From assembly GCF_003001935.1 (NCBI RefSeq), contig NZ_PVNG01000002.1, forward strand, positions 682,001 through 746,000: DNA of 64,000 nt. Direction: 5' to 3'. Position numbers and translations under genes: made by a program. This document shows, piece after piece, positions 1-64,000 of this stretch (its first letter is position 1; each line of letters starts with the position of its first letter). The DNA comes from Nonomuraea fuscirosea (GTDB lineage Bacteria; Actinomycetota; Actinomycetes; Streptosporangiales; Streptosporangiaceae). The notes beneath the pieces were generated by a model that saw nothing but the letters and a program-made list of their open reading frames with translations, was not told the origin of the DNA and did not search any database.

Positions 1-887
1 ACGAAGAAGTCACCCAGGCTGTTCAGCCACTTGGCGACGGTGCCGTCCTTGGTCTTGCCGACCAGGTCCTCGGTCGTCATCGTCTGGACGTTCGCCGCGT
101 CGGCCTTGACCTTGGCCGGGTCCAGCTTGAGCAGCGCGGCCGACTCGGTGATCGCCTCCTCGGGATGCGCCGCCCGCCAGTCGTTCGCCTGCTGCAGCAC
201 CTTGATCACCTTGCTGGTGAGCGCGTCGTCCACCTTCGTGCCGCCCACGAACGCGGTCGGGAACGAGCTGTCGGGCCACTCCTTGGTGCTGGCCAGCTCC
301 ACCATGTCCGGCACCTGCCGCTTGATGTTGTCGATCAGCGGGTACCAGATGCCGGCCCCGTCGATCTGCCCGGCCGCGAACGCCGACACCACGGTGGCCG
401 GGTCCATCGGCACCTTCTGGATGTCCTTGACCGTCATGCCGGCCTTCTGCAGCGCCAGGTTGAGCACCATGTCGCCGGACGTGCCCTCCGGCACGCCGAC
501 CTTCTTGCCCTTCAGGTCCTGGATCGTCTTGACGCCGGGCCGGCCGATGACGCGGTCGGCGTAGGCGAGCGTGTTGATCGCGACGACCTTGGCCTTGCCG
601 GTGGCGGGCAGCCACATCGCGCCGGGGCCGATGTAGCCGAAGTCGAGGTCGCCGGCGCCGAGCGCCTGGATCTGCAGCGGCCCGTTGGTGAACACCTTGA
701 TCTCGGGGGTGAGCCCCTGCTTGTCCCACAGGCCCTGCTTGTCGGCGATGGCGAGCAGGCTCGCGCCGTTGTAGTCGCTGATGTAGCCGAACCTGACCGT
801 GGAGCCGTCGTCGGAGCAGGCGGTCACGGACAGTGTCAACAGGCTCACCGCCGTGGCGGCCGTCAGGGCGCGACGAAGAGAACGCAT
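1..887 (-). CDS. ABC transporter substrate-binding lipoprotein, NitT/TauT type (3' end outside window)
   Basis: Solute-binding protein of an importer for nitrate, sulfonate, taurine or a pyrimidine precursor; the substrate cannot be told from sequence. The start is ATG at 887, with AAAGGA about 10 bases upstream. The N-terminus is a short basic stretch, a hydrophobic core and a lipobox ending SVTAC, so the mature protein should be lipid-anchored on the outer face of the membrane. It then reads like the SsuA/THI5 fold: FGYISDYNGASLLAIADKQG near the N-terminus, an LGAGDLDFGYIGPG segment, and DLKGKKVGVPEGTSGD. The frame stays open to base 1, so about 295 codons are visible and only the last part of domain II is missing. 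It is the last gene of the ROK-permease-ATPase-binding protein set. Confidence 0.88.
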   Translation of the reverse strand, partial: MRSLRRALTAATAVSLLTLSVTACSDDGSTVRFGYISDYNGASLLAIADKQGLWDKQGLTPEIKVFTNGPLQIQALGAGDLDFGYIGPGAMWLPATGKAKVVAINTLAYADRVIGRPGVKTIQDLKGKKVGVPEGTSGDMVLNLALQKAGMTVKDIQKVPMDPATVVSAFAAGQIDGAGIWYPLIDNIKRQVPDMVELASTKEWPDSSFPTAFVGGTKVDDALTSKVIKVLQQANDWRAAHPEEAITESAALLKLDPAKVKADAANVQTMTTEDLVGKTKDGTVAKWLNSLGDFF

Positions 888-916
888 GGCGGATCAGTCC
901 TTTCTCGGGGGGTTGT

Positions 917-1011
917 TCAGGCCGCTGACGCGGCAGATGCCTGGTGGGTGTGGTTCAGGCCGGGTGCCTGGTGGTGTGGGTCAGGCCGCCGACGAGGCGG
1001 GCGCCTGGTGG
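917..1011. repeat. Three diverged tandem copies of the ATPase gene 3' end
   Basis: The last 31 bases of the ATPase gene (981-1011) recur downstream of its stop at 917-947 (about 26/31 identical) and, with an internal deletion, at 955-975. Each copy begins TCAGGCCG, so each carries a minus-strand TGA, at 981, 955 and 917. These fall in three different reading frames. Confidence 0.8.
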
Positions 1012-1760
1012 TAGACGGCGTGCCAGACCTCGTTGCGGATGCGCCCGAACTCGGGCGAGAGCCGCATCTCCTCGGTACGCGGGTAGGGCAGGTCCACGTC
1101 GATGATCCGCTGGATGCGGCCGGGCCTGGCCGCCATCACGATCACCCGGCTGGCCAGGTAGACGGCCTCGTCCACGTCGTGGGTGATGAACATGACCGTG
1201 CGCTGGTCCTGGCTCCAGGTGTCGAGCAGCTGGTCCTGCAGCTGCACCCTGGTCAGCGCGTCCAGGGCGCCGAACGGCTCGTCCATGAGCAGCACCTGCG
1301 GGTTCACCGCGTACGCGCGGGCGATGGCGCAGCGCTGCTTCATCCCGCCGGACAGCGTCTTCGGCAGCGCGTCGGCGAAGTCGGACAGCCCGACCAGCTC
1401 GATCGCCCGCTCGGCCCGCCGCCTGCGCTCCTCGGCCGGCAGCTCCATGAGCTTCAGCCCGAACTCGACGTTCTTGCGCACGGTCAGCCACGGGAACAGC
1501 GCGTACTGCTGGAAGATCACCCCCCGGTCCGGTCCGGGACCGGTGACCGGTTTGCCGTCCACCAGCGTCTCGCCCGCGCTGGCCTCGACCAGCCCGGCGG
1601 CCATGCTCATCAGCGTGCTCTTGCCGCACCCGGACGGTCCCACGACGGTGACGAACTCGCGGTCGGCGATGTCCAGCGACACGTGGTCCAGGGCCGTGAA
1701 GGTGCCGTCCTTCATCGGGTAGGTCTTGACCACGTCCCTGAACGAGATCTTGGCGTTCAA
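981..1760 (-). CDS. ABC transporter ATP-binding protein, NitT/TauT (SsuB/TauB-like)
   Basis: Cytoplasmic ATPase that energises the adjacent permease. In 259 residues it has Walker [10 protein letters not shown] (41-49), a Q-loop in FQQYALFPW, signature LSGGM (136-140), Walker B VLLMDE (156-161) and the H-loop histidine in FITHD (194). All catalytic residues are present. The FQQxALFPW Q-loop and the length fit the SsuB/TauB/NrtD group. Its ATG overlaps the permease stop (ATGA), so the two are translationally coupled. The C-terminus ([10 protein letters not shown]) is short, and its coding bases are repeated downstream of the stop. Confidence 0.93.
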
Positions 1761-2566
1761 CGGCGCTCCTGCCAGTCGGTGAGGCGGCGCTCGGCGAGCA
1801 GCAGCAACCGGTCCATCAGCAGGCCGAGCACGCCGATGGCGATCAGTCCCACGAAGATCGTGGACAGGTCGTAGTAGAGCTGGGCCTGCTGCATCCGGAA
1901 GCCCAGGCCTTCCTGGGCGGCGATCAGCTCGGCGGCGACCAGCGTGCCCCAGGCCGAGCCGAGCCCGACCCGCATCCCGACCAGGATGAACGGCGTCGAG
2001 GCCGGCACCACGACCTTGAGGAAGATCGTCCGGTCGGACGCGCCGAGCACCCGGGCGGCGTTGATCAGCGTCCTGTCCACGTCCACCACGCCCTGGAACG
2101 TGGCCACGACGCTGGACAGGAACGACGCCAGGAAGATCACGAAGACCTTCGGCACCTCGCCGATGCCCATGAGCACGATGGCCAGCGGGATGATCGCCAG
2201 CGGCGGGATGGTGCGGAAGAACTGCACGTACGGCTCCAGCAGGCCGCGCGCGGTGGCGTACCAGCCCATCAGGAAGCCGATCGGGACCGCCAGCAGCGTG
2301 CCGAGCAGGAAGCCGAGCAGCACCCTGCGCAGGCTGGCCAGGGCGTCGAGCGGGAGGGTGCCGTCCGAGAGCAGCTCGGCCGCCTTGCCCGCCACCTCTA
2401 CCGGCCCGGGCAGGCCCTGCACGCCGACGCCGGCCAGCAGTGTCCAGACGGCCAGGCCGATGACGACCGCGATCAGGTTGAGCGCGACGGCGCGCCGCGA
2501 GCGCTTGGGGCCGCGCCGCACGACCGGGGCCGGCGACGACTTGCCCAGCGCGGTCAGCTGGGTCAT
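1757..2566 (-). CDS. ABC transporter permease, NitT/TauT (SsuC/TauC-like)
   Basis: Inner-membrane permease of 269 residues. A basic cytoplasmic N-terminus (about residues 1-30) is followed by about six hydrophobic segments. The cytoplasmic EAA-like loop that docks the ATPase reads [19 protein letters not shown] (about 171-189). The [19 protein letters not shown] segment after TM1 is typical of SsuC/TauC proteins. Its start overlaps the stop of the ROK regulator (ATGA) and its stop overlaps the ATPase start, so regulator, permease and ATPase are one translationally coupled operon. Confidence 0.92.
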
Positions 2567-3786
2567 GGGTGCCTCGTTTGCGTCATGGAGGGGATCTCCG
2601 CCAGGTCGGGACCGGCCGGATAGCGGGAGAGCAGGGGGGATTCGTGCAGGACGAGGGCGATGCCGCCCAGGGCGCCGGCCACCTCGCCGAGCGTGGCGCG
2701 GCGCAGGCTCACGCGCTGCCGGGAGACCGGCATGACGTGGTCGTGCAGGGCGCCCTCGATCGGTCCGATCAGCGCGGGGCCGGTCTCCGCGAGCTCGCCG
2801 CCGATCACGATCACGCTGGGGCCGATGGCGTTGCAGACGGCGGCGAGCACCTCGCCGATCCTGGCGCCGACCCCGCTCAGCAGGGTCAGCGCGCCCGTCT
2901 CGCCCGCTCTGACGGCCTTGACCAGCTCGGGTATGTCCGCGGCCCGGCCGCCGGCGTCACGGTAGGCGTCCAGCACGGCTCTTATCGACGCGACGGTCTC
3001 CAGGCAGCCGGTGCCGCCGCAGTCGCAGCGGGCGCCGCCGGGCTCGACCGTGATGTGGCCGAACTCGCCGGAGAGGCCGTACGCGCCGCGGTGCAGCGAT
3101 CCGCCGACCACCAGCCCGCCGCCGACGCCGTGGGAGAGCCGCAGGTAGAGCACGTCCTGGCCGCCCGCCGCCGCGCCCCAGATGGACTCGCCCAGCGCGG
3201 CCAGCCGGGTGTTGTTGTCGAGCAGCACCGGGACGCCGAACCGCTCGCGCAGCAGCAGTTGTGCGGGATGCGGCGCGGAACCCTTCTCGTCCGGATCGGT
3301 TCCCTCGACCTGCGCGCCGACCACGCCGACGCCGATCGCGGCGAGCGCGCCCAGGCGCAGCGCCCCCGATCCGGCTCCGGTGAGTGAGCCGACCAGCCGC
3401 TCGGCCAGCGCGACCCGCTCCTCCCACGGCAGGTCGGCGTCGTGCGGCTCGCTGGCCGAGCCGACGATCTCGTGGGCCACGTTGACGGCCGCCACGTGCA
3501 GCCCGCGCCGGGCGAAGTCGATGCCGATGGCCTGCCCGGCGTCCGGGTTGAGGGTCAGCGTCTCGGCCGGCCTGCCGCGCCCGCGCGGCGCGTCCTGCGA
3601 GGTGGCGGTGACGACGGCGCCCTCGGCGACCAGCTCCGCGAGGATGTCGTACAGGGTCGTGCGGGACAGCCCGCAGTGCTTGCCCAGCTCGCCCCGGCTG
3701 AGCGGGCCGTGCTTGCGCAGCAGCCCGAGCACGAGCTCTTCGTGCCCGCGCCGGAGTTGCGACAGGGGGCCATGGGGTTGTGCCAT
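2563..3786 (-). CDS. ROK-family transcriptional regulator
   Basis: A 407-residue protein with an N-terminal winged HTH (about residues 15-60; [20 protein letters not shown]) joined to a ROK sugar-kinase-like domain. The ROK zinc site is complete: H244 in EFGH and C254/C256/C261 in CDCGGTGC. The putative ligand-binding [11 protein letters not shown] motif is at about 190. ROK repressors usually sense sugars or phosphosugars, so one at the head of a NitT/TauT importer operon is unusual and suggests the imported solute is not a simple sulfonate. It is the promoter-proximal gene and probably autoregulates the operon from the AT-rich site just upstream. Confidence 0.9.
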
Positions 3787-3833
3787 GACGCTGAGTCTGC
3801 CGACGCCCGGCCTTTTTCGTCAATAACCCGGAA

Positions 3834-3843
3834 AAAATATTTT
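3834..3843. promoter_or_regulatory. AT-rich palindrome upstream of the ROK operon, candidate operator
   Basis: The perfect 10-bp palindrome AAAATATTTT lies 48 bases upstream of the ROK gene start, in an A/T island (3821-3844) within very GC-rich flanks. It is suitably placed to overlap the operon promoter. Assignment to the ROK protein is inference. Confidence 0.35.
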
Positions 3844-3892
3844 CGTCCCGGCCGGGCTCGGGCTCGGGCACCGGCCGGGTGCGCCGGCCTGG

Positions 3893-4225
3893 TCAGGCGC
3901 GGTCGGGGACCGCCATCTCGCCCAGCTCGGACCAGCCGTCCTGGTCGAGGGTGGTGTTGACGATGCGGGGCGTCTCGGCGAGGTGCGGCGGCAGCGTCTG
4001 CTGGGCCTGCTTGAAGTGCGCCGACTGCACGTGCGCCGCACCCGCCTCGTCGTCCCTGAACGCCTCCACCAGCACGTACTCGGCCGGGTCGTCGAGGCTG
4101 CGCGACCAGTCGAACCATAGGCAGCCCGGCTCGGCGCGGGTCGCGGCGGTGAACTCGGCGGTGATCTCGGCCCAGCGCTCGGCGGACTCGGGCAGGACGC
4201 GGAACTTGGCGGTGATGAAGATCAT
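3893..4225 (-). CDS. ABM-domain (antibiotic biosynthesis monooxygenase) family protein, YgiN-like
   Basis: A small single-domain protein of 110 residues, dimeric ferredoxin-like fold by family. It begins MIFITAKFRVLPESAERWAE and contains EPGCLWFDWSRS, EYVLVEAFRDDEA and HVQSAHFKQ, the usual ABM sequence landmarks including the conserved HxxSxHF region. Members are cofactor-free quinol or polyketide monooxygenases, or simple quinone-handling proteins; the substrate here is unknown. The start has AAGGGAG about 8 bases upstream. It is transcribed away from the leaderless mini-ORF/FMN reductase unit, with a 12-bp palindrome in the shared region. Confidence 0.82.
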   Translation of the reverse strand: MIFITAKFRVLPESAERWAEITAEFTAATRAEPGCLWFDWSRSLDDPAEYVLVEAFRDDEAGAAHVQSAHFKQAQQTLPPHLAETPRIVNTTLDQDGWSELGEMAVPDRA

Positions 4226-4264
4226 CGAATCGGCTCCCTTGATCGGCGGCGTTACCGACGAGCG

Positions 4265-4276
4265 TAGCGATCGCTA
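4265..4276. promoter_or_regulatory. 12-bp perfect palindrome between divergent genes
   Basis: TAGCGATCGCTA lies between the monooxygenase start (4225, minus) and the -35 box of the rightward promoter (4303). It could be an operator acting on one or both directions; no regulator gene is adjacent. Confidence 0.35.
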
Positions 4277-4302
4277 ATTCTCTATATCTCATGTAGGAAA
4301 TG

Positions 4303-4331
4303 TTGACTTCGCCGCGCGGGGCTCGTAGCTT
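4303..4331 (+). promoter_or_regulatory. Sigma-70-like promoter, TTGACT-17-TAGCTT, for a leaderless transcript
   Basis: The -35 box TTGACT (4303-4308) and -10 box TAGCTT (4326-4331) are separated by exactly 17 bases. The A of the next ATG (4339) is 8 bases past the -10 box, where transcription would start, and there is no Shine-Dalgarno, so the mRNA is probably leaderless. Confidence 0.6.
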
Positions 4332-4338
4332 CATACGC

Positions 4339-4500
4339 ATGAGTACTCCGGTGTGCTGTCATTGGACGAAATCGTTCGCCGGGCTGGACGTGCGGACGCG
4401 CGAGAGACTGCAGGAGACCCTCGCCCACGTCCGGCAGCACACCGGCACATCCATCGCCTTCGTCGCGAGGGAACGGAAGGTGGCGGCCCATCATGGCTGA
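4339..4500 (+). CDS. 53-aa mini-protein with N-terminal Cys-Cys, probably leaderless
   Basis: Not recognised. It reads MSTPVCCHWTK at the N-terminus, then a basic, probably helical segment (LDVRTRERLQETLAHVRQH), ending KVAAHHG. The start is chosen because the ATG sits at the expected transcription start of a good promoter; an in-frame ATG at 4300 lies upstream of the -10 box and is unlikely. It overlaps the next mini-ORF by 8 bases, and that one overlaps the FMN reductase, so translation may be coupled through all three. The Cys-Cys-His-Trp start would suit a cysteine- or metal-sensing leader peptide, but that is inference. Confidence 0.5.
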   Translation: MSTPVCCHWTKSFAGLDVRTRERLQETLAHVRQHTGTSIAFVARERKVAAHHG

Positions 4501-4627
4501 GACGACACGCCGGTACGCGGCGCCGGACGAGCGCGAGGGCGACGTCCACTGGTACGACCTGCCGGACGACGAGGCGGAGGAGTTCTTCCCCACCGTCCTG
4601 GAGGATGAGGAGGCGGTGGCCCGATGA
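4493..4627 (+). CDS. 44-aa acidic mini-protein between leader ORF and FMN reductase
   Basis: Not recognised. ATG at 4493 overlaps the end of the preceding mini-ORF by 8 bases, and its TGA overlaps the reductase ATG (ATGA at 4624). The product is very acidic (HWYDLPDDEAEEFF, VLEDEEAVAR) with no hydrophobic segment. The two overlaps are the main evidence that it is translated. It could be a small partner of the reductase or simply a coupling ORF. Confidence 0.5.
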   Translation: MAETTRRYAAPDEREGDVHWYDLPDDEAEEFFPTVLEDEEAVAR

Positions 4628-5205
4628 CCGTCGTCGCGCTGGTCGGCAACCCCCGCGAGGGCTCCAGAACCCTGACCCTCGCCAGCCGGGCGGCGCAGGC
4701 GGTCGGCCGGCGCCTCAACCCGGCTGGCCTCAGCGCCTCGGCGAACGGCACCTCCGGGCGGTCGCACGAAGAGGTCGACCTGTCGGCACTCGGGCCCCAC
4801 CTGCTCGCCCCCGGCGCCCACCCCGGCGTCGAGGTGGCGCTGGAGCTGGTGCGGGAGGCGAGCGTCCTGGTGGTGGCGAGCCCGACCTACAAGGGCACCT
4901 ACACCGGCCTGCTCAAGTCGTTCCTCGACCGGCTGCCCCCGCAGGCGCTGGCGGGCACGGTGGCGCTGCCGCTGCTGGTCATGGGGGACGCCGAGCACGC
5001 CCTGGCGGTGGAGGTGCACCTGCGCCCGCTGCTGGTGGAGCTGGGCGCGAGCGTGCCCACGCCGGGCCTCGCGTTCCTGGAGGCGGATTTCCCCAGGCTG
5101 GAGGAGGTCGTGGCGGCCTGGGCCGACCGGATCGCGCCCCAGGTGCGCGCGATCGCCGCACTCAGGCCGGCGGCGTCGGCCGCCGCTTCCCGAGGCCCGG
5201 CATAG
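4624..5205 (+). CDS. NADPH-dependent FMN reductase (flavodoxin fold)
   Basis: A 193-residue member of the SsuE/MsuE/ArsH-like flavin reductase superfamily. The phosphate-binding loop of the flavodoxin fold is near the N-terminus (VALVGNPREGSRTLTLA, about 3-19). The second FMN contact, VVASPTYKGTYTGLLKSFLD (about 84-103), is also typical. It should reduce FMN with NAD(P)H to supply a monooxygenase or metal reduction. There is no signal peptide, so it is cytoplasmic. An NitT/TauT importer of the sulfonate type lies 2 kb away; SsuE-like reductases partner sulfonate monooxygenases, but no such monooxygenase is present here. Confidence 0.88.
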   Translation: MTVVALVGNPREGSRTLTLASRAAQAVGRRLNPAGLSASANGTSGRSHEEVDLSALGPHLLAPGAHPGVEVALELVREASVLVVASPTYKGTYTGLLKSFLDRLPPQALAGTVALPLLVMGDAEHALAVEVHLRPLLVELGASVPTPGLAFLEADFPRLEEVVAAWADRIAPQVRAIAALRPAASAAASRGPA

Positions 5206-5337
5206 GAACCCCGGGGAAACAGATGGGTCAAGGCAGCAGAAAGGGTGTCCTTCCCGCGTTATTCGGGATGCGGCCGGAATTGACGCAGGCGGAAAATCAG
5301 TTTCTTTCGCCGATCTTCATTTCTAAAATCGCATTTT

Positions 5338-6654
5338 GTGGACACACCAACTCTTCTCCAGCATTTCCGGACTCATGACGTTCCGCTGGTTCTGTCCAGG
5401 AGCGGCGAGCCGGTCTGGGACGACGCGGAGCTCCACCGGACCGCCCAGCTGAGCGACCCGGAAGGGTACGCGCTGCTCGCGCTGGTGCCCGGTGTGCTCC
5501 CCTGGCAGCGCGCCCGCGTCCTGCTGCGGACGCTGGCCGCCACCCAGGACGGCCTGGCCGAGCGGACCCGCGCCACGCTGGCCAAGGCGACCAGGGCGCT
5601 CATGTTCGGCCTGCCGCCCGCGTACGCGCTCACCGTCCTGCTGGCGCTGCGCCGGCTGCGGGCCAACCACAAGCACGTCACCCGGGCCGTCGTCGCGTTC
5701 GTCCTGGAGCACCCGGAGGCGGACGCGCTGATCGAGGCGCGCCGGCCCGCTCTGGTCGACTGCTTCGAGCACGCGCTCGGCAAGACGACCGCCCGCGCCT
5801 GCGCCCGCCTGATCACCGAAGCCGCCGGAACAGCCGGAAGCGATGGTGGCGACACCGGCCGGTACCTGCGCAGGAGTCTGCTGCGCTTCACCGCCGACCC
5901 CGTGCTCGCGGCGAAGCGGGTGCGCGCGCTCTACGCCCCCGGCACGTACGGCGTGCCGGCCCCGCAGGAGCCGCCCGCGCCGCTCGACCCGGTCAGGGAG
6001 TACCCGCCGATCGTCACCCCCACCAACCGGGGCGACATCGCCGCCACGCTGGTCCACCTCTACCAGGGCGGCCCGGTCGCCGAGCTGCGCCCGGCCCTCG
6101 CGGGATACGTGGCGCGGGCGACGCGCGGGCTGCCCCGGCTGGACGCGAGCGTGGCCATGGTGCTGGACACGTCCGGCTCCATGCGCGGGTACGGCGAGCG
6201 CGAGTGGGCCCTCATGTCGCAGGCCGTCGCGCTGCGGCTGGTGTTGGCCGAGGTCTGCGACCGGTTCACGGTCGTCGAGACCGGCGGCACCGAGCAGGCC
6301 CCGGCGGGCTCGGCCGACCTGGCCGGCGGCCTGCTCGACGCGCTCGGCACCGGCCCCGACCTGGTGGTGGTCGTCACCGACGGCTACGAGAACCACCTGC
6401 CTGGCGATCTGGCGCGGGTGGCGGCCACGCTGCCCGGAGCCGGCGTCACCACGCCCGTGGTGCGCTGCCTGGCGGCGTTCACCAAGGGCGACGACCTGAC
6501 CCTGCGCGACCCGGCGCCCGGCCTGCCCGGACAGGCGTTCTGGCACCAGGACGACTTCGCCGGGCTGCTGGCGTGGATGTTCGCCCACTGCGCGCCCGGC
6601 GTGAACTGGATCCGCGCGACGATGCTCGGCCGACTGGAAGGAGGACGGACATGA
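5338..6654 (+). CDS. Helical-repeat plus vWA domain protein, TROVE/Ro60-like layout
   Basis: The 438-residue protein has an all-helical N-terminal two thirds (Leu/Arg/Ala-rich repeats, about 20-240) and a C-terminal von Willebrand A domain (about 270-430). The MIDAS first motif DTSGS starts at D277, and TDGYE near residue 346 gives the later acidic MIDAS residue, so metal binding looks intact. Helical repeats followed by vWA is the layout of Ro60/TROVE RNA-binding proteins, although I cannot confirm homology. The start is GTG at 5338, 9 bases after a TAAAAT -10-like box and without a Shine-Dalgarno. It overlaps the next gene by ATGA, so the two products probably work together. Confidence 0.72.
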   Translation: MDTPTLLQHFRTHDVPLVLSRSGEPVWDDAELHRTAQLSDPEGYALLALVPGVLPWQRARVLLRTLAATQDGLAERTRATLAKATRALMFGLPPAYALTVLLALRRLRANHKHVTRAVVAFVLEHPEADALIEARRPALVDCFEHALGKTTARACARLITEAAGTAGSDGGDTGRYLRRSLLRFTADPVLAAKRVRALYAPGTYGVPAPQEPPAPLDPVREYPPIVTPTNRGDIAATLVHLYQGGPVAELRPALAGYVARATRGLPRLDASVAMVLDTSGSMRGYGEREWALMSQAVALRLVLAEVCDRFTVVETGGTEQAPAGSADLAGGLLDALGTGPDLVVVVTDGYENHLPGDLARVAATLPGAGVTTPVVRCLAAFTKGDDLTLRDPAPGLPGQAFWHQDDFAGLLAWMFAHCAPGVNWIRATMLGRLEGGRT

Positions 6655-7601
6655 CGAGCCTTGCCACACTGCTGCCCGAGCCGCTCGACCTGGGCGGCTA
6701 CCGGGCGGGCACCCCGCAGCGCGCGGGGGCGCTGACGATGGTACCGGTCTACGGGCCCGCGCGCCCCGGCATCGTGCCGCCCCGCTCCGGGCTGAAGCTC
6801 AAGCGGGTCGTCGGCTACGGCCAGGTGGAGCTGTCGAACGGCGCCCGCGAGGGGGTGGCGATCGTGCCGCTGCACATCGGCTACATCCAGGACGCCGCCC
6901 AGAACCACGCCCTGTGCGCCTCGGCGCTGCTGGGCGCCGGGCAGACCAGGCGCTTCGACGACGCCTGCTGCGTCCAGGCCGCCCAGGGCGGTTACCTGGA
7001 GGGCCGCGACCAGTGGTTCTTCGTGCTGCCCGCCGAGCTGCGCGCCAGTGCGCTGGCGCTGCGCGGGCAGCACAACTACAGCAAGCTGTGGGACGAGATC
7101 AGTGAGCTCAACCGCGCGTGCGGGCTGCCCTCCAGGGGCCACCTGGAGCAGATCCTGTCGCGCAGGCGGGCCACGCTGACGCAGTTCCAGAGCCGGCTGG
7201 AGCTGATGCCGGGGCAGCTCGGCGCGCTGTTCTTCCTGGGCGACCGGTTCGCGGGACTGGAGCTGGCGCCCGACCCCGTCTACTTCGCCGAGGTGTGGAC
7301 GGCTCTCGTCTGCTTCGCGTACGGTGTGGCGGCCTGGCGGGCGGAGCCGGAGCCGGAGGAGGCGCGGCCGTACGAGGCGGAGAGCCTGGCCGAGCTGCGC
7401 GCCGAACTGGCGCGCGACCGGGCGGTGCGGCTGGCCGAGGTGGCGTCCTGGATGCCGGCGCCCGCCCGCGACGTGCGGATGGTCGAGGAGGAGCGCTACC
7501 TCGACCTGCGGCTGTCCACGCTCACCGCCGGCGGGCTGGCCGGGCAGGTGGTCACCGAGCACGGGCGGCCGGTGTACGCCTCGGTCTTCACCACCAGATG
7601 A
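6651..7601 (+). CDS. ARPP-type domain protein coupled to the vWA protein
   Basis: A soluble 316-residue protein with ATG at 6651 preceded by GGAAGGAGG and overlapping the vWA stop. The core region (about 30-140) includes PLHIGYIQDAAQNHALCASA and DDACCVQAAQGGYLEG, which I associate with ARPP-1/ARPP-2 (ARG and rhodanese-phosphatase-superfamily-associated) domains; I cannot tell which. Such domains have been linked by genome context to ADP-ribose or NAD-related systems. The C-terminal half is acidic and helical. The gene ends in a 10-bp tandem repeat that spans its stop codon. Confidence 0.6.
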   Translation: MTSLATLLPEPLDLGGYRAGTPQRAGALTMVPVYGPARPGIVPPRSGLKLKRVVGYGQVELSNGAREGVAIVPLHIGYIQDAAQNHALCASALLGAGQTRRFDDACCVQAAQGGYLEGRDQWFFVLPAELRASALALRGQHNYSKLWDEISELNRACGLPSRGHLEQILSRRRATLTQFQSRLELMPGQLGALFFLGDRFAGLELAPDPVYFAEVWTALVCFAYGVAAWRAEPEPEEARPYEAESLAELRAELARDRAVRLAEVASWMPAPARDVRMVEEERYLDLRLSTLTAGGLAGQVVTEHGRPVYASVFTTR

Positions 7602-7626
7602 AGCCGGATGAAGCCGGATAAAACCG
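7597..7626. repeat. Three 10-bp units spanning the stop codon
   Basis: GATGAAGCCG, GATGAAGCCG and GATAAAACCG are directly abutted. The first contains the gene's TGA (7599); the next two carry TGA (7609) and TAA (7619), each shifted by one frame, so all three plus-strand frames are closed within 23 bases. Confidence 0.85.
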
Positions 7627-7801
7627 GTTGCGACGCCCGCGGGGGCGGCGTTGAATGATCAGTGCGGGAACTGTTCCGGGCGCGGCGGCAAAAACCCTCA
7701 TTCCATGTAAGGGATGGTCGCTACGACGACTCTTCGTGTCGCCGAGGCGCCGGACGCCTGTCCCGCACTTTTCAACTGCTTATACGCTGATATTTCTCAT
7801 T

Positions 7802-7817
7802 TGACAAGATCTTGTCA
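7802..7817. promoter_or_regulatory. 16-bp perfect palindrome upstream of the secreted protease, candidate operator
   Basis: TGACAAGATCTTGTCA lies 76 bases before the GTG start of the M36 protease and overlaps a TTGACA -35-like hexamer (7801-7806). The rest of the 291-base gap (7602-7892) holds no gene that I can see. Size and symmetry fit a dimeric repressor site; the regulator is unknown. Confidence 0.5.
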
Positions 7818-7892
7818 GCCAGGGTCGGCGATGTTACCTCTTTCGGGGAGATGCGCGAAAGCTGCGCATCCCTGACACGCAGGAGGGAAAAC

Positions 7893-10793
7893 GTGTCGAC
7901 CAAGCCCTGGTTACGCAGCACACTCATCGTCGCCGCGCTCACAGCGTCGGCTCTACCCGTAGCGGGGGCGGCCCGGGGAGAACCCGGCGGGCAGGCCGCC
8001 GTCGTCCATGACTTCCAGGCGGAGAACCACGGCGAACCCGACGTGGACAACCGCCAGGGCCGGGTGCCGCCCCCGGCGGAGGCCGACCGGCGCGCCGCCG
8101 CGACGGACGCGCGGATCACCTGGAACGCTCTCGGCACCCCGGCCGCCGTCGTCAGCGCGAAGCCGCTGGCCGAGGGCCTGGGCTCCGACCCGGTCCAGGC
8201 CGCCAAGACCTACCTCAAGAACAACCAGAACGTCTTCGGGCTGACGGCCGAGTCCGTGGACGCGCTGGAGACGGTCGCGGTCAACCCGATCGGGGAGGGC
8301 GCGGCCGTACTGCTGCGCCAGCGCTTCGGCGACCTGCCGGCCGGCGTGGACGGTCTCGTCGCCGTCGGCGTGTCCGGCGGCCAGATCAGGCACGTGACGT
8401 CGACGCTGTCCCGCAGCACCGAAGCGCCTCCGGCCGCGGCCATCACCGCGGAGCGGGCCATGGAGATCGCGGCCGCCGACGGCGGCATCGACCTGGCCAC
8501 GGCGATCACCAAGCAGGCCACCCCGGTCGCGGTGCCGGCGCCCGACGGCGTGCACAACGCGTTCCAAGTCGTCCTCATCGGCGGGGCTCAGGGCGCCGAG
8601 GCGGGGTACACGACGCACGTGGACGCGGTCAGCGGCGCGATCCTGACCAGGGAGAACCTGGTCGACCATGTCGACCCGGAGAACCCGCGCTGGGCGGCCT
8701 TCCCGTCGAACCCGCGCGACGACTACAGCTCCAAGGACTCCCGCCAGACCTGGTGCTACGCGCCCGGCCCCCGCTGCGACTACGTCACCGGCGGCGACCC
8801 GGGGACGGGCAAGGCGTGGGACGTGGACCACGCCACGAACGAGCCTGCGAACACCAGCCTCGGCAACGCGGCCAGGACCTTCGAGAACCGGGCGAACGGC
8901 GACCCGTTCTCGGTCGGCACCCGCTCCAACGTGCCCACCCCGAGCCGTAACTACGTCTACCCGTGGAAGAACGCCTGGTACCAGGCCAAGTGCGACCCCG
9001 CGGCGCTCGACCAGCCCGGCGAGGCCGACCTCGAGGCCGCCATCGCCAACCTGCACGCCATGCACAACCGCATGCACGACTGGTCCTACCGGCTCGGCTT
9101 CACCGAGACCGCGTGGAACATGCAGGCGGACAACGGCACGCGCGGCGGACTCGGCAACGACCCCGAGCAGGGCAACGCCCAGGCCGGCGCGCGGGTCCTG
9201 TCCGTCCGCGACAACGCCAACCAGATCACCGGCCCCGACGGGGTCGCGCCGATCACGAACATGTACCTGTGGCAGCCGATCGCCGGCTCCTTCTACTCGC
9301 CGTGCGTGGACGGCGACTACGACATGTCGGTCATCGGCCACGAGTACACGCACGCCATCTCCGGCCGCATGATCGGCGGGCCCAACGCCGGCTGGAGCGG
9401 CACCCAGCCCGGGGCCATGAACGAGAGCACCTCCGACCTGTTCGCCATGGAGTACCTCTACGAGTACGGCTTCCGCCCCTCGGGCCAGACCCCGTACGTC
9501 ACCGGCGGCTACGTCACCGGCGACAAGGGGCGCGGCATCAGGAACTACGACATGTCGAAGTCGCCGCTCAACTACAGCGACCTGGCCTACGACATCGTCG
9601 GCACTCAGCCGCACGCGGACGGCGAGATCTGGTCGGCCACGCAGTTCGACGTGCGCGCGGCCTTCGTCAAGCGGTACGGCCAGGGCTCGGCCAAGCAGCA
9701 GCAGGCGTGCGCGGAGGGCCGGACGCCGGTCGGGAAGTGCCCGGGCAACCGGCGCTGGGCGCAGCTCTCGTTCGACGCGCTGCTGCTGATGGCCACCGGC
9801 GCGGTCAGCTACGTCGACCACCGTGACGCGCTGCTGGCGGCCGACGCGATCCGCTTCGGCGGGGCGAACCAGGACATCATGTGGCGCGCGTTCGCCGAGC
9901 ACGGCCTGGGCGACGGCGCGGCCAGCAACGGCGCGAACGACGCCGACGCGACGCCGAGCTTCGTCAACCCGGCGGGCCGGAACGGCTCGCTGCAGCTCAA
10001 GCCCCTGGGCGAGGCGAAGGGCGCGGCGCTGCGGCTGTACGTGGGCGACTACGAGGGCCGCGTCGTCCCCGTCGCCGACACCGACCCGGCCACCCCGCTC
10101 GGTGACACGGTCGAGATGACCCCCGGCCAGTACGACTTCGTCGTCGTGGGCGCGGGCTTCGGCCACAAGCGGCTGAAGTACGCGGTCCTGCCGGGTGTCA
10201 AGCTGCCGCTGCCGCTGGCGCTGACCCGCAACCACGCCTCGGCGGCGAACGGGGCGGCGGCGACGGGCGACGGCGTCAACCAGCTCAGGCTGATCGACGA
10301 CACCGAGGCGACGAACTGGGCCTCGCTCACCGGCGCGCCCGCGGGCAAGTCGGTCGTGGTGGACCTGGCGGGCGACAAGCCGGTCAAGATCCGCCGGGTG
10401 CAGGTCAGCGCCCTGCTGCGGCCGAACGTCGGCGACCCGGCCGACCCCGGCGCGCAGAACCGCTTCTCCAGCCTGCGCTCGTTCGAGGTGCTGGCGTGCA
10501 GCGCGAACTGCGCCGACCCGGCCAGTTTCCGCAAGGTCTACACCAGCCGCGCGAACGCGTTCGACGCCGGCCTGCCGCGGCCGCGAGGCGCCGACATGCT
10601 GATCAAGTCGTTCGACATCAGGGACACGAACGCCACGCACCTGATGCTGCGCGCGCTCAGCACGCAGTGCACCGGCAACCCGCTGTACGCCGGTGAGCAG
10701 GACGCCGACCCGAACTCCGCGACGGACTGCGCCACGGCCAGCCCGCAGCGGGATCAGGTCAGGGCGGCCGAGTTCCAGGCCTTCTCGCACTGA
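7893..10793 (+). CDS. Secreted fungalysin-type (M36) metalloprotease
   Basis: Start chosen at GTG 7893 because AGGAGG precedes it and the product then begins with a clean signal peptide (VSTKPWLRSTLIVAALTAS, cleavage near AGAARGEP). The 966-residue preproprotein has an FTP-type propeptide (SDPVQAAKTYLKNNQNVFGL region), then a peptidase core with zinc motif HEYTH (483-487) and the downstream glutamate ligand in MNESTSD (E511). After the catalytic domain, a beta-rich region and a discoidin-like segment (about 800-960) probably bind a polymer or cell surface. Secreted nutrient-scavenging protease; single gene with its own candidate operator. Confidence 0.9.
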   Translation: MSTKPWLRSTLIVAALTASALPVAGAARGEPGGQAAVVHDFQAENHGEPDVDNRQGRVPPPAEADRRAAATDARITWNALGTPAAVVSAKPLAEGLGSDPVQAAKTYLKNNQNVFGLTAESVDALETVAVNPIGEGAAVLLRQRFGDLPAGVDGLVAVGVSGGQIRHVTSTLSRSTEAPPAAAITAERAMEIAAADGGIDLATAITKQATPVAVPAPDGVHNAFQVVLIGGAQGAEAGYTTHVDAVSGAILTRENLVDHVDPENPRWAAFPSNPRDDYSSKDSRQTWCYAPGPRCDYVTGGDPGTGKAWDVDHATNEPANTSLGNAARTFENRANGDPFSVGTRSNVPTPSRNYVYPWKNAWYQAKCDPAALDQPGEADLEAAIANLHAMHNRMHDWSYRLGFTETAWNMQADNGTRGGLGNDPEQGNAQAGARVLSVRDNANQITGPDGVAPITNMYLWQPIAGSFYSPCVDGDYDMSVIGHEYTHAISGRMIGGPNAGWSGTQPGAMNESTSDLFAMEYLYEYGFRPSGQTPYVTGGYVTGDKGRGIRNYDMSKSPLNYSDLAYDIVGTQPHADGEIWSATQFDVRAAFVKRYGQGSAKQQQACAEGRTPVGKCPGNRRWAQLSFDALLLMATGAVSYVDHRDALLAADAIRFGGANQDIMWRAFAEHGLGDGAASNGANDADATPSFVNPAGRNGSLQLKPLGEAKGAALRLYVGDYEGRVVPVADTDPATPLGDTVEMTPGQYDFVVVGAGFGHKRLKYAVLPGVKLPLPLALTRNHASAANGAAATGDGVNQLRLIDDTEATNWASLTGAPAGKSVVVDLAGDKPVKIRRVQVSALLRPNVGDPADPGAQNRFSSLRSFEVLACSANCADPASFRKVYTSRANAFDAGLPRPRGADMLIKSFDIRDTNATHLMLRALSTQCTGNPLYAGEQDADPNSATDCATASPQRDQVRAAEFQAFSH

Positions 10794-10810
10794 TCCCTTC
10801 CCTATCCGGC

Positions 10811-11140
10811 AGCGGCCCACGTCCCGGCCTGGGGCACGGGCCGCTGCTGCCCGGCCTGATCGACGCCCATGCGCACGCCTTCGACGGCGACCTGGCCGAG
10901 GCGCTGACGTTCGGCGTCACGACCGAGCTGGACATGAACAACCTGCCGCCCACCCTGGCCGTCCAGCGCCGCCTGGCCGCCGAGCGCGACGACGTGGCCG
11001 ACCTGCGCAGCTCCGGCATGGTCGCCACCGCGCCCGGCGGGCACCCCACCCAGATCATGACCGCGGACGTGCTGCGCGCCTTCGCCAGTGACACCGGTCT
11101 CGACACGGTCGCCGACGCCGACCAGACCAAGGCGTTCGTG
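10811..11140 (+). pseudogene. Amidohydrolase remnant (N-terminal region only, no start)
   Basis: The frame encodes GPLLPGLIDAHAHAF and FGVTTELDM, the metal-binding HxH strand and following region of an imidazolonepropionase-like amidohydrolase, then MVATAPGGHPTQIM, ending near DADQTKAF. There is no start codon or first beta-sandwich, and the C-terminal 250 or more residues (further His, Lys and Asp ligands) are absent. The frame runs on without a stop into the following kinase gene, so an apparent fusion is an artefact of decay. A functional amidohydrolase here was probably deleted at both ends. Confidence 0.7.
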
Positions 11141-11230
11141 CGCCGTCCGGGCCCGTGCACGGGGCCGGTCTGCACCGCCAGGAGCGGCGGTGACCGGCGG
11201 TGGCGGGGGCTTGTGCGGCAGTCTGGAGGC

Positions 11231-12301
11231 ATGGACCTGGTGGCGTGCGCGCGGGCGGCGTTCGGATGGGATGACGGCGTCGTGGTCTCGGAGGGGCGGC
11301 GGGGCGCGCTGGGCCAGATCTGGCGGGTGGAGACGGGGACGGCGTCGTACGCGCTGAAGGAGATCTTCGGCGAACCGCCGGCGGAGGCGCTGGTCGCGGC
11401 CGAGCTCGCCTTCACCCGGCGGGCCGCCGCGCACGGGGTCCGGCTTCCGGCGAGCCACCCGAGCCGCGACGGCCGCCATCTGGTCGAGACACCCGGGGGG
11501 ACGTGGCTGCGCCTGTACGACTGGATCGACCTGAGCCCGGTCGACCCGGCGGGCCCGGCCACGCCGGAGGCCCTGGGGGCGCTGTTCGCCCGGCTGCACC
11601 GCTGCGCTCCCGCCGTGACCGCCGAACCCGACGGGCAGGACCCCGACCCCTGGTATCACCGGCCGCCCGACCTCAGCGCGTGGGATCGGGTAGTAGGCGC
11701 GGTGGGTGCGGGGGAGCAGAGGCAAGGCGCGGCCGGCGCGGGGGAGCGGGTGGCAGGTGCGGTGGATGTGGTGTGGGGGGATCGGCTGCGGGAACGGTTG
11801 GTCACGGTGCCCGAGCTGAGTGCCGTGGTCGTCCCGCCCGAGCCGGCCGCCCTGATCCTCTGCCATCGTGACCTGCACCCGGACAACGTCCTGACCGGCC
11901 CGGAGGGCGAGCTCGTGGTGGTGGACTGGGACCGCCTCGGCCCCGCTGAGCCGGGACGGGAGCTGGCCATGGCCCTGTTCGACTGGTTCTGCGACCCGGC
12001 GCCCGACCTGCCCGCCATGCGCCGCATGTACCGGGCCTACCTGCGGGAGGGCGGGCCCGGCCGGATCGACGGGCCGGACGCCTTCTCCATGCTCGTCGCC
12101 TCCCGGCTGAACTTCCTGCTGCTCCAGACGCGCATCGCACTCGACCCGGGCGCCGAGCCGCGGCACCGCGCGTGGGCGGAGCGCGAGATCGACGAGGCGC
12201 TGCGCATCATGCCGGCGCCCGCCCACCTGGCCGCCGTGCTGGAGACGCTGGAACAGGGCCGGGGCCCGGCGGACGATCGCCGGGCCCCGGGGCGCGCGTG
12301 A
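11231..12301 (+). CDS. Aminoglycoside phosphotransferase (APH)-family kinase
   Basis: A 356-residue small-molecule kinase of the APH/choline kinase fold. The catalytic loop is LILCHRDLHPDNVL (about 214-227) and the Mg-binding motif is VVVDWDRLG (about 235-243); both key Asp residues are present. The N-lobe lysine is in SYALKEIFG. The substrate is unknown (amino-sugar, homoserine or macrolide type). Start at ATG 11231 keeps out the upstream amidohydrolase remnant. Residues about 158-180 (AVGAGEQRQGAAGAGERVAG) are a low-complexity insertion encoded by imperfect G-rich repeats, placed between the lobe linker and the catalytic loop. Confidence 0.82.
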   Translation: MDLVACARAAFGWDDGVVVSEGRRGALGQIWRVETGTASYALKEIFGEPPAEALVAAELAFTRRAAAHGVRLPASHPSRDGRHLVETPGGTWLRLYDWIDLSPVDPAGPATPEALGALFARLHRCAPAVTAEPDGQDPDPWYHRPPDLSAWDRVVGAVGAGEQRQGAAGAGERVAGAVDVVWGDRLRERLVTVPELSAVVVPPEPAALILCHRDLHPDNVLTGPEGELVVVDWDRLGPAEPGRELAMALFDWFCDPAPDLPAMRRMYRAYLREGGPGRIDGPDAFSMLVASRLNFLLLQTRIALDPGAEPRHRAWAEREIDEALRIMPAPAHLAAVLETLEQGRGPADDRRAPGRA

Positions 12302-12312
12302 CCTGAGGTCAC
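12298..12312. terminator. Hairpin between convergent genes
   Basis: GTGACC-TGA-GGTCAC overlaps the kinase stop and sits 4 bases from the end of the convergent secreted-protein gene. A stronger 11-bp stem (12261-12271 with 12278-12288, loop of 6) lies just inside the kinase 3' end. No T-tract follows, as is usual in actinomycetes. Confidence 0.5.
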
Positions 12313-12315
12313 GTC

Positions 12316-12747
12316 CTAGTAGATGCGGTGCTTGCTGCCGCAGTGGTCGAACTTGCCGCCCCAGCAGGTGAACGTGTAGACCTTCTTGATCCCCTTGCCG
12401 TTCCAGCTGCCGACGGTCTTGCCGTCCCAGGACCGGTTGAACTTGTGCCAGCCGCCGTTCTGGTAGAACTCGAACCAGATCCAGCCCTTCTTGCCGCCGC
12501 GCTTCTCGACGCCGTACCACTTCGTGTAGACCTTGCCGTGGGACTTCCAGGTCTTGCCGAAGGTGTAGGCCTTGCGGTCGCTGGAGAAGTACCTGCCCCA
12601 GTTGCCGAAGCTCGCGGTGCCGCTCTCGGCGGTGGCCACGGTGCCGGTGGCGGCGCTGGTGCTCGCCTGGGCGGTGGCCGGGACGAGGGCGAGGCCGGTC
12701 ATGGCCGTCGAGCCCGCTATGGCGGCGATCGCCAGGATCTTACGCAT
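12316..12747 (-). CDS. Small secreted aromatic-rich protein of unknown function
   Basis: A 143-residue protein with ATG at 12747 and GGGGAGG about 10 bases upstream. A signal peptide (MRKILAIAAIAGSTAMTGLA, likely cleaved after ATAQA) is followed by a Thr/Ser-rich stretch. A compact basic domain follows, very rich in Trp, Tyr, Lys and Gly (WGRYFSSDRKAY, KWYGVEKRGGKKGWIWFEFY) with two cysteines near the end (TCWGGKFDHC) that could form a disulfide. No enzyme motif. Repeated aromatic beta-strand-like segments suggest a small beta-sandwich or a wall- or polysaccharide-binding protein. Confidence 0.75.
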   Translation of the reverse strand: MRKILAIAAIAGSTAMTGLALVPATAQASTSAATGTVATAESGTASFGNWGRYFSSDRKAYTFGKTWKSHGKVYTKWYGVEKRGGKKGWIWFEFYQNGGWHKFNRSWDGKTVGSWNGKGIKKVYTFTCWGGKFDHCGSKHRIY

Positions 12748-12892
12748 GTGGGTGTCCTCCCCTGTCGGTGCTGCCGGGTGGTCCGGCAAACAGGACAGTA
12801 CGGAGATCTGCGCCGCCCATCTGCGGAGGAATCCACACATCAAGAGTGACCGCCGACACACCTCACCGCTTGATCGATCAGGGCTCGGCCGG

Positions 12893-14167
12893 TCAGCGCT
12901 TGACGGAGAACGTCCGGTCCGCGGCGAACGGGACGAACGCCGGCTGCGCCGCCCTGGCCTGCGGCGCGGCCTGCCCGCACGCGGCCAGCAGGTAGTACTG
13001 GACGATGGCCACGTCTATGGGGCTCACCTGCGGGACGCCGTTCTCGTCGACCGTCTGGTACTTGGTCAGGTTCTGCCCGATGGACAGCTGGCGCTGACCG
13101 TCCTCGCTGGTCAGCGAGTCGGTGGCCATGCCGAAGACGCTGCCGCTGTGCCCCCAGAACCGGCCGCACGGCAGGTCGGTGGAGTAGAGGCCGAGGCCGT
13201 AGTTCAGCAGGCCGCCGCCGACGTTCACCGGCACCGTCTTCCGCATCTCGGCGAGCTGCTCCTGGCCGATCACCTCGCCGCGCAGCAGGGCCCGGTAGAA
13301 GCGGTTGAGGTCGTCCATCGTGGAGGTGAGCGCGCCCGCCGTCGAGATCCACGACATGTTGTAGACGCTGTAGTCGCGCGGCGGGTCGATGAGGCCGAAC
13401 ATCGACTCGTACGCCTTCGAGTGCGGCCCCGGGATGAGCGGCGTGCGCGGGAACGACGTGTGCCGCAGCCCGGCCGGGCGGATGACGTGCTGGGTGATGT
13501 ACCGCTCCGCGTCCATGCCCGTCACCTTCTCCAGCAGCAGGCCGGCCAGCACGTAGTTGGTGTTGGAGTACACGCCGGGCGTCGTCCCGGGCTCGCCGGT
13601 CGGCGCGGCGCCGAGGCCCAGGCGCACGAGCTCCAGAGGGGTGAACGTACGCAGCCGGTTGTCGTCGAGGCTCTTCGTCGAGCCCTCCAGCAGCGACGGG
13701 AACGCCGGACCCACCAGGTCGGCGATGTGGCTCGTGTGGTTGAGCAGCATCCGTACGGTGATCTTCGTGCCGCGCTCGCCCGGCACGACGTCGGGCAGGT
13801 AACGGCCGACGGGGGCGTCCAGCTCGATCTTGCCCCGGGCGACCTGCTGGAGCACGGCCACCGCGGTGAACGTCTTGGTGATGCTGCCGACCCGGTGCAC
13901 CATGTCCGGCCGCACGGGGCGGCGGGTGCGCACGTCGGCCACGCCGGAGGCGCCCCGCCAGCTCTGGCCGCCGTCACGGGTCTCGGTGTAGACGCCGTAC
14001 ATGCCCGCCTCGTGCACCGCGTTCAGCGACTCGCGCAGCGCCTGCCGGTCGAGCCCGGTCCCGGCCGTGGCCGGCTGGGCGGGAAGTGCGGCGAGCAGCA
14101 GGCCGGCGGCGGTGGCGGCGGCCGTCCGGCGGACGGCGGTGTTCTTTCCCAGCTGACGAATGACCAT
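12893..14167 (-). CDS. Secreted class C serine hydrolase (beta-lactamase/DD-carboxypeptidase fold)
   Basis: The 424-residue protein has a Sec signal peptide (residues 1-36, ending AALPAQPATAG). The serine beta-lactamase-fold motifs are all present: SxxK as S95-I-T-K98, YxN as Y200-S-N202, and HxG in WGHSGSVFG. Likely an extracellular D-alanyl-D-alanine carboxypeptidase or esterase of the S12 family. Class C beta-lactamases have YAN and KTG; YSN plus HSG points to the peptidase/esterase branch. Downstream, at 12863-12874, is a partial copy of its 3' end (TCACCGCTTGA against TCAGCGCTTGA). Confidence 0.9.
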   Translation of the reverse strand: MVIRQLGKNTAVRRTAAATAAGLLLAALPAQPATAGTGLDRQALRESLNAVHEAGMYGVYTETRDGGQSWRGASGVADVRTRRPVRPDMVHRVGSITKTFTAVAVLQQVARGKIELDAPVGRYLPDVVPGERGTKITVRMLLNHTSHIADLVGPAFPSLLEGSTKSLDDNRLRTFTPLELVRLGLGAAPTGEPGTTPGVYSNTNYVLAGLLLEKVTGMDAERYITQHVIRPAGLRHTSFPRTPLIPGPHSKAYESMFGLIDPPRDYSVYNMSWISTAGALTSTMDDLNRFYRALLRGEVIGQEQLAEMRKTVPVNVGGGLLNYGLGLYSTDLPCGRFWGHSGSVFGMATDSLTSEDGQRQLSIGQNLTKYQTVDENGVPQVSPIDVAIVQYYLLAACGQAAPQARAAQPAFVPFAADRTFSVKR

Positions 14168-14239
14168 GAGTGAAGCATGATCGAAGCGGGGGTGTCCGGG
14201 TCAGTCCACTGTGTCACCGGTCGTCCATGACAGGAGTCA

Positions 14240-14301
14240 TACGGGACGGTTCGTGCGGGCGGCAGACAGGGCCGGCCGACGCTAGGCCTACGGGACGGTT
14301 C
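14240..14301. repeat. Pair of direct repeats in the divergent intergenic region
   Basis: TACGGGACGGTTC occurs at 14240-14252 and 14289-14301, 49 bases apart, between the divergent serine hydrolase and LacI regulator genes. The spacing and location would suit regulator half-sites. Confidence 0.45.
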
Positions 14302-14373
14302 AGGCGGTTGGCAGGCGCTACCCTGCAGTGTCGGTCGTTTGCGCGGTCGTTCCCGAAGGAGAGGACGCAGCGT

Positions 14374-15405
14374 ATGCCCCACGCGGCCAGGCCCACGGTC
14401 ACGCTGCACGACGTGGCCGCGGCGGCGGGCGTCTCGGTCGCCACCGCGTCCCGGGTGCTCGGCGGCAGCGCCAGGAAGGTCGCCCCCGAGTTCCAGGCCC
14501 GCGTGCTGGCCGCGGCGGCGGCCCTGCGCTACACGGTGGACGCCTCGGCCAGGGCGATGCGCCGGGCCAGCGACTCGATCGCGCTCGTCGCCGACGATCT
14601 CACGACGCCGAGCATGGGCCTGGTGGTGGCGGCGATGGAACGCGAGGCGCGCACCGCGGGGGCGTTCGTCACTGTGTCGTCCACGATGGGCGATCCGGAG
14701 CGCCAGGCGGAGACCGTCCGCGTGCTCAGGTCGTTGCGCCCGCGCGCCCTCGTGCTCACCTCCAACCGGCTGCTGGCCGCCGCCGCCGAGGACCGGCTGG
14801 TGAAGGAGCTGCTGGCGTACGAACGGGAGGGCGGCCGGGTCGCCGTGGTCGGCGAGACGGACCTGACGTTCGACACGATCGCCTTCGACAACGTCGGCGC
14901 GGCCCGTGCGATGGGCGGGTTCGTCGGGCGCGCCGGGCACCGGCGGGTGGCGATCTTCGTCGGCGCGGGGGACCGGCGGAACATGAGCGACCGCACGGCC
15001 GGGTTCGTGGCGGGGCTGCGCGCGGAGGGCGTCCGTGCGAGCGACATCGAGCTCGTGTCCTGCCGGGCCGACAGGGACGGCGGGTTCGCCGCCGCGCGCG
15101 AGCTGGCCGAGGCGGGGATGGACGGCAGGCAGGCGGTTCTCGCGAGCAACGACGCCATCGCGATCGGCGCGATGTCGGCGTTCCGCGCGGCTTGCCTGAA
15201 CGTCCCTGACGACGTCTCCGTGACGGGGATCGACGACCTCCCGCTCGCCTCCGACGTGACGCCGCGGCTGACGACCGTGGCGCTGCCGCTCGCGCGGGCC
15301 GGGGCCGAGGCGATCCGGTTCGCGGTGGGGGAGCGGGGGCCGGCCAGGCGGCTTGTCCTTGCGGGACGGCTGATCGTCAGGGACAGCCTCCGGCCTCGTC
15401 CGTGA
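14374..15405 (+). CDS. LacI-family transcriptional regulator
   Basis: A 343-residue repressor-type protein. ATG 14374 is preceded by AAGGAGAGG at good spacing. The LacI HTH is at the very N-terminus (VTLHDVAAAAGVSVATASRV, about 9-28) with the hinge helix ending SARAMRRA. A periplasmic-binding-like effector domain follows (SMGLVVAAMEREARTAGAFV onward), with ASNDAIAIGAMSAFR and GIDDLPLASDVTPRLTTV as family landmarks. It probably controls the MocA/DUF6807/cupin genes directly downstream and may share this job with the second LacI gene at the far end. Confidence 0.9.
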   Translation: MPHAARPTVTLHDVAAAAGVSVATASRVLGGSARKVAPEFQARVLAAAAALRYTVDASARAMRRASDSIALVADDLTTPSMGLVVAAMEREARTAGAFVTVSSTMGDPERQAETVRVLRSLRPRALVLTSNRLLAAAAEDRLVKELLAYEREGGRVAVVGETDLTFDTIAFDNVGAARAMGGFVGRAGHRRVAIFVGAGDRRNMSDRTAGFVAGLRAEGVRASDIELVSCRADRDGGFAAARELAEAGMDGRQAVLASNDAIAIGAMSAFRAACLNVPDDVSVTGIDDLPLASDVTPRLTTVALPLARAGAEAIRFAVGERGPARRLVLAGRLIVRDSLRPRP

Positions 15406-15447
15406 CCCGCGTGTCTTGACGCTCCGGGTAATGGGCGGGCAAACTGC

Positions 15448-15461
15448 GGAATACGTTTTCC
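15448..15461. promoter_or_regulatory. LacI-type operator candidate before the oxidoreductase operon
   Basis: GGAATACGTTTTCC is a 14-bp inverted repeat with one mismatched pair and a central ACG-like step, close to the GalR/LacI consensus. It is 105 bases upstream of the MocA start and 43 bases after the first LacI gene. Confidence 0.55.
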
Positions 15462-15565
15462 CATGGCGTACGGAAGAGGTGCTGTCCGACCGGCGGGTTG
15501 ACCAGCACCGAGCGCCGAGCCGGGATCGACGGCGCCCGGCCCCCCACCGAATCGCGAAGGAACAC

Positions 15566-16726
15566 ATGTCTGAACGCACGTACCGGGCCGCCATCATCGG
15601 CACCGGCGGGATCGCCCACGCGCACGCCAAGGCCGTGCTGGACTCGGGCGGCCGGACCTCGGGGGCTTCCGGCGGCCCGGCCTCGGGCGGCGGGGCCTCG
15701 GGCGCCGGGGCTTCGGGTGGCCGGGCCGAGCTGGTCGCCGTGGCCGACGTGGACGCCGGGCGGGCGCGCGAGTTCGCCGCCACGTACGGCATCCCGCACG
15801 CCTACGCCGACGCCGAGGAGCTGCTGCGCGAGGAGCGGCTGGACATCGCGCACCTGTGCACCCCGCCCCAGCAGCACGCCCCGCTGGCCCTGGCCTGCCT
15901 GGAGGCCGGCGTGACGGCGCTGGTGGAGAAGCCGCCCACGCTCTCCCTCGCCGAGTTCGACACCCTGATCGAGGCGGAGCGGCGCTCGGCCGGGCACGTG
16001 GCGACCGTGCTGCAGCACCGCTTCGGCGCCGGCGCCGTACGGCTGCGGCGGCTGGCGCAGGCCGGCGAGCTGGGGCGCCCGCTGCTGGCCACGTGCCTGA
16101 CCCAGTGGTACCGCGGCGACGACTACTACGCGGTCCCGTGGCGCGGCACGTGGGAGTCGGAGGGCGGCGGGCCCACGATGGGCCACGGGATCCACCAGTT
16201 CGACCTGCTGCTGTCGGTGCTCGGCCCCTGGCGCGAGGTGACCGCCGTGGCCGCCCGTCAGTCCCGCCCGGTGGACACCGAGGACGTGTCGATGGCGCTG
16301 GTGACGTTCGAGAGCGGCGCGGCGGCGACGGTGGTGAACTCCGTCCTGTCCCCGAGGCAGACCTCCGAGCTGCGCTTCGACTTCGAACGCGCCACGGTCG
16401 AGGTCGAGCACCTGTACGGCTACACCGACGACGACTGGACCGTCACCCCCGCCCCCGGCCACGACGACGTGAAATCCCGGTGGCAGCCCGACCCCGGCAG
16501 CGGATCCAGCGGCCACGGCGACTGGTTCAAGGCCGTGCTCGACGCGCTCGACCAGGGCCAGGCCCCGCCGGTCACCGCCGCCGACGCCCGCAGGACCATG
16601 GAGTTCATCGCCGCCCTGTACGCCTCCGCCTTCACCGGCGAACGCGTACGAGCCGGTCAGATCACCGCCGACAGCCCGTTCGCCCGCCGCATGGACGGCA
16701 CGGGCGCCCCCTGGAGGACCACGTGA
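15566..16726 (+). CDS. Gfo/Idh/MocA-family NAD(P)-dependent oxidoreductase
   Basis: A 386-residue cytoplasmic sugar or polyol dehydrogenase. The Rossmann motif is IIGTGGIAHAHAKAVLDSGG at the N-terminus, with AVADVDAGRAREFAATYG as strand 2, then the EKPPTLS motif (catalytic Lys of the family). Between helix 1 and strand 2, residues about 32-53 (GASGGPASGGGASGAGASGG) are a glycine/serine/alanine insertion that family members lack. It is encoded by imperfect GGGGCCTCGGGCG-type repeats, so it looks like recent repeat expansion in a loop. The stop overlaps the next start (GTGA). Confidence 0.88.
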   Translation: MSERTYRAAIIGTGGIAHAHAKAVLDSGGRTSGASGGPASGGGASGAGASGGRAELVAVADVDAGRAREFAATYGIPHAYADAEELLREERLDIAHLCTPPQQHAPLALACLEAGVTALVEKPPTLSLAEFDTLIEAERRSAGHVATVLQHRFGAGAVRLRRLAQAGELGRPLLATCLTQWYRGDDYYAVPWRGTWESEGGGPTMGHGIHQFDLLLSVLGPWREVTAVAARQSRPVDTEDVSMALVTFESGAAATVVNSVLSPRQTSELRFDFERATVEVEHLYGYTDDDWTVTPAPGHDDVKSRWQPDPGSGSSGHGDWFKAVLDALDQGQAPPVTAADARRTMEFIAALYASAFTGERVRAGQITADSPFARRMDGTGAPWRTT

Positions 16727-17625
16727 CGTTGCGGGCCACCCACGAACTCGGCCGGTCGGTCGCCGTCAGCGCCGGCGCCGCCGAGCTGTTCACCTACGTC
16801 TACCGCCCGGACACGCCGGTGCTGGAGTCGCCCAAGCCGTACCTGCACCCGATCCGCACCCGCGGCGGCGCGCTCGTGTCGCTGTACCGGCCGCACGACC
16901 ACGTCTGGCACAAGGGCATCGCCTGGTCGCTGCCGCACGTGGGCGAGCACAACTTCTGGGGCGGGCCCACGTACACCGACGGCCGTTACGTCCAGCGCGA
17001 CAACAACGGCAGCGCCGTCCACCGCGAGCTGACCACGCTGGCGGCCACCGGCGACCGGGTGGAGATCGGTCACACGCTCGACTGGAGCGCGCAGAGCGGC
17101 GATCCGGTCATCGAGGAGCGGCGCTCGCTCACGGCCACCCTGGTCGACGACGCGACCTGGGCGCTGGTCTTCGAGACGGCCATGACGAACGTGTCCGGCG
17201 CCACGATCGACTTCGGCTCGCCGACCACCAAGGGCAGGGAGAACGCCGGCTACGGCGGCCTGTTCTGGCGCGGCCCCCGCTCGTTCACCGACGGCGTCAT
17301 CCAGTCGCCCGACGGGGCGGGCGGCGACGAGCTGCGCGGCCGGCGCGCCGAGTGGTTCGGCTTCCGCGGCCGGCACGACGAGAGCGGCGACCGCTCCACC
17401 GTCGTCATCGTGGACGACGCGGCCAACCCGCAGCACCCGCCGCAGTGGTTCGCCCGCACCGAGAACTTCGCCTGCCTCAACCCCGCGCCGTTCTTCAGCG
17501 AGGAGGTGCCGCTGCCGGGCGGGGAGACGCTCGGTTTCCGGTACGCGGTCGTCGTCGCCGACGGGGACCGGGGCGAGGACGGCACGGCGTCGCTGGCCGA
17601 CCACGGCAGAAACGCGCTGCGATGA
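16723..17625 (+). CDS. DUF6807 (PmoA-like) family protein
   Basis: A 300-residue beta-rich protein, GTG at 16723 overlapping the MocA stop, with GGAGG upstream. It shows the family landmarks YVYRPDTPVLESPKPYLHPI, RPHDHVWHKGIAWS and EHNFWGGPTY. The clustered His/Trp/Asp residues suggest a sugar- or metal-binding beta-sandwich. Despite the historical PmoA name there is no evidence for methane oxidation; these proteins usually sit beside Gfo/Idh/MocA dehydrogenases in sugar clusters, as here. Cytoplasmic, no signal peptide. Confidence 0.82.
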   Translation: MTLRATHELGRSVAVSAGAAELFTYVYRPDTPVLESPKPYLHPIRTRGGALVSLYRPHDHVWHKGIAWSLPHVGEHNFWGGPTYTDGRYVQRDNNGSAVHRELTTLAATGDRVEIGHTLDWSAQSGDPVIEERRSLTATLVDDATWALVFETAMTNVSGATIDFGSPTTKGRENAGYGGLFWRGPRSFTDGVIQSPDGAGGDELRGRRAEWFGFRGRHDESGDRSTVVIVDDAANPQHPPQWFARTENFACLNPAPFFSEEVPLPGGETLGFRYAVVVADGDRGEDGTASLADHGRNALR

Positions 17626-18389
17626 CCTCCCACGGGACCTCCCCCTCCCACGAGGCCTTTCCCGGCGGCACGTCGATCAGCCGGCTGACGGTCTACTCGG
17701 GCAGCGCGTGCGCCGACGGGCTGGAGGGCGGCACGCCGCACATGCACACGGCCTCGACGGAGGCGTACGTGGTGATCGCCGGCCACGGCGCGCTGCAGAG
17801 CCTGGACGCGCACGGCCTCAGGGAGACCGCGCTGAGCGCGGGCTCGACCGTGTGGTTCACCCCCGGCACCATCCACCGGGCCGTCAACCACGGCGGCCTC
17901 GAGGTGGTGGTCGTCATGTCGAACGCCGGCCTGCCCGAGGCCGGCGACGCGGTCATGACGTTCCCGCCCGAGATCGTCGCGGACCGCGAACGCTACCGCG
18001 CGGCCGCGACCCTGCCCGCCGACGGCGTCGAGGATGCGGTACGCCGGCGCAGGGACCTGGCGGTCGAGGGCTTCCACCGCCTCACCGAGGGCGGCCCCGA
18101 GGCGCTGCGTACCTTCTACGACAGCGCGATCGCCCTGGTCAGGCCCAAGGCGGCGGCCTGGCGGGAGATCTGGGAGAGCACGGTCGCCAGGGAGACCCGG
18201 CGCACGGCCGCAGTCCTCGACGCCCTGGAGCGCGGCGACGGCGCGCACCTCGTGGAGTCGGCGCTGATGGAGAGCCCGCCGCAGGAGCGGTGGGGGATGT
18301 GCGGCAACCTGCGCGCCCACGACGTCGCCCACCCCGTCGTACACACCCTCGACCCACCGTCGCCCCCGCAACCGGAAGCGAACCGCTGA
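17622..18389 (+). CDS. Cupin-domain protein with helical C-terminal extension
   Basis: A 255-residue protein, ATG at 17622 overlapping the previous stop (ATGA). The cupin barrel occupies about residues 20-110: motif 1 TPHMHTASTEAYVVIAGHG gives HxH and Glu metal ligands, motif 2 is TPGTIHRAVNHGG with the last His. The remaining 140 residues are charged and helical (DRERYRAAATL, EIWESTVARETRRT) with no family I recognise. The third gene of the coupled MocA-DUF6807-cupin unit; a sugar isomerase, lactonase-like or binding role is possible. Confidence 0.78.
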   Translation: MTSHGTSPSHEAFPGGTSISRLTVYSGSACADGLEGGTPHMHTASTEAYVVIAGHGALQSLDAHGLRETALSAGSTVWFTPGTIHRAVNHGGLEVVVVMSNAGLPEAGDAVMTFPPEIVADRERYRAAATLPADGVEDAVRRRRDLAVEGFHRLTEGGPEALRTFYDSAIALVRPKAAAWREIWESTVARETRRTAAVLDALERGDGAHLVESALMESPPQERWGMCGNLRAHDVAHPVVHTLDPPSPPQPEANR

Positions 18390-18402
18390 CGACGGTGACA
18401 GG

Positions 18403-19566
18403 ATGACCGCCATGGAAGATCCGCCGCCGACCCCCGCAACCCCGGCGACTCCCGCAACCCCGGCATTCCCCGGAACGTCGGCGCCGCCCGCAGCTCCAGC
18501 CGGTCCCGCAGCTCCGGCTGGTCTCACGGCTCCGGCTGCTCCCACAGGGTCGGCCGCGACTCTCCACGATGTCGCCAGAGAGGCGGGCGTCTCCATCGCC
18601 ACCGCCTCGCGGGCCCTCAACGGCAGCGCGCGCAACGTCAGAGCGGAGAACGTCGCCCGGGTACGCGCCGCCGCCGCCAAGCTCGACTACGAGCCGCACC
18701 TGTCGGCTCAAGCCATCGCCAAGGGCTCGACCAGGACCGTCGCGCTGGTGGTCCGCGACGTCGCCGACCCCTACTTCTCCACCATCGCGGCCGGCGTCAC
18801 CCAGGCCGCGACGGAGGCCGGCCTCATCGTCACCATGGCGGTGGCCGACGGCTCGCCCGAACGCGAGCTGGAGATCGTCAGAACCCTGCGGGGTCAGCGC
18901 CCGCGCATCATCATCGTGACCGGCAGCCGCATCGAGGGGACCACCACCAGGGACGCGCTCATCGAGGAGCTGACGCAGTACCGTACGGCCGGCGGGCGGG
19001 TGGTGCTGATCAGCCAGCGGGACCTGCCGTTCGGCACCGTCACCATCGACGACCGCGGCGGCTCGGCCGCGCTCGCCCGCGCGCTGCTCGCGCGTGGTTA
19101 CCGCCGCTTCGCCGTCTTCCACGCCGCCCCGTCGCTGCGCACGTCCCGTGACCGGCACGAGGGCTTCCTGTCCGGCCTGGACGGTTCCGGCGCGCCCGCT
19201 CCGCTCGCGTTCGAGACCGGCTTCACCCGCGACGGCGGCCACGAGGCGGCGCGGCGGCTGGTGGGGCGGGGGATGGGGGACGTGGAGGCGGTGTTCGCGG
19301 TCAACGACGTGATGGCGATCGGCGCGATGACCGCCTTCCGCGAGGCCGGCCTGATCCCGGGACGGGACATCGGGGTGGCCGGCTTCGACGACATCGCCCC
19401 GGCGGTGGACGTCCTGCCGGCCCTCACCTCGGTGGCCGTACCCTTGCGCGAGGCCGGCCTGACCGCGATGCGCCTGGCCCTGTCGACGGACGACCCGACC
19501 GCCCACCACCCCCTCCCGGCCCAGGTCACCCTCCGCAGCAGCACACCCCACAGACCCACGCCCTAA
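18403..19566 (+). CDS. LacI-family transcriptional regulator with Pro/Ala-rich N-terminal tail
   Basis: 387 residues. Its first 50 are a disordered Pro/Ala/Thr tail (PATPATPATPAFPGTSAPPA) encoded by short repeats; the HTH only starts at TLHDVAREAGVSIATASRAL (about 53-72). The effector domain follows normally (VALVVRDVADPYFSTIAAGV, NDVMAIGAMTAFREAGL, GFDDIAPAVDVLPALTSVAV). ATG 18403 or 18412 could be the start, and a shorter start inside the tail is possible. It resembles the LacI gene at 14374 closely, so the two flank one cluster as probable paralogues. Confidence 0.88.
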   Translation: MTAMEDPPPTPATPATPATPAFPGTSAPPAAPAGPAAPAGLTAPAAPTGSAATLHDVAREAGVSIATASRALNGSARNVRAENVARVRAAAAKLDYEPHLSAQAIAKGSTRTVALVVRDVADPYFSTIAAGVTQAATEAGLIVTMAVADGSPERELEIVRTLRGQRPRIIIVTGSRIEGTTTRDALIEELTQYRTAGGRVVLISQRDLPFGTVTIDDRGGSAALARALLARGYRRFAVFHAAPSLRTSRDRHEGFLSGLDGSGAPAPLAFETGFTRDGGHEAARRLVGRGMGDVEAVFAVNDVMAIGAMTAFREAGLIPGRDIGVAGFDDIAPAVDVLPALTSVAVPLREAGLTAMRLALSTDDPTAHHPLPAQVTLRSSTPHRPTP

Positions 19567-19650
19567 CGCCGGCACATCACACCCTCGAACCCGACATAAC
19601 CGGAGGCGGGGAGGCACCGCACCCACGACATAACCGGATGCGGGGCACCG
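19555..19650. repeat. TAA-bearing tandem repeat after the LacI stop
   Basis: The gene end CCACGCCCTAAC is followed by CGACATAACCGGA at 19592-19604 and again at 19626-19638. The last two units share a GCGGGG-GCACC tail at a 34-base period. Each unit contains a TAA (19564, 19597, 19631). Confidence 0.65.
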
Positions 19651-19673
19651 GCCCACCGGGCATGATCGCGCTC

Positions 19674-20390
19674 ATGGACTACGAGGCACTGATCCACGAG
19701 GCGCTGACCACGCCGTTCGAGGGCTGGGACTTCTCCGTCTTCGGCGACCGCGTCACCTACCACGGCACCCTGCCGTGGGACTACGAGCGCCTGGTCCGCG
19801 ACCACCTCGCCCACGCCAAGGCCCTTCTCGACCTCGGGACGGGAGGCGGCGAGTTCCTGTCCTCGCTAGCCCCGCTCCCGCCCCGCACCGCGGCGACGGA
19901 GGCCCACCCACCCAACCTCCCACTGGCCCGCGCGCGCCTGGAACCCCTGGGAGTAGCGGTCACCGAAGACACCCGCCCGTTCCCCGACGCCTCCTTCGAC
20001 CTGATCATCAACCGCCACGACTCGTACGACCCGCACGAGCTGAACCGCCTCCTGACCCCGGGCGGCACGTTCCTCACCCAGCAGGTCGGAGGCCGCGACC
20101 TGGAGGAGATCAACGCGGCCTTGGGCGGCCCACCGCACGAGGACCACTCCTGGAACCTCGACACGGCCACCACCGGCCTGAACGTCACATGGAGCCAGGA
20201 GGGCTCCTTCACCACGACGTTCCACGACATCGGCGCACTCGTCCTGTTCCTCCGCGTCATCCCCTGGCAGGTGCCGAACTTCGACGTTCACACATGCGAG
20301 CCCCGTCTCCGCGCCCTGCACGACGCGATGAAACGCGGCCACCCCCTCCACACCACAGCCCACCGCTTCGCCCTGCTGGCCACTCGCTGA
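19674..20390 (+). CDS. Class I SAM-dependent methyltransferase
   Basis: A 238-residue soluble enzyme. Motif I ALLDLGTGGGEFLSSL (about 44-59) binds SAM; ATEAHPPNLPLARARL is the acidic motif II region; FPDASFDLIINRHDSYDP is motif IV and NRLLTPGGTFLTQQVGGRD motif V. The start at ATG 19674 gives the usual short N-terminus; an in-frame start 36 bases upstream would fall in the LacI-downstream repeat. The substrate is unknown. No partner gene; the following gene is 227 bases away. Confidence 0.85.
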   Translation: MDYEALIHEALTTPFEGWDFSVFGDRVTYHGTLPWDYERLVRDHLAHAKALLDLGTGGGEFLSSLAPLPPRTAATEAHPPNLPLARARLEPLGVAVTEDTRPFPDASFDLIINRHDSYDPHELNRLLTPGGTFLTQQVGGRDLEEINAALGGPPHEDHSWNLDTATTGLNVTWSQEGSFTTTFHDIGALVLFLRVIPWQVPNFDVHTCEPRLRALHDAMKRGHPLHTTAHRFALLATR

Positions 20391-20593
20391 CGGCTGCCGT
20401 GCTCGTAAGATCGACACCGCACGCGCCGACGGCGCGGCCACGGGAGACACAGCGGAATCCGCGGCGAAGGTGCGATTCTCCCCGGTGCACGTCGAGCAGC
20501 GCCTGAAGTCGCCGCCCCTGATCGCCGACGTACGCGGTCAGTAGGCCCGGCGCACGATTCGGGTTTTTCCGAAGTGAGGGTCTCTCCCCTTAC

Positions 20594-20616
20594 CCTCCCG
20601 GAGGAGAGCCGGGAGG
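20594..20616 (+). promoter_or_regulatory. Hairpin that sequesters the Shine-Dalgarno of the YbaB-like gene
   Basis: CCTCCCGG (20594-20601) pairs perfectly with CCGGGAGG (20609-20616) across a 7-base loop. The right arm contains GGGAGG, ending 2 bases before the ATG at 20618, so the folded RNA hides the ribosome site. The loop itself (AGGAGAG) offers a second, unpaired GGAG. Confidence 0.6.
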
Positions 20617-20617
20617 T

Positions 20618-21040
20618 ATGTTGAGCGGATTTCAGCCGGACGATCTGGAGCGGATCACCGCGCGGGCCGAGGAGATGCTGGCGCACGTCGAGCGGCTCAA
20701 GGACGAGCTGGACGTGGTCGTCGGACGGGGTGAGGCGGCGGACGGGCAGGTGCGGGTGACGGCCGGGGCCTCCGGGCGTCTCATCGACGTCGTGCTCGCC
20801 CCGCGGGTCATGGGCATGGACAGCCGGAAGCTGGCCGAGGCGGTGTTGCGGGCGGCGCAGGAGGCGCAGGACGAGGCGGCCGGGAAGGTGGACGAGATCA
20901 TGGCCGGGTCCCCGGACGCCGGGGACGCCGGGGATGCGGTGGACGACGAGAGGCGCTTCGCCGCCATGCTGGAGTCCTTCGAGGCGTCGATGGCCGAGCG
21001 GTTCCGCGCCGCCGACGATCAGCGCCGGGACGACCGCTGA
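20618..21040 (+). CDS. YbaB/EbfC-family nucleoid-associated protein
   Basis: A 140-residue protein with the family's alpha-beta-beta-beta-alpha pattern: N-terminal helix (ERITARAEEMLAHVERLKDE), strands DGQVRVTAGASGRLIDVVLAP, then a long helix (DSRKLAEAVLRAAQEAQDEA). Members dimerise and bind DNA, or act in secretion-linked loci of actinobacteria. It is upstream of the type VII locus, as YbaB-like genes often are near ESX systems, so it may belong to that unit. The C-terminal 40 residues are acidic and low in complexity (SPDAGDAGDAVDDE). The start context is folded (see hairpin). Confidence 0.8.
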   Translation: MLSGFQPDDLERITARAEEMLAHVERLKDELDVVVGRGEAADGQVRVTAGASGRLIDVVLAPRVMGMDSRKLAEAVLRAAQEAQDEAAGKVDEIMAGSPDAGDAGDAVDDERRFAAMLESFEASMAERFRAADDQRRDDR

Positions 21041-21113
21041 GCCGGGCGGTGACCAGCGTGGGGACGGTTGCTGAGCCGGGCGTCGGCGAGTGCCGGGACG
21101 GTCGCTCAGCTGG
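21014..21113. repeat. Three about 34-bp tandem copies of the YbaB-like gene 3' end
   Basis: Copy A (21014-21048) includes the coding end and stop; copy B is 21049-21082 and copy C 21083-21113. A and B share GCTGAGCCGGGCG exactly; B and C share GGGACGG. TGA occurs at 21038 (true stop) and 21072, in different frames; copy C has lost it. Confidence 0.75.
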
Positions 21114-21179
21114 ATATTTCTAGATTATTTGAAGGGTCGTCGGGAGCCGGGTGGCCCGCCCTAGTGTGTCCGCGGACGC

Positions 21180-23396
21180 GTGTACGCATGGGATCTCGCG
21201 GGATGTGAATCGGTGGTCTTTCGGTGGCGGAGCGCGGTGGGGCGGCGGGCGGCGGGGATCGTCGCGGGCGTGCTGACGGCCGCGCTGGTCGGAGTCGGCC
21301 TGTTCCTGGACACAGGCGTCTCCAGTGCGCGCCCCAAGCTCGCCGACGTCGGCGCGTGGCTGGCCAGTGCGCTCAACGGTGAGGTGGTGCACGCCAACGG
21401 CCTGTCCGGGCAGGTGGACGGCCGGGTGGACCTGGCCTCGGCCGGCGGTCAGGCGCTGACGGTGGTGCAGGACGGCGCCAACGTGCTCGTCGTCGACGAG
21501 TCCACCGGCAAGGTCAGCCGCATTGACCCCACCCAGCTGGAGGTGGCGCAGACCGGCACGATCGGCGCGGGCGGCATGCAGATCGTGATGGGCGCGGGCA
21601 AGGCGTACGGGATCGACCCGCGCGGCGGCACCGTACAGCAGCTCGATCCGCTGACCGTGGACACGGTCGGCGCCCCGATCACGCTCAAGCCGCCGCTCGG
21701 GCAGGCGGGCATCGACAGGAGCGGCACGCTCTGGGTGCCCGTGCCGGAGGAGGGCACGCTCGTGCAGGTGGCCGGCGCGCAGAAGGGCAAGGCGGTCACG
21801 GTCGGCGAGCCCGGCGATCCGCTCACGCTGACGATCGCGAACGGCGTCCCCCTCGTCACCAACTCCGCCGCCGCCACCGCTATGGTGATCGGCGCGACCG
21901 GGACCCGGCTGCAGGTGAGCCTGCCCAGCACGGTCACCGAGGCCGGCCGCGCGGGCCTGCGGGTCCCCGCCGTGGCCGAGAGCCAGGTGGTGCCGATCCT
22001 GGCGCCCGAGCAGGGCGCGCTCGTCCTCGTCGACACCGGCAGCGGCGCGCTGACGACGGTCTCGGTGAAGGGCGGCAAGCTCGGCGCGCCGCAGGCGCTC
22101 GGGCGGCGCGTCTACATCGCCGACGAGAGCACGGGCAAGCTCATCGTGTACGACACCGTGGCCAAACGGTTCGAGCCGGACAAGGTCGTCACCGGCAAGG
22201 CGGGGCCGCTGGAGGTGTTCGTCAAGGACGGGCTGCTCTGGGTGAACGACCAGTTCAGCGAGACCGCCCTGGTCATCGAGCAGGACGGCAGGGGGCACCG
22301 GGTCGGCAAGTACGACGAGGCGCTCGGCCAGAAGGACACCCCGACGCCGCTGCCCGTGCCCAGCAGCGTGCCCACGGTGGTGCCGCCGACGACCGTGCCG
22401 ACCCGGACGACCAAGCAGCCGACCAGGCAGCCGACGAGCGTGCCGACGTCCGTACCCACGCGGACGAGGACCGCCGCGCCGACCGTGACCGTCACCGCCA
22501 CCCCGACCAGGACCGCCGCCCAGACCCCCACCGCCACGCCGACGCCCACGCAGACCCCGACGCCGACGCCGACGGTCACCCCCGACCCGCCGGGCACGGT
22601 CACCGCGAACTCCGGGCCCGGCTGGATGGAGATCGTCTTCACGCCGTCCGGCAAGGGCGACGTCACCGGTTACACGCTGAAGGGCGCGCCCGGCGGCGCC
22701 GACGTCAGCCCGGGCCGGGTCCGAGCCGACGGCCCGTTCCAGTTCCGGGTGACGGGCGGCAGTTGCGGCCAGGAGTACACGTTCCGCGTCGCCGCCCAGT
22801 ACGCCGGCGGCGAGGTGGAATCGGCCCCGTCCATCCCGGTACGTCCCTGCGTCGCCCCCGGCCGCCCGTCCGGATTCACCGCCAAGGGCAAGAACCACGG
22901 CGCCGACCTCACCTGGTCGCCGCCCGAGAACGCCAAGGACGGCGTCACGTACCTCCTCGACGGCCCCGGCACCCACCCGGCCACCCCCGACGGGACGAGC
23001 GCGGAGGTGACCGGGCTGAAGAACGGCCAGTCCTACACCTGGACCCTGCGCGCCAAGAACGAGGCCGGCGAAAGCCAGGACCGCGCGGAGGCCACCGCCG
23101 AGCTGCGCCCGCCGTCGGCCCAGTTCAGCAACGCCCACAACGACCACCGCGACACGCTCATCCGCTCGGGGCCGAGCGCGGGCGCGGAGGCGGGCCGGAT
23201 CCCGAAGGGCACGTACGTCACCATGACCGTGCTCTGCCAGCAGAAGGGCGCCGGCTTCACCGACACCGACACGGGCATGAGCAGCGACGTCTGGAACAAG
23301 GTCGAATCCTCCCACGGCAACGGCTGGCTCAACGACGTGCTCATGGACACCCCGAAGGGGGGCTTCCCCGCGGCCCCGCTCTGGGAGTGTGAATGA
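21180..23396 (+). CDS. Membrane-anchored beta-propeller/fibronectin type III protein of the T7SS locus
   Basis: About 738 residues. A single N-terminal TM segment (RRAAGIVAGVLTAALVGVGL) anchors it with the rest outside. About residues 60-380 repeat VDESTGKVSRIDP/VDTGSGALTTVS-like strands, fitting a propeller. A Thr/Pro-rich linker (TPTATPTPTQTPTPTPTVT) follows, then two FnIII domains (about 460-640) and a C-terminal region with SH3-like features (NGWLNDVLMDTP). The start is uncertain: GTG 21180 has no Shine-Dalgarno, and GTG 21213 or 21234 are alternatives. Probably a surface component working with DUF58/TgpA, to which it is coupled (ATGA). Confidence 0.72.
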   Translation: MYAWDLAGCESVVFRWRSAVGRRAAGIVAGVLTAALVGVGLFLDTGVSSARPKLADVGAWLASALNGEVVHANGLSGQVDGRVDLASAGGQALTVVQDGANVLVVDESTGKVSRIDPTQLEVAQTGTIGAGGMQIVMGAGKAYGIDPRGGTVQQLDPLTVDTVGAPITLKPPLGQAGIDRSGTLWVPVPEEGTLVQVAGAQKGKAVTVGEPGDPLTLTIANGVPLVTNSAAATAMVIGATGTRLQVSLPSTVTEAGRAGLRVPAVAESQVVPILAPEQGALVLVDTGSGALTTVSVKGGKLGAPQALGRRVYIADESTGKLIVYDTVAKRFEPDKVVTGKAGPLEVFVKDGLLWVNDQFSETALVIEQDGRGHRVGKYDEALGQKDTPTPLPVPSSVPTVVPPTTVPTRTTKQPTRQPTSVPTSVPTRTRTAAPTVTVTATPTRTAAQTPTATPTPTQTPTPTPTVTPDPPGTVTANSGPGWMEIVFTPSGKGDVTGYTLKGAPGGADVSPGRVRADGPFQFRVTGGSCGQEYTFRVAAQYAGGEVESAPSIPVRPCVAPGRPSGFTAKGKNHGADLTWSPPENAKDGVTYLLDGPGTHPATPDGTSAEVTGLKNGQSYTWTLRAKNEAGESQDRAEATAELRPPSAQFSNAHNDHRDTLIRSGPSAGAEAGRIPKGTYVTMTVLCQQKGAGFTDTDTGMSSDVWNKVESSHGNGWLNDVLMDTPKGGFPAAPLWECE

Positions 23397-24511
23397 TCAC
23401 CAGGGCGGGGTGGGGCCTGGCGGCTTCTTCGGTGCTCGTGTACGCCGTGGGGGCGCCGCTCGGGTACGCCCAGGCGGCGGTGCTGGCCGTGGCCGGGCTC
23501 GCCGCCGTGGGGGCCGGCGCGCTGTGGACGCTCAGGGGGGTGTCGCTGGAGGTGCGGCGCGAGGTGACGCCCGTGAAGGTGACGCGAGGGGAGCCGGCCA
23601 TCGCCGTTCTCCACGTACGCAACGCCGGCCGGTGGCGGCACTCGGGGTTGGTCGCCAGGGACACCTGCCGGGACACGACCGTGTCCGTCGAGGTGCCCGC
23701 GCTGGCCGGGAACACGACGCGGACGGTGTCGTACCGGCTGCCCACGCGCCGCCGGGGGGAGACGCCGGTGGGGCCGCTGCTGCTGGACCGGGGTGACCCG
23801 TTCGGGCTGGCCCGCCGCTCGGTCGCGTACGGGCGGGCCGACCTGCTTCTCGTCCGGCCCCGCACCGTCCCGCTGCCGCCGCCGCACGCGGGGAGACAGC
23901 GGCACCTCGACGGGCTGGCGGCGCGCTCGGCGCCGGCCGGGACGAGCGGCTTCAACGGGCTGCGCGAGTACGTCGTCGGCGACGACCTGCGCCACGTCCA
24001 CTGGCGATCCACCGCCAGGACCGGGATCCTCATGGTCAAGGAGCTGACCGACGTCAACCTGCCCAGCACCGTCACCGTCCTCGACACCAGGACCTCGTCG
24101 TACGAGGGCGACGACGAGTTCGAGCTGGCCGTGGACGTGGCCGCGTCGGCGGCCTGCGCGGTGACGCGGGACCGGTTCCCCGTGCGGGTGTTCACCGGGG
24201 CCGGGGAGCTGGTGCACGCCAAGGGCGGGGAGGACGAGGAGGTGCTGGACCGGCTGGCGCTGGTGCGGCGGTCCGACGCCGCCGAGCCGCCCGCCCACGC
24301 GCTCAGGCTGGCGGGGGCCGGCGGTTCGCTGGTGCTGGTCAGCGGCACGTACGCGGCACTGGCGGGTGCGGCGGCGGTGCGGCGGCGCTTCGACCAGGTG
24401 CTGTTCGTCCGGGTGGGGCCCGCGTCGCCGGGCGGGCTGCCGCGGGCGGAAGGGGTGACGGTGATCGAGGTGGGGGATCTCGGGGAGCTGGCCGCGCTAT
24501 GGCCACGCTAG
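23393..24511 (+). CDS. DUF58 domain protein
   Basis: A 372-residue protein with two N-terminal TM segments (about 5-45), then a beta domain (EVRREVTPVKVTRGEPA) and the DUF58 signature GLREYVVGDDLRHVHWRSTA (about 185-205). The C-terminal part resembles a vWA-like fold (VTVLDTRTSSYEGDDEFELA). DUF58 proteins normally form a trio with a MoxR AAA ATPase and a TgpA-like membrane protein. Here it overlaps the FnIII gene on one side and TgpA on the other, with no MoxR gene between. Confidence 0.87.
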   Translation: MITRAGWGLAASSVLVYAVGAPLGYAQAAVLAVAGLAAVGAGALWTLRGVSLEVRREVTPVKVTRGEPAIAVLHVRNAGRWRHSGLVARDTCRDTTVSVEVPALAGNTTRTVSYRLPTRRRGETPVGPLLLDRGDPFGLARRSVAYGRADLLLVRPRTVPLPPPHAGRQRHLDGLAARSAPAGTSGFNGLREYVVGDDLRHVHWRSTARTGILMVKELTDVNLPSTVTVLDTRTSSYEGDDEFELAVDVAASAACAVTRDRFPVRVFTGAGELVHAKGGEDEEVLDRLALVRRSDAAEPPAHALRLAGAGGSLVLVSGTYAALAGAAAVRRRFDQVLFVRVGPASPGGLPRAEGVTVIEVGDLGELAALWPR

Positions 24512-26892
24512 CCACCCCACCGAGCGCCCCCGCCGACCGGCCGGCCCCTGGGCCGCAGCCGTCTGCCGCCCCTGGCCCGCACGCCGGTGCGGCCGGGCCT
24601 CGCGATGGCGAGGGGCCGGGGCGGCGGGTGGCGTCCGTCGTGGCGGTCGCGTTGCTGGTGGCGGGGGCCGGGCTGGCGTTCGACGGGGTGTTCCCGATGG
24701 ACGCGCTGCTGCCGGTGGTGGCGGTGGCGGCCGGGGTGCCGTCTGTGCTGTCGCTGCTGGTCTCCGGGCGGTTGCCGCTCTGGGGCGTCGTCCCCGTACA
24801 GGCGCTGGCCTGGCTGACGGCGGTGTCGGCCACGGTGTTCAGGGAGGAGGCGTGGCTCGGGTTCCTGCCCGGACCGGCCGCCGTCCGCGCCGCGCTGACC
24901 GGAGTGCGTGAGGCGGGCGGCCGGCTGCTGACCACCATCCTGCCCGCCGCCCCGGACAGCACCGCGATCGTGCTGGTCAGCTTCCTGGTCTGGGCCGCCG
25001 CCGCAGCCGGGGCCGAGCTGGCGCTGCGGTCGCGGGCCGTGCTGCTGCCCGCCGTGGCCGCGCTGCCCGTGCTGGCCGTCGCGGTCGTGCTCGGGGTCGC
25101 GGGGGCGGGCTCCACGGTGCCGTACGCGGCCGGGTTCGCGGGGCTGGCGCTGCTGCTCGCGCTGGTCAGGTCCGGCAGGCCGGCGGGGACGATCGCGGCG
25201 GGCGTGCCGCTGCTGGTCGGCCTGGTGCTGGTGGCCGCCGTCGCCGGTCCCGTGCTGCCCATGGCCGGGCGGCCGTACGACGTGCGCGAGCTGGTCGACC
25301 AGCCGCCGCCGCGCCCGATCAACGGGGTCAGCGCGCTCGACCAGGTGTCGGCGTGGCTGCAGAACCCTCAGCGCGAGCTGTTCACGGTCAGCACGAGCTC
25401 CGAGGCGAACCTCCGGCTGGCCGTCCTGGACACCTTCGACGGGGTGAGCTGGACGTCGAACGCCGGCTTCGTCCCCACCGGCGGCCGGGTGCCGGGTCAG
25501 CCGGGTGCGCGTGACAGCGTCGTGCAGCGGTTCACCGTGCAGAGGCTGCCGGGGCCGTGGCTGCCCGCCGCCGACCGGCCGCTGCTGGTCACAGGGCCCG
25601 GCATCGTGGTCGATCCCGCCACCGGGATGCTGGCCGGCACGCAGGCGCGCGAGGGGATGACGTACCAGGTGACCTCGGGGATCCGCCGGTTCACGACGGA
25701 GGAGCTGCGCGGGGCGACCGCGGCCGACGACCCGGCCGCCCGCGCCCTGCCGGACGGGCCCGACGGCCGTACGCCGCCGCAACGGGCCCGGCTCGGGCGG
25801 ATCGCCCGCCGCGCCACCGAGGGGGCGCGCAGCCCGGCGCAGCAGGCCGCCAAGCTGGCGGCCTACCTGCGCAAGCTCGCCGTGAACGACGTCAACGCGC
25901 CGCCGGGGCACGGGTACCGCAGCATCGAGTTCTTCCTGACGGAGTCGAAGCGGGGGACGACCGAGCAGTTCGCCGCGTCGTTCGCGCTGCTGGCCCGCTC
26001 GATCGGGCTGCCCAGCAGGATCGCCGTCGGGTTCCGGCCCGGTACGGCGCATGAGTCCTCGGGAGCGGGCCGGGACACCGGACGGGCGCAGGGGGCGGGC
26101 GCGGGCCGGGCCGGCACCGGGGAGCAGTTGACCGGGACCGAGACGAGGGCCGGGGCCGAGACCGTGGCCGGTCAGCGGGAGAGCGGGGCCGGGGAGCGGG
26201 GGAGCGGTGGTGTGCGGCAGGTGCGCGCCGGGGATGTGCTGGCCTGGGCGGAGGTGGAGTTCAAGGGGATCGGGTGGGTGCCGTTCTATCCGACGCCCTC
26301 GCGTACGCGGGCCGGCGAGGGAGGTGACGTGGCCGAGGGCGCTCCCAAGCAGGCCAAGGAGATCGAGCAGGCGATCAACGACGACTCCTCCCAGCCCGAA
26401 CCCGACAAGACACCCACCGGTCAGGCTAGCCGGCAGCCGCGACCCGTCCCGGACGGGACGTCGTGGACTCTCATGTGGGCCGTGATTCCCGCCGTCCTCC
26501 TGGCTTCTTACCTGCTCGCGGCGGGCATCGTGCCGTTCGTCCGCAGAACGCGCCGACGCCGGGGCGCCTCGGCCGCCGCCCGCGTGATGGGGGCGTGGCG
26601 GGAGACGGTGAGCCGCCTGCGGGCGGCCGGGATCCCCGTCGCCTCGGGCGCGCTGACCGCCGGTGAGGTGGCGCACCTGGCCGAGGAGGCTCTGGGACCC
26701 GGCGCGCAGGAACCGCTGACCACACTCGCCGACCTGGCCAACCTGGCCACCTTCGGCGGAGCACCCGTGGACGACGCCGACGCCGAACTGGCCTGGCGGC
26801 ACCACGCCACGGTGGACGGGCTGGTCAGGCGGCGGTCAGGGGTGGCGCGGAGGCTCGTCACCCGGCTGTCGCCACTGTCGCTGCTCGGCTGA
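24499..26892 (+). CDS. TgpA-like membrane protein with inactivated transglutaminase domain
   Basis: 797 residues: about six TM helices (about 45-270), DUF3488-like; an extracellular transglutaminase-like domain (about 400-600); a last TM (about 650-680); and a cytoplasmic tail. The catalytic triad is gone. The Cys position of the G-Y-C-E-Q-F motif is T488 (KRGTTEQFAASF), the His of D-x-H-A-W is L581 (DVLAWAEV), and the Asp of F-D-P-T-P is Y597 (FYPTP). The surrounding fold residues (LLARSIGLPSRIAVGF) are well kept, so it is probably a substrate-binding pseudoenzyme. Residues about 518-570 are a low-complexity insert (GAGAGRAGTGEQLTGTETRA). It overlaps DUF58 by 13 bases. Confidence 0.88.
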   Translation: MATLATPPSAPADRPAPGPQPSAAPGPHAGAAGPRDGEGPGRRVASVVAVALLVAGAGLAFDGVFPMDALLPVVAVAAGVPSVLSLLVSGRLPLWGVVPVQALAWLTAVSATVFREEAWLGFLPGPAAVRAALTGVREAGGRLLTTILPAAPDSTAIVLVSFLVWAAAAAGAELALRSRAVLLPAVAALPVLAVAVVLGVAGAGSTVPYAAGFAGLALLLALVRSGRPAGTIAAGVPLLVGLVLVAAVAGPVLPMAGRPYDVRELVDQPPPRPINGVSALDQVSAWLQNPQRELFTVSTSSEANLRLAVLDTFDGVSWTSNAGFVPTGGRVPGQPGARDSVVQRFTVQRLPGPWLPAADRPLLVTGPGIVVDPATGMLAGTQAREGMTYQVTSGIRRFTTEELRGATAADDPAARALPDGPDGRTPPQRARLGRIARRATEGARSPAQQAAKLAAYLRKLAVNDVNAPPGHGYRSIEFFLTESKRGTTEQFAASFALLARSIGLPSRIAVGFRPGTAHESSGAGRDTGRAQGAGAGRAGTGEQLTGTETRAGAETVAGQRESGAGERGSGGVRQVRAGDVLAWAEVEFKGIGWVPFYPTPSRTRAGEGGDVAEGAPKQAKEIEQAINDDSSQPEPDKTPTGQASRQPRPVPDGTSWTLMWAVIPAVLLASYLLAAGIVPFVRRTRRRRGASAAARVMGAWRETVSRLRAAGIPVASGALTAGEVAHLAEEALGPGAQEPLTTLADLANLATFGGAPVDDADAELAWRHHATVDGLVRRRSGVARRLVTRLSPLSLLG

Positions 26893-26976
26893 CGACGCGG
26901 CCGGAGCGGCTGTTCGGTTGGGGGCGCGGGCGGGGCGGGTGGTGTCGCTGTGAGGCTGGGGTTGCGAGCGAGGTGG

Positions 26977-28821
26977 CTACTCGGCGGAGGTCGTCGGCGG
27001 GGTGGCCAGGGGGAGCACGATCGGGGGCTGGGCCTGGTCGTCGTTCTGAGTGCCTGTCTCCGCCGCGCCCCTGATGCACAACGCGGACGACCAGGCCACC
27101 GACGACGGCCGGCCCAGGGTGACCACGCTGCCGACCTTGAAGCAGTAGCCGAGGGCCGGGTCCAGGCCGCCGACGGTGTAGGTGCTGCCGCCGGTGGTCG
27201 CCGACATCAGGCGGTCGCCGGGGGACTGCTGGATGATCATGGGGTAGCCGTTCTTCCGGACGGCCTTCCAGGCCAGCGTCACCGTGGTGCCGCTGTCGGT
27301 GACCAGCTTGAGGCTTTTGGGGCGGTACGTGGCGACGGTGGCCGGGTCGGCGCTTCGTCGTACGGCGGGCGGGGATGGTGACGGCGTCCCCGGGTCGCCC
27401 CACTCCTGGTCCCGCAGTGTCTTCGGCGGCTGCCGGTCGGCCGGCGGCGGCGCGACGCTCGTGGAGGCGTCCGGCGGCGCGACCGTGGAGGCGTCGGGTG
27501 GCGCGTCGTTGACGGAGCCGTCCGGTGGGGTGGCATCGCCGGCGGGCTCCGTGGCCCCGGCCTGCTGCTGCGCGGTCGTGGTCCCGGCGCCGCCGCTCAT
27601 CGCCAGGGCGACACTGCCCGCCCCCACCAGCACCGCCAGCGCCGCCCCGCCCGCCACGAGCAACGGCGCCTTCCCGCCCCGACCACCCGGATCCGGGGCC
27701 GCGGGCGCGAGCGGCGGCGCGGTGACCTCAGGAGCCGGCGGCAGGAACGGCTGCGGCCCGGCCGGCGGCCTGACCTGCGAGCGATCCGGATCCACCGTCC
27801 ACACAAGCTCCGGCGGCCCCGACCACTCCTGACCGCTGGAGACCGGACCGGTCGTGCCGACCGCCGCGCCCTCGGCCGACGACATGGCGAGCCGCGCCGT
27901 GGGTGCCTGACCCAGGCGCGCTTTGGGGACCCGGACGGTGGGGTCGTGATCCACCTCGCCGTCCCCGCCAGCCGTGCCGGCCTGCTGCCCGGTCCTGCCG
28001 GGTGGGGTGGCGGCGGTGGCTAGGGCGGTGGCCGGGGGGCGGTTTGCCGGGTCTTTGGACATTGCCGCGAGCAGGAGGGCAGCCAGGGATGACGGCACCG
28101 AGGCGGGCAGTGGGGGTGGGTCCTCGGTCAGGACGCCGAGGGCGAACCTGGCCGTGCTTCCCGGTCCGTCCAGTGCGAACGCGGGCCGGCCCGCCAGCAG
28201 TTCGTACGTCATCGACGCCAGCGCGTAGACGTCGGAGGCCGGCACCGGCGGACGCCCTTCGAGCTCCTCCGGCGCGGCGTGCACCGAGGGCGGCGTCCCG
28301 TCCGGCAGCTCCACGATCGACATCAGCGCCGACATGGCGTACCCCGTCAGCACCACCCCGCCGCCGGTCATGACGACGTTCTCCGGCTTGACGCGCCCGT
28401 GCACCCCGCTGGCCGCGTGCGTGGCCGCGACCGCGTGCGCCACCGACCGCAGCAGCCCCGTGGCCTGCTCCAGCGGCAGGGGCAGGCCGCGTCCCGGCCG
28501 TTCGGCGAGCGTGAGACCTTCGTGCGGCGGCGTCACCAGGTACGGCCGCCCGTCCCCCGTCGCCCCCACCTCCAGCACCGGGACCACCGAGCCGAGCACC
28601 GCCAGCGCCTCGGGGAAGCCGAAGCCGCGCACGATCCGCTTCAGCGCCCGCTTGTCCACCCGGTGACACGCGAGCGTCTTGACCAGCACCTCGCCGCCCG
28701 GCCGGCCTCCCTCGCCGGAAGCCGCGGTCCGCGCCAGGTACGTGGTCCAGGGCCCGTCCTGCCCGGCCCGCTCCAGCAGCCGGTAACCGCGCACCCGCTC
28801 GGCGATCACACCCACCGGCAC
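26977..28821 (-). CDS. Membrane pseudokinase with extracellular fibronectin type III domain
   Basis: 614 residues. The N-terminal 270 are a Ser/Thr kinase fold: VAIK lysine K48 (VLVKTL) and APE (HAAPEEL) are present. The catalytic loop is HGRVKPEN (141-148) instead of HRDLKPEN, so the catalytic Asp is lost, DFG is replaced by G-Y-A (160-162), and the Gly-rich loop is not recognisable. A disordered linker leads to one TM segment (about 387-410, LLVAGGAALAVLVGAGSVAL), then Pro/Thr-rich repeats and a C-terminal FnIII domain (about 520-590). Likely a signalling scaffold of the secretion locus. The start could be GTG 28821 or the next GTG two codons on. Confidence 0.82.
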   Translation of the reverse strand: MPVGVIAERVRGYRLLERAGQDGPWTTYLARTAASGEGGRPGGEVLVKTLACHRVDKRALKRIVRGFGFPEALAVLGSVVPVLEVGATGDGRPYLVTPPHEGLTLAERPGRGLPLPLEQATGLLRSVAHAVAATHAASGVHGRVKPENVVMTGGGVVLTGYAMSALMSIVELPDGTPPSVHAAPEELEGRPPVPASDVYALASMTYELLAGRPAFALDGPGSTARFALGVLTEDPPPLPASVPSSLAALLLAAMSKDPANRPPATALATAATPPGRTGQQAGTAGGDGEVDHDPTVRVPKARLGQAPTARLAMSSAEGAAVGTTGPVSSGQEWSGPPELVWTVDPDRSQVRPPAGPQPFLPPAPEVTAPPLAPAAPDPGGRGGKAPLLVAGGAALAVLVGAGSVALAMSGGAGTTTAQQQAGATEPAGDATPPDGSVNDAPPDASTVAPPDASTSVAPPPADRQPPKTLRDQEWGDPGTPSPSPPAVRRSADPATVATYRPKSLKLVTDSGTTVTLAWKAVRKNGYPMIIQQSPGDRLMSATTGGSTYTVGGLDPALGYCFKVGSVVTLGRPSSVAWSSALCIRGAAETGTQNDDQAQPPIVLPLATPPTTSAE

Positions 28822-28920
28822 ACCACGCTCATCGCCGCACCACGCTCAGACGACCGTCGCCCATGTCGCCCCGCTCGTGCGATCCCTCGCCTCATGCCGC
28901 CGCGCTCATGCGATCACGGG
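28822..28920. repeat. CGCTCATGCGATC-like repeats after the T7SS substrate gene stop
   Basis: The gene end CGCTCATGCGATCA (28904-28917) is echoed at 28873-28885 (CGCTCGTGCGATC) and more weakly at 28826-28834 and 28843-28852 (ACGCTCA). Several copies carry a minus-strand TGA. Confidence 0.5.
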
Positions 28921-30180
28921 CGGGCCGCCCAGGTCGTCGGACTCGAACGCCTCGTCCTCCACCAGCGCCGTCCTGGTCCGCTCCCGTTCGCGCTCCTGCC
29001 CGGCCCCGGCCCCGGTCGCGCCGAACGGCGGCAGCATGCCCATGGGCATCCCGTTCAGCCCGAGCCCCGCTCCGGCGGCCAATGGCTTGGGCACGGTGCC
29101 GCCGAACGGGGTCACGGGGGTGACGCCCGAGGTGACGCCGGGCCCGTTGCCGGTGGGGGTGAGCGTGGTGCCGGGGACGGCCGGCGGCAGGTTCGACGTC
29201 GGCAGGCCGGACGGTGGCAGGCTGGACAGGTTCGTCGTGGACGGCGGCTGCGACAGCCCCCCGGGCGGGTCGAGCGAGGGAGGGGACATGCCAGGCATGT
29301 CCGGGTTCGGCAGCGACGGGTGCTGGACGCCCGGACTCTGGACACCTGGGTTCTGGCCGCCGGAGAGCGACGGGTCCTGGAGCGACGGGTCACGGAGCGA
29401 CGGGTCGCGCAGGGAGGGGTCGCGCAGGGAGGGATCCGTGAGGGACGGGTCCGTAAGGGACGGGTCCTGCGGTTGGCGGAGGCCGGGGAGGTCCGGGCCG
29501 CCGGTCCCCGGGCCGTAAGGGGAGCCAAAACCGGATATATCACCGTAAGGGGAGGTCAGGCCGCTGCCCGAGTAAGGGCCGCCGGGCAGGCCAAGACCCC
29601 GCCCTGACGACGGCAAGCCCAGATCGGCCCCCGGCGCGGACGTCCGCTGCTCGACGGTGGGCGCGATGGCGCCGTACACGTCCCCCATGTACCCGTTGAG
29701 CAGACGGAGGTGATGCCGCGCGAGGACGTGGCCGTTGTCCTCGACGCTGCCGAAGGCGTCGAAGACGTCGTCGTCGAGGCCGACCGAGCCGGTCCCGGGA
29801 ACGTTGTCCTTGAACCAGCGCAGCACCTTGTCCCCGTACCATTCGAGCGGCGTCCCGACCGAGGTGGCCGCGACGCTGATCCTGGCCAGGTCCCGCTGCA
29901 GCTCGCCCAGGGTCCTGAAGACGCCCTCCAGCGACTCCCCGCCGAGCGTCTCGGAGACGGCGCGGGCCTGCGCGCTCAGCTCCGCCACCGACTCCCCGCA
30001 CATGCGGGCGATCTCCAGGTAGTCGCGCCCGGCCCGGGCGATCTGCTCGGGCTCGGTCGACTGGAGGAGGGCGGCGACGCCGTCGGCGTCCTCGGAGTCC
30101 GCGCCGTTGAGCGACCGGGTGCCGTCGGGATGCGGCGCCCGGTTCTCGTCCCTGAGCGCCTCCTCCCAGAAGCCGCTCAT
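28906..30180 (-). CDS. Putative T7SS substrate, helical N-domain plus Pro/Gly repeat tail
   Basis: 424 residues. About 1-175 are charged helices (EQIARAGRDYLEIARMCGES, DKVLRWFKDNVPGTGSV) resembling WXG100/PPE/EspB-type helical domains. The rest is disordered and rich in Pro, Gly, Ser and Leu, with seven consecutive DPSL-x units (about 238-272) and a conserved-looking acidic C-terminus ending DDLGGPPVIA. No signal peptide or TM. Its start overlaps the stop of the upstream 206-residue helical protein (ATGA), as for paired ESX substrates. Function inferred from position and architecture. Confidence 0.6.
   Translation of the reverse strand: MSGFWEEALRDENRAPHPDGTRSLNGADSEDADGVAALLQSTEPEQIARAGRDYLEIARMCGESVAELSAQARAVSETLGGESLEGVFRTLGELQRDLARISVAATSVGTPLEWYGDKVLRWFKDNVPGTGSVGLDDDVFDAFGSVEDNGHVLARHHLRLLNGYMGDVYGAIAPTVEQRTSAPGADLGLPSSGRGLGLPGGPYSGSGLTSPYGDISGFGSPYGPGTGGPDLPGLRQPQDPSLTDPSLTDPSLRDPSLRDPSLRDPSLQDPSLSGGQNPGVQSPGVQHPSLPNPDMPGMSPPSLDPPGGLSQPPSTTNLSSLPPSGLPTSNLPPAVPGTTLTPTGNGPGVTSGVTPVTPFGGTVPKPLAAGAGLGLNGMPMGMLPPFGATGAGAGQERERERTRTALVEDEAFESDDLGGPPVIA
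29365..29469. repeat. Seven 15-bp in-frame repeats coding DPSL-x
   Basis: Seven near-identical 15-base units inside the substrate gene encode D-P-S-L followed by T, T, R, R, R, Q or S. Neighbouring units match best, as expected from slippage expansion. Copy number is likely to vary between strains. Confidence 0.9.
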
Positions 30181-30797
30181 GTACGCGCCCGCCGGTCGCT
30201 CGCGAGGGACCGGTCCGCCCCCTTGGCCGTCTGCACGGTCGCGTCGAGCGCCTGGATGACGGACTCATACACGGTGTACAGCCGGTCGATCGCGCCGCCC
30301 AGCGCGGCGTGCGCCTTGTCCGTGGTCGCGCGCAGGTCGTCGGCGGCCTGCCAGGCGCCCAGTTCGCGCTGGTCGAGCCGGGCCCGGTCGAGCAGGAGCT
30401 TCAGGCCCGTGTCCTGGCCGGCGCCCTTGAGCCGGTCGAGGTCCTGACGCAGCCGTTCCACCGGCGACGACGGCCGCGGCGTGCCGGTGGCCGGGTCCTC
30501 GTAGGCGTCGAGGTCGACGAACAGCTCCTTCTTCGGCGCGCCGGGGTCGATCGGGTGCGCGGCGAGCAACCGCCCGCCGTCGGGGTCGGGCGGCGTGAGC
30601 GTGCTCCGGCCGGGGTAGGCGCCCTTCCCGTGGTCGACGAGGTGGTCGGCGTAGGCGTCCTCGACGGTGTGCGCCTCGTGGTCGAACTCCTCGCCCGAGC
30701 CTCCGCCCTCGTAGGTCCTGGTGAGCTTCTCCCGCTCCAGGTACGACCTGCCGACGGTCGGCCGCTGGCTGTCCCCGCCGTCCTCAGGTGTCGTCAT
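30177..30797 (-). CDS. T7SS-associated helical protein
   Basis: 206 residues; ATG 30797 chosen because GGAGA precedes it, while an in-frame start 39 bases upstream lacks one. The N-terminal half is acidic and disordered with a SYLEREKLTRTYEGG motif. The C-terminal half is a helical hairpin (PVERLRQDLDRLKGAGQDTG, DDLRATTDKAHAALGGAI, VYESVIQALDATVQTAKGAD). No W-x-G motif seen. Coupled by ATGA to the repeat-tailed protein downstream, so the two may form a secreted or chaperone pair. Divergent from the mycosin gene, with a 12-bp palindrome in the shared promoter region. Confidence 0.6.
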   Translation of the reverse strand: MTTPEDGGDSQRPTVGRSYLEREKLTRTYEGGGSGEEFDHEAHTVEDAYADHLVDHGKGAYPGRSTLTPPDPDGGRLLAAHPIDPGAPKKELFVDLDAYEDPATGTPRPSSPVERLRQDLDRLKGAGQDTGLKLLLDRARLDQRELGAWQAADDLRATTDKAHAALGGAIDRLYTVYESVIQALDATVQTAKGADRSLASDRRART

Positions 30798-30859
30798 GAT
30801 CTCTCCGCGTCCACACGTCGCCGGACATGCCGACACCTGCGTACCGGGCGTACCGCGGG

Positions 30860-30884
30860 ATGACGCGTCATTTCAAGGTTTTTG
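30860..30884. promoter_or_regulatory. Palindrome plus TTTCAA element between divergent T7SS units
   Basis: ATGACGCGTCAT (30860-30871, perfect 12-bp palindrome) abuts TTTCAA-GG-TTTTTG (30871-30884). On the minus strand the latter reads CAAAAA-CC-TTGAAA, resembling the element before the WXG100 and EccC genes. Confidence 0.45.
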
Positions 30885-32096
30885 GAAGAGAGCCACGACA
30901 GCGGGCGAGTGTCGGCAGACTCCCCTACCGTGCCTCTCCTCCACGGCGTCGCGGCTCTGCTGCTCGCCCTGACCCCTGCCCCGGCCTCGGGCAGGCCGGT
31001 CAGCTGCGACCCGGAGCCGGGCGTCGCGGAGGTCACCGGCACGCCGTGGCCGCAGGAGCGGCTGCGTTTCGAGCGGGTGTGGCGGCTCACCAGGGGCGAG
31101 GGCGTCACCGTCGCCGTCGTGGACAGCGGCGTGGACGCCGCGCATCCCCAGCTCGCCGGCGCCGTCACCCGCCAGGTGGACCTGACCGCCACGGACCCGC
31201 GCGACTGCGTCGGCCACGGCACGGCGGTGGCCGGGATCATCGCAGGGCGCGACCTCACCTCGCGCGGCGTCCCGGTGCTGGGCGTCGCGCCGGCCGCCGC
31301 GATCGTGTCGATCAAGCAGACGGAAGGGCGCTCGGGGGACGTGTCCCGGCTGGCGCGAGGCATCCGGCGGGCCGCCGACCTGGGCGCGGACGTCATCAAC
31401 GTGTCCGTGCAGGCCCACGACGCCCCCGAGCTGAAGGCGGCGGTGACGTACGCGCAGGCCAAGGACGCGGTGATCGTGGCCGCGGCCGGCAACGTCAAGC
31501 AGGACGACGGCGCGGTCACGCCCGCCTACCCGGCCGAGTACCCCGGCGTGATCGCGGTGGGCGCGGCCTCGCCCGACGGCGGGAAGCCGGGCTTCTCCAA
31601 CGACGTCACCCGCGTCTCGGTGACCGCGCCGGGCGCCGGGGTGACGAGCGCGTGGACGGGCGGCGGCTACCGCACGGGACTGGACGGCACCAGCTTCGCC
31701 GCCCCCTTCGTGTCGGGCGTCGCCGCCCTGGTCAGGGCCCGGCACCCCGGCCTCGACCACTGGCAGGTCAAGCGCCGGCTGGAACGGACGGCCGAGGGCG
31801 GGGGAGCGGCGGGCACCGGGGCCGGGCTGGTCAACCCGCTGCAGGCGGTCACCTCCGTGCTGCCGGAGGCGGAGGAGAGCCGGGACGCCGCGCCGCCCGT
31901 CGTCCTGGCCACGGCGCCGGTGCCCGACGAGCGGACGCGCGGCCTGGCGATCGGCATCACGGCCGGCGCGGGCGGGGTGACGGCGCTGACGGTCTTCCTG
32001 GCGTTGACGCTGCCCAGAGCCAGGCGGCGGGCCCGGCGGGCCGATGAACAGGGGGCCGGCGGGCCGGGGGCCGGAGAACATTTACAGGAAAGTTGA
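30882..32096 (+). CDS. mycP: Mycosin-type S8 serine protease of the T7SS
   Basis: A subtilisin-family membrane protease that in ESX systems sits at the outer face of the membrane complex. In 404 residues or fewer it has an N-terminal signal/anchor (LLHGVAALLLALTPAPASG), the catalytic Asp in AVVDSGVD, His in VGHGTAVAG, oxyanion Asn in AAAGN, Ser in GTSFAAPF, a C-terminal TM helix (AIGITAGAGGVTALTVFLAL) and a basic tail. Start uncertain: TTG 30882 is the longest frame, GTG 30909 gives a better signal peptide, neither has a good Shine-Dalgarno. Its last codons overlap the promoter element of the WXG100 pair. Confidence 0.88.
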   Translation: MEESHDSGRVSADSPTVPLLHGVAALLLALTPAPASGRPVSCDPEPGVAEVTGTPWPQERLRFERVWRLTRGEGVTVAVVDSGVDAAHPQLAGAVTRQVDLTATDPRDCVGHGTAVAGIIAGRDLTSRGVPVLGVAPAAAIVSIKQTEGRSGDVSRLARGIRRAADLGADVINVSVQAHDAPELKAAVTYAQAKDAVIVAAAGNVKQDDGAVTPAYPAEYPGVIAVGAASPDGGKPGFSNDVTRVSVTAPGAGVTSAWTGGGYRTGLDGTSFAAPFVSGVAALVRARHPGLDHWQVKRRLERTAEGGGAAGTGAGLVNPLQAVTSVLPEAEESRDAAPPVVLATAPVPDERTRGLAIGITAGAGGVTALTVFLALTLPRARRRARRADEQGAGGPGAGEHLQES

Positions 32097-32098
32097 AA
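32085..32098 (+). promoter_or_regulatory. CAGGAA-N2-TTGAAA element upstream of the WXG100 pair
   Basis: CAGGAAAGTTGAAA overlaps the mycosin stop codon and lies 90 bases before the first WXG100 start. The same 6-2-6 pattern is found on the EccC coding strand at 36864-36877. Confidence 0.45.
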
Positions 32099-32187
32099 CC
32101 ACAGCCCTGGCATCGAGCGCCGCCTACGTTGATCCAGAAATTCGGAACCCGGTCGACAGCGGGTTCACGAGAGCCGAGAGGTGAACC

Positions 32188-32511
32188 GTGGCAGACAGGA
32201 CCACTTATGCCGAGGGCAGCCAGCACAGTGCCGCGGAACGCGTACAGATCGCCGTCGGGAACGTGGAACAGATCCGCAACCGGCTCGCCCTGATCCCCGA
32301 GACGCTCGGCGGCGCCTGGATGGGCGAGGCCGCCACGGTCTACACGCAGGTGCTCAACGAGTGGACCCCGCAGTTCACCAAGGTCATCGAGGCCCTCGCC
32401 AGGATCGGCGAGAACCTCAAGGCGACCGACGTCCAGTACACCGAGGCGAGCACCAGCGCGAGCGAGGTCGCCGCGAGACTGAGGTCGTCCCTCAACGGCG
32501 GCGCCATCTAG
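32188..32511 (+). CDS. WXG100-family secreted protein 1
   Basis: A 107-residue helical-hairpin ESAT-6/CFP-10-like protein, GTG 32188 with GAGAGG upstream. The hairpin turn is AWMGEA (W-x-G, about 44-46). Flanking helices are AAERVQIAVGNVEQIRNRLA and QFTKVIEALARIGENLKATD. No classical YxxxD/E secretion signal is evident after helix 2, so export may depend on its partner. The second WXG100 gene starts 19 bases after its stop; the two probably form a heterodimer exported through EccBCD. Confidence 0.92.
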   Translation: MADRTTYAEGSQHSAAERVQIAVGNVEQIRNRLALIPETLGGAWMGEAATVYTQVLNEWTPQFTKVIEALARIGENLKATDVQYTEASTSASEVAARLRSSLNGGAI

Positions 32512-32529
32512 GGCGAAGGAGAGCTCACC

Positions 32530-32826
32530 ATGACCGGTCCCGACATCATCCTCGCCAATTTCGACGAGATGGAGGAGATCGCGGCCGAGCTCGGCCGCGC
32601 CTACGCCAATCTCGTCGGCGAACTGGCCGACCTGGAGGACGACCTCAAGGTCCTGGAGACCTGGGACGGCCCGGCCAAGGCCGTCTACCTCGACGCCAAG
32701 GTCCAGTGGAACCAGGCGGTGGAGGCCATGGGCGACACCATGCAGCGCCTCGGGCCGTCGCTGCACGACGCGACCGCGATCATGCGGGACGCGGAGAACG
32801 CCAACGTCCGCCGCTGGGGCACCTGA
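32530..32826 (+). CDS. WXG100-family secreted protein 2
   Basis: 98 residues, ATG 32530 with AAGGAGA upstream. Helix 1 is DEMEEIAAELGRAYANLVGE, the turn TWDGPAKA supplies W-x-G, helix 2 is VQWNQAVEAMGDTMQRLG, and the C-terminus is MRDAENANVRRWG. It is the natural heterodimer partner of the preceding WXG100 protein. The gene ends 14 bases from the convergent eccC 3' end. Confidence 0.92.
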   Translation: MTGPDIILANFDEMEEIAAELGRAYANLVGELADLEDDLKVLETWDGPAKAVYLDAKVQWNQAVEAMGDTMQRLGPSLHDATAIMRDAENANVRRWGT

Positions 32827-32839
32827 GCCGCGCGACCGT

Positions 32840-35800
32840 TCATGGCGCCAGGTAGGCGGTCTGGATCAGCTTCTCGCCGGAACGCCGGTTCACGTGCAGC
32901 CCCCGCCCCGCGGGCAACTGCCGCGGGCGTACGTTGCCGAAGAGCTGCCCCTCCTCCCTCGGCCCCGACAGCAGCACGGCGGGCGAGTTCATCTCCTTCA
33001 GCCGCCGCACCACCGGGTCCAGCATGCTCCGCCCCGCCCCGCCCATGGCCCGGGCCAGCACGAGGTGCAGCCCGATGTCCCTGGCCTGCGGCAGCAGGTC
33101 GCCGAGCACGGCCAGGGGGTTGGCGGAGGTGGCCACCAGGTCGTAGTCGTCCACGATGACGTACAGGTCCTGCCCGGTCCACCAGCTTCGGGTGCGCAGC
33201 TGCTCGGAGGTGAGGTCGGGCGGCGGCAGCCGTTCGGTCAGCACCTCCTGCACCCCCTTGAGCAGCGTCGTCGCGGCCGCGCTCGACGCGGCGTAGCCGA
33301 CGCGGTGCTCGGTGTCGGTGGCGTCCAGCAGCGAGCGCCGGTAGTCGATCACGACGAAGCGCGCCCGCAGCGGCGTGCGCGCGGCCGCGATGCCGCGCGC
33401 GATCACCTTCAGCAGGTTGCTCTTGCCGCTCTCGGTGTCGCCGAACACCACGAAGTGCGGGTCGGCGTCGAAGTCCAGCAGCACGGGCGCGAGCGCGGCC
33501 TCGTCGATGCCGACCGGGATCCGCATGGGGCCCTCGGCCGGGGGAGCGGGCAGCGTGTGCGCGGGCAGCAGGGCCGGCAGCAGCCGGACGGGCGGCGCGG
33601 GACGGCCGGGCCACGCCGACGCCGCGGCCTGCACCAGCGCGGAGACCCCGTCGGCCAGGTCGTCGAGCGTGCGGCGGCCGTCGATGCGCGGCAGCGCGGC
33701 CAGGAAGTGCAGCGACTCGCGGGTGAGACCGCGTCCTGGCATGCGCTCGGGCACGTTCGCGGCGGCCTTGCGGTCGATCTCCGAGTCGAACGCGTCGCCG
33801 AGCCGCAGCTCCAGCCGGGTGGCGAGCAGTTCGCGCACCCCGGCGCGGAACTCCAGCCACCGGTTGGCGGTGCCGACGACGTGGATGCCGAAGCCGAGGC
33901 CCCGCGTGACCAGGTCGCCGACGTCGGCCTCGAGCAGCTCGTACTCCTGGCGCAGGGTGGCCCAGCCGTCCACCACGAGGAACACGTCGCCCCAGCCGTC
34001 GCCCTCGTAGGCGCCGGAGGCGACCATCCTGCGGTAGGCGGCCATGGAGTCGATCCCGCGCTCCACGAACAGCCGCTCGCGCCGTTCCAGCAGCGTCTTC
34101 ATCTCGGCCACGGTCCTGCGCACCGCGTCGGCGTCGAGGCGGGCCGCCACGCCGCCGACGTGCGGCAGCCCGGACAGCGCCGACAGGGTGCCGCCGCCGA
34201 AGTCCAGGCAGTAGAACTGGACCTCCTCCGGGGTGTGGGTGAGCGCGAGCGAGGCGATCAGCGTGCGCAGCAGCGTGCTCTTGCCGGTCTGCGGCGCGCC
34301 CACGATCGCGACGTTGCCCGCCGCGCCCGACAGATCCAGCCAGTACGGATCCCGCCGCTGGTCGAACGGGCTGTCCACGATCCCGGCCACGGCGTGCAGC
34401 CGCCCGGGGCGCTCGCCCGACGTCCCCGCCGCGGTGAGCCCGTGCGTAGGCGTGGCCTCGACGGGCGGCAGGAGCCGGTCGAGCGAGGCGGGCTCCCTCA
34501 GCGGCGGCAGCCAGATCCGGTGCGCCGGCGCCCCCTGGTCCTCCAGCCGTTTCACCACGATGTCCAGCAGGCTGTCCTGCCTGCCCTTGGGGTCGGCCAC
34601 GACCGGGGGCGCGGCGGCGACGGGCGGCAGCGGGACGCGTTCGGCGCCGTACCAGACGATCTTGCCGCGGTGTCCCGTGCGGGCCGGCCCGGCCGGGCGG
34701 CGCGCCTCGGCCGGCCGGTACGGCCCCGACACGTACGCGGCCTTGAACCGCGTCATCCCGGTCGTCTCGAACATCAGGTACGCGTTGCCCGGCTCGGGCG
34801 GCAGCGAGTACGCGTCCGCCACCCCCAGCACCGCCCGGCTCTCGGCGGCCGAGAAGGTGCGCAGCCCGATCCGGTACGACAGGTGGGTGTCCAGCCCGCG
34901 CAGCCGCCCCGCCTCCAGCCGCTGCGAGGCCAGCAGCAGGTGCACCCCGAGCGAGCGCCCGAGCCGCCCGATCATCACGAACAGCTCGGCGAACTCGGGC
35001 TTGGCCGCCAGCAGCTCGCTGAACTCGTCCAGCACGATGAACAGCGTCGGCAGCGGCCGTAGCTCGGCCCCCTGCTCGCGGGCCTGCTCGTAGTCGCGGA
35101 CGGAGGCGTGGTTCCCGGCCGAGCGCAGCAGCTCCTGCCGGCGCACCAGCTCGCCGTGCAGCGCGTCGTGCATGCGGTCGACCAGCGGCAGCTCGTCCTC
35201 CAGGTTGGTGATCACCGCGGACACGTGCGGCAGCGCGTCCAGCCCGAGGAACGTGGCGCCGCCCTTGAAGTCGACGAGCACGAAGTTCAGCGTCTCGGAG
35301 GAGTGCGTGATCGCCAGCGCGAGCACGAGCGTGCGCAGCAGCTCCGACTTGCCCGAGCCGGTCGCCCCCACCATGAGCCCGTGCGGCCCCATGCCGCCCT
35401 GGGCCGCCTCCTTGATGTCCAGCTCCACGGGCCGGCCGTCCGCGCCCAGCCCGATCGGCACCCGCAGCCGGTGGCGCGCCGGGCGGGGCTGCCAGGTCAC
35501 CGCCGTGGACATCCGGCGCGCGTCGCCGATCCTGAGCAGGTCGGTGAGCGTGGTGCCGGTGGCGAGGACGTCCTGCCGCTCCTCACCGCCGCCCGTGCCG
35601 GTCCGCATCGGCGCGAGCTGCCTGGCCAGCGCGGCGAACGCGGGCGCGGCCATCCGGTCGGGGCGGCCCAGCCCGGTTCCGACCTCATTGCCCAGCTCGT
35701 CCGCGCCGATCCTGACCAGCTCCGCCGGTCCCGCCTCCAGGCGCAGGGTGAGCGGCGCTGGCGCGGGCGGGGTGGCGCCGCTGAGGTCGATCACGGTCAC

Positions 35801-36832
35801 GCCCTCGATGACGTCCTGCGCGAGCCGGCTGCCCGCCGGCACCGTGCCGCCGTCCACGACCACGACGTGGTACGGCACCGCGTCCGCCGCGAGCCCCTTG
35901 CTGAACCGGGGCCGGTCCTTCAGCTCGAATCCCAGCAGCCGGTCCAGCTCGCCCAGATCGCCCACGACCAGCCGGACAGGCCCGGCGCCGTCCTCCTCCG
36001 AGGGGTGCAGCGCGTGCGGCAGCCACTTCACCGGCTCCCAGTCCCGCGCGGCGCCGGACCCCGCGCACACGGAGATCCGCAGGTCGTCGGGGGAGTGCAG
36101 CGCCGCCGCCTGGGCCAGCGCGGCCCGGACCAGGTCGCGCGCCACCACGGGATCCCCGCTCAGCACGATCCGCGCGAACGAGTGCAGCGCCAGCGCCACC
36201 GGCAGCCCGGGAACGGTGGCGTGCGTGCGCACGAACCGGCGCAGCGCGCCCGCCGTCATCGGGTCCAGGTCCTCGACCGGCCCGGTCTCGGGCGGGATCA
36301 GCGGCAGCGCCAGGCGCTGCGCCGAGGTGGCGATCCTGACCTGGACGAAGTCGTCGTCGCGCGGCCTGCGCTCCCACAGCCGGGTGGTCATCACCAGCGA
36401 CCACAGGGTGGAGGGGTCGGGATGGTTCCAGGTCATGGCGCGGCGCTGCTGCCCTGCGGCCGCCCGGACCCGCTTCCTGACCTGCTCCAGGTAGCGGTAG
36501 TAGTCGCGGCGCCGGCCGTTGAGCTGGTTCCTGCGCTCCCCGGCGGTGCGCATCAGCTGGCCGACGCTCATGCCGGCCATCGAGATCGCGAACAGGCCGC
36601 TGGAGACCAGCATGATCGGGTTGCCGGTGGAGCCGCCGGTGAACATGAGCGCCATCGCCCCCGCCCCCGCGATCATCGGCAGGTACGTGAGCAGCTGCGT
36701 CAGCCCGCCGCCCGTCACGGTCTCCGGGATCTCGGGCGGGGGTTCGAGGAGGACCTCTCCCGCCGGAGACTCCGGCGGCTCGCGCCGCTCCGGCCGGCGG
36801 ACCACGATCAGGCTGCCGCTCACCAGCCTCAT
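32840..36832 (-). CDS. eccC: T7SS motor ATPase EccC
   Basis: 1330 residues, full length with the EccCa and EccCb parts fused. Two N-terminal TM helices (about 38-75) are followed by three FtsK/SpoIIIE-type ATPase domains. Walker A motifs are GATGSGKSE (about 489), GAPQTGKST (about 845) and GDTESGKSN (about 1130). Walker B regions are LFIVLDEFSELL, VFLVVDGWATLR and LYVIVDDYDLVA. Only the first has the canonical hhhhDE, consistent with ATPase 1 doing most hydrolysis and domains 2-3 serving substrate recognition. It is transcribed opposite to the rest of the ecc genes, divergent from eccD. Confidence 0.95.
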   Translation of the reverse strand: MRLVSGSLIVVRRPERREPPESPAGEVLLEPPPEIPETVTGGGLTQLLTYLPMIAGAGAMALMFTGGSTGNPIMLVSSGLFAISMAGMSVGQLMRTAGERRNQLNGRRRDYYRYLEQVRKRVRAAAGQQRRAMTWNHPDPSTLWSLVMTTRLWERRPRDDDFVQVRIATSAQRLALPLIPPETGPVEDLDPMTAGALRRFVRTHATVPGLPVALALHSFARIVLSGDPVVARDLVRAALAQAAALHSPDDLRISVCAGSGAARDWEPVKWLPHALHPSEEDGAGPVRLVVGDLGELDRLLGFELKDRPRFSKGLAADAVPYHVVVVDGGTVPAGSRLAQDVIEGVTVIDLSGATPPAPAPLTLRLEAGPAELVRIGADELGNEVGTGLGRPDRMAAPAFAALARQLAPMRTGTGGGEERQDVLATGTTLTDLLRIGDARRMSTAVTWQPRPARHRLRVPIGLGADGRPVELDIKEAAQGGMGPHGLMVGATGSGKSELLRTLVLALAITHSSETLNFVLVDFKGGATFLGLDALPHVSAVITNLEDELPLVDRMHDALHGELVRRQELLRSAGNHASVRDYEQAREQGAELRPLPTLFIVLDEFSELLAAKPEFAELFVMIGRLGRSLGVHLLLASQRLEAGRLRGLDTHLSYRIGLRTFSAAESRAVLGVADAYSLPPEPGNAYLMFETTGMTRFKAAYVSGPYRPAEARRPAGPARTGHRGKIVWYGAERVPLPPVAAAPPVVADPKGRQDSLLDIVVKRLEDQGAPAHRIWLPPLREPASLDRLLPPVEATPTHGLTAAGTSGERPGRLHAVAGIVDSPFDQRRDPYWLDLSGAAGNVAIVGAPQTGKSTLLRTLIASLALTHTPEEVQFYCLDFGGGTLSALSGLPHVGGVAARLDADAVRRTVAEMKTLLERRERLFVERGIDSMAAYRRMVASGAYEGDGWGDVFLVVDGWATLRQEYELLEADVGDLVTRGLGFGIHVVGTANRWLEFRAGVRELLATRLELRLGDAFDSEIDRKAAANVPERMPGRGLTRESLHFLAALPRIDGRRTLDDLADGVSALVQAAASAWPGRPAPPVRLLPALLPAHTLPAPPAEGPMRIPVGIDEAALAPVLLDFDADPHFVVFGDTESGKSNLLKVIARGIAAARTPLRARFVVIDYRRSLLDATDTEHRVGYAASSAAATTLLKGVQEVLTERLPPPDLTSEQLRTRSWWTGQDLYVIVDDYDLVATSANPLAVLGDLLPQARDIGLHLVLARAMGGAGRSMLDPVVRRLKEMNSPAVLLSGPREEGQLFGNVRPRQLPAGRGLHVNRRSGEKLIQTAYLAP

Positions 36833-36863
36833 GAAAGCCCCTGACGTAGGGATATAGGCGACA

Positions 36864-36877
36864 TTTCAAAATTCCTG
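36864..36877 (-). promoter_or_regulatory. CAGGAA-N2-TTGAAA element upstream of eccC
   Basis: On the minus strand CAGGAATTTTGAAA ends 31 bases before the eccC start. It shares 12 fixed positions with the element before the WXG100 pair. The plus strand also shows TTCA-N7-TGAA symmetry, so a dimeric regulator site is as possible as a promoter box. Confidence 0.45.
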
Positions 36878-36913
36878 AACGTTTTTCGCCCGTCACGGCG
36901 CGAACCCGCTCCC

Positions 36914-36919
36914 TACACT
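36914..36919 (+). promoter_or_regulatory. -10 box TACACT for leaderless eccD
   Basis: TACACT ends 7 bases before the eccD GTG (36927) and there is no Shine-Dalgarno, fitting a leaderless start. No strong -35 hexamer at 17 bases (CGTCAC is there). Confidence 0.5.
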
Positions 36920-36926
36920 CATCCGG

Positions 36927-38312
36927 GTGAGCGCCACCGGAACCGACCTGTGCCGGGTCACCGTCGTGACCCCGCGCGGCTTCCTGGACCTGGGCCTGCC
37001 ACCGGACATCCCGCTGGGCAACCTGCTGCCGACCCTCCTGCGCATCGCGGGCGAGGGGCTGGCCGAGGCGGGCCTGGCCCACGGCGGCTGGGTGCTCCAG
37101 CGGCTCGGCGCGCCGCCGTTCGACCCGGACGCCACCCTGGCCGAGCTGACCGTGCACGACGGCGAGCTGCTGCACCTGCGCCCGCGCGGCCACGAACTGC
37201 CCGAGGCCGTCTTCGACGACGTCGCCGACGCGGTCGCGACCGGCGTCCTGGAGCGCACGGGACGCTGGCAGCCGGCCGCGACCAGGAGTTACGGCCTGCG
37301 CGGAGCCGTCGCCCTGCTCGGGCTCGGCGCGGCCGCGCTGCTGACGGCCGGCCCGCCGTGGCCGCCCGCCGCGCTGGTCGCCGGGGTCGTGGCGCTGGTC
37401 CTGCTGCTGGTGGCCGCGGCGCTGTCCCGGGCCATGGACGACGCCGGAGCGGGAACGGCCATCGGGTACGCGGCCCTGCCCTACGGCTTCGTCGCCGGCC
37501 TCGTCGGACCGGCCTCGGCGCAGGCGCTCTTCCAGCCGGACACCCTGCTCTCCGCCTGCGGCGTGACGCTGATGCTGGCCACGGCGACCGGGTTCGCGGT
37601 GGCGCGGGGGCTGCCCGCGTTCCTCGGCGTGGCCGCCGCCGCGCTCTGCGGGCTGCTGGGCGCCGGCGTCGTCATGGCCTTCGACCTGCCCCCGGCCGGG
37701 GTGGCGGCGGTGCTGGCCGCGCTCGCAGTCGGGCTGAGCACGACCATCCCCTCACTGGCGTTCCGGCTGGCCGGGATGCCGCTGCCCGCGCTGCCGGCCA
37801 CGGCGGAGGAACTGCGCCAAGAGAGCGGCGACCTGGACGGCGCCCTGGTGATCGACAAGACCGTGCTCGCCGACCGCTTCTGCTCGGGGCTGCTCGGCGC
37901 GGTGGCGCTGGTGGTGCTGGGCGCGCAGGTGCTGCTCGTGCTGGAGGGCACCTGGGTCTCGCTCGCGATGAGCGCGGCGCTGTCGCTGTCGCTGCTCCTG
38001 CGGGCCCGCGTCTTTGAGGGCCGCGGCCAGCGGGCCTGGCTGACGGCCGCGACCCTGCTCGGTGTGCTCCTGCCGGCCGGGGCCGCGACGCTCGCCGCCG
38101 CGGACGGGACCGTCCTCTACGTGATCGTGCCGGGGCTCGTGGCGCTGGCCCTGGCCGTGGCGGGGACGGCGCTGTGGCTCACGACCGGGCGGCCGTCGCC
38201 GTTCTGGGGCCGCGCGGGCGACATCGCCGACATCCTGCTCATGATCGCGCTGGTGCCGCTCGCCCTGGCCGTGATGAACCTGTACGAGACCATCCGCGGC
38301 CTGGTCGGCTGA
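36927..38312 (+). CDS. eccD: T7SS membrane protein EccD
   Basis: 461 residues. The N-terminal ubiquitin-like (YukD) domain (about 1-90; CRVTVVTPRGFLDLGLPPDI, LHLRPRGHELP) is followed by about eleven TM helices that form the central membrane vestibule of the secretion complex. The length and the split into a cytosolic domain and multi-spanning region match EccD. GTG start, probably leaderless. EccB follows 24 bases later, so the two are co-transcribed. No EccE gene is seen, as in most non-mycobacterial systems. Confidence 0.93.
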   Translation: MSATGTDLCRVTVVTPRGFLDLGLPPDIPLGNLLPTLLRIAGEGLAEAGLAHGGWVLQRLGAPPFDPDATLAELTVHDGELLHLRPRGHELPEAVFDDVADAVATGVLERTGRWQPAATRSYGLRGAVALLGLGAAALLTAGPPWPPAALVAGVVALVLLLVAAALSRAMDDAGAGTAIGYAALPYGFVAGLVGPASAQALFQPDTLLSACGVTLMLATATGFAVARGLPAFLGVAAAALCGLLGAGVVMAFDLPPAGVAAVLAALAVGLSTTIPSLAFRLAGMPLPALPATAEELRQESGDLDGALVIDKTVLADRFCSGLLGAVALVVLGAQVLLVLEGTWVSLAMSAALSLSLLLRARVFEGRGQRAWLTAATLLGVLLPAGAATLAAADGTVLYVIVPGLVALALAVAGTALWLTTGRPSPFWGRAGDIADILLMIALVPLALAVMNLYETIRGLVG

Positions 38313-38336
38313 CCCGGCCGCGCCGGGAGGGGCGGA

Positions 38337-39746
38337 GTGCACAACCAGCGCGACCTTTACCAGGCCTACCGCCTCACCGTGCAGCGCGTCGGGCTGGCCC
38401 TGCTGCGCGCACAGCCCAACCTGCCGGAGTGGCCGCTGCGCCGGCAGAACATCGGGTTCCTGGCCGGCGTCATGGTCGCGGTCCTGCTCTGCGTCGGCTT
38501 CGCGGTCTACGGCCTGCTGCGCCCCGGCGGCACCAGGGCTCTGGAGGACCCCGGCACGCTGATCATCGAGCGCGAGACGGGGGCGCGCTTCGTCTACAGC
38601 CAGGACCAGCGCCGGCTCATCCCCGTCGCCAACTACGCCTCCGCCCGCCTCGTCCTCAACGCCGGGCAGATCAAGGAGCGGGTCGTGGCCAGGCAGGCGC
38701 TGGCCTCGTACGAGCGCGGGGCGGCCATCGGCATCCCCGGCGCGCCCGACTCGTTGCCCGACCCGGCGAACCTGGCCAAGGGCCCCTGGTCGGCGTGCGT
38801 GCGGGAGCGGGCCGAGCCGACCGGGCGAAAGCCGTACGTGATGCTGGCCGCGGGACGTGACCTCGGCGGAAAGCCGGTCGCCGAGGGGGAGGCGACGCTG
38901 GTCGGCGTGGGCGGCCAGACGTGGGCGATCTGGCGCGGCACCCGCATGCGCGTGCCGGCCGGCATCGCCGGCGGCCTCACCGCCGCCGGCCCGGCCGCCG
39001 TGCCGGTGGCCTGGCTGAACGCGCTGCCGGAAGGGCCCGACCTGGCCGCCCCCGCCATCCCCGGACGGGGCCGCCCGGTGACCGGACCGGGCGGCAAGGC
39101 CGCGGCGGTGGGGCAGGTGTTCCTGGCCGGCGCCGTGGCGGGCGGAGAGGACCGCTGGTACGTGCTGCTCGCCGACGGCCTGGCCCGCATCACTCAGGGG
39201 CAGGCCGCGCTGCTGCTGAGCGACCCCGACAGCAGGTCCGCTTATGGCGGCGGCGCGGTCGAGGAGATCCGGGTGGACGCCGCCACCGCCAACGCCGCCC
39301 CCCGCTCCCGTACCGCGCTGCCCGCCGACGGGCTGCCCGCCGTGCTGCCGCGGATGACCGCCTACGACCCGGCGCGCCCGATCTGCGTGGTCTACGCGGA
39401 GACCGGCGCCGGCTCCACCCGCGTCCGCGTCACCACCGGCGCCACGCTGCCCGCCGCGCACGGTGACGCCACCGACCTGGTCCGCCTTCCCGCAGGACGC
39501 GCCGTCCTGGCCGGCGTGCTGCCCGGCGACGGCCAGCTCAAGGCCGTGCGGTCCTTCTACCTGGTCACCCCGGAGGGCCGCCGCTACGCCGTGCCCGGCG
39601 CCGACGTGCTGACCAGGCTGGGCTACACCGCCGCCCAGGCGGCCCCCGTGCCGCTGAACGTGCTCCAGCTCATCCCCGAGGGCCCGGTGCTGGACCCGGC
39701 ACGGGCCGCCAGGCCCGCGATCGGCGACGATCAGCAGCCGCGGTAG
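38337..39746 (+). CDS. eccB: T7SS core protein EccB
   Basis: 469 residues. The N-terminus (NQRDLYQAYRLTVQRVGLAL) matches the EccB cytoplasmic segment, followed by one TM helix (about 44-64, FLAGVMVAVLLCVGFAVYGLL) and a large extracytoplasmic domain with R1-R4-type repeats (ARLVLNAGQIKERVV, ALLLSDPDSRSAYGGGAVEE). EccB caps the extracellular face of the complex. GTG start with GGGGCGGAG upstream. Its last codons (IGDDQQPR, stop TAG) lie in the first unit of a 40-bp tandem duplication. Confidence 0.93.
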   Translation: MHNQRDLYQAYRLTVQRVGLALLRAQPNLPEWPLRRQNIGFLAGVMVAVLLCVGFAVYGLLRPGGTRALEDPGTLIIERETGARFVYSQDQRRLIPVANYASARLVLNAGQIKERVVARQALASYERGAAIGIPGAPDSLPDPANLAKGPWSACVRERAEPTGRKPYVMLAAGRDLGGKPVAEGEATLVGVGGQTWAIWRGTRMRVPAGIAGGLTAAGPAAVPVAWLNALPEGPDLAAPAIPGRGRPVTGPGGKAAAVGQVFLAGAVAGGEDRWYVLLADGLARITQGQAALLLSDPDSRSAYGGGAVEEIRVDAATANAAPRSRTALPADGLPAVLPRMTAYDPARPICVVYAETGAGSTRVRVTTGATLPAAHGDATDLVRLPAGRAVLAGVLPGDGQLKAVRSFYLVTPEGRRYAVPGADVLTRLGYTAAQAAPVPLNVLQLIPEGPVLDPARAARPAIGDDQQPR

Positions 39747-39794
39747 CCCGTACCTCGTGCTCGGCGGCGATCAGCAGCCGCGACAGCCCGCACC
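39721..39794. repeat. 40-bp-period tandem duplication spanning the eccB stop
   Basis: 39721-39754 and 39761-39794 are 30/34 identical. The first unit carries the TAG stop (39744); in the second the equivalent triplet is CAG. The rest of 39747-39808 holds nothing else. Confidence 0.85.
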
Positions 39795-39808
39795 GGTTTC
39801 CGGGCGCC

Positions 39809-40837
39809 TCAGCACCGGAACAGCTCCAGCAGCTCGTCCGCCCGGTTGGTGCGGGCGATCCACACCTCACGGCCGCGCCGCTCCCGGGTGATCAGCCGCC
39901 CGGCGCGCAGCCGGTCGCAGTGGTAGGTGAGCCCGCTGGGCGCGATCTTCATGTCCGTCGCCAGCATGGACATCGTCATCGGCTGGTCCAGCGCGCAGAG
40001 CAGGTCCGCGCGGACCGGCCCTACCAGCGCCGACAGCTCGTCCACCGCCGGGGCGACGGGCTTGCGCCACAGGGAGTCCGCGCCGGGCACGGGGTAGGCG
40101 ATCCACACCGCGCCGGGGTCGTCCAGGCCGAGCACGAGCGCGTCCCGGCCGGCCAGCATCGGCGTCAGGACCAGCGTGCGCTCGCCCAGCTCGTACGTGC
40201 CGGCGGGCGAACCGGGGAAGCGCAGGCCGCCCTCGCCGTGCACGATGCGTTCGCCGAGCGCCCCGAGCAGCAGTTCCGGCCCGCCGCGCACGGTCGTCAC
40301 GCCGACCCGCTCGACCTCCCTGTCGAGCAGCGGCCGGGCGCGCTTCCACAGCGGTTCGACGGTGTTCCAGACGTCGGCCAGGGCACCGGCGTAGCCGTGC
40401 AGCCAGCGGGCGGGCCGCTCGGCCGCCGCCCGCCACTGCACGGGCGGCGCGTCCGTCCTGTACGTACGCTCCAGGTCCGCGAGGAAGGCGTCGGGCGACA
40501 GGTCGCGCAGGGCGGCGACCTGGGCCGGCACGGAGACGTCACCCCCGATGGGGGAGTGCGGCACCAGGCTGTCCGGCCCCAGCGAGCAACCGGGAGCGGC
40601 CAGCGGGCGTACGGCCTCGTGGCCGAGCGGGCCGACCCGGGAGCCGATCGCCCGCCGCCACAGCTCGGGCAGGCCGCGGCGGCGGCCGGCGACGGCGTCG
40701 ATCAGCATGGCAAGGGCGGTGAGACTCGGCGAGATCGAGATGTTCAGCTTCGGCGTGGAGCTCAGGCGCAGCTCACTCCACCCGCTGGTCCTTGGTACTT
40801 GGGCCCCCACAGGTAGGACAGTAGACAGGTAAGACAT
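39809..40837 (-). CDS. ArsR-like winged-helix regulator with DUF5937-type N-terminal domain
   Basis: 342 residues. The C-terminal 75 form a winged HTH (RADLLCALDQPMTMSMLATD, PSGLTYHCDRLRAGRLITRE). The N-terminal 260 are the alpha/beta sensor-like region seen in actinobacterial DUF5937 regulators (ISPSLTALAMLIDAVAGRRR near the start). No cysteine cluster, so a metal sensor is unlikely. Probably a repressor of a neighbouring or its own gene; the target is not evident. An alternative start nearer PKLNISISPS (about residue 29) would fit homologues better. Confidence 0.75.
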   Translation of the reverse strand: MSYLSTVLPVGAQVPRTSGWSELRLSSTPKLNISISPSLTALAMLIDAVAGRRRGLPELWRRAIGSRVGPLGHEAVRPLAAPGCSLGPDSLVPHSPIGGDVSVPAQVAALRDLSPDAFLADLERTYRTDAPPVQWRAAAERPARWLHGYAGALADVWNTVEPLWKRARPLLDREVERVGVTTVRGGPELLLGALGERIVHGEGGLRFPGSPAGTYELGERTLVLTPMLAGRDALVLGLDDPGAVWIAYPVPGADSLWRKPVAPAVDELSALVGPVRADLLCALDQPMTMSMLATDMKIAPSGLTYHCDRLRAGRLITRERRGREVWIARTNRADELLELFRC

Positions 40838-41275
40838 CGCCGGATGAATGCTTCAACAATGCTAGAAACATCCAAAAACGGCCCCTATGTGATGCGGACG
40901 GTGCGGCTTTCGAGGGGGCGTGTCGCCTCTGCGGTCAAGTTCATGCCTTGTCCTCTTCTGTAAAGCTGTGTCCCTCTGTGGAACGGGGAAGCTACGCCTC
41001 TTCACTAACTTCTGACTTGAAAGTCCCTTACAAGCTCCGTTGCCCCGCCCGCCTCGCCGGCGCGCTTCCCAGGCCGCTTCCCCCTGGCCAGGGGGGCATT
41101 TCTGGTACCGAGGTCAATAGATCGTCACCTGGGAGTGGGGTTTTCTCCCCGCCGGGTTGGGTGGAGCGGTGGCAGGTGGCCTTGCGGAGATGGAAGGCTG
41201 CCCGCAACCGCCCCGGTTCTCCTGCGAATGGAGGACCGGGGTGGAGCCCGCAATGCACCGAAAGGAGTGCTGCAG
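40838..41275. other. 438-base intergenic region without a recognisable gene
   Basis: Between the winged-helix regulator (minus) and the DUF397 gene (plus). It is relatively AT-rich at 40838-41035 and should contain both promoters, but no clear -35/-10 pair, palindrome or RNA gene was found. A plus-strand frame from 41135 runs into the DUF397 gene; its upstream part shows no coding character. Confidence 0.5.
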
Positions 41276-41464
41276 ATGACACAAGACGCCAGCCGCGTCG
41301 CGGCGAAGCGGATCAACGACCACGTGGAGATCATCCACGCGGACAACCCGGACACGGTGCTGGAAGTTCCTCGCCGTGACTGGGAGGCGTTCACCGCGGC
41401 CGTCAAGTCGGGCGCGTTCGACCTCGAAACGCTCAACAGGCAGGCCGAGGAGAGCGCGGCCTGA
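41276..41464 (+). CDS. Short DUF397-like protein, orphan
   Basis: 62 residues, ATG 41276 with AAAGGAG 8 bases upstream. The segment NDHVEIIHADNPDTVLEVPR followed by RDWEAFTAAVKSG matches the second half of DUF397 (V-x-V-R-D...W-x-x-F). The usual first half (W-x-K-S-S-Y-S) is absent. DUF397 genes normally follow an XRE-type HTH partner (BldB/WhiJ-like systems); none is adjacent, so it is an orphan. A strong hairpin follows its stop. Confidence 0.7.
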   Translation: MTQDASRVAAKRINDHVEIIHADNPDTVLEVPRRDWEAFTAAVKSGAFDLETLNRQAEESAA

Positions 41465-41480
41465 CCTTCCGCAGCACGAA

Positions 41481-41514
41481 GGCGCCCGCTCCCCTGACCC
41501 GGGAAGCGGGCGCC
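41481..41514 (+). terminator. Hairpin terminator after the DUF397 gene
   Basis: GGCGCCCGCT (41481-41490) pairs perfectly with AGCGGGCGCC (41505-41514), 10-bp stem, 14-base loop, no T-tract. Confidence 0.65.
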
Positions 41515-41520
41515 CGCCGC

Positions 41521-41640
41521 TCAGCAGCGGCTCTTGGCGTGGTCCACGCCGCTCAGCTCTTGGTGCGGTCCCGCACCGCTCAGTTCGCGGGGCTCAGCGG
41601 CGCCCGGACCAGTAGCTCTTAGCGCGCTCCCACGCCGCCG
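41521..41640. repeat. Repeats of the haloperoxidase 3' end with covarying hairpins
   Basis: GCTCTT-initiated units occur at 41530, 41556 (26-bp period) and, inside the gene, 41615. A CGCTCAG-like box, carrying minus-strand TGA, occurs four times (41521, 41553, 41580, and the true stop 41594) and covers all three frames. Two units contain inverted repeats (41536-41550 and 41562-41577) whose arms differ by two paired, compensatory changes. Confidence 0.7.
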
Positions 41641-43048
41641 TGCCGACCGCGCTGCCCAGGGCGCGGCCCTGTTCGTCACCGAGGCGGAAGTGGATGCCGC
41701 CGTACCGGCGCGACAGCCCGGCCTCCGTGGCGGCGTCCGTGAACGTACGCCAGCGCAACGTCACGTCCCGCGCGGGCGTCACCCCCGGCTCGATCAGCGA
41801 CGACCCCTGGGCGACCACCGCCTGCCCGCCGAACGCGTCGCTCCCGGTGAAGCGCCTGAGCACCTCGGCCGCCGCCGCGCTGAACGTGCTGTGCCCCGAC
41901 ACGTACTCGCCGAACGGCGGCGTCGGGAACGTCGCCGGCTGGTACGGCGTCCACAGCGCCCCCTCGACCGTCCGTCCGCCCCACGTCGGGATGCTCTGCC
42001 CCTGGTACAGATAGCGGATCGCGGTGATCGGCCGCGCCGAATCGTGGTCGCGCTTGACCTCCCACGAGGCGATGCCGGCGTCCATGACCGAGTTGGCCAG
42101 CGCGAAGAACAGCTTGGCGTCCTGGTCGACGCCGTGCCGGTCGCGCGCCGAGACCTGCTGGGCGAACAGGCACCAGTGGCCGGGCGGCGTCTCGCTGCTG
42201 GGCCCGTCGGACCAGTACTCGGAAATCGCCTTCTTCCTGTCGTCCAGCGCGGCCGTGCCGGAGACGATCTCGGCGGCCTGCGCCCGGAACCCCGCCGAGC
42301 CGTACGCGTGCGGCGCCGGCACCCGGTCGGCGAGCGACTTCGCCGCGCCGCTGAAGGAGGCCACCCCGCCCCAGTGCGGCGCCAGGAACGGCGGCGTCAC
42401 GACCGCGCCGGCCCGGTTGACGTACGTCAGCGGCGCCCACCGGCCGGGAGCGTTCAGCGTGGTCAGCGGCTCGGCCACGACGACGGGCGCGTTGACCGGC
42501 GCGTAGCCGGAGGTGTCGGCGTAGCCGTTGCCCTGGTTGGAGCCGTCGGCGTGCCGGTGGTCGAGCACCGCCTGACACGCGGCCACGCCGGTGCGGGCCG
42601 CCTGGCTCGACGGATTCGCCGGATCGTAGCCCAGCTCGTTCATCAGGGCGTCGAAGCCCGCCCGCTGCGCCGGATAGAGGTCCACCGCCGCGAGATGGGC
42701 GGCGAAGCTGATCGCCTCCGCCTTGTTCGCCTCGGTGCGCTCCGCCGGGGGCCGCCGGAGCGAGCCGCCGAGCCGGGTGCCGATCGCGACCGCGTCGTAG
42801 GCGGCCCAGGCGTCGTAGGCGCAGGTGTGCGTGACGGCGAGCGCCCTGGCCACCATCGGCGGGCCGAGCGTTCCGGTGCGGATGGCCGTCAGCAGCGCCT
42901 GGTTCCACCGGACCACCACACTGGGGCCGCCGGTGGACGCGGCTTCGGTGGCGGCTTCGGTGGCGGTGGCGGGCAGGGCGGGGACGGCGAGCGCGGTGGC
43001 GCTCACCAGCGCGAGCGCCAGCGTGCGTAAGGACGTGCGTGCGGGCAT
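41594..43048 (-). CDS. Secreted vanadium-dependent haloperoxidase-like (PAP2 fold) protein
   Basis: 484 residues. ATG 43048 is chosen because AGGAGG lies upstream and the product then starts with a signal peptide (MPARTSLRTLALALVSATAL, cleaved near ATATEA). The PAP2/haloperoxidase core is in the second half: KRDHDSARPITAIR (Lys/Arg ligands), EYVSGHSTFSAAAAE (SGH) and RRYGGIHFRLGD (Arg/His/Asp). These are the vanadate- or phosphate-binding residues. It is closest to actinobacterial secreted vanadium-dependent haloperoxidase homologues of unknown substrate; phosphatase activity is equally possible. Confidence 0.88.
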   Translation of the reverse strand: MPARTSLRTLALALVSATALAVPALPATATEAATEAASTGGPSVVVRWNQALLTAIRTGTLGPPMVARALAVTHTCAYDAWAAYDAVAIGTRLGGSLRRPPAERTEANKAEAISFAAHLAAVDLYPAQRAGFDALMNELGYDPANPSSQAARTGVAACQAVLDHRHADGSNQGNGYADTSGYAPVNAPVVVAEPLTTLNAPGRWAPLTYVNRAGAVVTPPFLAPHWGGVASFSGAAKSLADRVPAPHAYGSAGFRAQAAEIVSGTAALDDRKKAISEYWSDGPSSETPPGHWCLFAQQVSARDRHGVDQDAKLFFALANSVMDAGIASWEVKRDHDSARPITAIRYLYQGQSIPTWGGRTVEGALWTPYQPATFPTPPFGEYVSGHSTFSAAAAEVLRRFTGSDAFGGQAVVAQGSSLIEPGVTPARDVTLRWRTFTDAATEAGLSRRYGGIHFRLGDEQGRALGSAVGTAAWERAKSYWSGRR

Positions 43049-43183
43049 GAGCGATCTCCTCCTGGAAATGGGACGGGCCCCGGGCACCAGGAGACGATGC
43101 CATGCTCGAACACGCTTTCTAACTTACCGGCAGGTGACACCGCCCTTACTTCCACCCGGCGAACGCCTGGGGGCAGGCGCGCG

Positions 43184-44173
43184 TCAGGGGAGGCGGAGCT
43201 CGGCGAAGACGCCGCGATGGTCGGTCCTCGGCACGTCCAGGACCTCCACCCGGCGCACCGCCACCCTCCGATCCGCCAGCACGTGGTCGATGGAGATGAT
43301 CGGCGGCATCGGCCGGAAGTTCGGCCACGTCGGGGTGAGCCCCTTGCCCAGCTGGTCGGCCGCGTCCACGTAGCCCCGATCGAGCAGGTCGCGGAAGGCG
43401 CGGTGGTCGAGGCTGGCGTTGAAGTCGCCGGCCAGCACCCTGATCGCCGTGGGCGAGGCGGGCGGCAGGCCGCGCAGGGCGGCGTTCCACTCCCGCTCCA
43501 TGCGCCCGAGCGGCGGGTTCGGATGCACGGCCACGAACTGCACCTCGCCGCCCCCGGGCAGCGCCACGGTGGCGGCCGGCATGTTGTGCCCGATCGGCGT
43601 GAACAGCCCGGTCAGCTTCGTCACCGGATGCTTGGAATAGATGCCGCTGCCGGTCGCCCCCCACTCGGCCTGCAGCACCCGGTACGGGAGCAGCTGCTTC
43701 AGCCCGGCCGCGTCCAGCCGTTCGGCCTCGGCGTAGGTCAGCTCCAGGGCGCTGAACACCTCGACGTCGTACCGGCGGACCAGATCGACCACCGTCGCCG
43801 CGTCACCGCGCCCGAACAGGTTCACCGTCAGCACCCGCAGCGACGCGCCCCGCGTCGCCGGCTGCTCGGCGCTCACCGTGCGCGGCACCACCAGCGCCAC
43901 CATGGCCACGCACACGAGCGCGGCGGCCAGCGCGGCCCGGCGGTTGCGCCGCAGCAGCGACAGCAGCGCGGTCAGGGCGGCCAGCCCCGCGCCGTACGGG
44001 GTCACGGTCATGAGCTGCGTCAGGAACGAGCCCTGCTCCCAGCCGCCTGCCCTGATCACGGCCCACGACGCGAGCAGTGTGACGACCGTCCAGCTCAGCC
44101 ACCTCCGGCGGCGCCGCTTCGATCTCGGCCGCTCACCGGCCACGGGCTGCTCGACCCCGACCGCAGCGCTCAC
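43184..44173 (-). CDS. Membrane-anchored endonuclease/exonuclease/phosphatase (EEP) family protein
   Basis: 329 residues, GTG at 44173. A basic N-terminus (RPRSKRRRRRWLSW) leads into three hydrophobic segments (about 28-110), then an EEP catalytic domain. It has RVLTVNLFGRGD (Asn), FSALELTYAEAE (Glu), the SGIYSK strand, AGDFNAS (Asp/Asn), SIDHVLA and the final TDHRGVFAEL (Asp-His pair). All catalytic positions are present, so it should be a metal-dependent phosphodiesterase or nuclease facing outside. Confidence 0.87.
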   Translation of the reverse strand: MSAAVGVEQPVAGERPRSKRRRRRWLSWTVVTLLASWAVIRAGGWEQGSFLTQLMTVTPYGAGLAALTALLSLLRRNRRAALAAALVCVAMVALVVPRTVSAEQPATRGASLRVLTVNLFGRGDAATVVDLVRRYDVEVFSALELTYAEAERLDAAGLKQLLPYRVLQAEWGATGSGIYSKHPVTKLTGLFTPIGHNMPAATVALPGGGEVQFVAVHPNPPLGRMEREWNAALRGLPPASPTAIRVLAGDFNASLDHRAFRDLLDRGYVDAADQLGKGLTPTWPNFRPMPPIISIDHVLADRRVAVRRVEVLDVPRTDHRGVFAELRLP

Positions 44174-44229
44174 CGCGCTGTCCTGTCCCCGAACTGATCC
44201 ACAGCTTGAACCTTAAACCGCTTTGGCAC

Positions 44230-44254
44230 GTGACGGCGCGCGGCCCGCCGTCAC
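44230..44254. terminator. Hairpin spanning the methyltransferase stop
   Basis: GTGACGGC (44230-44237) pairs with GCCGTCAC (44247-44254), 9-base loop; the right arm includes the stop codon of the minus-strand methyltransferase gene. Confidence 0.5.
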
Positions 44255-45042
44255 GGCTTGCGGCCGACCCCGGCGTACATCCAGGCCGCCGGGTCGGGGA
44301 AGAGCGGCGTGTCGTGCCACTCGGAGACCGCGACCAGGCCCGGCTCGACCAGCTCGAACCCGTCGAAGTAGCGGGCGATCTGCTCGCCGGTCCGCGGCGT
44401 CCTGTGCATCGCCTGCGGCCGGGTGGCCTCCAGGTAGTCCTCCGCGGTCTCCTTGGACACCAGGTCGAGCGTCAGGTGGCTGAGCACCAGGAAGCTGCCC
44501 GGCGGCAGGGCCTGCGCGTAGGCCTTGACCAGCCCGCCCGGATCGTCGTCGTCGGAGATGTGCATGAGGATCGCCACCATGACGAGCGCGATCGGCTGGT
44601 CGAAGTCGAGGGTGCCGAGCACGTCGGGGTGTTCCAGGATGGTGCGCGGCTCGCGGACGTCGGCCTCGATGTAGGCCGTCCTGCCCTCGGGCGTGCTGGT
44701 GAGCAGCGCCCGCGCGTGCGCCATCACGATCGGGTCGTTGTCGACGTAGACCACCCGGGAGTCCGGCGCCTCGGCCTGCGCCACCTCGTGGGTGTTGCCC
44801 TGGCTGGGAATGCCGGTCCCGAGATCGAGGAACTGGCGCACGCCCAGCCGGGCGAGGTGGCGCACCGCGCGGCCGAGGAAGGCCCGGTTGTTGCGGGCGC
44901 TCTCGCGGATGCCCGGCACCGCGGCCATGGTCTGCTCCGCCACCCGGCGATCGGCCTCGAAATTGTCCTTCCCGCCCAGCCAGTAGTCGTAGACCCGGGC
45001 GGAGTGAGGAATGTTCGGGTTGATGCCGTGTGGTGCGCTCAC
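44251..45042 (-). CDS. DUF574-type SAM-dependent methyltransferase
   Basis: 263 residues of the actinobacterial S-adenosyl methyltransferase family (PF04672, DUF574). Family landmarks: N-terminal NPNIPHSARVYDYWLGGKDN, then FLDLGTGIPSQGNTHEVAQ (SAM motif I), RVVYVDNDPIVMAHARALL (motif II), and the PGSFLVLSHL strand. Substrate unknown; these genes are amplified in streptomycetes and relatives. It stands alone. Its upstream region contains the GTTCAC repeat array that extends from the PP2C gene. Confidence 0.9.
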   Translation of the reverse strand: MSAPHGINPNIPHSARVYDYWLGGKDNFEADRRVAEQTMAAVPGIRESARNNRAFLGRAVRHLARLGVRQFLDLGTGIPSQGNTHEVAQAEAPDSRVVYVDNDPIVMAHARALLTSTPEGRTAYIEADVREPRTILEHPDVLGTLDFDQPIALVMVAILMHISDDDDPGGLVKAYAQALPPGSFLVLSHLTLDLVSKETAEDYLEATRPQAMHRTPRTGEQIARYFDGFELVEPGLVAVSEWHDTPLFPDPAAWMYAGVGRKP

Positions 45043-45104
45043 ATGAGCGATCCTAGGTCAACCGGATCTTCGGCACGATCGCCGCCCCCATTTGGTCGTA
45101 TTGT

Positions 45105-45200
45105 TCACGCCCCGTTCACCTGGTTCCCGCGGTTCGCGCAATCACCCGGTTCACCCCGTTTCACCTGGTTCGCGCGGTCACACTCGTCACGCCGTCACGA
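45105..45200. repeat. Degenerate 9-bp GTTCACCTG-type repeat array at the PP2C gene end
   Basis: On the plus strand, units GTTCAC, GTTCCC, GTTCGC and GTCAC recur roughly every 9 bases from 45114 to 45197. TTCACCTGGTTC is exact at 45115-45126 and 45160-45171. The PP2C stop (45187-45189) lies within the array, and many units carry a minus-strand TGA. Confidence 0.65.
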
Positions 45201-45939
45201 ACTCGGCGATGACCACCGTGGCGTCGTCCTTGGGCTCCGCGGCGGCCATCTCGTCGTACAGACGGTCGAGACAGGCACTCGGCGACGCGCCGCCCCCCAG
45301 CAGCTGCTTCGTCCGCACCTCCCCGAGCGTCCTGATCGCCCCGTCGCTGACGAGCGCGATCCGGTCCCCTGGACGCAGCATCAGCGTGCCGATCTCCGGC
45401 TCGGCGGCCGGCAGGCCGACCCCGCGCGGCCCCGAGCCCTGCCACGCCGTCGTGACCAGGCGCGGCTCCCCGCCCTTCGGGCAGTGCCAGATCCCCCCGT
45501 CGCCGATGTGCGCGTACCGCAGCCGGGGGATCTCGGTCCGGTCGAGCACGACCAGGTCGAGCGTGCTGGCCAGCTCGGGACAGGCGGGGTCGCGCAGCGC
45601 CGCGGCCCGCACCGCCCGGTGCGCCGCCTGCGCGCAGCCGCGCAGGTCCCGCTCCATCGTGCCGGCGTGCTGCGGCCGTTCGGTGACGACCGCCCCCAGG
45701 GCCAGCGCGGCGGCCGGGTGCGCCGGCTCCGCCCCGACGGCCCCGCTGGCCGCCGCGATCAACCGCTCCTGGACGACGTACGCGTCGGACGGCCGGCCGC
45801 GCGTCCCCTCGTACGTGCCCCCCACCGCCACCAGGCGCGGCCGTGCCACCGGCATCCCCGCCGGCCAGTTCCCCTTCCGGCCCCTGACCGTCATCACGGA
45901 CAGGCAGCCCAGCAGGAACGTGATCACGAACACCGTCAT
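45187..45939 (-). CDS. Membrane-anchored PP2C-like phosphatase
   Basis: 250 residues; ATG 45939 with GGGGAGGGG upstream gives an N-terminal TM anchor (TVFVITFLLGCLSVMTV). The following cytoplasmic domain is PP2C-like: AHIGDGGIWHC, GDRIALVSDGAIRTLGE and KDDATVVIAEF carry the later metal-binding Asp motifs. The first D-x-G motif is weak (RGRPSDAYVVQE), so activity is not certain. PP2C enzymes reverse Ser/Thr kinase signalling. Upstream are two near-identical palindromes. Confidence 0.75.
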   Translation of the reverse strand: MTVFVITFLLGCLSVMTVRGRKGNWPAGMPVARPRLVAVGGTYEGTRGRPSDAYVVQERLIAAASGAVGAEPAHPAAALALGAVVTERPQHAGTMERDLRGCAQAAHRAVRAAALRDPACPELASTLDLVVLDRTEIPRLRYAHIGDGGIWHCPKGGEPRLVTTAWQGSGPRGVGLPAAEPEIGTLMLRPGDRIALVSDGAIRTLGEVRTKQLLGGGASPSACLDRLYDEMAAAEPKDDATVVIAEFVTA

Positions 45940-46012
45940 GAGGTCCCCTCCCCGCCGCGATCTTTCGCGGCCACACGCGTCCCAGTACACGCCTGTGAGA
46001 AGGGACGCGACT

Positions 46013-46060
46013 GACGGCCGATCGGCCGTCGTAGCACCATGACGGCCGATCAGCCGTCAT
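46013..46060. promoter_or_regulatory. Tandem pair of TGACGGC-type palindromes, candidate operator
   Basis: GACGGCCGATCGGCCGTC (46013-46030, perfect) and a second site at 46039-46060, with TGACGGC arms and one mismatch, are 28 bases apart centre to centre. They lie in the 329-base gap between the PP2C start (minus) and the sensor kinase start (plus). The rest of the gap shows nothing I can name. Confidence 0.6.
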
Positions 46061-46268
46061 GCCGGTGGGGGCGGCCCGGGACAGGGTTCGGGGAGGGCGG
46101 TGAAGACCGCAACAGAGCCGGCCCGAGGACAAACAGCCATGCGACCCATGACGCCAATTACCGGAATTTCGGTAAAACGCGGAGAAACCCTTTTCCGTAG
46201 CTTTTTACCCATGCTTCCCTGCGTTATCGTGAGACCCGTCTTATGCCCATATCGCGTGCGGACGGCTC

Positions 46269-47423
46269 ATGGTTCATTCCGGCTCCACGAGATACGACTC
46301 GGCCAGCAGGCAATTGGACCAGGCCGTCGCGAGGACGGCGGCCGGCGCACGGAGCGCGGTGGGCTCGGTGGCCGTCGTGGCGGCGCTGTTCGGTGCCGTC
46401 CCGCCGGTCGACTTCCGCTGGCTCGCGCCCATGCTCGTGCTCCACTTCACCTGGACGGCGCTGTACGCCCGCGTGTTCCGGCGCAAGCGGCCACTGCCTC
46501 ACCTGCTGGTGGCCGGTGATGTGGCCATCACCGTCGCGCTGTGCCTGGCGCAGATCCACCTCGTGGCGCCCGAGGCGCTCTTCACGGGGTCCAGCTGGGT
46601 CGCGGGGCTGGTCACGATGACCGTCGTCATGGCCGGAGTCACCTGGAGGCCGCGCACGGCCGTCCCCGTCGGGTTCGCCGTGGCCGCGGCGTTCGCCGTC
46701 GGCGTGCGCCTGGCCACCCCCTCCGGCGACGTGCACACCACCCTCGGCATCCACCTCGTCCAGCTGCTGGCCATCGTGCTGCTCATGACGCTGCTGCGCC
46801 GCTCGGCCGCCTCGGCCGACACGTTCCTGCGTGAGAGCGCCCGCGCCGAGATCTCCCTCATGGTGGAACGACTGCGCCGCGAGGACGAACTGCGCCAGGT
46901 CGGCAGCGTCCACGAGACCTCCCTGCACACGCTGACCATGGTCGGCCTGGGCACCTACGACGAGCCCTCACCGACCCTGCGCGCCCAGGTGGCCACCGAC
47001 CTGGCCGCCCTCGACAAGCTGCGCGACCAGCCGGGCGCCGCCCCCGCCCCGATCGCCCTGGACGCGCTGCTCGACGAGGTGGCCGGCCGCGCCACCGGCC
47101 TGGACGTGCACCGCAGCCTGACCCCCGAGACCGTGCCCGGCGACGTCGCGGAACGCTTCGCCCGCGCCGTCACCGAGGCGCTGGCCAACGTCGCCCTGCA
47201 CGCCGGCGTCCAGGAGGCCGACCTGAGCTCGGAACGGCGCGACGGAGAGATCCACGTCGAGATCGCCGACGCCGGCCGGGGCTTCGACCAGCACCGCCTG
47301 CCACCCGACCGGTTCGGCGTGCGCGGCTCCATCCTCGACACCATGCGCTCCCTGCCGAACGGCGGCGCGCAGATCTCCTCCGGCGACCGGGGCACCCGGG
47401 TGAGCCTCTGGTGGCGGCCATGA
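46269..47423 (+). CDS. Membrane sensor histidine kinase (HATPase, atypical H-box)
   Basis: 384 residues: four to five TM helices (about 25-175), a coiled region, an H-box-like segment with H215 (VHETSLHTLTMVG, matching H-D-T-x-L-x-T-L kinases) and a HATPase domain. N-box AVTEALANVALHAG, G1 IADAGRGFD and G2 FGVRGSILDT are present, so ATP binding is likely. First gene of a three-gene signalling unit, overlapping the next by ATGA. The start at ATG 46269 has only a weak ribosome site. Confidence 0.82.
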   Translation: MVHSGSTRYDSASRQLDQAVARTAAGARSAVGSVAVVAALFGAVPPVDFRWLAPMLVLHFTWTALYARVFRRKRPLPHLLVAGDVAITVALCLAQIHLVAPEALFTGSSWVAGLVTMTVVMAGVTWRPRTAVPVGFAVAAAFAVGVRLATPSGDVHTTLGIHLVQLLAIVLLMTLLRRSAASADTFLRESARAEISLMVERLRREDELRQVGSVHETSLHTLTMVGLGTYDEPSPTLRAQVATDLAALDKLRDQPGAAPAPIALDALLDEVAGRATGLDVHRSLTPETVPGDVAERFARAVTEALANVALHAGVQEADLSSERRDGEIHVEIADAGRGFDQHRLPPDRFGVRGSILDTMRSLPNGGAQISSGDRGTRVSLWWRP

Positions 47424-48538
47424 CCGAGGAGATCGAGCAGATCGCCCAGCGCTACGCCCGCTACACCGCGCTCGGCGCCGTCGTCATCGCCGGGGTCTGG
47501 CACCTCGGCTACGACCTCACCGTCACCCTCACCGGCTGGAGCTCCTTCCGCTGGCCGCTGCTGGCGCTCGCCGCCTGGATCGTCTACTCCGTCGTCTTCG
47601 CCGTCGGCGCGCTGGCCCTGTCCCGCACCTCCCGGGGCCCGGACCGGATCCTCGAACTCGCGCTCGCCACCCTGGCCGTGGAGATCGCGGTCATCGTCGC
47701 CTCCCGCCCGGACGAGCTGCTCGGCATCAGCGACTGGGGGTTCGGCTCCATCGGCTGGATCGGCGTCATGCTCACCTGGAACCGGCCGCGCTGGCGCAGC
47801 GAGATCGTTGCCTTCCTGGCCGCCAACGCCGGCATCATGCTGGCCGCGATGGCCGTCTCCGGCTCACTCGACCGCGTCTCCATCGCCAAGTACCTCGTCG
47901 TCATCGCCGGGGGCGTCACCATGCAGCTCGGCTACATGGCGGGCTGCCACATGCTGCGCGCCCGCGCCGAGGACACCGTGCTGCTGGCCCGCAAGCTGGC
48001 CGCCGACGACGCCTGGCGCGAGTCCGCCCAGCGCATCCACACCGACCGGCTGCGCCGCTACGAGGCCATCCGCGACGTGGCCGAGTCCCTGCTCACCCAG
48101 CTCACCGACGGCGCCGACCCGGGCGATCCCCGGGTGCGCGAGGACTGCACCGCGGGCGCCATGCGGCTGCGCCGGCTCATCACCGAGCGGGAGGACGTAC
48201 CGGACGAGCTCGTCGCCGTGCTGCGCGAACGCATCGACGCGGCCGAGCGGCGGCAGGTCCTCGTCACGGCGCCGCCGTTCGGGGAGCACCTGCCCGCCCT
48301 GCCGAACGGTGTGCGCGAGGACCTCCTCAGAGCTCCCGTCCGGGCGCTCGACGGGGCGATCTCGCGGGCGAGGGTAACGGTTTCCGCGATGTCCACGATG
48401 GTGAGCGTGGCGGTCGTGGCCGACAACGAGGATCTGCCCATCAGCTCGACCCCCGTACGTGAGGCCAGCGGCGTCGTCGTGAGCTACCAGCGGCAGGGAG
48501 GTGAGATATGGGTCAACAGCATCTGGGAGGGCCCGTGA
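47420..48538 (+). CDS. Membrane partner protein of the two-component system, no kinase motifs
   Basis: 372 residues, ATG 47420 overlapping the kinase stop. Five or so TM helices (about 15-175) are followed by a helical cytoplasmic domain (HTDRLRRYEAIRDVAESLLTQ, REDCTAGAMRLRRLITERED). The layout mimics the upstream kinase, and a dimerisation-like helix pair remains, but no HATPase N, G1 or G2 box is present. Probably a degenerate paralogue acting as sensor or inhibitor of the kinase. Its 3' end overlaps the response regulator gene. Confidence 0.65.
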   Translation: MTEEIEQIAQRYARYTALGAVVIAGVWHLGYDLTVTLTGWSSFRWPLLALAAWIVYSVVFAVGALALSRTSRGPDRILELALATLAVEIAVIVASRPDELLGISDWGFGSIGWIGVMLTWNRPRWRSEIVAFLAANAGIMLAAMAVSGSLDRVSIAKYLVVIAGGVTMQLGYMAGCHMLRARAEDTVLLARKLAADDAWRESAQRIHTDRLRRYEAIRDVAESLLTQLTDGADPGDPRVREDCTAGAMRLRRLITEREDVPDELVAVLRERIDAAERRQVLVTAPPFGEHLPALPNGVREDLLRAPVRALDGAISRARVTVSAMSTMVSVAVVADNEDLPISSTPVREASGVVVSYQRQGGEIWVNSIWEGP

Positions 48539-49206
48539 CGGTCGCCCTGGTGGAGGACCACCAGGTCGTCGTGGACGGCGTACGGTCGTGGTTCGGCCCG
48601 CCGGGCCCGATCGAGCTGGTCGTGCAGGGGCCCACCATCGAGTCCGTCCGCGGCATCGCCGCCGACGTGCTGCTGCTCGACCTCAACCTCAACGGCACCA
48701 TGGTCGTCGACCGGGTCGGGGAGTTATGCGCGGGCGGGCAGCGGGTGATCGTCTTCTCGGAGCACGAGGAGCCGGAGATCGTCCGCAAGGTGCTGGACGC
48801 CGGCGCCTCGGCCTTCATCGGCAAGGGCCGCGCGACCAAGGAGTCCTGCCTGGAGACCATCCTGGAAGTGGCCGCCGACCGGCCCTCCGTCACCCCGCCG
48901 ATGGCCCAGGCCATCGCGACCGACGAGGGCCCGCACCGGCCACAGCTGTCCGACAAGGAACGGGCGGCGCTGCTGTACTGGTTCCAGTCCATGTCCAAGG
49001 CGTCGGTGGCGGCGCGCATGGGGATCAAGGAACGGACGGTGCGGCAGTACATCGACCGGGCGCGGGTCAAATACGCGGCGGCCGGAAGGCCCGCGCCCAC
49101 CAAGGAGAAACTGCTCATCTGCGCCATCCAGGACGGCCTGGTGAGCCCCGACGAGGTGACCGTCTACACCTCCCTGGCCGCCAAGGGCCCGCCCGGCGAC
49201 CAGTGA
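48508..49206 (+). CDS. NarL/LuxR-type response regulator
   Basis: 232 residues. Receiver domain: acidic pair in VEDH, phospho-acceptor D58 in LLLDLNLNG, FSEHE (Ser switch) and Lys in IGKG. The C-terminal HTH is SKASVAARMGIKERTVRQYI (about 157-176). Start chosen at ATG 48508 because GGGAGGTGA precedes it; GTG 48535 (VTVALVEDH), which overlaps the previous stop and also has GGGAGG, is a real alternative. It should be phosphorylated by the kinase two genes upstream. Target unknown; the palindrome pair before the kinase gene is one candidate. Confidence 0.87.
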   Translation: MGQQHLGGPVTVALVEDHQVVVDGVRSWFGPPGPIELVVQGPTIESVRGIAADVLLLDLNLNGTMVVDRVGELCAGGQRVIVFSEHEEPEIVRKVLDAGASAFIGKGRATKESCLETILEVAADRPSVTPPMAQAIATDEGPHRPQLSDKERAALLYWFQSMSKASVAARMGIKERTVRQYIDRARVKYAAAGRPAPTKEKLLICAIQDGLVSPDEVTVYTSLAAKGPPGDQ

Positions 49207-49210
49207 AACT

Positions 49211-49263
49211 CCTGGACCCCGGGCACTCCCGGCAGGAGGGGGCCGGCAGTACCGGGGTCCAGG
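49211..49263. terminator. Bidirectional hairpin between convergent genes
   Basis: CCTGGACCCCGG (49211-49222) pairs perfectly with CCGGGGTCCAGG (49252-49263), 12-bp stem with a 29-base loop, between the response regulator and the convergent Uma2 gene. Confidence 0.7.
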
Positions 49264-49264
49264 G

Positions 49265-49888
49265 TCAGCGCCTCACGCAGAGCACGGCGGGATCGAACTC
49301 GACCGCGACAGGCAACGCCATCCTCGCCACGGCACCGGCCTTGTGCACGACCGGGGGCTCGTAACGGTCACCCTCCAGCTCGTAGACGTAGAGAGCCGGT
49401 CCCTCATCCGGTTCGATCCGCCAGTAGGAGGGGATACCAGCCTGGGCGTATGCGACCGCTTTGAGGCCTTCGTCCTGTTTCATGGTGCTCGGGCTGCAGA
49501 CTTCTACGACGAGCAGCAAGTCCCGAGGCGAGAACATGAGCCCGACTCTCTCCACCGACTTCTCGTGAACGACGACGAGATCGGGAATGTAGAAATCCTT
49601 GACGGATACCCGTAGGTTCACCGTCGACAACGGCTCCATCTCGTATGGCAGGGCATCATCGAGGATTTGCTCCAGCCGACGGATGATGCGCTGGTGTGGT
49701 GGGGTGGGCGAAGGGCTCACCAGGAGGCTCCCGTCGAAGAGCTCGTAGCGGTTTCCGTCGTCTGGAAACTCGAGTAGGTCGTCAACCGTGAACGGTGCGT
49801 GCCCGAAGGAAGTCGTGCGTCGCCCGGCCGGCTCAATCGTTGCCATTACGGTCACCCACTCAGTGTCGGGAACGTCGCACTCGCTCAC
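49265..49888 (-). CDS. Uma2-family putative endonuclease
   Basis: 207 residues of the PD-(D/E)xK-like Uma2 fold. Landmarks are FTVDDLLEFPDDGNRYELFD, SPSPTPPHQRIIRRLEQIL, the Asp in YIPDLVVVHE, the Glu strand LLLVVEVCSPST, and YAQAGIPSYWRI. Uma2 genes are numerous in actinobacteria and cyanobacteria and spread horizontally. Base composition is visibly less GC-rich than its neighbours, which fits acquisition. GTG 49888 and ATG 49846 (MATIEPAGRR) are both possible starts; the shorter fits the family better. Confidence 0.85.
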   Translation of the reverse strand: MSECDVPDTEWVTVMATIEPAGRRTTSFGHAPFTVDDLLEFPDDGNRYELFDGSLLVSPSPTPPHQRIIRRLEQILDDALPYEMEPLSTVNLRVSVKDFYIPDLVVVHEKSVERVGLMFSPRDLLLVVEVCSPSTMKQDEGLKAVAYAQAGIPSYWRIEPDEGPALYVYELEGDRYEPPVVHKAGAVARMALPVAVEFDPAVLCVRR

Positions 49889-49958
49889 ATGCTACTTCCC
49901 CAGATTCATCACTTTAAGTTTCTCCGCAATTACTCATCGAAGGGGAGATTAAGGATGG

Positions 49959-49973
49959 GTTGAAAGTTTCAAC
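49959..49973. promoter_or_regulatory. GTTGAAA-G-TTTCAAC palindrome upstream of the LPMO gene
   Basis: Perfect 7-1-7 inverted repeat containing GAAAGTTTC. GAAA-N-TTTC palindromes are, as I recall, reported before xylan and plant-polysaccharide genes in actinomycetes. It lies 170 bases before the AA10 start in the 255-base gap; a TTGACG -35-like box is at 50041. Confidence 0.45.
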
Positions 49974-50143
49974 TCTCTGATGCATGTCTGGAAAGCCCTT
50001 TCCGCTGCTCACCCGCTCCAGCGCTCGGCACCGAACCCATTTGACGAAACCCCATCACTTGGCCGTACTCCAGCCGTCAGATACCGTCGCGCACCGGAGC
50101 GCTCCCCACCCCCGGACCCCGACCGGAACACGGAGACCGCACA

Positions 50144-50809
50144 ATGCCCCGACGAGCACCACGACGCTGGGCGAAGCGCGCCCTGATCCTGCTCACGTCC
50201 CTCACCATGCTCTGCGTCGTGCCCCTGAGCGGCACCGCCTCGGCGCACGGCTCGACCACCGACCCGGCCTCCCGCAACTACGGCTGCTGGCTGCGCTGGG
50301 GCAGCGACTTCCAGAACCCCGCCATGCAGCAGCAGGACCCCATGTGCTGGCAGGCCTGGCAGGACAACACGAACGCCATGTGGAACTGGAACGGGCTCTA
50401 CCGCGACAACGTCGGCGGCAACCATGAGGCCGCCGTCCCCAACGGCCAGCTGTGCAGCGCCGGCGAGACCCAGGGCGGCCGGTACCGCTCCATGGACACG
50501 CCCGGCGCGTGGAAGACGACGCCGCTCGGCAGCACGTTCAGCGTCCGCCTGACCGACCAGGCGTACCACGGCGCCGACTACATCAAGGTCTACATCACCC
50601 GCCAGGGCTACGACGCCACGACCACCCGGCTCGGCTGGAACCACCTCGAACTGATCAGGGAGACCTCCAGGTACGCACCCGCCAACGTCTACCAGATCGA
50701 CAACCTCAGCAAGGGCTCCCGCACCGGCCGCCACATCGTCTACACGATCTGGAAGGCCTCCCACATGGACCAGACGTACTACTTCTGCAGCGACGTCACA
50801 TTCAACTGA
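50144..50809 (+). CDS. Secreted AA10 lytic polysaccharide monooxygenase
   Basis: 221 residues, ATG 50144 with GGAGA upstream. Signal peptide (residues 1-34, ending SGTASA) puts H35 at the mature N-terminus, as required for the copper histidine brace; the second brace histidine is H94 (GGNHEAAVP). The core motifs HGSTTDPASRNYGCW and YYFCSDVTF are typical of single-domain AA10 (former CBM33). It should oxidatively cleave chitin or cellulose; no binding module is attached. Followed by a strong hairpin. Confidence 0.95.
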   Translation: MPRRAPRRWAKRALILLTSLTMLCVVPLSGTASAHGSTTDPASRNYGCWLRWGSDFQNPAMQQQDPMCWQAWQDNTNAMWNWNGLYRDNVGGNHEAAVPNGQLCSAGETQGGRYRSMDTPGAWKTTPLGSTFSVRLTDQAYHGADYIKVYITRQGYDATTTRLGWNHLELIRETSRYAPANVYQIDNLSKGSRTGRHIVYTIWKASHMDQTYYFCSDVTFN

Positions 50810-50820
50810 AGCAGCCCCCA

Positions 50821-50847
50821 GCCGGACGCGGCCCGTCCGCGTCCGGC
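50821..50847. terminator. Hairpin after the LPMO gene
   Basis: GCCGGACGCGG (50821-50831) pairs with CCGCGTCCGGC (50837-50847), 11-bp perfect stem and 5-base loop. Confidence 0.75.
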
Positions 50848-50905
50848 CTCATCAGACGCACGTACGGGGGACGTAGCCGCACATCGGCCCGTTTCGGTGT
50901 CGGTG

Positions 50906-51232
50906 TTACAAGCCACCCGGTGCGGAGGGCGGTGGGCCGGCGCATACGCAGGGCACTGCGAGCAGCGTGCCCGCCTCTTCGTCGATGTGCAGGACCGTGC
51001 CCGCTCCCATGCAGACGCGGCAGCCCAGCGCGGCCGCGACGTAGGGGTCCGCCCACACCCGGTGGCCGGCGGCGGTCGGCGGAGGTGGTGGCGGCTTCGC
51101 ACCTCGCTCCGCGGGCTCGTTGTCGCCGCCGACGACGCCCTGGCCGGCGCAGAACCGGCAGGTGAGGAAGAGCGGCCCTATCCGCTCCCCGCGGCCGCCT
51201 TCGCATTCCGGGCAGGTGATGGGGTCGGTCAC
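50906..51232 (-). CDS. 108-aa protein with four DnaJ-like CxxCxGxG-type zinc motifs
   Basis: GTG 51232 overlaps the stop of the 49-residue zinc protein (GTGA). The motifs are CPECEGGRG and CRFCAGQG (about 8-34), a Pro-rich linker with PPPPPP, then CRVCMGAG and a degenerate PCVCAG (about 70-100). This is the spacing of a DnaJ cysteine-rich domain (two zinc sites) without a J domain. No signal peptide. With its small partner it may be a holdase or redox-active zinc protein, or an RNA-binding one; I do not recognise a characterised homologue. Confidence 0.65.
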   Translation of the reverse strand: MTDPITCPECEGGRGERIGPLFLTCRFCAGQGVVGGDNEPAERGAKPPPPPPTAAGHRVWADPYVAAALGCRVCMGAGTVLHIDEEAGTLLAVPCVCAGPPPSAPGGL

Positions 51233-51378
51233 GCCCGGCCGGTCCCACGGCACGTCGTGCACGGCACCCACGTGCGCTGCTCGTCCTTCTTGCCGTTCAG
51301 CTCCATCCACTCCCCTTGAGCGCCCAGACAGATCCCGCAGACCGGTGGCGCCTCTTCGTCCTCGCCTTTCTTCGCCAT
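51229..51378 (-). CDS. 49-aa protein with two DnaJ-like zinc motifs
   Basis: ATG 51378 (MAKKGEDEEAPP) follows a TACAGT -10-like box by 6 bases with no Shine-Dalgarno, so it is probably leaderless. CGICLGAQG (about 14-22) and CTTCRGTG (about 40-47) give four cysteines, one zinc site, with ELNGKKDEQRTW between. Coupled to the larger zinc protein by a 4-base overlap. An in-frame GTG/ATG 39 bases upstream would precede the -10 box. Confidence 0.62.
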   Translation of the reverse strand: MAKKGEDEEAPPVCGICLGAQGEWMELNGKKDEQRTWVPCTTCRGTGRA

Positions 51379-51507
51379 GGCCGGACTGTAGCCGGACCGA
51401 TGCGCTCCGTCTGTCACCCGAGCGAGGGAAGCCTGTACCGAGCCCGGTTCGACGATGGCGCGGAACCGTTGCCGCGGCCTGCCTCCCGGGTCTAGGGCGA
51501 GCGCTCC

Positions 51508-52524
51508 CTAGGGGTGCGGGTGGGTGGAGGGGCGTAGTTCGAGGTCGATCGGGTGAACGCGTTCCGTCCCGGGCTCGGCGGTGCCTGACAGGAGTTCGAA
51601 CAGCAGCTCGGCGCAGCCGGCCCCGGCCTCCCGGGGGCGCAGGTCGATCGAGGTGATCGGGGGGTCGGCCATCCGGGTGGCGGCGCTGTCGACGCAGGAG
51701 GCGAGGAGCACGCCGGAGCCCGTCTCCCGCACCATGGGCGCCACCTCGGTCGCCGCCCCGGCGGGAGCGCACACCAGCGCGTCCACCGCCTCGCCGTCGC
51801 TGGACTCGGGCGCGAGCAGGGTGCGGGCGGCGGCGCGGATCTCCTCGCCGGTGGCGTCGAAGGAGACGCGGCGGACCCGGGGGACGATGTCCTTCGTGGC
51901 GCACCACTCCAGGTAGCCCCGGTGCAGGCTGGCGGCCCAGTCGCTTTCGTCGCCGGCCACGATGAGGCCGGGGCGGACGGAGCCGGCCGTGCTGAGGTGG
52001 TCGAGCAGGCGGTGGAGCATCGGCGCGTGTTTCGACCACACCACCCCGTCCGCCTGCCGCGCCCCCGGGAAGCGTTCGCAGGAGACGGTCGGCAGGCCGG
52101 TGGCCATCAGGCTCTCCACCACCGGGTCGCCCCCGAGCGGGTCGCCGAGCACCAGGCCGTCGACGCGTGGCGGGCGGGAGCGGCGCTGGCCCGAGGTGAT
52201 CAGGGTGACGTCGTAGTCGTGCCGCGCCGCCTGTTCGACCACGCCGAAGACGAACGACATGTAGTAGGAGGAGCGGGTCAGCACCTCGGGCACGTGCAGG
52301 CCGATCGTCCCCGTGCTGGCCTTACGCAGGTGGCGGGCCGAGCCGTTGGGTACGTAGCCGAGCCGTTCGGCGACCCGCGCGACCGTCTCGCGGGTGCGCT
52401 CCGAGACCCGGCCCGAGCCGCGCAGGGCGTCGGAGGCGGTCGTCTTGGAGACGCCGGCTTCCCTGGCGACGGTGAGGATCGTGACCGGCTCGTCTGCTTG
52501 CACGCCCTGATGGTACTGGTGCAT
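51508..52524 (-). CDS. LacI-family regulator of the amine/amide catabolic operon
   Basis: 338 residues. HTH: VTILTVAREAGVSKTTASDA (about 14-33), hinge GSARHLRKAST; effector domain with IGLHVPEVLTRSSYYMSFVF and SIDLRPREAGAGCAELLFEL. It is divergent from the copper amine oxidase operon, with an 18-bp perfect palindrome in the shared region, so it is the obvious repressor of that operon. Inducer unknown, presumably the imported amine or amide rather than a sugar. Confidence 0.88.
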   Translation of the reverse strand: MHQYHQGVQADEPVTILTVAREAGVSKTTASDALRGSGRVSERTRETVARVAERLGYVPNGSARHLRKASTGTIGLHVPEVLTRSSYYMSFVFGVVEQAARHDYDVTLITSGQRRSRPPRVDGLVLGDPLGGDPVVESLMATGLPTVSCERFPGARQADGVVWSKHAPMLHRLLDHLSTAGSVRPGLIVAGDESDWAASLHRGYLEWCATKDIVPRVRRVSFDATGEEIRAAARTLLAPESSDGEAVDALVCAPAGAATEVAPMVRETGSGVLLASCVDSAATRMADPPITSIDLRPREAGAGCAELLFELLSGTAEPGTERVHPIDLELRPSTHPHP

Positions 52525-52690
52525 TTTCCGTCCTCGTCCCCTGGCTGTGCCGGGCTCCCGGCCCCTCGGTCCCCGGCCTGCGCGCCCAGCCGGAGCGCGG
52601 CGTCCCCGTCCTGCTTCCGTTAAGGATCTGTTTCGCCTGGGCCTCAGGTCTTGTGCCTCGCGGCCGTCGCAATTAAGTTAGCGCGAAACT

Positions 52691-52708
52691 TGCCGGAACG
52701 TTCCGGCA
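52691..52708. promoter_or_regulatory. 18-bp perfect palindrome, LacI operator candidate
   Basis: TGCCGGAACGTTCCGGCA with an AACGTT core lies 18 bases before the TTG start of the amine oxidase. A partial half-site GGAACGTTGC sits at the start codon itself (52721-52730), so binding could block initiation directly. Confidence 0.7.
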
Positions 52709-52726
52709 GCAGAAAGGGGCGGAACG

Positions 52727-54637
52727 TTGCACCTGTCCACCGGGAAGCACCCCCACCCTCTCGACCCGCTCGCCGCGCGGGAGATCGACGAGGTCAGACG
52801 GATTCTGGTGGCCGAAGGGCTGCTGACGGAGACGGCCCGGGTGGCCTATCTCGGTCTGGAGGAGCCGCCGAAGGGCGAGGTGCTGGCGTACCGGCCGGGC
52901 GACCCCGTCACTCGCCGGGCCCGTGCGTTCCTGCTCGACCTGGCCACCGAGGCGGCGCTGGACGTGGTCGTCTCCATCGGCGCGGGCCGGGTGGAGTCGC
53001 GCGAGCCGATCGACCCCGCGATCGACGGCCAGGTGCCGATGCTGGACGAGGAGCACGCGCTGGTCCGGCGGGTGCTGCGCGCGGACGCCGCCTGGGCCGA
53101 GGCGCTGGCCAGGCGCGGCATCGACGACCCGCAGGGCGTCTACCTGGCCGCGCTCAGCGCCGGCCACTTCGGGCTGGCCGAGGAGGAGGGACGGCGGGTG
53201 GCCAGGGTGCTGGCGCACGTCATGCCCACGCCGGAGAGCCTGCCCTGGGCCCACCCGGTGGACGGCCTGGTCGCGTACGTGGACCTGGTCAAGGGCGAGG
53301 TCCTGGAGATCGTGGACACCGGCCCCCAGCCGATCCCCCAGGAGTCCGGCGACTACGGCCACGGCCCCTTCCGCACCACGCAGAAACCCATCCACATCAC
53401 CCAGCCGGACGGCCCCAGCTTCACCGTGGACGGCCCGCTGGTGCGGTGGGAGAAGTGGAGCCTGCGCCTCGGCTACGACATGCGCGAGGGCCTGACACTG
53501 CACCGGATCGGGTTCGAGGACGGCGGCCGGGTCCGCCCGATCGTGTACCGGGCCTCGGTGGCCGAGATGGTCGTCCCGTACGGCGACCCGAGCCCGATCC
53601 GCTTCTGGCAGAACTACTTCGACACCGGTGAGTACCAGCTCGGCAAGCTGGCCAACTCCCTCGAACTCGGTTGCGACTGCCTCGGCGAGATCACCTACTT
53701 CGACGCCGTCGTCACGGACGGCGCCGGCCTGCCCAAGGTGATCACGAACGCGATCTGCATGCACGAGGAGGACTACGGCGTGCTGTGGAAGCACACCGAC
53801 CCGGCCAACGGCTCCAGGGAGACGCGCAGGCAGCGCCGCCTGGTGATCTCGTTCTTCGTGACGGTGGGCAACTACGACTACGGCTTCTACTGGTACCTCT
53901 ACCTGGACGGCACCATCGAGCTGGAGGTCAAGGCCACCGGCATCGTCTTCACCGGCGCCTACGACGAGCGGGCCGCGCCGTACGCGTCGGAGGTGGCGCC
54001 GGGGCTGGCGGCCCCGTACCACCAGCACCTGTTCGGGGCCCGGCTGGACATGACGGTGGACGGCGTGGCCAACGCCGTGGACGAGGTCGAGGTGGACATC
54101 CCGCCGGCCGGCCAGGACAACCCGTACGGGAGCGTCATCCGCCGCGCCGTCACCCGCCTGCGCACCGAACGCGAGGCCGTCCGGGACGCCGACCTGAAGG
54201 CGGAGCGCACCTGGCACGTCGTCAACCCGGACGTGCGCAACCGGCTGGGCCGCCCCGTCGGCTACGCGCTGCACGCCGAGGGCAGGCCGACGCTGCTGGC
54301 CACGCCGGGGTCGAGCATCCACGAAAGGGCCGAGTTCGCCACCAGACATCTGTGGGTCACCCGCTACCACCCCGCAGAGCGCTATCCCGCCGGAGACCTG
54401 GTGAACCAGCATCCCGGCGGCGCGGGCCTGCCCGCCTACACCAGGGCCGACCGCGACATCGACGGGCAGGACATCGTGCTGTGGCACACGTTCGGCCTGA
54501 CGCATTTTCCCCGCACCGAGGACTGGCCGATCATGCCGGTCGACACCTGCGGGTTCGTCCTCAAGCCGGTCGGGTTCTTCGACCGCAACCCCACGCTCGA
54601 CGTACCGCCGAGCGCCGCCGAACGTTCCTGTCACTAG
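52727..54637 (+). CDS. Copper-containing primary amine oxidase
   Basis: 636 residues, TTG 52727. It oxidises primary amines to aldehydes, releasing ammonia and hydrogen peroxide. The cofactor motif N382-Y383-D384 (VGNYDYGFYWYLYLDG) supplies the tyrosine that becomes topaquinone. The catalytic base is D299 (YFDTGEY). Copper ligands are H432 and H434 (HQHLFG) and H593 (THFPRTEDWP). The N2/N3 domains precede the catalytic domain in the usual order. No signal peptide, so intracellular, consistent with acting on an imported or internally released amine. First gene of the operon. Confidence 0.95.
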   Translation: MHLSTGKHPHPLDPLAAREIDEVRRILVAEGLLTETARVAYLGLEEPPKGEVLAYRPGDPVTRRARAFLLDLATEAALDVVVSIGAGRVESREPIDPAIDGQVPMLDEEHALVRRVLRADAAWAEALARRGIDDPQGVYLAALSAGHFGLAEEEGRRVARVLAHVMPTPESLPWAHPVDGLVAYVDLVKGEVLEIVDTGPQPIPQESGDYGHGPFRTTQKPIHITQPDGPSFTVDGPLVRWEKWSLRLGYDMREGLTLHRIGFEDGGRVRPIVYRASVAEMVVPYGDPSPIRFWQNYFDTGEYQLGKLANSLELGCDCLGEITYFDAVVTDGAGLPKVITNAICMHEEDYGVLWKHTDPANGSRETRRQRRLVISFFVTVGNYDYGFYWYLYLDGTIELEVKATGIVFTGAYDERAAPYASEVAPGLAAPYHQHLFGARLDMTVDGVANAVDEVEVDIPPAGQDNPYGSVIRRAVTRLRTEREAVRDADLKAERTWHVVNPDVRNRLGRPVGYALHAEGRPTLLATPGSSIHERAEFATRHLWVTRYHPAERYPAGDLVNQHPGGAGLPAYTRADRDIDGQDIVLWHTFGLTHFPRTEDWPIMPVDTCGFVLKPVGFFDRNPTLDVPPSAAERSCH

Positions 54638-54651
54638 AGGAGAAGAGGCCC

Positions 54652-56274
54652 ATGCGTAACCTACGCCTGGCCTGCGGTGTCGCGGCCGCCCTGCTGGCTT
54701 CGGCCTGCGCCGCCACCGGAACGACCACCAGCCCGACGGCCGCGGCGCAGCAGAGCGCCGCCCCCGGCTACCTCGCGCTCGCCGACCAGTCCCTCCCTTC
54801 GGGAGGCACGCTCAACCTCCAGGTCCACATCGACAGCGGCGCCGCCACCGGGTACGACCCGCAGCTCGCCGACGTCGCCACCACCTGGCAGCTGCTGTCG
54901 CTGTCCTACGAGACGCTGGTCACGGTGGGCCCCGACTTCTCCGTGCAGCCGCTGCTGGCCGAGAAGTGGGACACGCCGAGCCCCACCGAGTACGTCTTCC
55001 ACCTGCGTAAGGGCGTCCGGTTCGCCAACGGCAGGGAGATGACGGCCGACGACGTGGTGGGCAGCCTCAAGCGGCTGCTGGCCTCCAAGTCGGTGTGGCG
55101 CGGGCAGCTCGGCCCGGTCAAGTCGGTGACCGCGGACGGCGACGGCGAGGTGAAGGTGACGCTGAGCGAGCCGTACACGCCGTTCCTGACGGCGCTGGCC
55201 AACGTGCCCGCGGCGGTGCTGCCGATGAAGGAGATCGACGACAAGTCGGTCGATCCGGCCACCACGCTGCTCGGCACCGGCCCGTACGTGGTCGAGAACC
55301 ACCGCCAGGACGTGTCGTGGGCGTTCAAGCGCAACGACCAGTACTGGAACAAGGGCAAGCCCGCGGCCGACGCGCTGAACATCACGATCGCCCCCGAGGA
55401 GGCCGCGCGCATCGCCGCGCTGCAGAACGGCAGCGCCGCCCTGGCGACCCTGGGCAACGTGGACTCGGCCACGATGCTGGCCGGAGCCGGGAACGTCCAG
55501 GTCGGTACGCAGGCCACGACGGACTTCTACTACCTGATGCTGAACAGCCTGAAGCCGGGCTCGAAGCTGGCCGACCCGAAGGTGCGCCAGGCCATCGCCA
55601 TCGCGCTGGACAACCAGCAGATCGCGGACGTCGCGCTGGGCGGCCAGGGCAAGCCGACCGCGATCACCCCGGCGGGCCTGCCCGGCGCCTGCGACCCGGC
55701 CGCGCTGCCGTCGGCGGCCAAGAGCGTGGACGACGCCAAGGCGCTGCTCGCCGAGGCCGGCGCGCAGGATCTGTCGTTCACGCTCACCATCTTCTCCACC
55801 GAGCCGGCCCCGGCGGTCGCGCAGGTGATCCAGCAGAACCTGCAGCAGGCCGGCATCACCGTCAAGATCGAGCAGATGGACGAGGCGAGCTGGTCGGGCA
55901 AGGTGTACGGCAAGGCGCCGGCCGACTTCGACGCCGCCCTGTCCTGGTTCGCCGGCTACGCCGACCCCGGCATGGTCACCAAGTGGTGGAACCCGGAGAC
56001 GGCCGGCTTCAACGTCGGCTTCATGAAGCCGGACAAGGAGCTGAACACGCTCATCGACGCGGCGGGCAAGGAGCCGGCCGGGCCGTCCAGGGATCAGGCG
56101 CTGACCGCCGTGTGCGCCAAGGCGGACGCGGACGCGCAGATGATCCCGCTGGTCACCCGCCCGGCCACGGTCGCGTTCAGGACCGACGCGCTCAGCCCGA
56201 GCCTGTACGCCACCGAGGGCTACGGCAACGTGCTGCGCCTGGTCGCCGACGCCCGCGTGAAGAAGACCCAATAA
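54652..56274 (+). CDS. Dipeptide/oligopeptide-type ABC substrate-binding lipoprotein (SBP_bac_5)
   Basis: 540 residues, ATG 54652 with GAGGAGAAGAGG upstream, 14 bases after the amine oxidase. Lipobox ends LLASAC (C19-C20 region). Family 5 landmarks: YDPQLADVATTWQLLSLSYE, the PTEYVFHLRKGVRFANGREM strand, LGTGPYVVENH, and WFAGYADPGMVTKWWN near the C-terminus. It binds the substrate outside the cell and delivers it to the two permeases that follow. The position after an amine oxidase suggests an amine-containing oligomer or peptide. Confidence 0.92.
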   Translation: MRNLRLACGVAAALLASACAATGTTTSPTAAAQQSAAPGYLALADQSLPSGGTLNLQVHIDSGAATGYDPQLADVATTWQLLSLSYETLVTVGPDFSVQPLLAEKWDTPSPTEYVFHLRKGVRFANGREMTADDVVGSLKRLLASKSVWRGQLGPVKSVTADGDGEVKVTLSEPYTPFLTALANVPAAVLPMKEIDDKSVDPATTLLGTGPYVVENHRQDVSWAFKRNDQYWNKGKPAADALNITIAPEEAARIAALQNGSAALATLGNVDSATMLAGAGNVQVGTQATTDFYYLMLNSLKPGSKLADPKVRQAIAIALDNQQIADVALGGQGKPTAITPAGLPGACDPAALPSAAKSVDDAKALLAEAGAQDLSFTLTIFSTEPAPAVAQVIQQNLQQAGITVKIEQMDEASWSGKVYGKAPADFDAALSWFAGYADPGMVTKWWNPETAGFNVGFMKPDKELNTLIDAAGKEPAGPSRDQALTAVCAKADADAQMIPLVTRPATVAFRTDALSPSLYATEGYGNVLRLVADARVKKTQ

Positions 56275-56276
56275 TT

Positions 56277-57245
56277 ATGCGGCTGCTGATGTGGTGGTCC
56301 GGCCGGGCGCTCAGCTCGGCCGCCACGCTGCTGGGCGTCTCGGTCCTCATCTTCGCCGCCGTACGGCTGATGCCGGGCGGCTTCGCGGAGACCGTGCTCG
56401 GGCCGTTCGCCACCGCCGAGCAGAAGGCCGAGCTGGCCGCCCGCTACGGGCTGGACCAGGCGGTCTTCCTGCAGTACGGGCACTGGCTCTCGGCCGTGGC
56501 GGGCGGCGACTTCGGCGTCTCCATGATCAGCCGCCAGCCGGTGGGCGCGGAGCTGCTGGCCCGGCTGCCGGTCACGGCCGAGCTGACGGTGCTGGCCGTG
56601 CTGGCGAGCGTGCTGGCCGGGGTGCCGCTGGGCGTGCTGACCGCCGTGCGCGCCCGCCCCGAGGGCGGCGGCGCGGCCGGGCGGCTGCTCAGCGGGCTGG
56701 GCGTCAGCGTGCCCGAGTTCGTGCTGGGCAGCCTGGTGGTGTTCGTCTTCTCCCGGTACGCTCTCGGCCTCAAGGTCGGCTCCTGGGTGCCGCTCACCCA
56801 GGACCCGGCGGCGAACCTGGCCACGATGATCCTGCCCGCGGCCGTCCTGTCGGTCTTCTCCATCTCGGTGACCGCCAGGACCACCCGCGACGCCGTCATG
56901 GGCGTGCTGGTCGAGCCGTACGTCACGGCCGCCGTCGGGCGCGGGGAGTCGCCCTGGTTCATCGTCAGGCACCACATCCTGCGCAACGCCGCCACCCCCG
57001 TGGTCACGCTGATCGGCACCACGACCGCGTACCTGCTGGGCGGCGCGCTGATCGTGGAGCACGTCTTCAACCTGCCCGGCGTCGGCTCCTACATCGTGCA
57101 GGCCGTCGGCCGCCGCGACTACGCGGTGGTGCAGGCCGGGGTGCTGCTGGCGGCCGGGGTGTTCATCGTGATGAACGTGCTCATCGACCTGCTGGTCGGG
57201 ATGCTCGACCCCCGGCTCGGCGTCATGGCGGGGAGGCGCTCGTGA
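56277..57245 (+). CDS. DppB-like ABC transporter permease
   Basis: 322 residues, about six TM helices. N-terminal VSVLIFAAVRLMPGGFAETV and the LLARLPVTAELTVLAVLASV helix are typical of DppB/OppB. The EAA loop reads TAAVGRGESPWFIVRHHILR. Starts 2 bases after the binding-protein stop, and overlaps the second permease by GTGA. Confidence 0.9.
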   Translation: MRLLMWWSGRALSSAATLLGVSVLIFAAVRLMPGGFAETVLGPFATAEQKAELAARYGLDQAVFLQYGHWLSAVAGGDFGVSMISRQPVGAELLARLPVTAELTVLAVLASVLAGVPLGVLTAVRARPEGGGAAGRLLSGLGVSVPEFVLGSLVVFVFSRYALGLKVGSWVPLTQDPAANLATMILPAAVLSVFSISVTARTTRDAVMGVLVEPYVTAAVGRGESPWFIVRHHILRNAATPVVTLIGTTTAYLLGGALIVEHVFNLPGVGSYIVQAVGRRDYAVVQAGVLLAAGVFIVMNVLIDLLVGMLDPRLGVMAGRRS

Positions 57246-58060
57246 GAAGACTGGATCGGCTGTCCATCGGCGGGCTGGTCACGCTGCTGGTCCTGGTGGT
57301 GTTCGCGCTGGGCTCGCTGATCGGGGCCGGCGGGGATCCGGACGCGATCGTCGGCCCCCGGCTGCAGCCCCCTGGCTCCGGCTGGTGGCTGGGCACCGAC
57401 AACCTGGGCCGCCCGGTGCTGCCGCGCGTCATGGAGGGCGTGGGCACGACGCTGCTGCTGTCGTCCGTCGCGGTGCTGGTCACGGCGGCGTTGAGCGCGA
57501 CGTTCGGCATCGTCGCCGGATACCGTGGCGGTTACCTGAACGAACTGGTGATGCGCCTGGTGGAAGTGCTCTACTCCTTCCCGGCCATCGTGCTGGCCAT
57601 CCTGGTCGCCGCCGTGCTCGGCCCCGGCCAGACGGCGGCGCTGGCCAGCATCGTGCTGGTGACGATCCCGCTGATGACCCGGCTGGTGCGGGCCGCCGCC
57701 GTGGCCGTCTCGCAGCGCGACTACGTCACCTCGGCCGTCATCAGCGGCGCCCGGCTGCCGCGCGTGCTCGTCCGGCACGTGCTGCCGAACGTGGCCGGCA
57801 CGATCGCGGTGCAGGGCACGTACGCGCTGTCGGTCGGCATCGCGGTCGAGGGCGGGCTGAGCTTCCTCGGCTTCGGGGTGCAGCCGCCGCAGGCCTCGCT
57901 CGGCGTGCTCATCCAGCAGGGCGGCACGTACATGATCGCCGCGCCCTGGCTGATCCTCGGCCCGGGGGTCGTGCTGGTGGCGGCGATCCTGGCGATCAAT
58001 GTGGTCGGCGACGGGCTGCGCGACCGGCTCGAACCCAGGGAGACGAGGACCTTGACGTGA
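57242..58060 (+). CDS. DppC-like ABC transporter permease
   Basis: 272 residues, GTG 57242 overlapping the previous stop. WWLGTDNLGRPVLPRVMEGV is the conserved DppC/OppC N-terminal motif, and SAVISGARLPRVLVRHVLPN the EAA loop. GGLSFLGFGVQPPQASLGVL is a further family landmark. Forms the heterodimeric channel with the DppB-like protein. Its stop overlaps the next ATPase (GTGA). Confidence 0.9.
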   Translation: MRRLDRLSIGGLVTLLVLVVFALGSLIGAGGDPDAIVGPRLQPPGSGWWLGTDNLGRPVLPRVMEGVGTTLLLSSVAVLVTAALSATFGIVAGYRGGYLNELVMRLVEVLYSFPAIVLAILVAAVLGPGQTAALASIVLVTIPLMTRLVRAAAVAVSQRDYVTSAVISGARLPRVLVRHVLPNVAGTIAVQGTYALSVGIAVEGGLSFLGFGVQPPQASLGVLIQQGGTYMIAAPWLILGPGVVLVAAILAINVVGDGLRDRLEPRETRTLT

Positions 58061-59022
58061 GCCTGCTCTCGGTACGGAATCTGGTGATCGACTATCCGCG
58101 CACCCGGGCCCTCGACGGCGCCGATCTGACCCTGGAGCAGGGGGAGAGCCTCGGGCTGGTCGGCGAGAGCGGATCGGGCAAGTCCACGCTCGGCTCCGCC
58201 GTCGGCCGGCTGCTGCCCACGTCGGCGCGGCGGACGGACGGGGAGGTGCTGGTCGCCGGGGAGCCGGTGTTCGAGCTGCCCGCCGCCCGGCTGCGCCACC
58301 TGCGCAGGAGACACCTCGGGTTCGTCTTCCAGGACCCGATCGCCTCGCTCGACCCGACCATGCGCGTCGGCGCCCAGCTCCGGCTGGTGCTCGGGCGCGA
58401 CGGCGACGTGCGCTTCCACCTGGGACGGGTCAGGCTGGACGACCCCCGGGTGCTGCGCGCCTACCCGCACCAGCTCTCCGGCGGTATGGCGCAGCGGGTG
58501 GCCATCGCGATGGCCATGGCCACCTCGCCCGAGCTGCTCGTCGCCGACGAGCCGACCGCCGCCCTGGACAGCCAGGTGCGCGAGGAGGTGTCGAACGTGG
58601 TGTTCTCGCTGGCCGCCGAGGCGGGCACGGGCATCCTGTGGCTCAGCCACGACCTGCCCGCCGTGGCCCGCCGCTGCGACCGGGTCGCGGTCATGTACGG
58701 CGGGCGCGTCGTCGAGAGCGGCCCCGCCCGCCGGGTGCTGGGCGATCCGGCCCATCCCTACACGGCGGCGCTGGCGGGCTCGGCTCCCGCCGCCGCGCCC
58801 CACGGCGTCCGGCTCCATCCGGTGCCCGGCCGCCCGCCCGTGCTGGAGGGCCCGGCCGCCGGATGCGCCTTCGCGCCGCGCTGCCCGTTCGCGGAGGAAC
58901 GCTGCGAGCACGAACGCCCGGTCCCGGTCCGCGTCCGCGAGCAGGACGTCCTGTGCCACCGGGCGGGAGAGCTGGAGGGCCGCCTGTCGCAGGGCGACGC
59001 CGTGTCGGAGGTGAAGGCGTGA
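58057..59022 (+). CDS. Oligopeptide-type ABC ATPase, DppD-like
   Basis: 321 residues, GTG 58057. Walker A GESGSGKST (about 36-44), Q-loop FQDPIASLDP, signature LSGGM, Walker B LLVADEPTAALD and H-loop WLSHD are all present. The C-terminal oligopeptide-transporter extension carries three of the expected cysteines (CAFAPRCPFAEERCEHE), which bind an iron-sulfur cluster in some DppD proteins. Coupled to both neighbours by 4-base overlaps. Confidence 0.92.
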   Translation: MSLLSVRNLVIDYPRTRALDGADLTLEQGESLGLVGESGSGKSTLGSAVGRLLPTSARRTDGEVLVAGEPVFELPAARLRHLRRRHLGFVFQDPIASLDPTMRVGAQLRLVLGRDGDVRFHLGRVRLDDPRVLRAYPHQLSGGMAQRVAIAMAMATSPELLVADEPTAALDSQVREEVSNVVFSLAAEAGTGILWLSHDLPAVARRCDRVAVMYGGRVVESGPARRVLGDPAHPYTAALAGSAPAAAPHGVRLHPVPGRPPVLEGPAAGCAFAPRCPFAEERCEHERPVPVRVREQDVLCHRAGELEGRLSQGDAVSEVKA

Positions 59023-59768
59023 TCCTCGAACTCGACGACGTCACCGTCACCTTCGCCGCGGGGCCGCCGTTCCGGCGCATCCACCTCGACGCGATGCGGC
59101 ACGTCACGCTGTCGGTCGCCGAGGGCGAGACGCTGGGCCTGGTCGGCGAGTCGGGCTCCGGTAAGACGACCACCAGCCGGGTCGCCCTCGGCCTGCAGCG
59201 TCCCACGGCCGGCACCGTCAGGTTCGGCGGGCGCCCGTTCCCCAGACGGCGGCGCGAGCTGGCCGGCCGCATGCAGGCCGTGCTCCAGCACCCGCACTGG
59301 TCGCTCAACCCGCGCATGCGCGTCGGCCAGAGCGTCGCCGAGCCGCTGGCGGTGCTCGGCCGCCTCGAAGACGGCCGCGCGGGCGACGCGGTCACCGAGG
59401 TGCTGGAGCAGGTCGGCCTGGAGGCGGCCTTCGCCGGCCGCTATCCGCACGAGCTGTCCGGCGGCCAGCGCCAGCGCGTCTCGATCGCCCGCGCGCTGGT
59501 CACCAGGCCGGGCTTCATCGTCTTCGACGAGGCCGTCAGCGCGCTGGACGTCTCCGTCCAGGTGCAGATCCTCAACCTGATCAAGGACCTGCAGGGCGAG
59601 TACGGCTTCAGCGCCCTGTTCATCTCCCACGACCTGGGCGCGGTGCGTTACGTCGCCGACCGCATCGCGGTCATGCGGGCGGGCGAGATCGTGGAGACCG
59701 CCGAGACGGCCACCTTCTACACCGCCCCTTCACACGAGTATTCGAAGCAGCTTCTGGAGGCCCTATGA
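59019..59768 (+). CDS. Oligopeptide-type ABC ATPase, DppF-like (short)
   Basis: 249 residues, GTG 59019. Walker A GESGSGKTT, Q-loop LQHPHWSLNP (Gln then His in place of Asp), signature LSGGQRQR, Walker B FIVFDEAVSALD and H-loop FISHD. It ends at HEYSKQLLEAL, so it lacks the usual 60-80-residue oligo_HPY cysteine-containing tail. The Walker B continuation is DEAVSALD where most have DEPVSALD. The partner DppD-like protein retains the tail. Confidence 0.9.
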   Translation: MILELDDVTVTFAAGPPFRRIHLDAMRHVTLSVAEGETLGLVGESGSGKTTTSRVALGLQRPTAGTVRFGGRPFPRRRRELAGRMQAVLQHPHWSLNPRMRVGQSVAEPLAVLGRLEDGRAGDAVTEVLEQVGLEAAFAGRYPHELSGGQRQRVSIARALVTRPGFIVFDEAVSALDVSVQVQILNLIKDLQGEYGFSALFISHDLGAVRYVADRIAVMRAGEIVETAETATFYTAPSHEYSKQLLEAL

Positions 59769-60778
59769 GAGACGACGCTGTGAGAGACGCTGTGAGTGCG
59801 GACCCGCGCCCGGCGACCCCGTCGGAGTTCGCGCCGGGCGGGCCGCGCAACGCGGACCTGCCGCTGACCCCGCAGCCCAGCCCCGGGCGCGCCTCGGTCG
59901 CGTTCGACCTGCCCGGCGTGTTCGTCGGCACGGCCGAGTACGGCGAGGGCCCCACCGGCTGCACCGTCGTCCACCTGCCCGCGGGCGCCCGCACGGCGGT
60001 GGACGCGCGCGGCGGCGCGGTCGGCATGAGCGGCGGCTACGACTTCAACCACGCGATCTGCCTGGCGGGCGGCTCGGTGTACGGGCTGGCCGCGGCGGCG
60101 GGCGTCAGCGACGAGCTGCTGGCCCGCCGGGACAACCGCACCAAGTGGGACGAGCTGCAGCTGGTGTCCGGGGCGGTGATCTACGACTTCTCCTGCCGCG
60201 ACACCGCCGTCTACCCGGACGCCGAGCTGGGCCGGGCCGCGCTGCGCAACGCGGTCGAGGGCGCGTTCCCGGTGGGCCGGTGCGGCGCGGGCCGGACGGC
60301 GAGCGCCGGCAAGGTGGACTTCGGCCGGGCGGAGTTCGCCGGTCAGGGGGCCGCGTTCGGCACGTTCGGCGAGGCCAAGGTGCTGGTGGCGACGGTGGTC
60401 AACTCGGTGGGCGCGGTGATCGACCGGCAGGGCCGGGTCGTGCGCGGCAACTACCACGCCGACCTCGGGGAGCGCCGCCACCCGAGCGCCGACTACGCCG
60501 CGGCGATCGGCGACGGCGCACCGTCCGTCATGGGCAACACCACGCTGACCGTGATGATCACCAACGTCCGGCTGACGGACGTGGAGCTGCTCCAGGTGGG
60601 CCGCCAGGTGCACAGCTCGATGCACCGGGGCATCCAGCCGTTCCACACGCTGACGGACGGCGACACGATGTTCGCGATGACGACCGACGAGGTCGAGCTG
60701 ACCGGCGTCAAGCCGACCGGCCTCGGCACGCTGGCCTCCGAGGTCGCCTGGGACGCGATCCTGAGCGCGGCGGAGTAG
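59765..60778 (+). CDS. P1-family (DmpA/NylC-like) self-cleaving Ntn hydrolase
   Basis: 337 residues, ATG 59765 overlapping the ATPase stop. The family core (GGYDFNHAICLAGGSVYGLA, TASAGKVDFGRAE, VATVVNSVGAVID) ends at MGNTTLTVMITN, where N268-T269 aligns with the Asn-Thr autocleavage site of NylC (nylon oligomer endo-hydrolase). DmpA-type aminopeptidases have Gly-Ser there. It should split into alpha and beta chains with T269 as nucleophile and hydrolyse a linear amide or D-/beta-amino acid peptide. Cytoplasmic. Confidence 0.85.
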   Translation: MRDDAVRDAVSADPRPATPSEFAPGGPRNADLPLTPQPSPGRASVAFDLPGVFVGTAEYGEGPTGCTVVHLPAGARTAVDARGGAVGMSGGYDFNHAICLAGGSVYGLAAAAGVSDELLARRDNRTKWDELQLVSGAVIYDFSCRDTAVYPDAELGRAALRNAVEGAFPVGRCGAGRTASAGKVDFGRAEFAGQGAAFGTFGEAKVLVATVVNSVGAVIDRQGRVVRGNYHADLGERRHPSADYAAAIGDGAPSVMGNTTLTVMITNVRLTDVELLQVGRQVHSSMHRGIQPFHTLTDGDTMFAMTTDEVELTGVKPTGLGTLASEVAWDAILSAAE

Positions 60779-60783
60779 CCGGG

Positions 60784-61380
60784 ATGTACACCTTTCCCCG
60801 CTACGCGGCCCCGGATCCGGCGCAGGTGGACCTGCTGGTCAGGGAGAACCCGTTCGCGCTGGTCGTGAGCGCCACGGACGGCGCGCCGGTGGCCACGCAC
60901 GTGCCCGTGATCCTGGAGGGCGACCACGTCGAGGGCGGCACGCTGCTCGGGCACCTGGCCCGCGCCAACCCGCACTGGCGCTCCTGGGAGTCTTCGCCGG
61001 AGGTGCTGGTGATCTTCCAGGGGCCGCACGGCTACGTCTCGCCCACCGTGTACGCCACCGACCCGGCCGTCCCGACCTGGGACTACGCGGCGGTGCACGT
61101 GACCGGCCGGCTGGAGCTGCTCGACGACGCCCTTGAGGTGGTGGAGCGCACGGTCGAGGCCGTGGAGTCGGGCCGCCGCCCGTCCTGGGAGGCGACCCCG
61201 GCCTCGCGGGAGAGGTTCCGCGCGTTGCTGCCGGGGGTAGTGGCCTTCCGGGTGCACGTGCGTACCGTGCAGAGCATGTTCAAGCTGAGCCAGGACATCG
61301 ACGCCGAGCGGTACGCCCGCGTCCGCGACTCCTTCGCCGCGGAGAACCCGCGGCTCGCCGACTTGATGGACAGGTCATGA
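60784..61380 (+). CDS. PaiB-like FMN-binding protein
   Basis: 198 residues of the FMN-binding split-barrel PaiB family. Landmarks: MYTFPRYAAPDPAQVDLLVR, ATHVPVILEGD, GHLARANPHWRSW, VIFQGPHGYVSPTVY, and FRVHVRTVQSMFKLSQD near the end. Family members are annotated as negative regulators or flavin-dependent proteins, originally from a Bacillus protease/sporulation locus; the biochemistry is poorly defined. Here it sits between two amide hydrolases in the same unit and overlaps the C45 gene by ATGA. Confidence 0.87.
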   Translation: MYTFPRYAAPDPAQVDLLVRENPFALVVSATDGAPVATHVPVILEGDHVEGGTLLGHLARANPHWRSWESSPEVLVIFQGPHGYVSPTVYATDPAVPTWDYAAVHVTGRLELLDDALEVVERTVEAVESGRRPSWEATPASRERFRALLPGVVAFRVHVRTVQSMFKLSQDIDAERYARVRDSFAAENPRLADLMDRS

Positions 61381-62441
61381 CATTTCCCTGCTTTACGTCC
61401 AGCCAGACCGACCCCCGGGCCCGCGGCAAAGAACTGGGCACCCATCTGCGCAAGCGCATCGTCGCCAACCTCACCGGCTACGGCGAGCTGTTCGCGGTGG
61501 CCGGCGCCACCCCCGAGCAGGTGCGCGCGTGGGGCGAGCGGGCGCTCGACCGCAGCGCCGCGTGGGCGCCGTCGCTGGCGGACGAGATGGCCGGGATCGC
61601 GGCCGGCGCCGGGCTGGACCCCTGGCAGGTCGCCGTGGTCAACGCCCGCACCGAGATCCTGGCCGGCATCGACGCGGTCGGCCACGGCGAGTGCTCGACC
61701 TCCGTCGTGCTGCCGCAGGACGGCCCGCCGCGTACGGTGCAGACCTGGGACTGGCACGACCACCTGCGTGACGCGCCGATGTTGTGGGAGCTGGAGCCGC
61801 GGCCCGGCCACGTCGTGCGCACGTTCACCGAGGCAGGAGTGCTGGCCAAGATCGGCGTCAACACGGCGGGCCTCGGCGTGCACTTCAACATCCTGCGCCA
61901 CGACGCCGACACGGCCGAGACCGGCGTGCCCGTCCACCTGATCGCCCGCCGCATCCTCGACGAGGCGGCCACCGTCGAGCAGGCCGCGGACATCGCCCGC
62001 TCGGCCCCGGTCTCCGCCTCCAGCGTCATCACGGCCGTGACCGCCGACGACGCGGCCTCGATCGAGATCTCACCGGCCGGGGTGGCCGTCATCCCGCCGG
62101 ACCCCGGCGGGGTCCTGCAGCACTGCAATCACTTCCTGGACGCGGACCTGGCGGCGGGGGAGCGGCACGCCACCGAGCGGCCCGGCACCTACGACCGGCT
62201 GCGGCACCTGCACGAGCACGTCGAGGAGCTCAGCGACCCCGACCTCAACGCGCGGGCGCTGGCCATGCTCGCGCACGCTCCCGGCGCCGCGCCCGTCTGC
62301 GCCCACCCCGACCTGACCCAGCCGCTCAACCAGCGCTGGGAGACGCTCGCCACGATCGGCCTCGACCTGCCCGCCGGGCGGCTGCGGGTGCACCAGGGCG
62401 GGCCGTGCCAGGTCACCGAGGCGACCTGGCAGACCTTCTGA
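61377..62441 (+). CDS. C45-family acyltransferase/amidohydrolase
   Basis: 354 residues, related to the acyl-CoA:6-aminopenicillanic acid acyltransferase and choloylglycine-hydrolase-like Ntn fold. The predicted nucleophile is C106 in GHGECSTSVV, exposed by autocleavage of the 105-residue propeptide (MTFPCFTSSQTDPRARGKEL at its start). TWDWHDHL, LAKIGVNTAGLGVHFNILRH and CNHFLD are core landmarks. Likely hydrolyses or transfers an N-acyl group. Last gene of the operon; the convergent dehydrogenase gene ends 18 bases on. Confidence 0.87.
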   Translation: MTFPCFTSSQTDPRARGKELGTHLRKRIVANLTGYGELFAVAGATPEQVRAWGERALDRSAAWAPSLADEMAGIAAGAGLDPWQVAVVNARTEILAGIDAVGHGECSTSVVLPQDGPPRTVQTWDWHDHLRDAPMLWELEPRPGHVVRTFTEAGVLAKIGVNTAGLGVHFNILRHDADTAETGVPVHLIARRILDEAATVEQAADIARSAPVSASSVITAVTADDAASIEISPAGVAVIPPDPGGVLQHCNHFLDADLAAGERHATERPGTYDRLRHLHEHVEELSDPDLNARALAMLAHAPGAAPVCAHPDLTQPLNQRWETLATIGLDLPAGRLRVHQGGPCQVTEATWQTF

Positions 62442-62443
62442 GC

Positions 62444-62469
62444 GCTCTGCTTGAAGGCTCTATTTGAAC
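62444..62469. repeat. 13-bp tandem duplication spanning the gcdH stop
   Basis: GCTCTGCTTGAAG (62444-62456) and GCTCTATTTGAAC (62457-62469) are abutted, 10/13 identical. On the minus strand the gene-side unit carries TAG and the outer unit CAG at the same position, as at eccB. Confidence 0.75.
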
Positions 62470-63623
62470 GCCGGGATGCCGGTGAGCGCCTTGCCGATGA
62501 CCAGCGAGTGGATCTCCGAGGTCCCCTCGTAGGTCAGCACGGACTCCAGGTTCACCGAATGCCTGATCACGGGGTATTCGAGGGTGATGCCGCTCGCTCC
62601 GAGCAGCGTGCGGCACTTCCTGGCGATCTCCAGGGCCTCGCGCACGTTGTTCAGCTTGCCCAGGCTCACCTGCTCGGGGGTGAGCGTGCCGGCCTCCTTC
62701 AGCCGGCCGAGGTGCACCGCGAGCAGCAGGCCCTTGCCCAGCTCCAGCGCCATGTCCGCGAGCTTCTCCTGGGTCAGCTGGTACGACGACAGCGGCCGGG
62801 CGAACACCTCCCGCTGGGCGGTGTAGGCGAGGGTGGCCTCCAGGCAGTCCAGCGCCGCCCCCATCGCCCCGAACACGATCCCGAACCTGGCCTCGTTCAG
62901 GCAGCCGAGCGGCCCGGACAGGCCCCTGGCGCCGGGCAGCATCGCCGCGGCCGGCAGGCGTACCCCGTCGAGCACCAGTTCGCTGGTCACGCTCGCGCGC
63001 AGCGAGATCTTGTGCTTGACGTCGTTGACGGTGAAGCCGGGGGTTCCCGCGGGGACCAGGAAGCCCCTGACGCCCTCGTCGGTGCGGGCCCAGACCACCG
63101 CCACGTCCGACACCGAGCCGTTGGTGATCCACAGCTTGGTGCCGTTCAGCACCCAGTCGCCGCCCTCGCGCTTGGCCGTGGTCCGCATGCCGCCGGGGTC
63201 GGAGCCGAAGTCGGGCTCGGTCAGGCCGAAGCAGCCGATGCGCTCGCCGGCCGCCATCGCGGGCAGCCACTCCTGCTTCTGCTCCTCGCTGCCGTACTTC
63301 CAGATGGCGTACATGGCCAGCGAGCCCTGCACCGAGACCAGGCTGCGCAGGCCGGAGTCGGCCGCCTCCAGCTCCAGGCAGGCCAGCCCGTACGAGACCG
63401 CGCCCATCCCCGCGCAGCCGTAGCCGTCGAGGTGCATGCCGAGCACGCCGAGGGAGCCGAGCGTGCGGGCCAGCTCCCGCGCGGGCAGTTCCCCGGCCTC
63501 GAACCAGCCGGCGACCTGCGGGCGGATCTCCCGGTCGCACACGAGCCTGACCGTGTTCCTGATCTCGCGTTCCTCGTCGGTCAACAGGGTGTCGAGGGCG
63601 AAGAGGGTGGTGGGTGCGATCAT
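62460..63623 (-). CDS. gcdH: Acyl-CoA dehydrogenase, glutaryl-CoA dehydrogenase type
   Basis: 387 residues, ATG 63623 with GGAGCGGGA upstream. FAD motifs CFGLTEPDFGSDPGGM and WITNGS are present, with the catalytic Glu in LTYEGTSEIHSLVIGKALTG. The segment LRSLVSVQGSLAMYAIWKYG matches the Arg-Ser/VSVQ substrate pocket specific to glutaryl-CoA dehydrogenase, and the C-terminus GKALTGIPAFK is typical. It converts glutaryl-CoA to crotonyl-CoA with decarboxylation in lysine, tryptophan or cadaverine breakdown. Divergent from an aldehyde dehydrogenase gene with a shared operator-like site. Confidence 0.88.
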   Translation of the reverse strand: MIAPTTLFALDTLLTDEEREIRNTVRLVCDREIRPQVAGWFEAGELPARELARTLGSLGVLGMHLDGYGCAGMGAVSYGLACLELEAADSGLRSLVSVQGSLAMYAIWKYGSEEQKQEWLPAMAAGERIGCFGLTEPDFGSDPGGMRTTAKREGGDWVLNGTKLWITNGSVSDVAVVWARTDEGVRGFLVPAGTPGFTVNDVKHKISLRASVTSELVLDGVRLPAAAMLPGARGLSGPLGCLNEARFGIVFGAMGAALDCLEATLAYTAQREVFARPLSSYQLTQEKLADMALELGKGLLLAVHLGRLKEAGTLTPEQVSLGKLNNVREALEIARKCRTLLGASGITLEYPVIRHSVNLESVLTYEGTSEIHSLVIGKALTGIPAFK

Positions 63624-63637
63624 TCCCGCTCCGTATT

Positions 63638-63647
63638 TTGGATCCAA
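63638..63647. promoter_or_regulatory. TTGGATCCAA palindrome, GntR (FCD)-type operator candidate
   Basis: A 10-bp palindrome in the 64-base gap between gcdH and the aldehyde dehydrogenase. ATCCAATAT occurs twice, at 63642-63650 and 63657-63665. The pattern resembles FadR/VanR-type GntR sites; no GntR gene is in the window. Confidence 0.5.
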
Positions 63648-63687
63648 TATTGAAAATCCAATATGGCACAGTTAGGGTGCGTTGACC

Positions 63688-64000
63688 ATGGACGTTCTGA
63701 ATCTCATCGGTGGCCGCTGGGTCGAGGGCGCGGGCGAGGAGTTCACCGACACCAACCCGGCACGGCCCTCCGAGGTCGTGGCGCGCGGGCGGTTCGCGTC
63801 CGTGCCCGAGGTGGAGCGGGCCGTCGCGGCGGCCGGGCGGGCCGCGCCCGGCTGGGCGGCGACCCCGCACCACGCCCGCGCCGCCGTGCTCACCGCCGCC
63901 GCCGACCTCGTCGCGGGCCACGCCGGCGAGTGGGGCGCCGAGCTGGCCCGCGAGGAGGGCAAGACGCTGCCCGAGGCGGTCGCGGAGGTTCAGGGCGCGG
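63688..64000 (+). CDS. Aldehyde dehydrogenase family protein (N-terminal part, cut by window)
   Basis: ATG 63688; 104 codons visible. The N-terminal strand LIGGRWVEGAGEEFTDTNPA and the FASVPEVERAVAAAGRAAPG helix, then AGEWGAELAREEGKTLPEAV, are the standard start of an NAD(P)-dependent aldehyde dehydrogenase. The catalytic Cys and Glu lie outside the window. Divergent pairing with glutaryl-CoA dehydrogenase suggests a semialdehyde of the lysine/glutarate route as substrate. Confidence 0.85.
   Translation, partial: MDVLNLIGGRWVEGAGEEFTDTNPARPSEVVARGRFASVPEVERAVAAAGRAAPGWAATPHHARAAVLTAAADLVAGHAGEWGAELAREEGKTLPEAVAEVQGA

What the first reader, a model, noticed from the sequence alone, without database searches (positions are those of the whole stretch)
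51508..62441. Coherent operon for uptake and breakdown of an amide-linked amine or oligomer
One divergent LacI regulator with an 18-bp palindrome controls, in near-continuous translational coupling, a copper amine oxidase, a full dipeptide-type ABC importer, a NylC-like Ntn hydrolase, a PaiB-like flavin protein and a C45 acyltransferase/amidase. Two different self-processing amide hydrolases beside an intracellular amine oxidase point to import of an N-acylated amine, polyamine conjugate or omega-amino-acid oligomer, hydrolysis, then oxidation of the amine. I know of no described pathway with this gene set.
Basis: partly seen in the sequence, partly recalled or inferred. Interest (0 to 1): 0.78.

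Follow-up and report, generated by a model that had tools for sequence, protein, structure and literature searches.

The report
Siderophore-eating operon with nylon hydrolase
A soil actinomycete operon that carries a relative of the nylon-cutting enzyme NylC is predicted to import and digest iron-binding siderophores such as desferrioxamine, which would explain where a famous plastic-degrading enzyme likely came from.

Summary
In detail: a divergent LacI gene and nine packed genes (copper amine oxidase, five-gene dipeptide-type importer, NylC-type hydrolase, PaiB-like protein, C45 hydrolase). Of 26 deduplicated NylC-type loci outside Nonomuraea, 24 have the importer, 18 C45, 10 the oxidase. 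A perfect 18-bp palindrome before the oxidase is in 23 of 33 genomes searched and in none of the 7 without a known oxidase operon.

Three results suggest a substrate. The PaiB-like protein is 80% identical to crystallised "N-hydroxylamine dehydratase (NohD)", which is 99.5% identical to the product of this operon in a relative. The right flank holds an aldehyde dehydrogenase, a glutarate-type CoA-transferase and glutaryl-CoA dehydrogenase. The two NylC-type loci without the importer lie by an iron-siderophore importer.

I read it as catabolism of a cadaverine-based hydroxamate siderophore, most likely desferrioxamine. Nylon hydrolase NylC (engineered variant) is 74-96% identical to the Leucobacter and Microcella versions, so nylon degradation probably borrowed this module. 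Nothing was assayed; substrate and reaction order are inferred.

The parts
51508..52524 (-). LacI-family regulator, divergent, presumed local repressor
   Evidence: Pfam LacI and Peripla_BP_3 over cut-off; LacI-like gene close by in 18 of 26 loci outside the genus
52691..52708 (.). 18-bp palindrome TGCCGGAACGTTCCGGCA, presumed LacI operator
   Evidence: one place per genome (two in one) in 23 of 33 genomes, none in the 7 without a known oxidase operon
52727..54637 (+). Copper amine oxidase (TTG start behind AGGGG, start not proven); presumed to oxidise the amine end of the freed diamine
   Evidence: Cu_amine_oxid 521 bits; best solved relatives phenylethylamine oxidase, 802 bits; only one in the genome
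54652..56274 (+). Substrate-binding protein, family 5
   Evidence: SBP_bac_5 258 bits
56277..57245 (+). ABC permease 1
   Evidence: BPD_transp_1 (scanned from two codons upstream); ATG at 56277
57242..58060 (+). ABC permease 2
   Evidence: BPD_transp_1
58057..59022 (+). ABC ATPase 1
   Evidence: ABC_tran and oligo_HPY
59019..59768 (+). ABC ATPase 2
   Evidence: ABC_tran
59765..60778 (+). NylC-type Ntn hydrolase (Pfam Peptidase_S58), presumed amide cleavage
   Evidence: 405 bits to NylC; 60% identical, Asn266/Thr267, Lys189 and Asn219 equivalents conserved
60784..61380 (+). NohD homolog (FMN_bind_2), presumed N-hydroxylamine dehydratase
   Evidence: 347 bits over the full length to PDB 9oqs 'N-hydroxylamine dehydratase (NohD)'; 80% identical
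61377..62441 (+). C45 autoproteolytic acyltransferase/hydrolase, presumed hydroxamate cleavage
   Evidence: NF040521 245 bits, cut-off 85; 75 bits to PDB 2x1d
62460..63647 (-). Glutaryl-CoA dehydrogenase (one of two paralogs of the genome), convergent neighbour
   Evidence: 629 bits to 3sf6; second paralog at G000:C8
63682..64000 (+). Start of an aldehyde dehydrogenase (479 aa) that runs out of the window, followed by class III CoA-transferase and GntR
   Evidence: Locus L015; best NCBIfam matches are C5 semialdehyde dehydrogenases, below cut-off

Best explanation
This operon encodes a dipeptide-type importer, a NylC-type hydrolase, a C45 hydrolase, a close relative of N-hydroxylamine dehydratase NohD and a copper amine oxidase, and it is predicted to import cadaverine-based hydroxamate siderophores, most likely desferrioxamine, and would break them down as food. 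Shown: gene content, tight packing, a conserved palindrome, co-conservation across orders, the 80% match to NohD, and the glutarate-type flank. Inferred: the importer takes up the siderophore or its pieces. The NylC-type hydrolase cuts the succinyl-cadaverine amides, as NylC cuts -CO-NH-(CH2)5- in nylon oligomers. C45 cuts the hydroxamate and frees N-hydroxycadaverine. NohD dehydrates the NHOH end to an imine that falls to an aldehyde, the copper amine oxidase turns the NH2 end into a second aldehyde, the aldehyde dehydrogenase oxidises both ends to glutarate, and CoA-transferase plus glutaryl-CoA dehydrogenase carry it to crotonyl-CoA. Which hydrolase cuts which bond is a guess. LacI presumably leaves the palindrome when the substrate or a product is present.
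For: NohD match: 347 bits full length; next named relatives are piperazate synthase (136 bits; abstract starts say that enzyme works on N5-hydroxyornithine) and PaiB (112 bits). Five-carbon route: GCDH; CoA-transferases of two relatives (L019, L093) whose best model is succinate--glutarate CoA-transferase (332-334 bits, cut-off 750); own ALDH whose best models are C5 semialdehyde dehydrogenases (431 and 429 bits, cut-offs 750 and 770). ALDH beside the operon in 17 of 19 Nonomuraea loci, the other two stretches ending before it (own copy seen in L015), and directly after C45 on the same strand in L065 and L070. In 7 Nonomuraea genomes with the GCDH but no NylC-type ortholog, ALDH is absent beside it in 6, and the seventh keeps C45 with an ALDH about 70 codons shorter. 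GabT, ALDH, GCDH and CoA-transferase all flank the operon in L084 and L081/L093. Siderophore-type importers beside NylC-type genes in L072 and L083, with only about 8 and 6 FecCD places in those two genomes.
Against: No assay. The main importer is of the dipeptide/nickel kind, not the siderophore kind. No iron box (TTAGGTTAGSCTAACCTAA, up to 3 mismatches) in the window or L083; the two in L072 are far from the genes. The oxidase's solved relatives are named phenylethylamine oxidases. The GCDH-CoAT-GntR set exists without the operon in Nonomuraea. Within 9.5 kb only 4 of 26 loci outside the genus show GCDH, and the NohD homolog is in 11 of 26. The two loci beside siderophore importers have neither a NohD homolog nor the oxidase, and L072's NylC-type protein has Asp for Lys189. 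CoAT and ALDH lie below their equivalog cut-offs. GabT, semialdehyde dehydrogenase and acyl-CoA dehydrogenase are also what PMC5408104 (whole text) predicts for the C6 nylon monomer, so only the GCDH and CoAT assignments speak for C5.
Confidence: 0.58

Rival explanations
1. Catabolism of a different hydroxamate or N-hydroxyamine natural product (for example an ornithine-type hydroxamate siderophore) by the same logic.
For: The NohD match and the siderophore-importer neighbours do not specify the diamine; NohD-like and C45 genes occur in Leucobacter without the oxidase.
Against: GCDH and a glutarate-type CoA-transferase next door point to a C5 dicarboxylate, and NylC acts on pentamethylene amides.
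Confidence: 0.17
2. Catabolism of simple cadaverine or 5-aminovalerate amides (acyl-cadaverines, peptides) with no N-hydroxy group.
For: Oxidase, ALDH, GabT, CoAT and GCDH near the operon.
Against: Leaves the NohD homolog and the second hydrolase type unexplained.
Confidence: 0.13
3. Uptake and breakdown of synthetic 6-aminohexanoate (nylon) oligomers as the selected function.
For: NylC is 96% identical to the Microcella version and that contig also holds a NylB-type piece; PMC5408104 predicts GabT, semialdehyde and acyl-CoA dehydrogenases for the monomer.
Against: The operon is in many actinomycete species with a fixed palindrome, and the window's hydrolase is only 60% identical to NylC; a C6 acid would not feed glutaryl-CoA dehydrogenase; NohD has no role.
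Confidence: 0.04
4. Catabolism of N-acylated aryl-ethylamines or beta-alanyl amines (phenylethylamine, tyramine, histamine, dopamine types).
For: Oxidase nearest to phenylethylamine oxidase; C45 includes insect Tan and S58 includes beta-aminopeptidases (both recalled).
Against: The flank and the NohD homolog point to a C5 N-hydroxyamine instead.
Confidence: 0.05

Closest known systems
NylC region of Arthrobacter pOAD2 and Agromyces (opp genes, nylC, hypothetical, nylB)
   Same: Five-gene oligopeptide-type importer next to NylC; genes listed in the Figure 4 legend of PMC7019077 (passages read). The Microcella contig L032 has importer, NylC at 96%, a short piece and a NylB-type piece. Recalled, not found in the library: the 1995 pOAD2 paper also reported a penDE (C45-type) homolog.
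   Different: That region is described for nylon oligomers; the passages I saw mention no oxidase, NohD or LacI. The window's NylC-type protein is 60% identical and sits with NohD, C45, oxidase and a C5 flank.
NohD, N-hydroxylamine dehydratase (PDB 9oqs and others)
   Same: 80% identical over the full length; the crystallised protein is 99.5% identical to the gene of the L006 operon.
   Different: I know only the depositors' molecule name; no paper was found, so whether they placed it in a pathway is unknown to me.
Deferrioxamine B degradation by Mesorhizobium loti LU (PMC5805875, whole text)
   Same: Bacterium uses deferrioxamine B as sole carbon source and cuts it to monohydroxamic acids.
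   Different: A rhizobium; that text says the enzyme is most likely serine peptidase-like and names no gene.
Phenylethylamine oxidase (PDB 1av4, 1rjo; Arthrobacter globiformis recalled)
   Same: 802 bits over nearly the full length.
   Different: Substrate of the window enzyme untested.

Membership tests
NylC-type Ntn hydrolase (Pfam S58) | Asn/Thr autocleavage site (Asn266/Thr267 of NylC) | tested here: met
   Asn-Thr in 72 of 72 aligned rows, the window protein included; cleavage itself not tested
NylC-type Ntn hydrolase (Pfam S58) | Presumed catalytic Lys189 and Asn219 (named in PMC6021441, passages) | tested here: met
   Both conserved in the window protein; Asn219 in 72 of 72 rows, Lys189 in 63 of 72
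NylC-type Ntn hydrolase (Pfam S58) | Endo-hydrolysis of 6-aminohexanoate oligomers | not testable with these tools
   Needs an assay
NohD N-hydroxylamine dehydratase | Full-length sequence match | tested here: met
   347 bits, residues 1-198 to 1-198; 80% identity
NohD N-hydroxylamine dehydratase | Dehydration of N-hydroxylamines | not testable with these tools
   Activity known only from the PDB name
Copper amine oxidase, phenylethylamine oxidase type | NYDYG cofactor-tyrosine motif and copper histidines (roles recalled) | tested here: met
   GNYDYGFYWYLYLDG, HQH and THFPR stretches aligned to 1av4
C45 acyltransferase/hydrolase | NF040521 score over cut-off and a cysteine at the processing site | tested here: met
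   244.9 bits, cut-off 85; the Cys of GEC aligns with the Cys of the GC site of 2x1d (role of that Cys recalled)
Glutaryl-CoA dehydrogenase | Closest to solved GCDH rather than other acyl-CoA dehydrogenases | tested here: met
   Best six sequences are named GCDH (629 to 384 bits); first entry of another name 366 bits; no GCDH model over cut-off in NCBIfam; active-site residues not checked
Succinate--glutarate CoA-transferase | NF052585 equivalog cut-off | tested here: not met
   332-334 bits against a cut-off of 750 for the L019 and L093 proteins; best model, so works-like only
Iron-regulated siderophore uptake operon | Iron box near the promoter | tested here: not met
   None in the window up to 3 mismatches
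Desferrioxamine catabolic operon | Induction by, and growth on, desferrioxamine | not testable with these tools
   Bench test proposed

The most novel reading that the evidence does not exclude
The enzymes celebrated for evolving to eat nylon were already natural 'bio-nylon' eaters: NylC is an amidase of desferrioxamine-type siderophore catabolism, whose -CO-NH-(CH2)5- units match those of nylon-6, and the nylon plasmid's opp-nylC block is a transplanted siderophore-catabolism operon. The window holds a nearly complete version: importer, NylC, C45, NohD and amine oxidase under one LacI switch, with the exit route to glutaryl-CoA next door.
Probability: 0.42. Interest if true: 0.9.

Novelty: new variant of a known kind. 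Interest (0 to 1): 0.8.

Why it matters
The deferrioxamine-degrader paper read here names no gene for siderophore breakdown. This would give a complete, testable gene set, a use for NohD, and a natural origin for NylC, which is being engineered for polyamide recycling (abstract starts): the many diverged NylC relatives in these operons would be a ready source of enzymes selected on nylon-like chemistry.

Tried and rejected
Rejected: beta-alanyl-amine reading (from recalled Tan and BapA/DmpA), because flank and NohD point to a C5 N-hydroxyamine. Rejected as a test: presence of NIS siderophore synthetases (PF04183), found in 31 of 31 genomes with and without the operon, so uninformative. Iron boxes: nothing near the genes. 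NylB-like search (23 of 394 genomes, 26 matched places; 20 stretches holding 21 of these places were fetched): 6 of 20 stretches hold GabT-, CuAO-, CoAT- or ALDH-like genes, one of them behind a dipeptide-type importer, but in none did tblastn find the permease or binding protein of the L072 siderophore importer, so NylB gives only loose support. Remote S58 proteins (24 of 44 loci, at most 40% identical) show at most one or two remote importer-like hits and no C45, oxidase or NohD hit. Papers: searches listed none that I could see joining nylon hydrolases with siderophore breakdown or describing NohD; only the best-ranked titles and abstract starts were shown, and the library lacks most subscription papers, so this is no proof of absence.
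Full report
Setting. The window lies at C2:682001-746000 of a 12.18-Mb genome. The nearest named loci are Nonomuraea. The observed gene order is confirmed.

Anatomy. LacI (-) and CuAO (+) diverge around a perfect palindrome TGCCGGAACGTTCCGGCA at 52691-52708. From SBP to C45 five of seven junctions overlap by 4 bases; SBP to permease 1 has a 2-base gap and NylC-like to FMN_bind_2 a 5-base gap. CuAO probably starts at a TTG behind AGGGG and ends 14 bases before SBP.

Conservation within the genus. Among 59 genomes 12 of 35 same-genus relatives carry the NylC-type ortholog at 78-92% identity; 0 of 23 genomes from outside the genus have a match above 100 bits. All 12 carry the LacI to C45 order, one being cut by a contig end before C45.

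Conservation beyond. At E <= 1e-40 the hydrolase is in 23 of 297 family genomes and 8 of 394 class genomes; these samples overlap. The one genome-contig scan gave 44 loci, of which 20 are 58% identical or more: 11 Nonomuraea, one Streptosporangium, one Thermocatellispora, six Leucobacter and one Microcella MAG. I put 26 deduplicated loci from outside Nonomuraea through one script (partners sought within 9.5 kb): importer 24, C45 18, LacI-like 18, NohD/FMN 11, CuAO 10, GabT-like 6, CoA-transferase 5, ALDH 4 or 5 by query, GCDH 4, siderophore importer 2, NylB-like 2. Some GabT, ALDH and LacI hits are remote (about 30% identity). Losses and shuffles are seen: Thermocatellispora L028/L064 shows no C45 or FMN gene, L066 has CuAO and FMN on the opposite strand, L069 and L071 carry two tandem NylC copies, the six Leucobacter loci show no CuAO.

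Operator. The pattern KSCCGGAACGTTCCGGSM was sought in 33 genomes: 23 match, 22 at one place and one at two neighbouring places. In the 22 of these whose locus I fetched the site lies just before the oxidase gene (coordinates); G307 was not fetched, but its site lies 7 kb before its NylC-type gene. The 10 without a match are the 7 in which I know of no oxidase operon (G001, G009, G016, G162, G201, G206, G400) plus three oxidase bearers: G085 (16-bp core kept), G435 (changed ends) and G502. This reads as a dedicated local switch; binding by LacI is untested.

NohD. The FMN_bind_2 protein matches PDB entries named 'N-hydroxylamine dehydratase (NohD)' at 347 bits over its whole length, then an FMN-binding regulator (140), piperazate synthase (136) and PaiB (112 bits). 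The NohD letters are 80.3% identical to the window protein and 99.5% to the gene in L006. I found no paper on it; its activity is taken from the PDB name alone.

The five-carbon flank. Right of C45 is a convergent acyl-CoA dehydrogenase, 629 bits to an entry named glutaryl-CoA dehydrogenase and 385 bits to 1siq. Beyond it run ALDH, a class III CoA-transferase and GntR. Of 19 Nonomuraea loci, 17 show both GCDH and ALDH; the other two stretches end before them (the own copies are in L015). In a search of 31 chosen genomes all had a GCDH; 7 of the 15 Nonomuraea genomes without the NylC-type ortholog in that set have this paralog. In six of these the set is GCDH, CoAT, GntR without ALDH, and in the seventh (L087) a full-length C45 remains with an ALDH whose match spans about 70 codons fewer than the query, as if the rest of the operon had been lost. 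In L065 and L070 the ALDH follows C45 on the same strand. So ALDH travels with the operon, while GCDH-CoAT also stands without it. In L084 a GabT-like aminotransferase, GCDH, ALDH, CoAT and GntR flank the whole operon, and in L081/L093 CoAT, GabT, GCDH and ALDH do. A tree of 27 GCDH rows (one of 28, L086, left out for an in-frame stop) puts the operon-adjacent ones in three places: Nonomuraea with G693, three f21 genomes, and G435, a long branch whose place is unsure. Starred branches force at least five label changes, part of them inside Nonomuraea; 45 of 500 shuffles were as low. So adjacency arose or was lost more than once, but the test is weak. Contig lengths suggest that G693 is Phytohabitans rumicis and that G479 and G502 are Phytoactinopolyspora.

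Siderophore link. In L072 a LacI-like gene, a NylB-like hydrolase (199 bits to 6-aminohexanoate-dimer hydrolase), C45 and a NylC-type gene stand back to back with two FecCD permeases, an ATPase and an iron-compound binding protein. In L083 a LacI-like gene and a NylC-type gene lie 2 to 6 kb from a FecCD-type set. These are the only two of the 26 loci without the dipeptide-type importer. The two genomes hold 11 and 10 FecCD matches at about 8 and 6 places, so a random point would lie within 5 kb of one in about 1% of cases. The comparison was made after seeing the loci.

NylC. The sequence of an engineered NylC variant (5xyg) is 96% identical to the Microcella protein, 74-93% to six Leucobacter proteins and 60% to the window's. 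The six Leucobacter genes sit behind the same importer and before a C45 gene. The Microcella contig continues with a short permease-like piece and a NylB-type piece (168.8 bits over 101 residues) and ends there. PMC7019077 (passages and figure legend) says that in Arthrobacter and Agromyces opp genes lie in the same region as nylB and nylC. So the importer beside NylC is known; that it belongs to a widespread LacI-C45-NohD-oxidase operon is not stated in the passages I read.

Mechanism proposed. Import of desferrioxamine or fragments; amide cuts by the NylC-type enzyme; hydroxamate cut by C45; NohD and the oxidase convert the two ends of N-hydroxycadaverine to aldehydes; ALDH gives glutarate; CoAT and GCDH give crotonyl-CoA; succinate goes straight to central metabolism. 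This gives a role to every enzyme gene of the operon and flank. Desferrioxamine chemistry is recalled; a search listing (PMC8009421, title and abstract start) states that a cadaverine N-hydroxylase begins desferrioxamine B biosynthesis. PMC5805875 (whole text) says that a bacterium can live on deferrioxamine B and cuts it to monohydroxamic acids. All catalytic steps are untested.

Doubts. The importer is not of the siderophore kind, no iron box is present, the oxidase resembles phenylethylamine oxidases, GCDH is within 9.5 kb in only 4 of 26 loci outside the genus, the siderophore-linked loci lack NohD and oxidase, GabT, semialdehyde and acyl-CoA dehydrogenases are also predicted for the nylon monomer (PMC5408104, whole text), and NIS synthetases do not separate bearers from non-bearers.

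Noticed in passing
L078 (Sinorhizobium fredii plasmid), 4127-13398: aspartate decarboxylase panD, D-Ala-D-Ala ligase-like, amidase and S58 hydrolase genes near each other: may make and cut a beta-alanyl compound.
   Followed up: no
L076, L077 (Variovorax plasmids), around 6-14 kb: Same five-gene importer plus NylC-type gene (about 50%); in the annotated L076 also a second S58 gene, an RpiR regulator and an M81 peptidase; no C45 or oxidase hit.
   Followed up: partly
L069 9096-11104 and L071 5571-7579: Two tandem NylC-type genes between importer and C45.
   Followed up: no
L063 5779-10848: Importer and NylC-type gene broken into pieces in several frames: decaying or poorly sequenced copy.
   Followed up: no
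L031, L033, L036, first 3.6 kb: In Leucobacter the end of a second importer with its own C45 (35-36%) lies upstream of the NohD-like gene.
   Followed up: partly
L016 4315-11310 and L017 3480-10588: Another dipeptide-type importer set with a remote S58 gene behind it: importer plus S58 may be a wider theme.
   Followed up: no
L102, L105, L109, L110, L113, L120: NylB-like serine hydrolases in stretches with GabT, copper amine oxidase, arginase-family, CoA-transferase or ALDH genes.
   Followed up: partly
G000:C28:13397-14323: The genome holds a second, remote S58 protein (39% to the window's).
   Followed up: no
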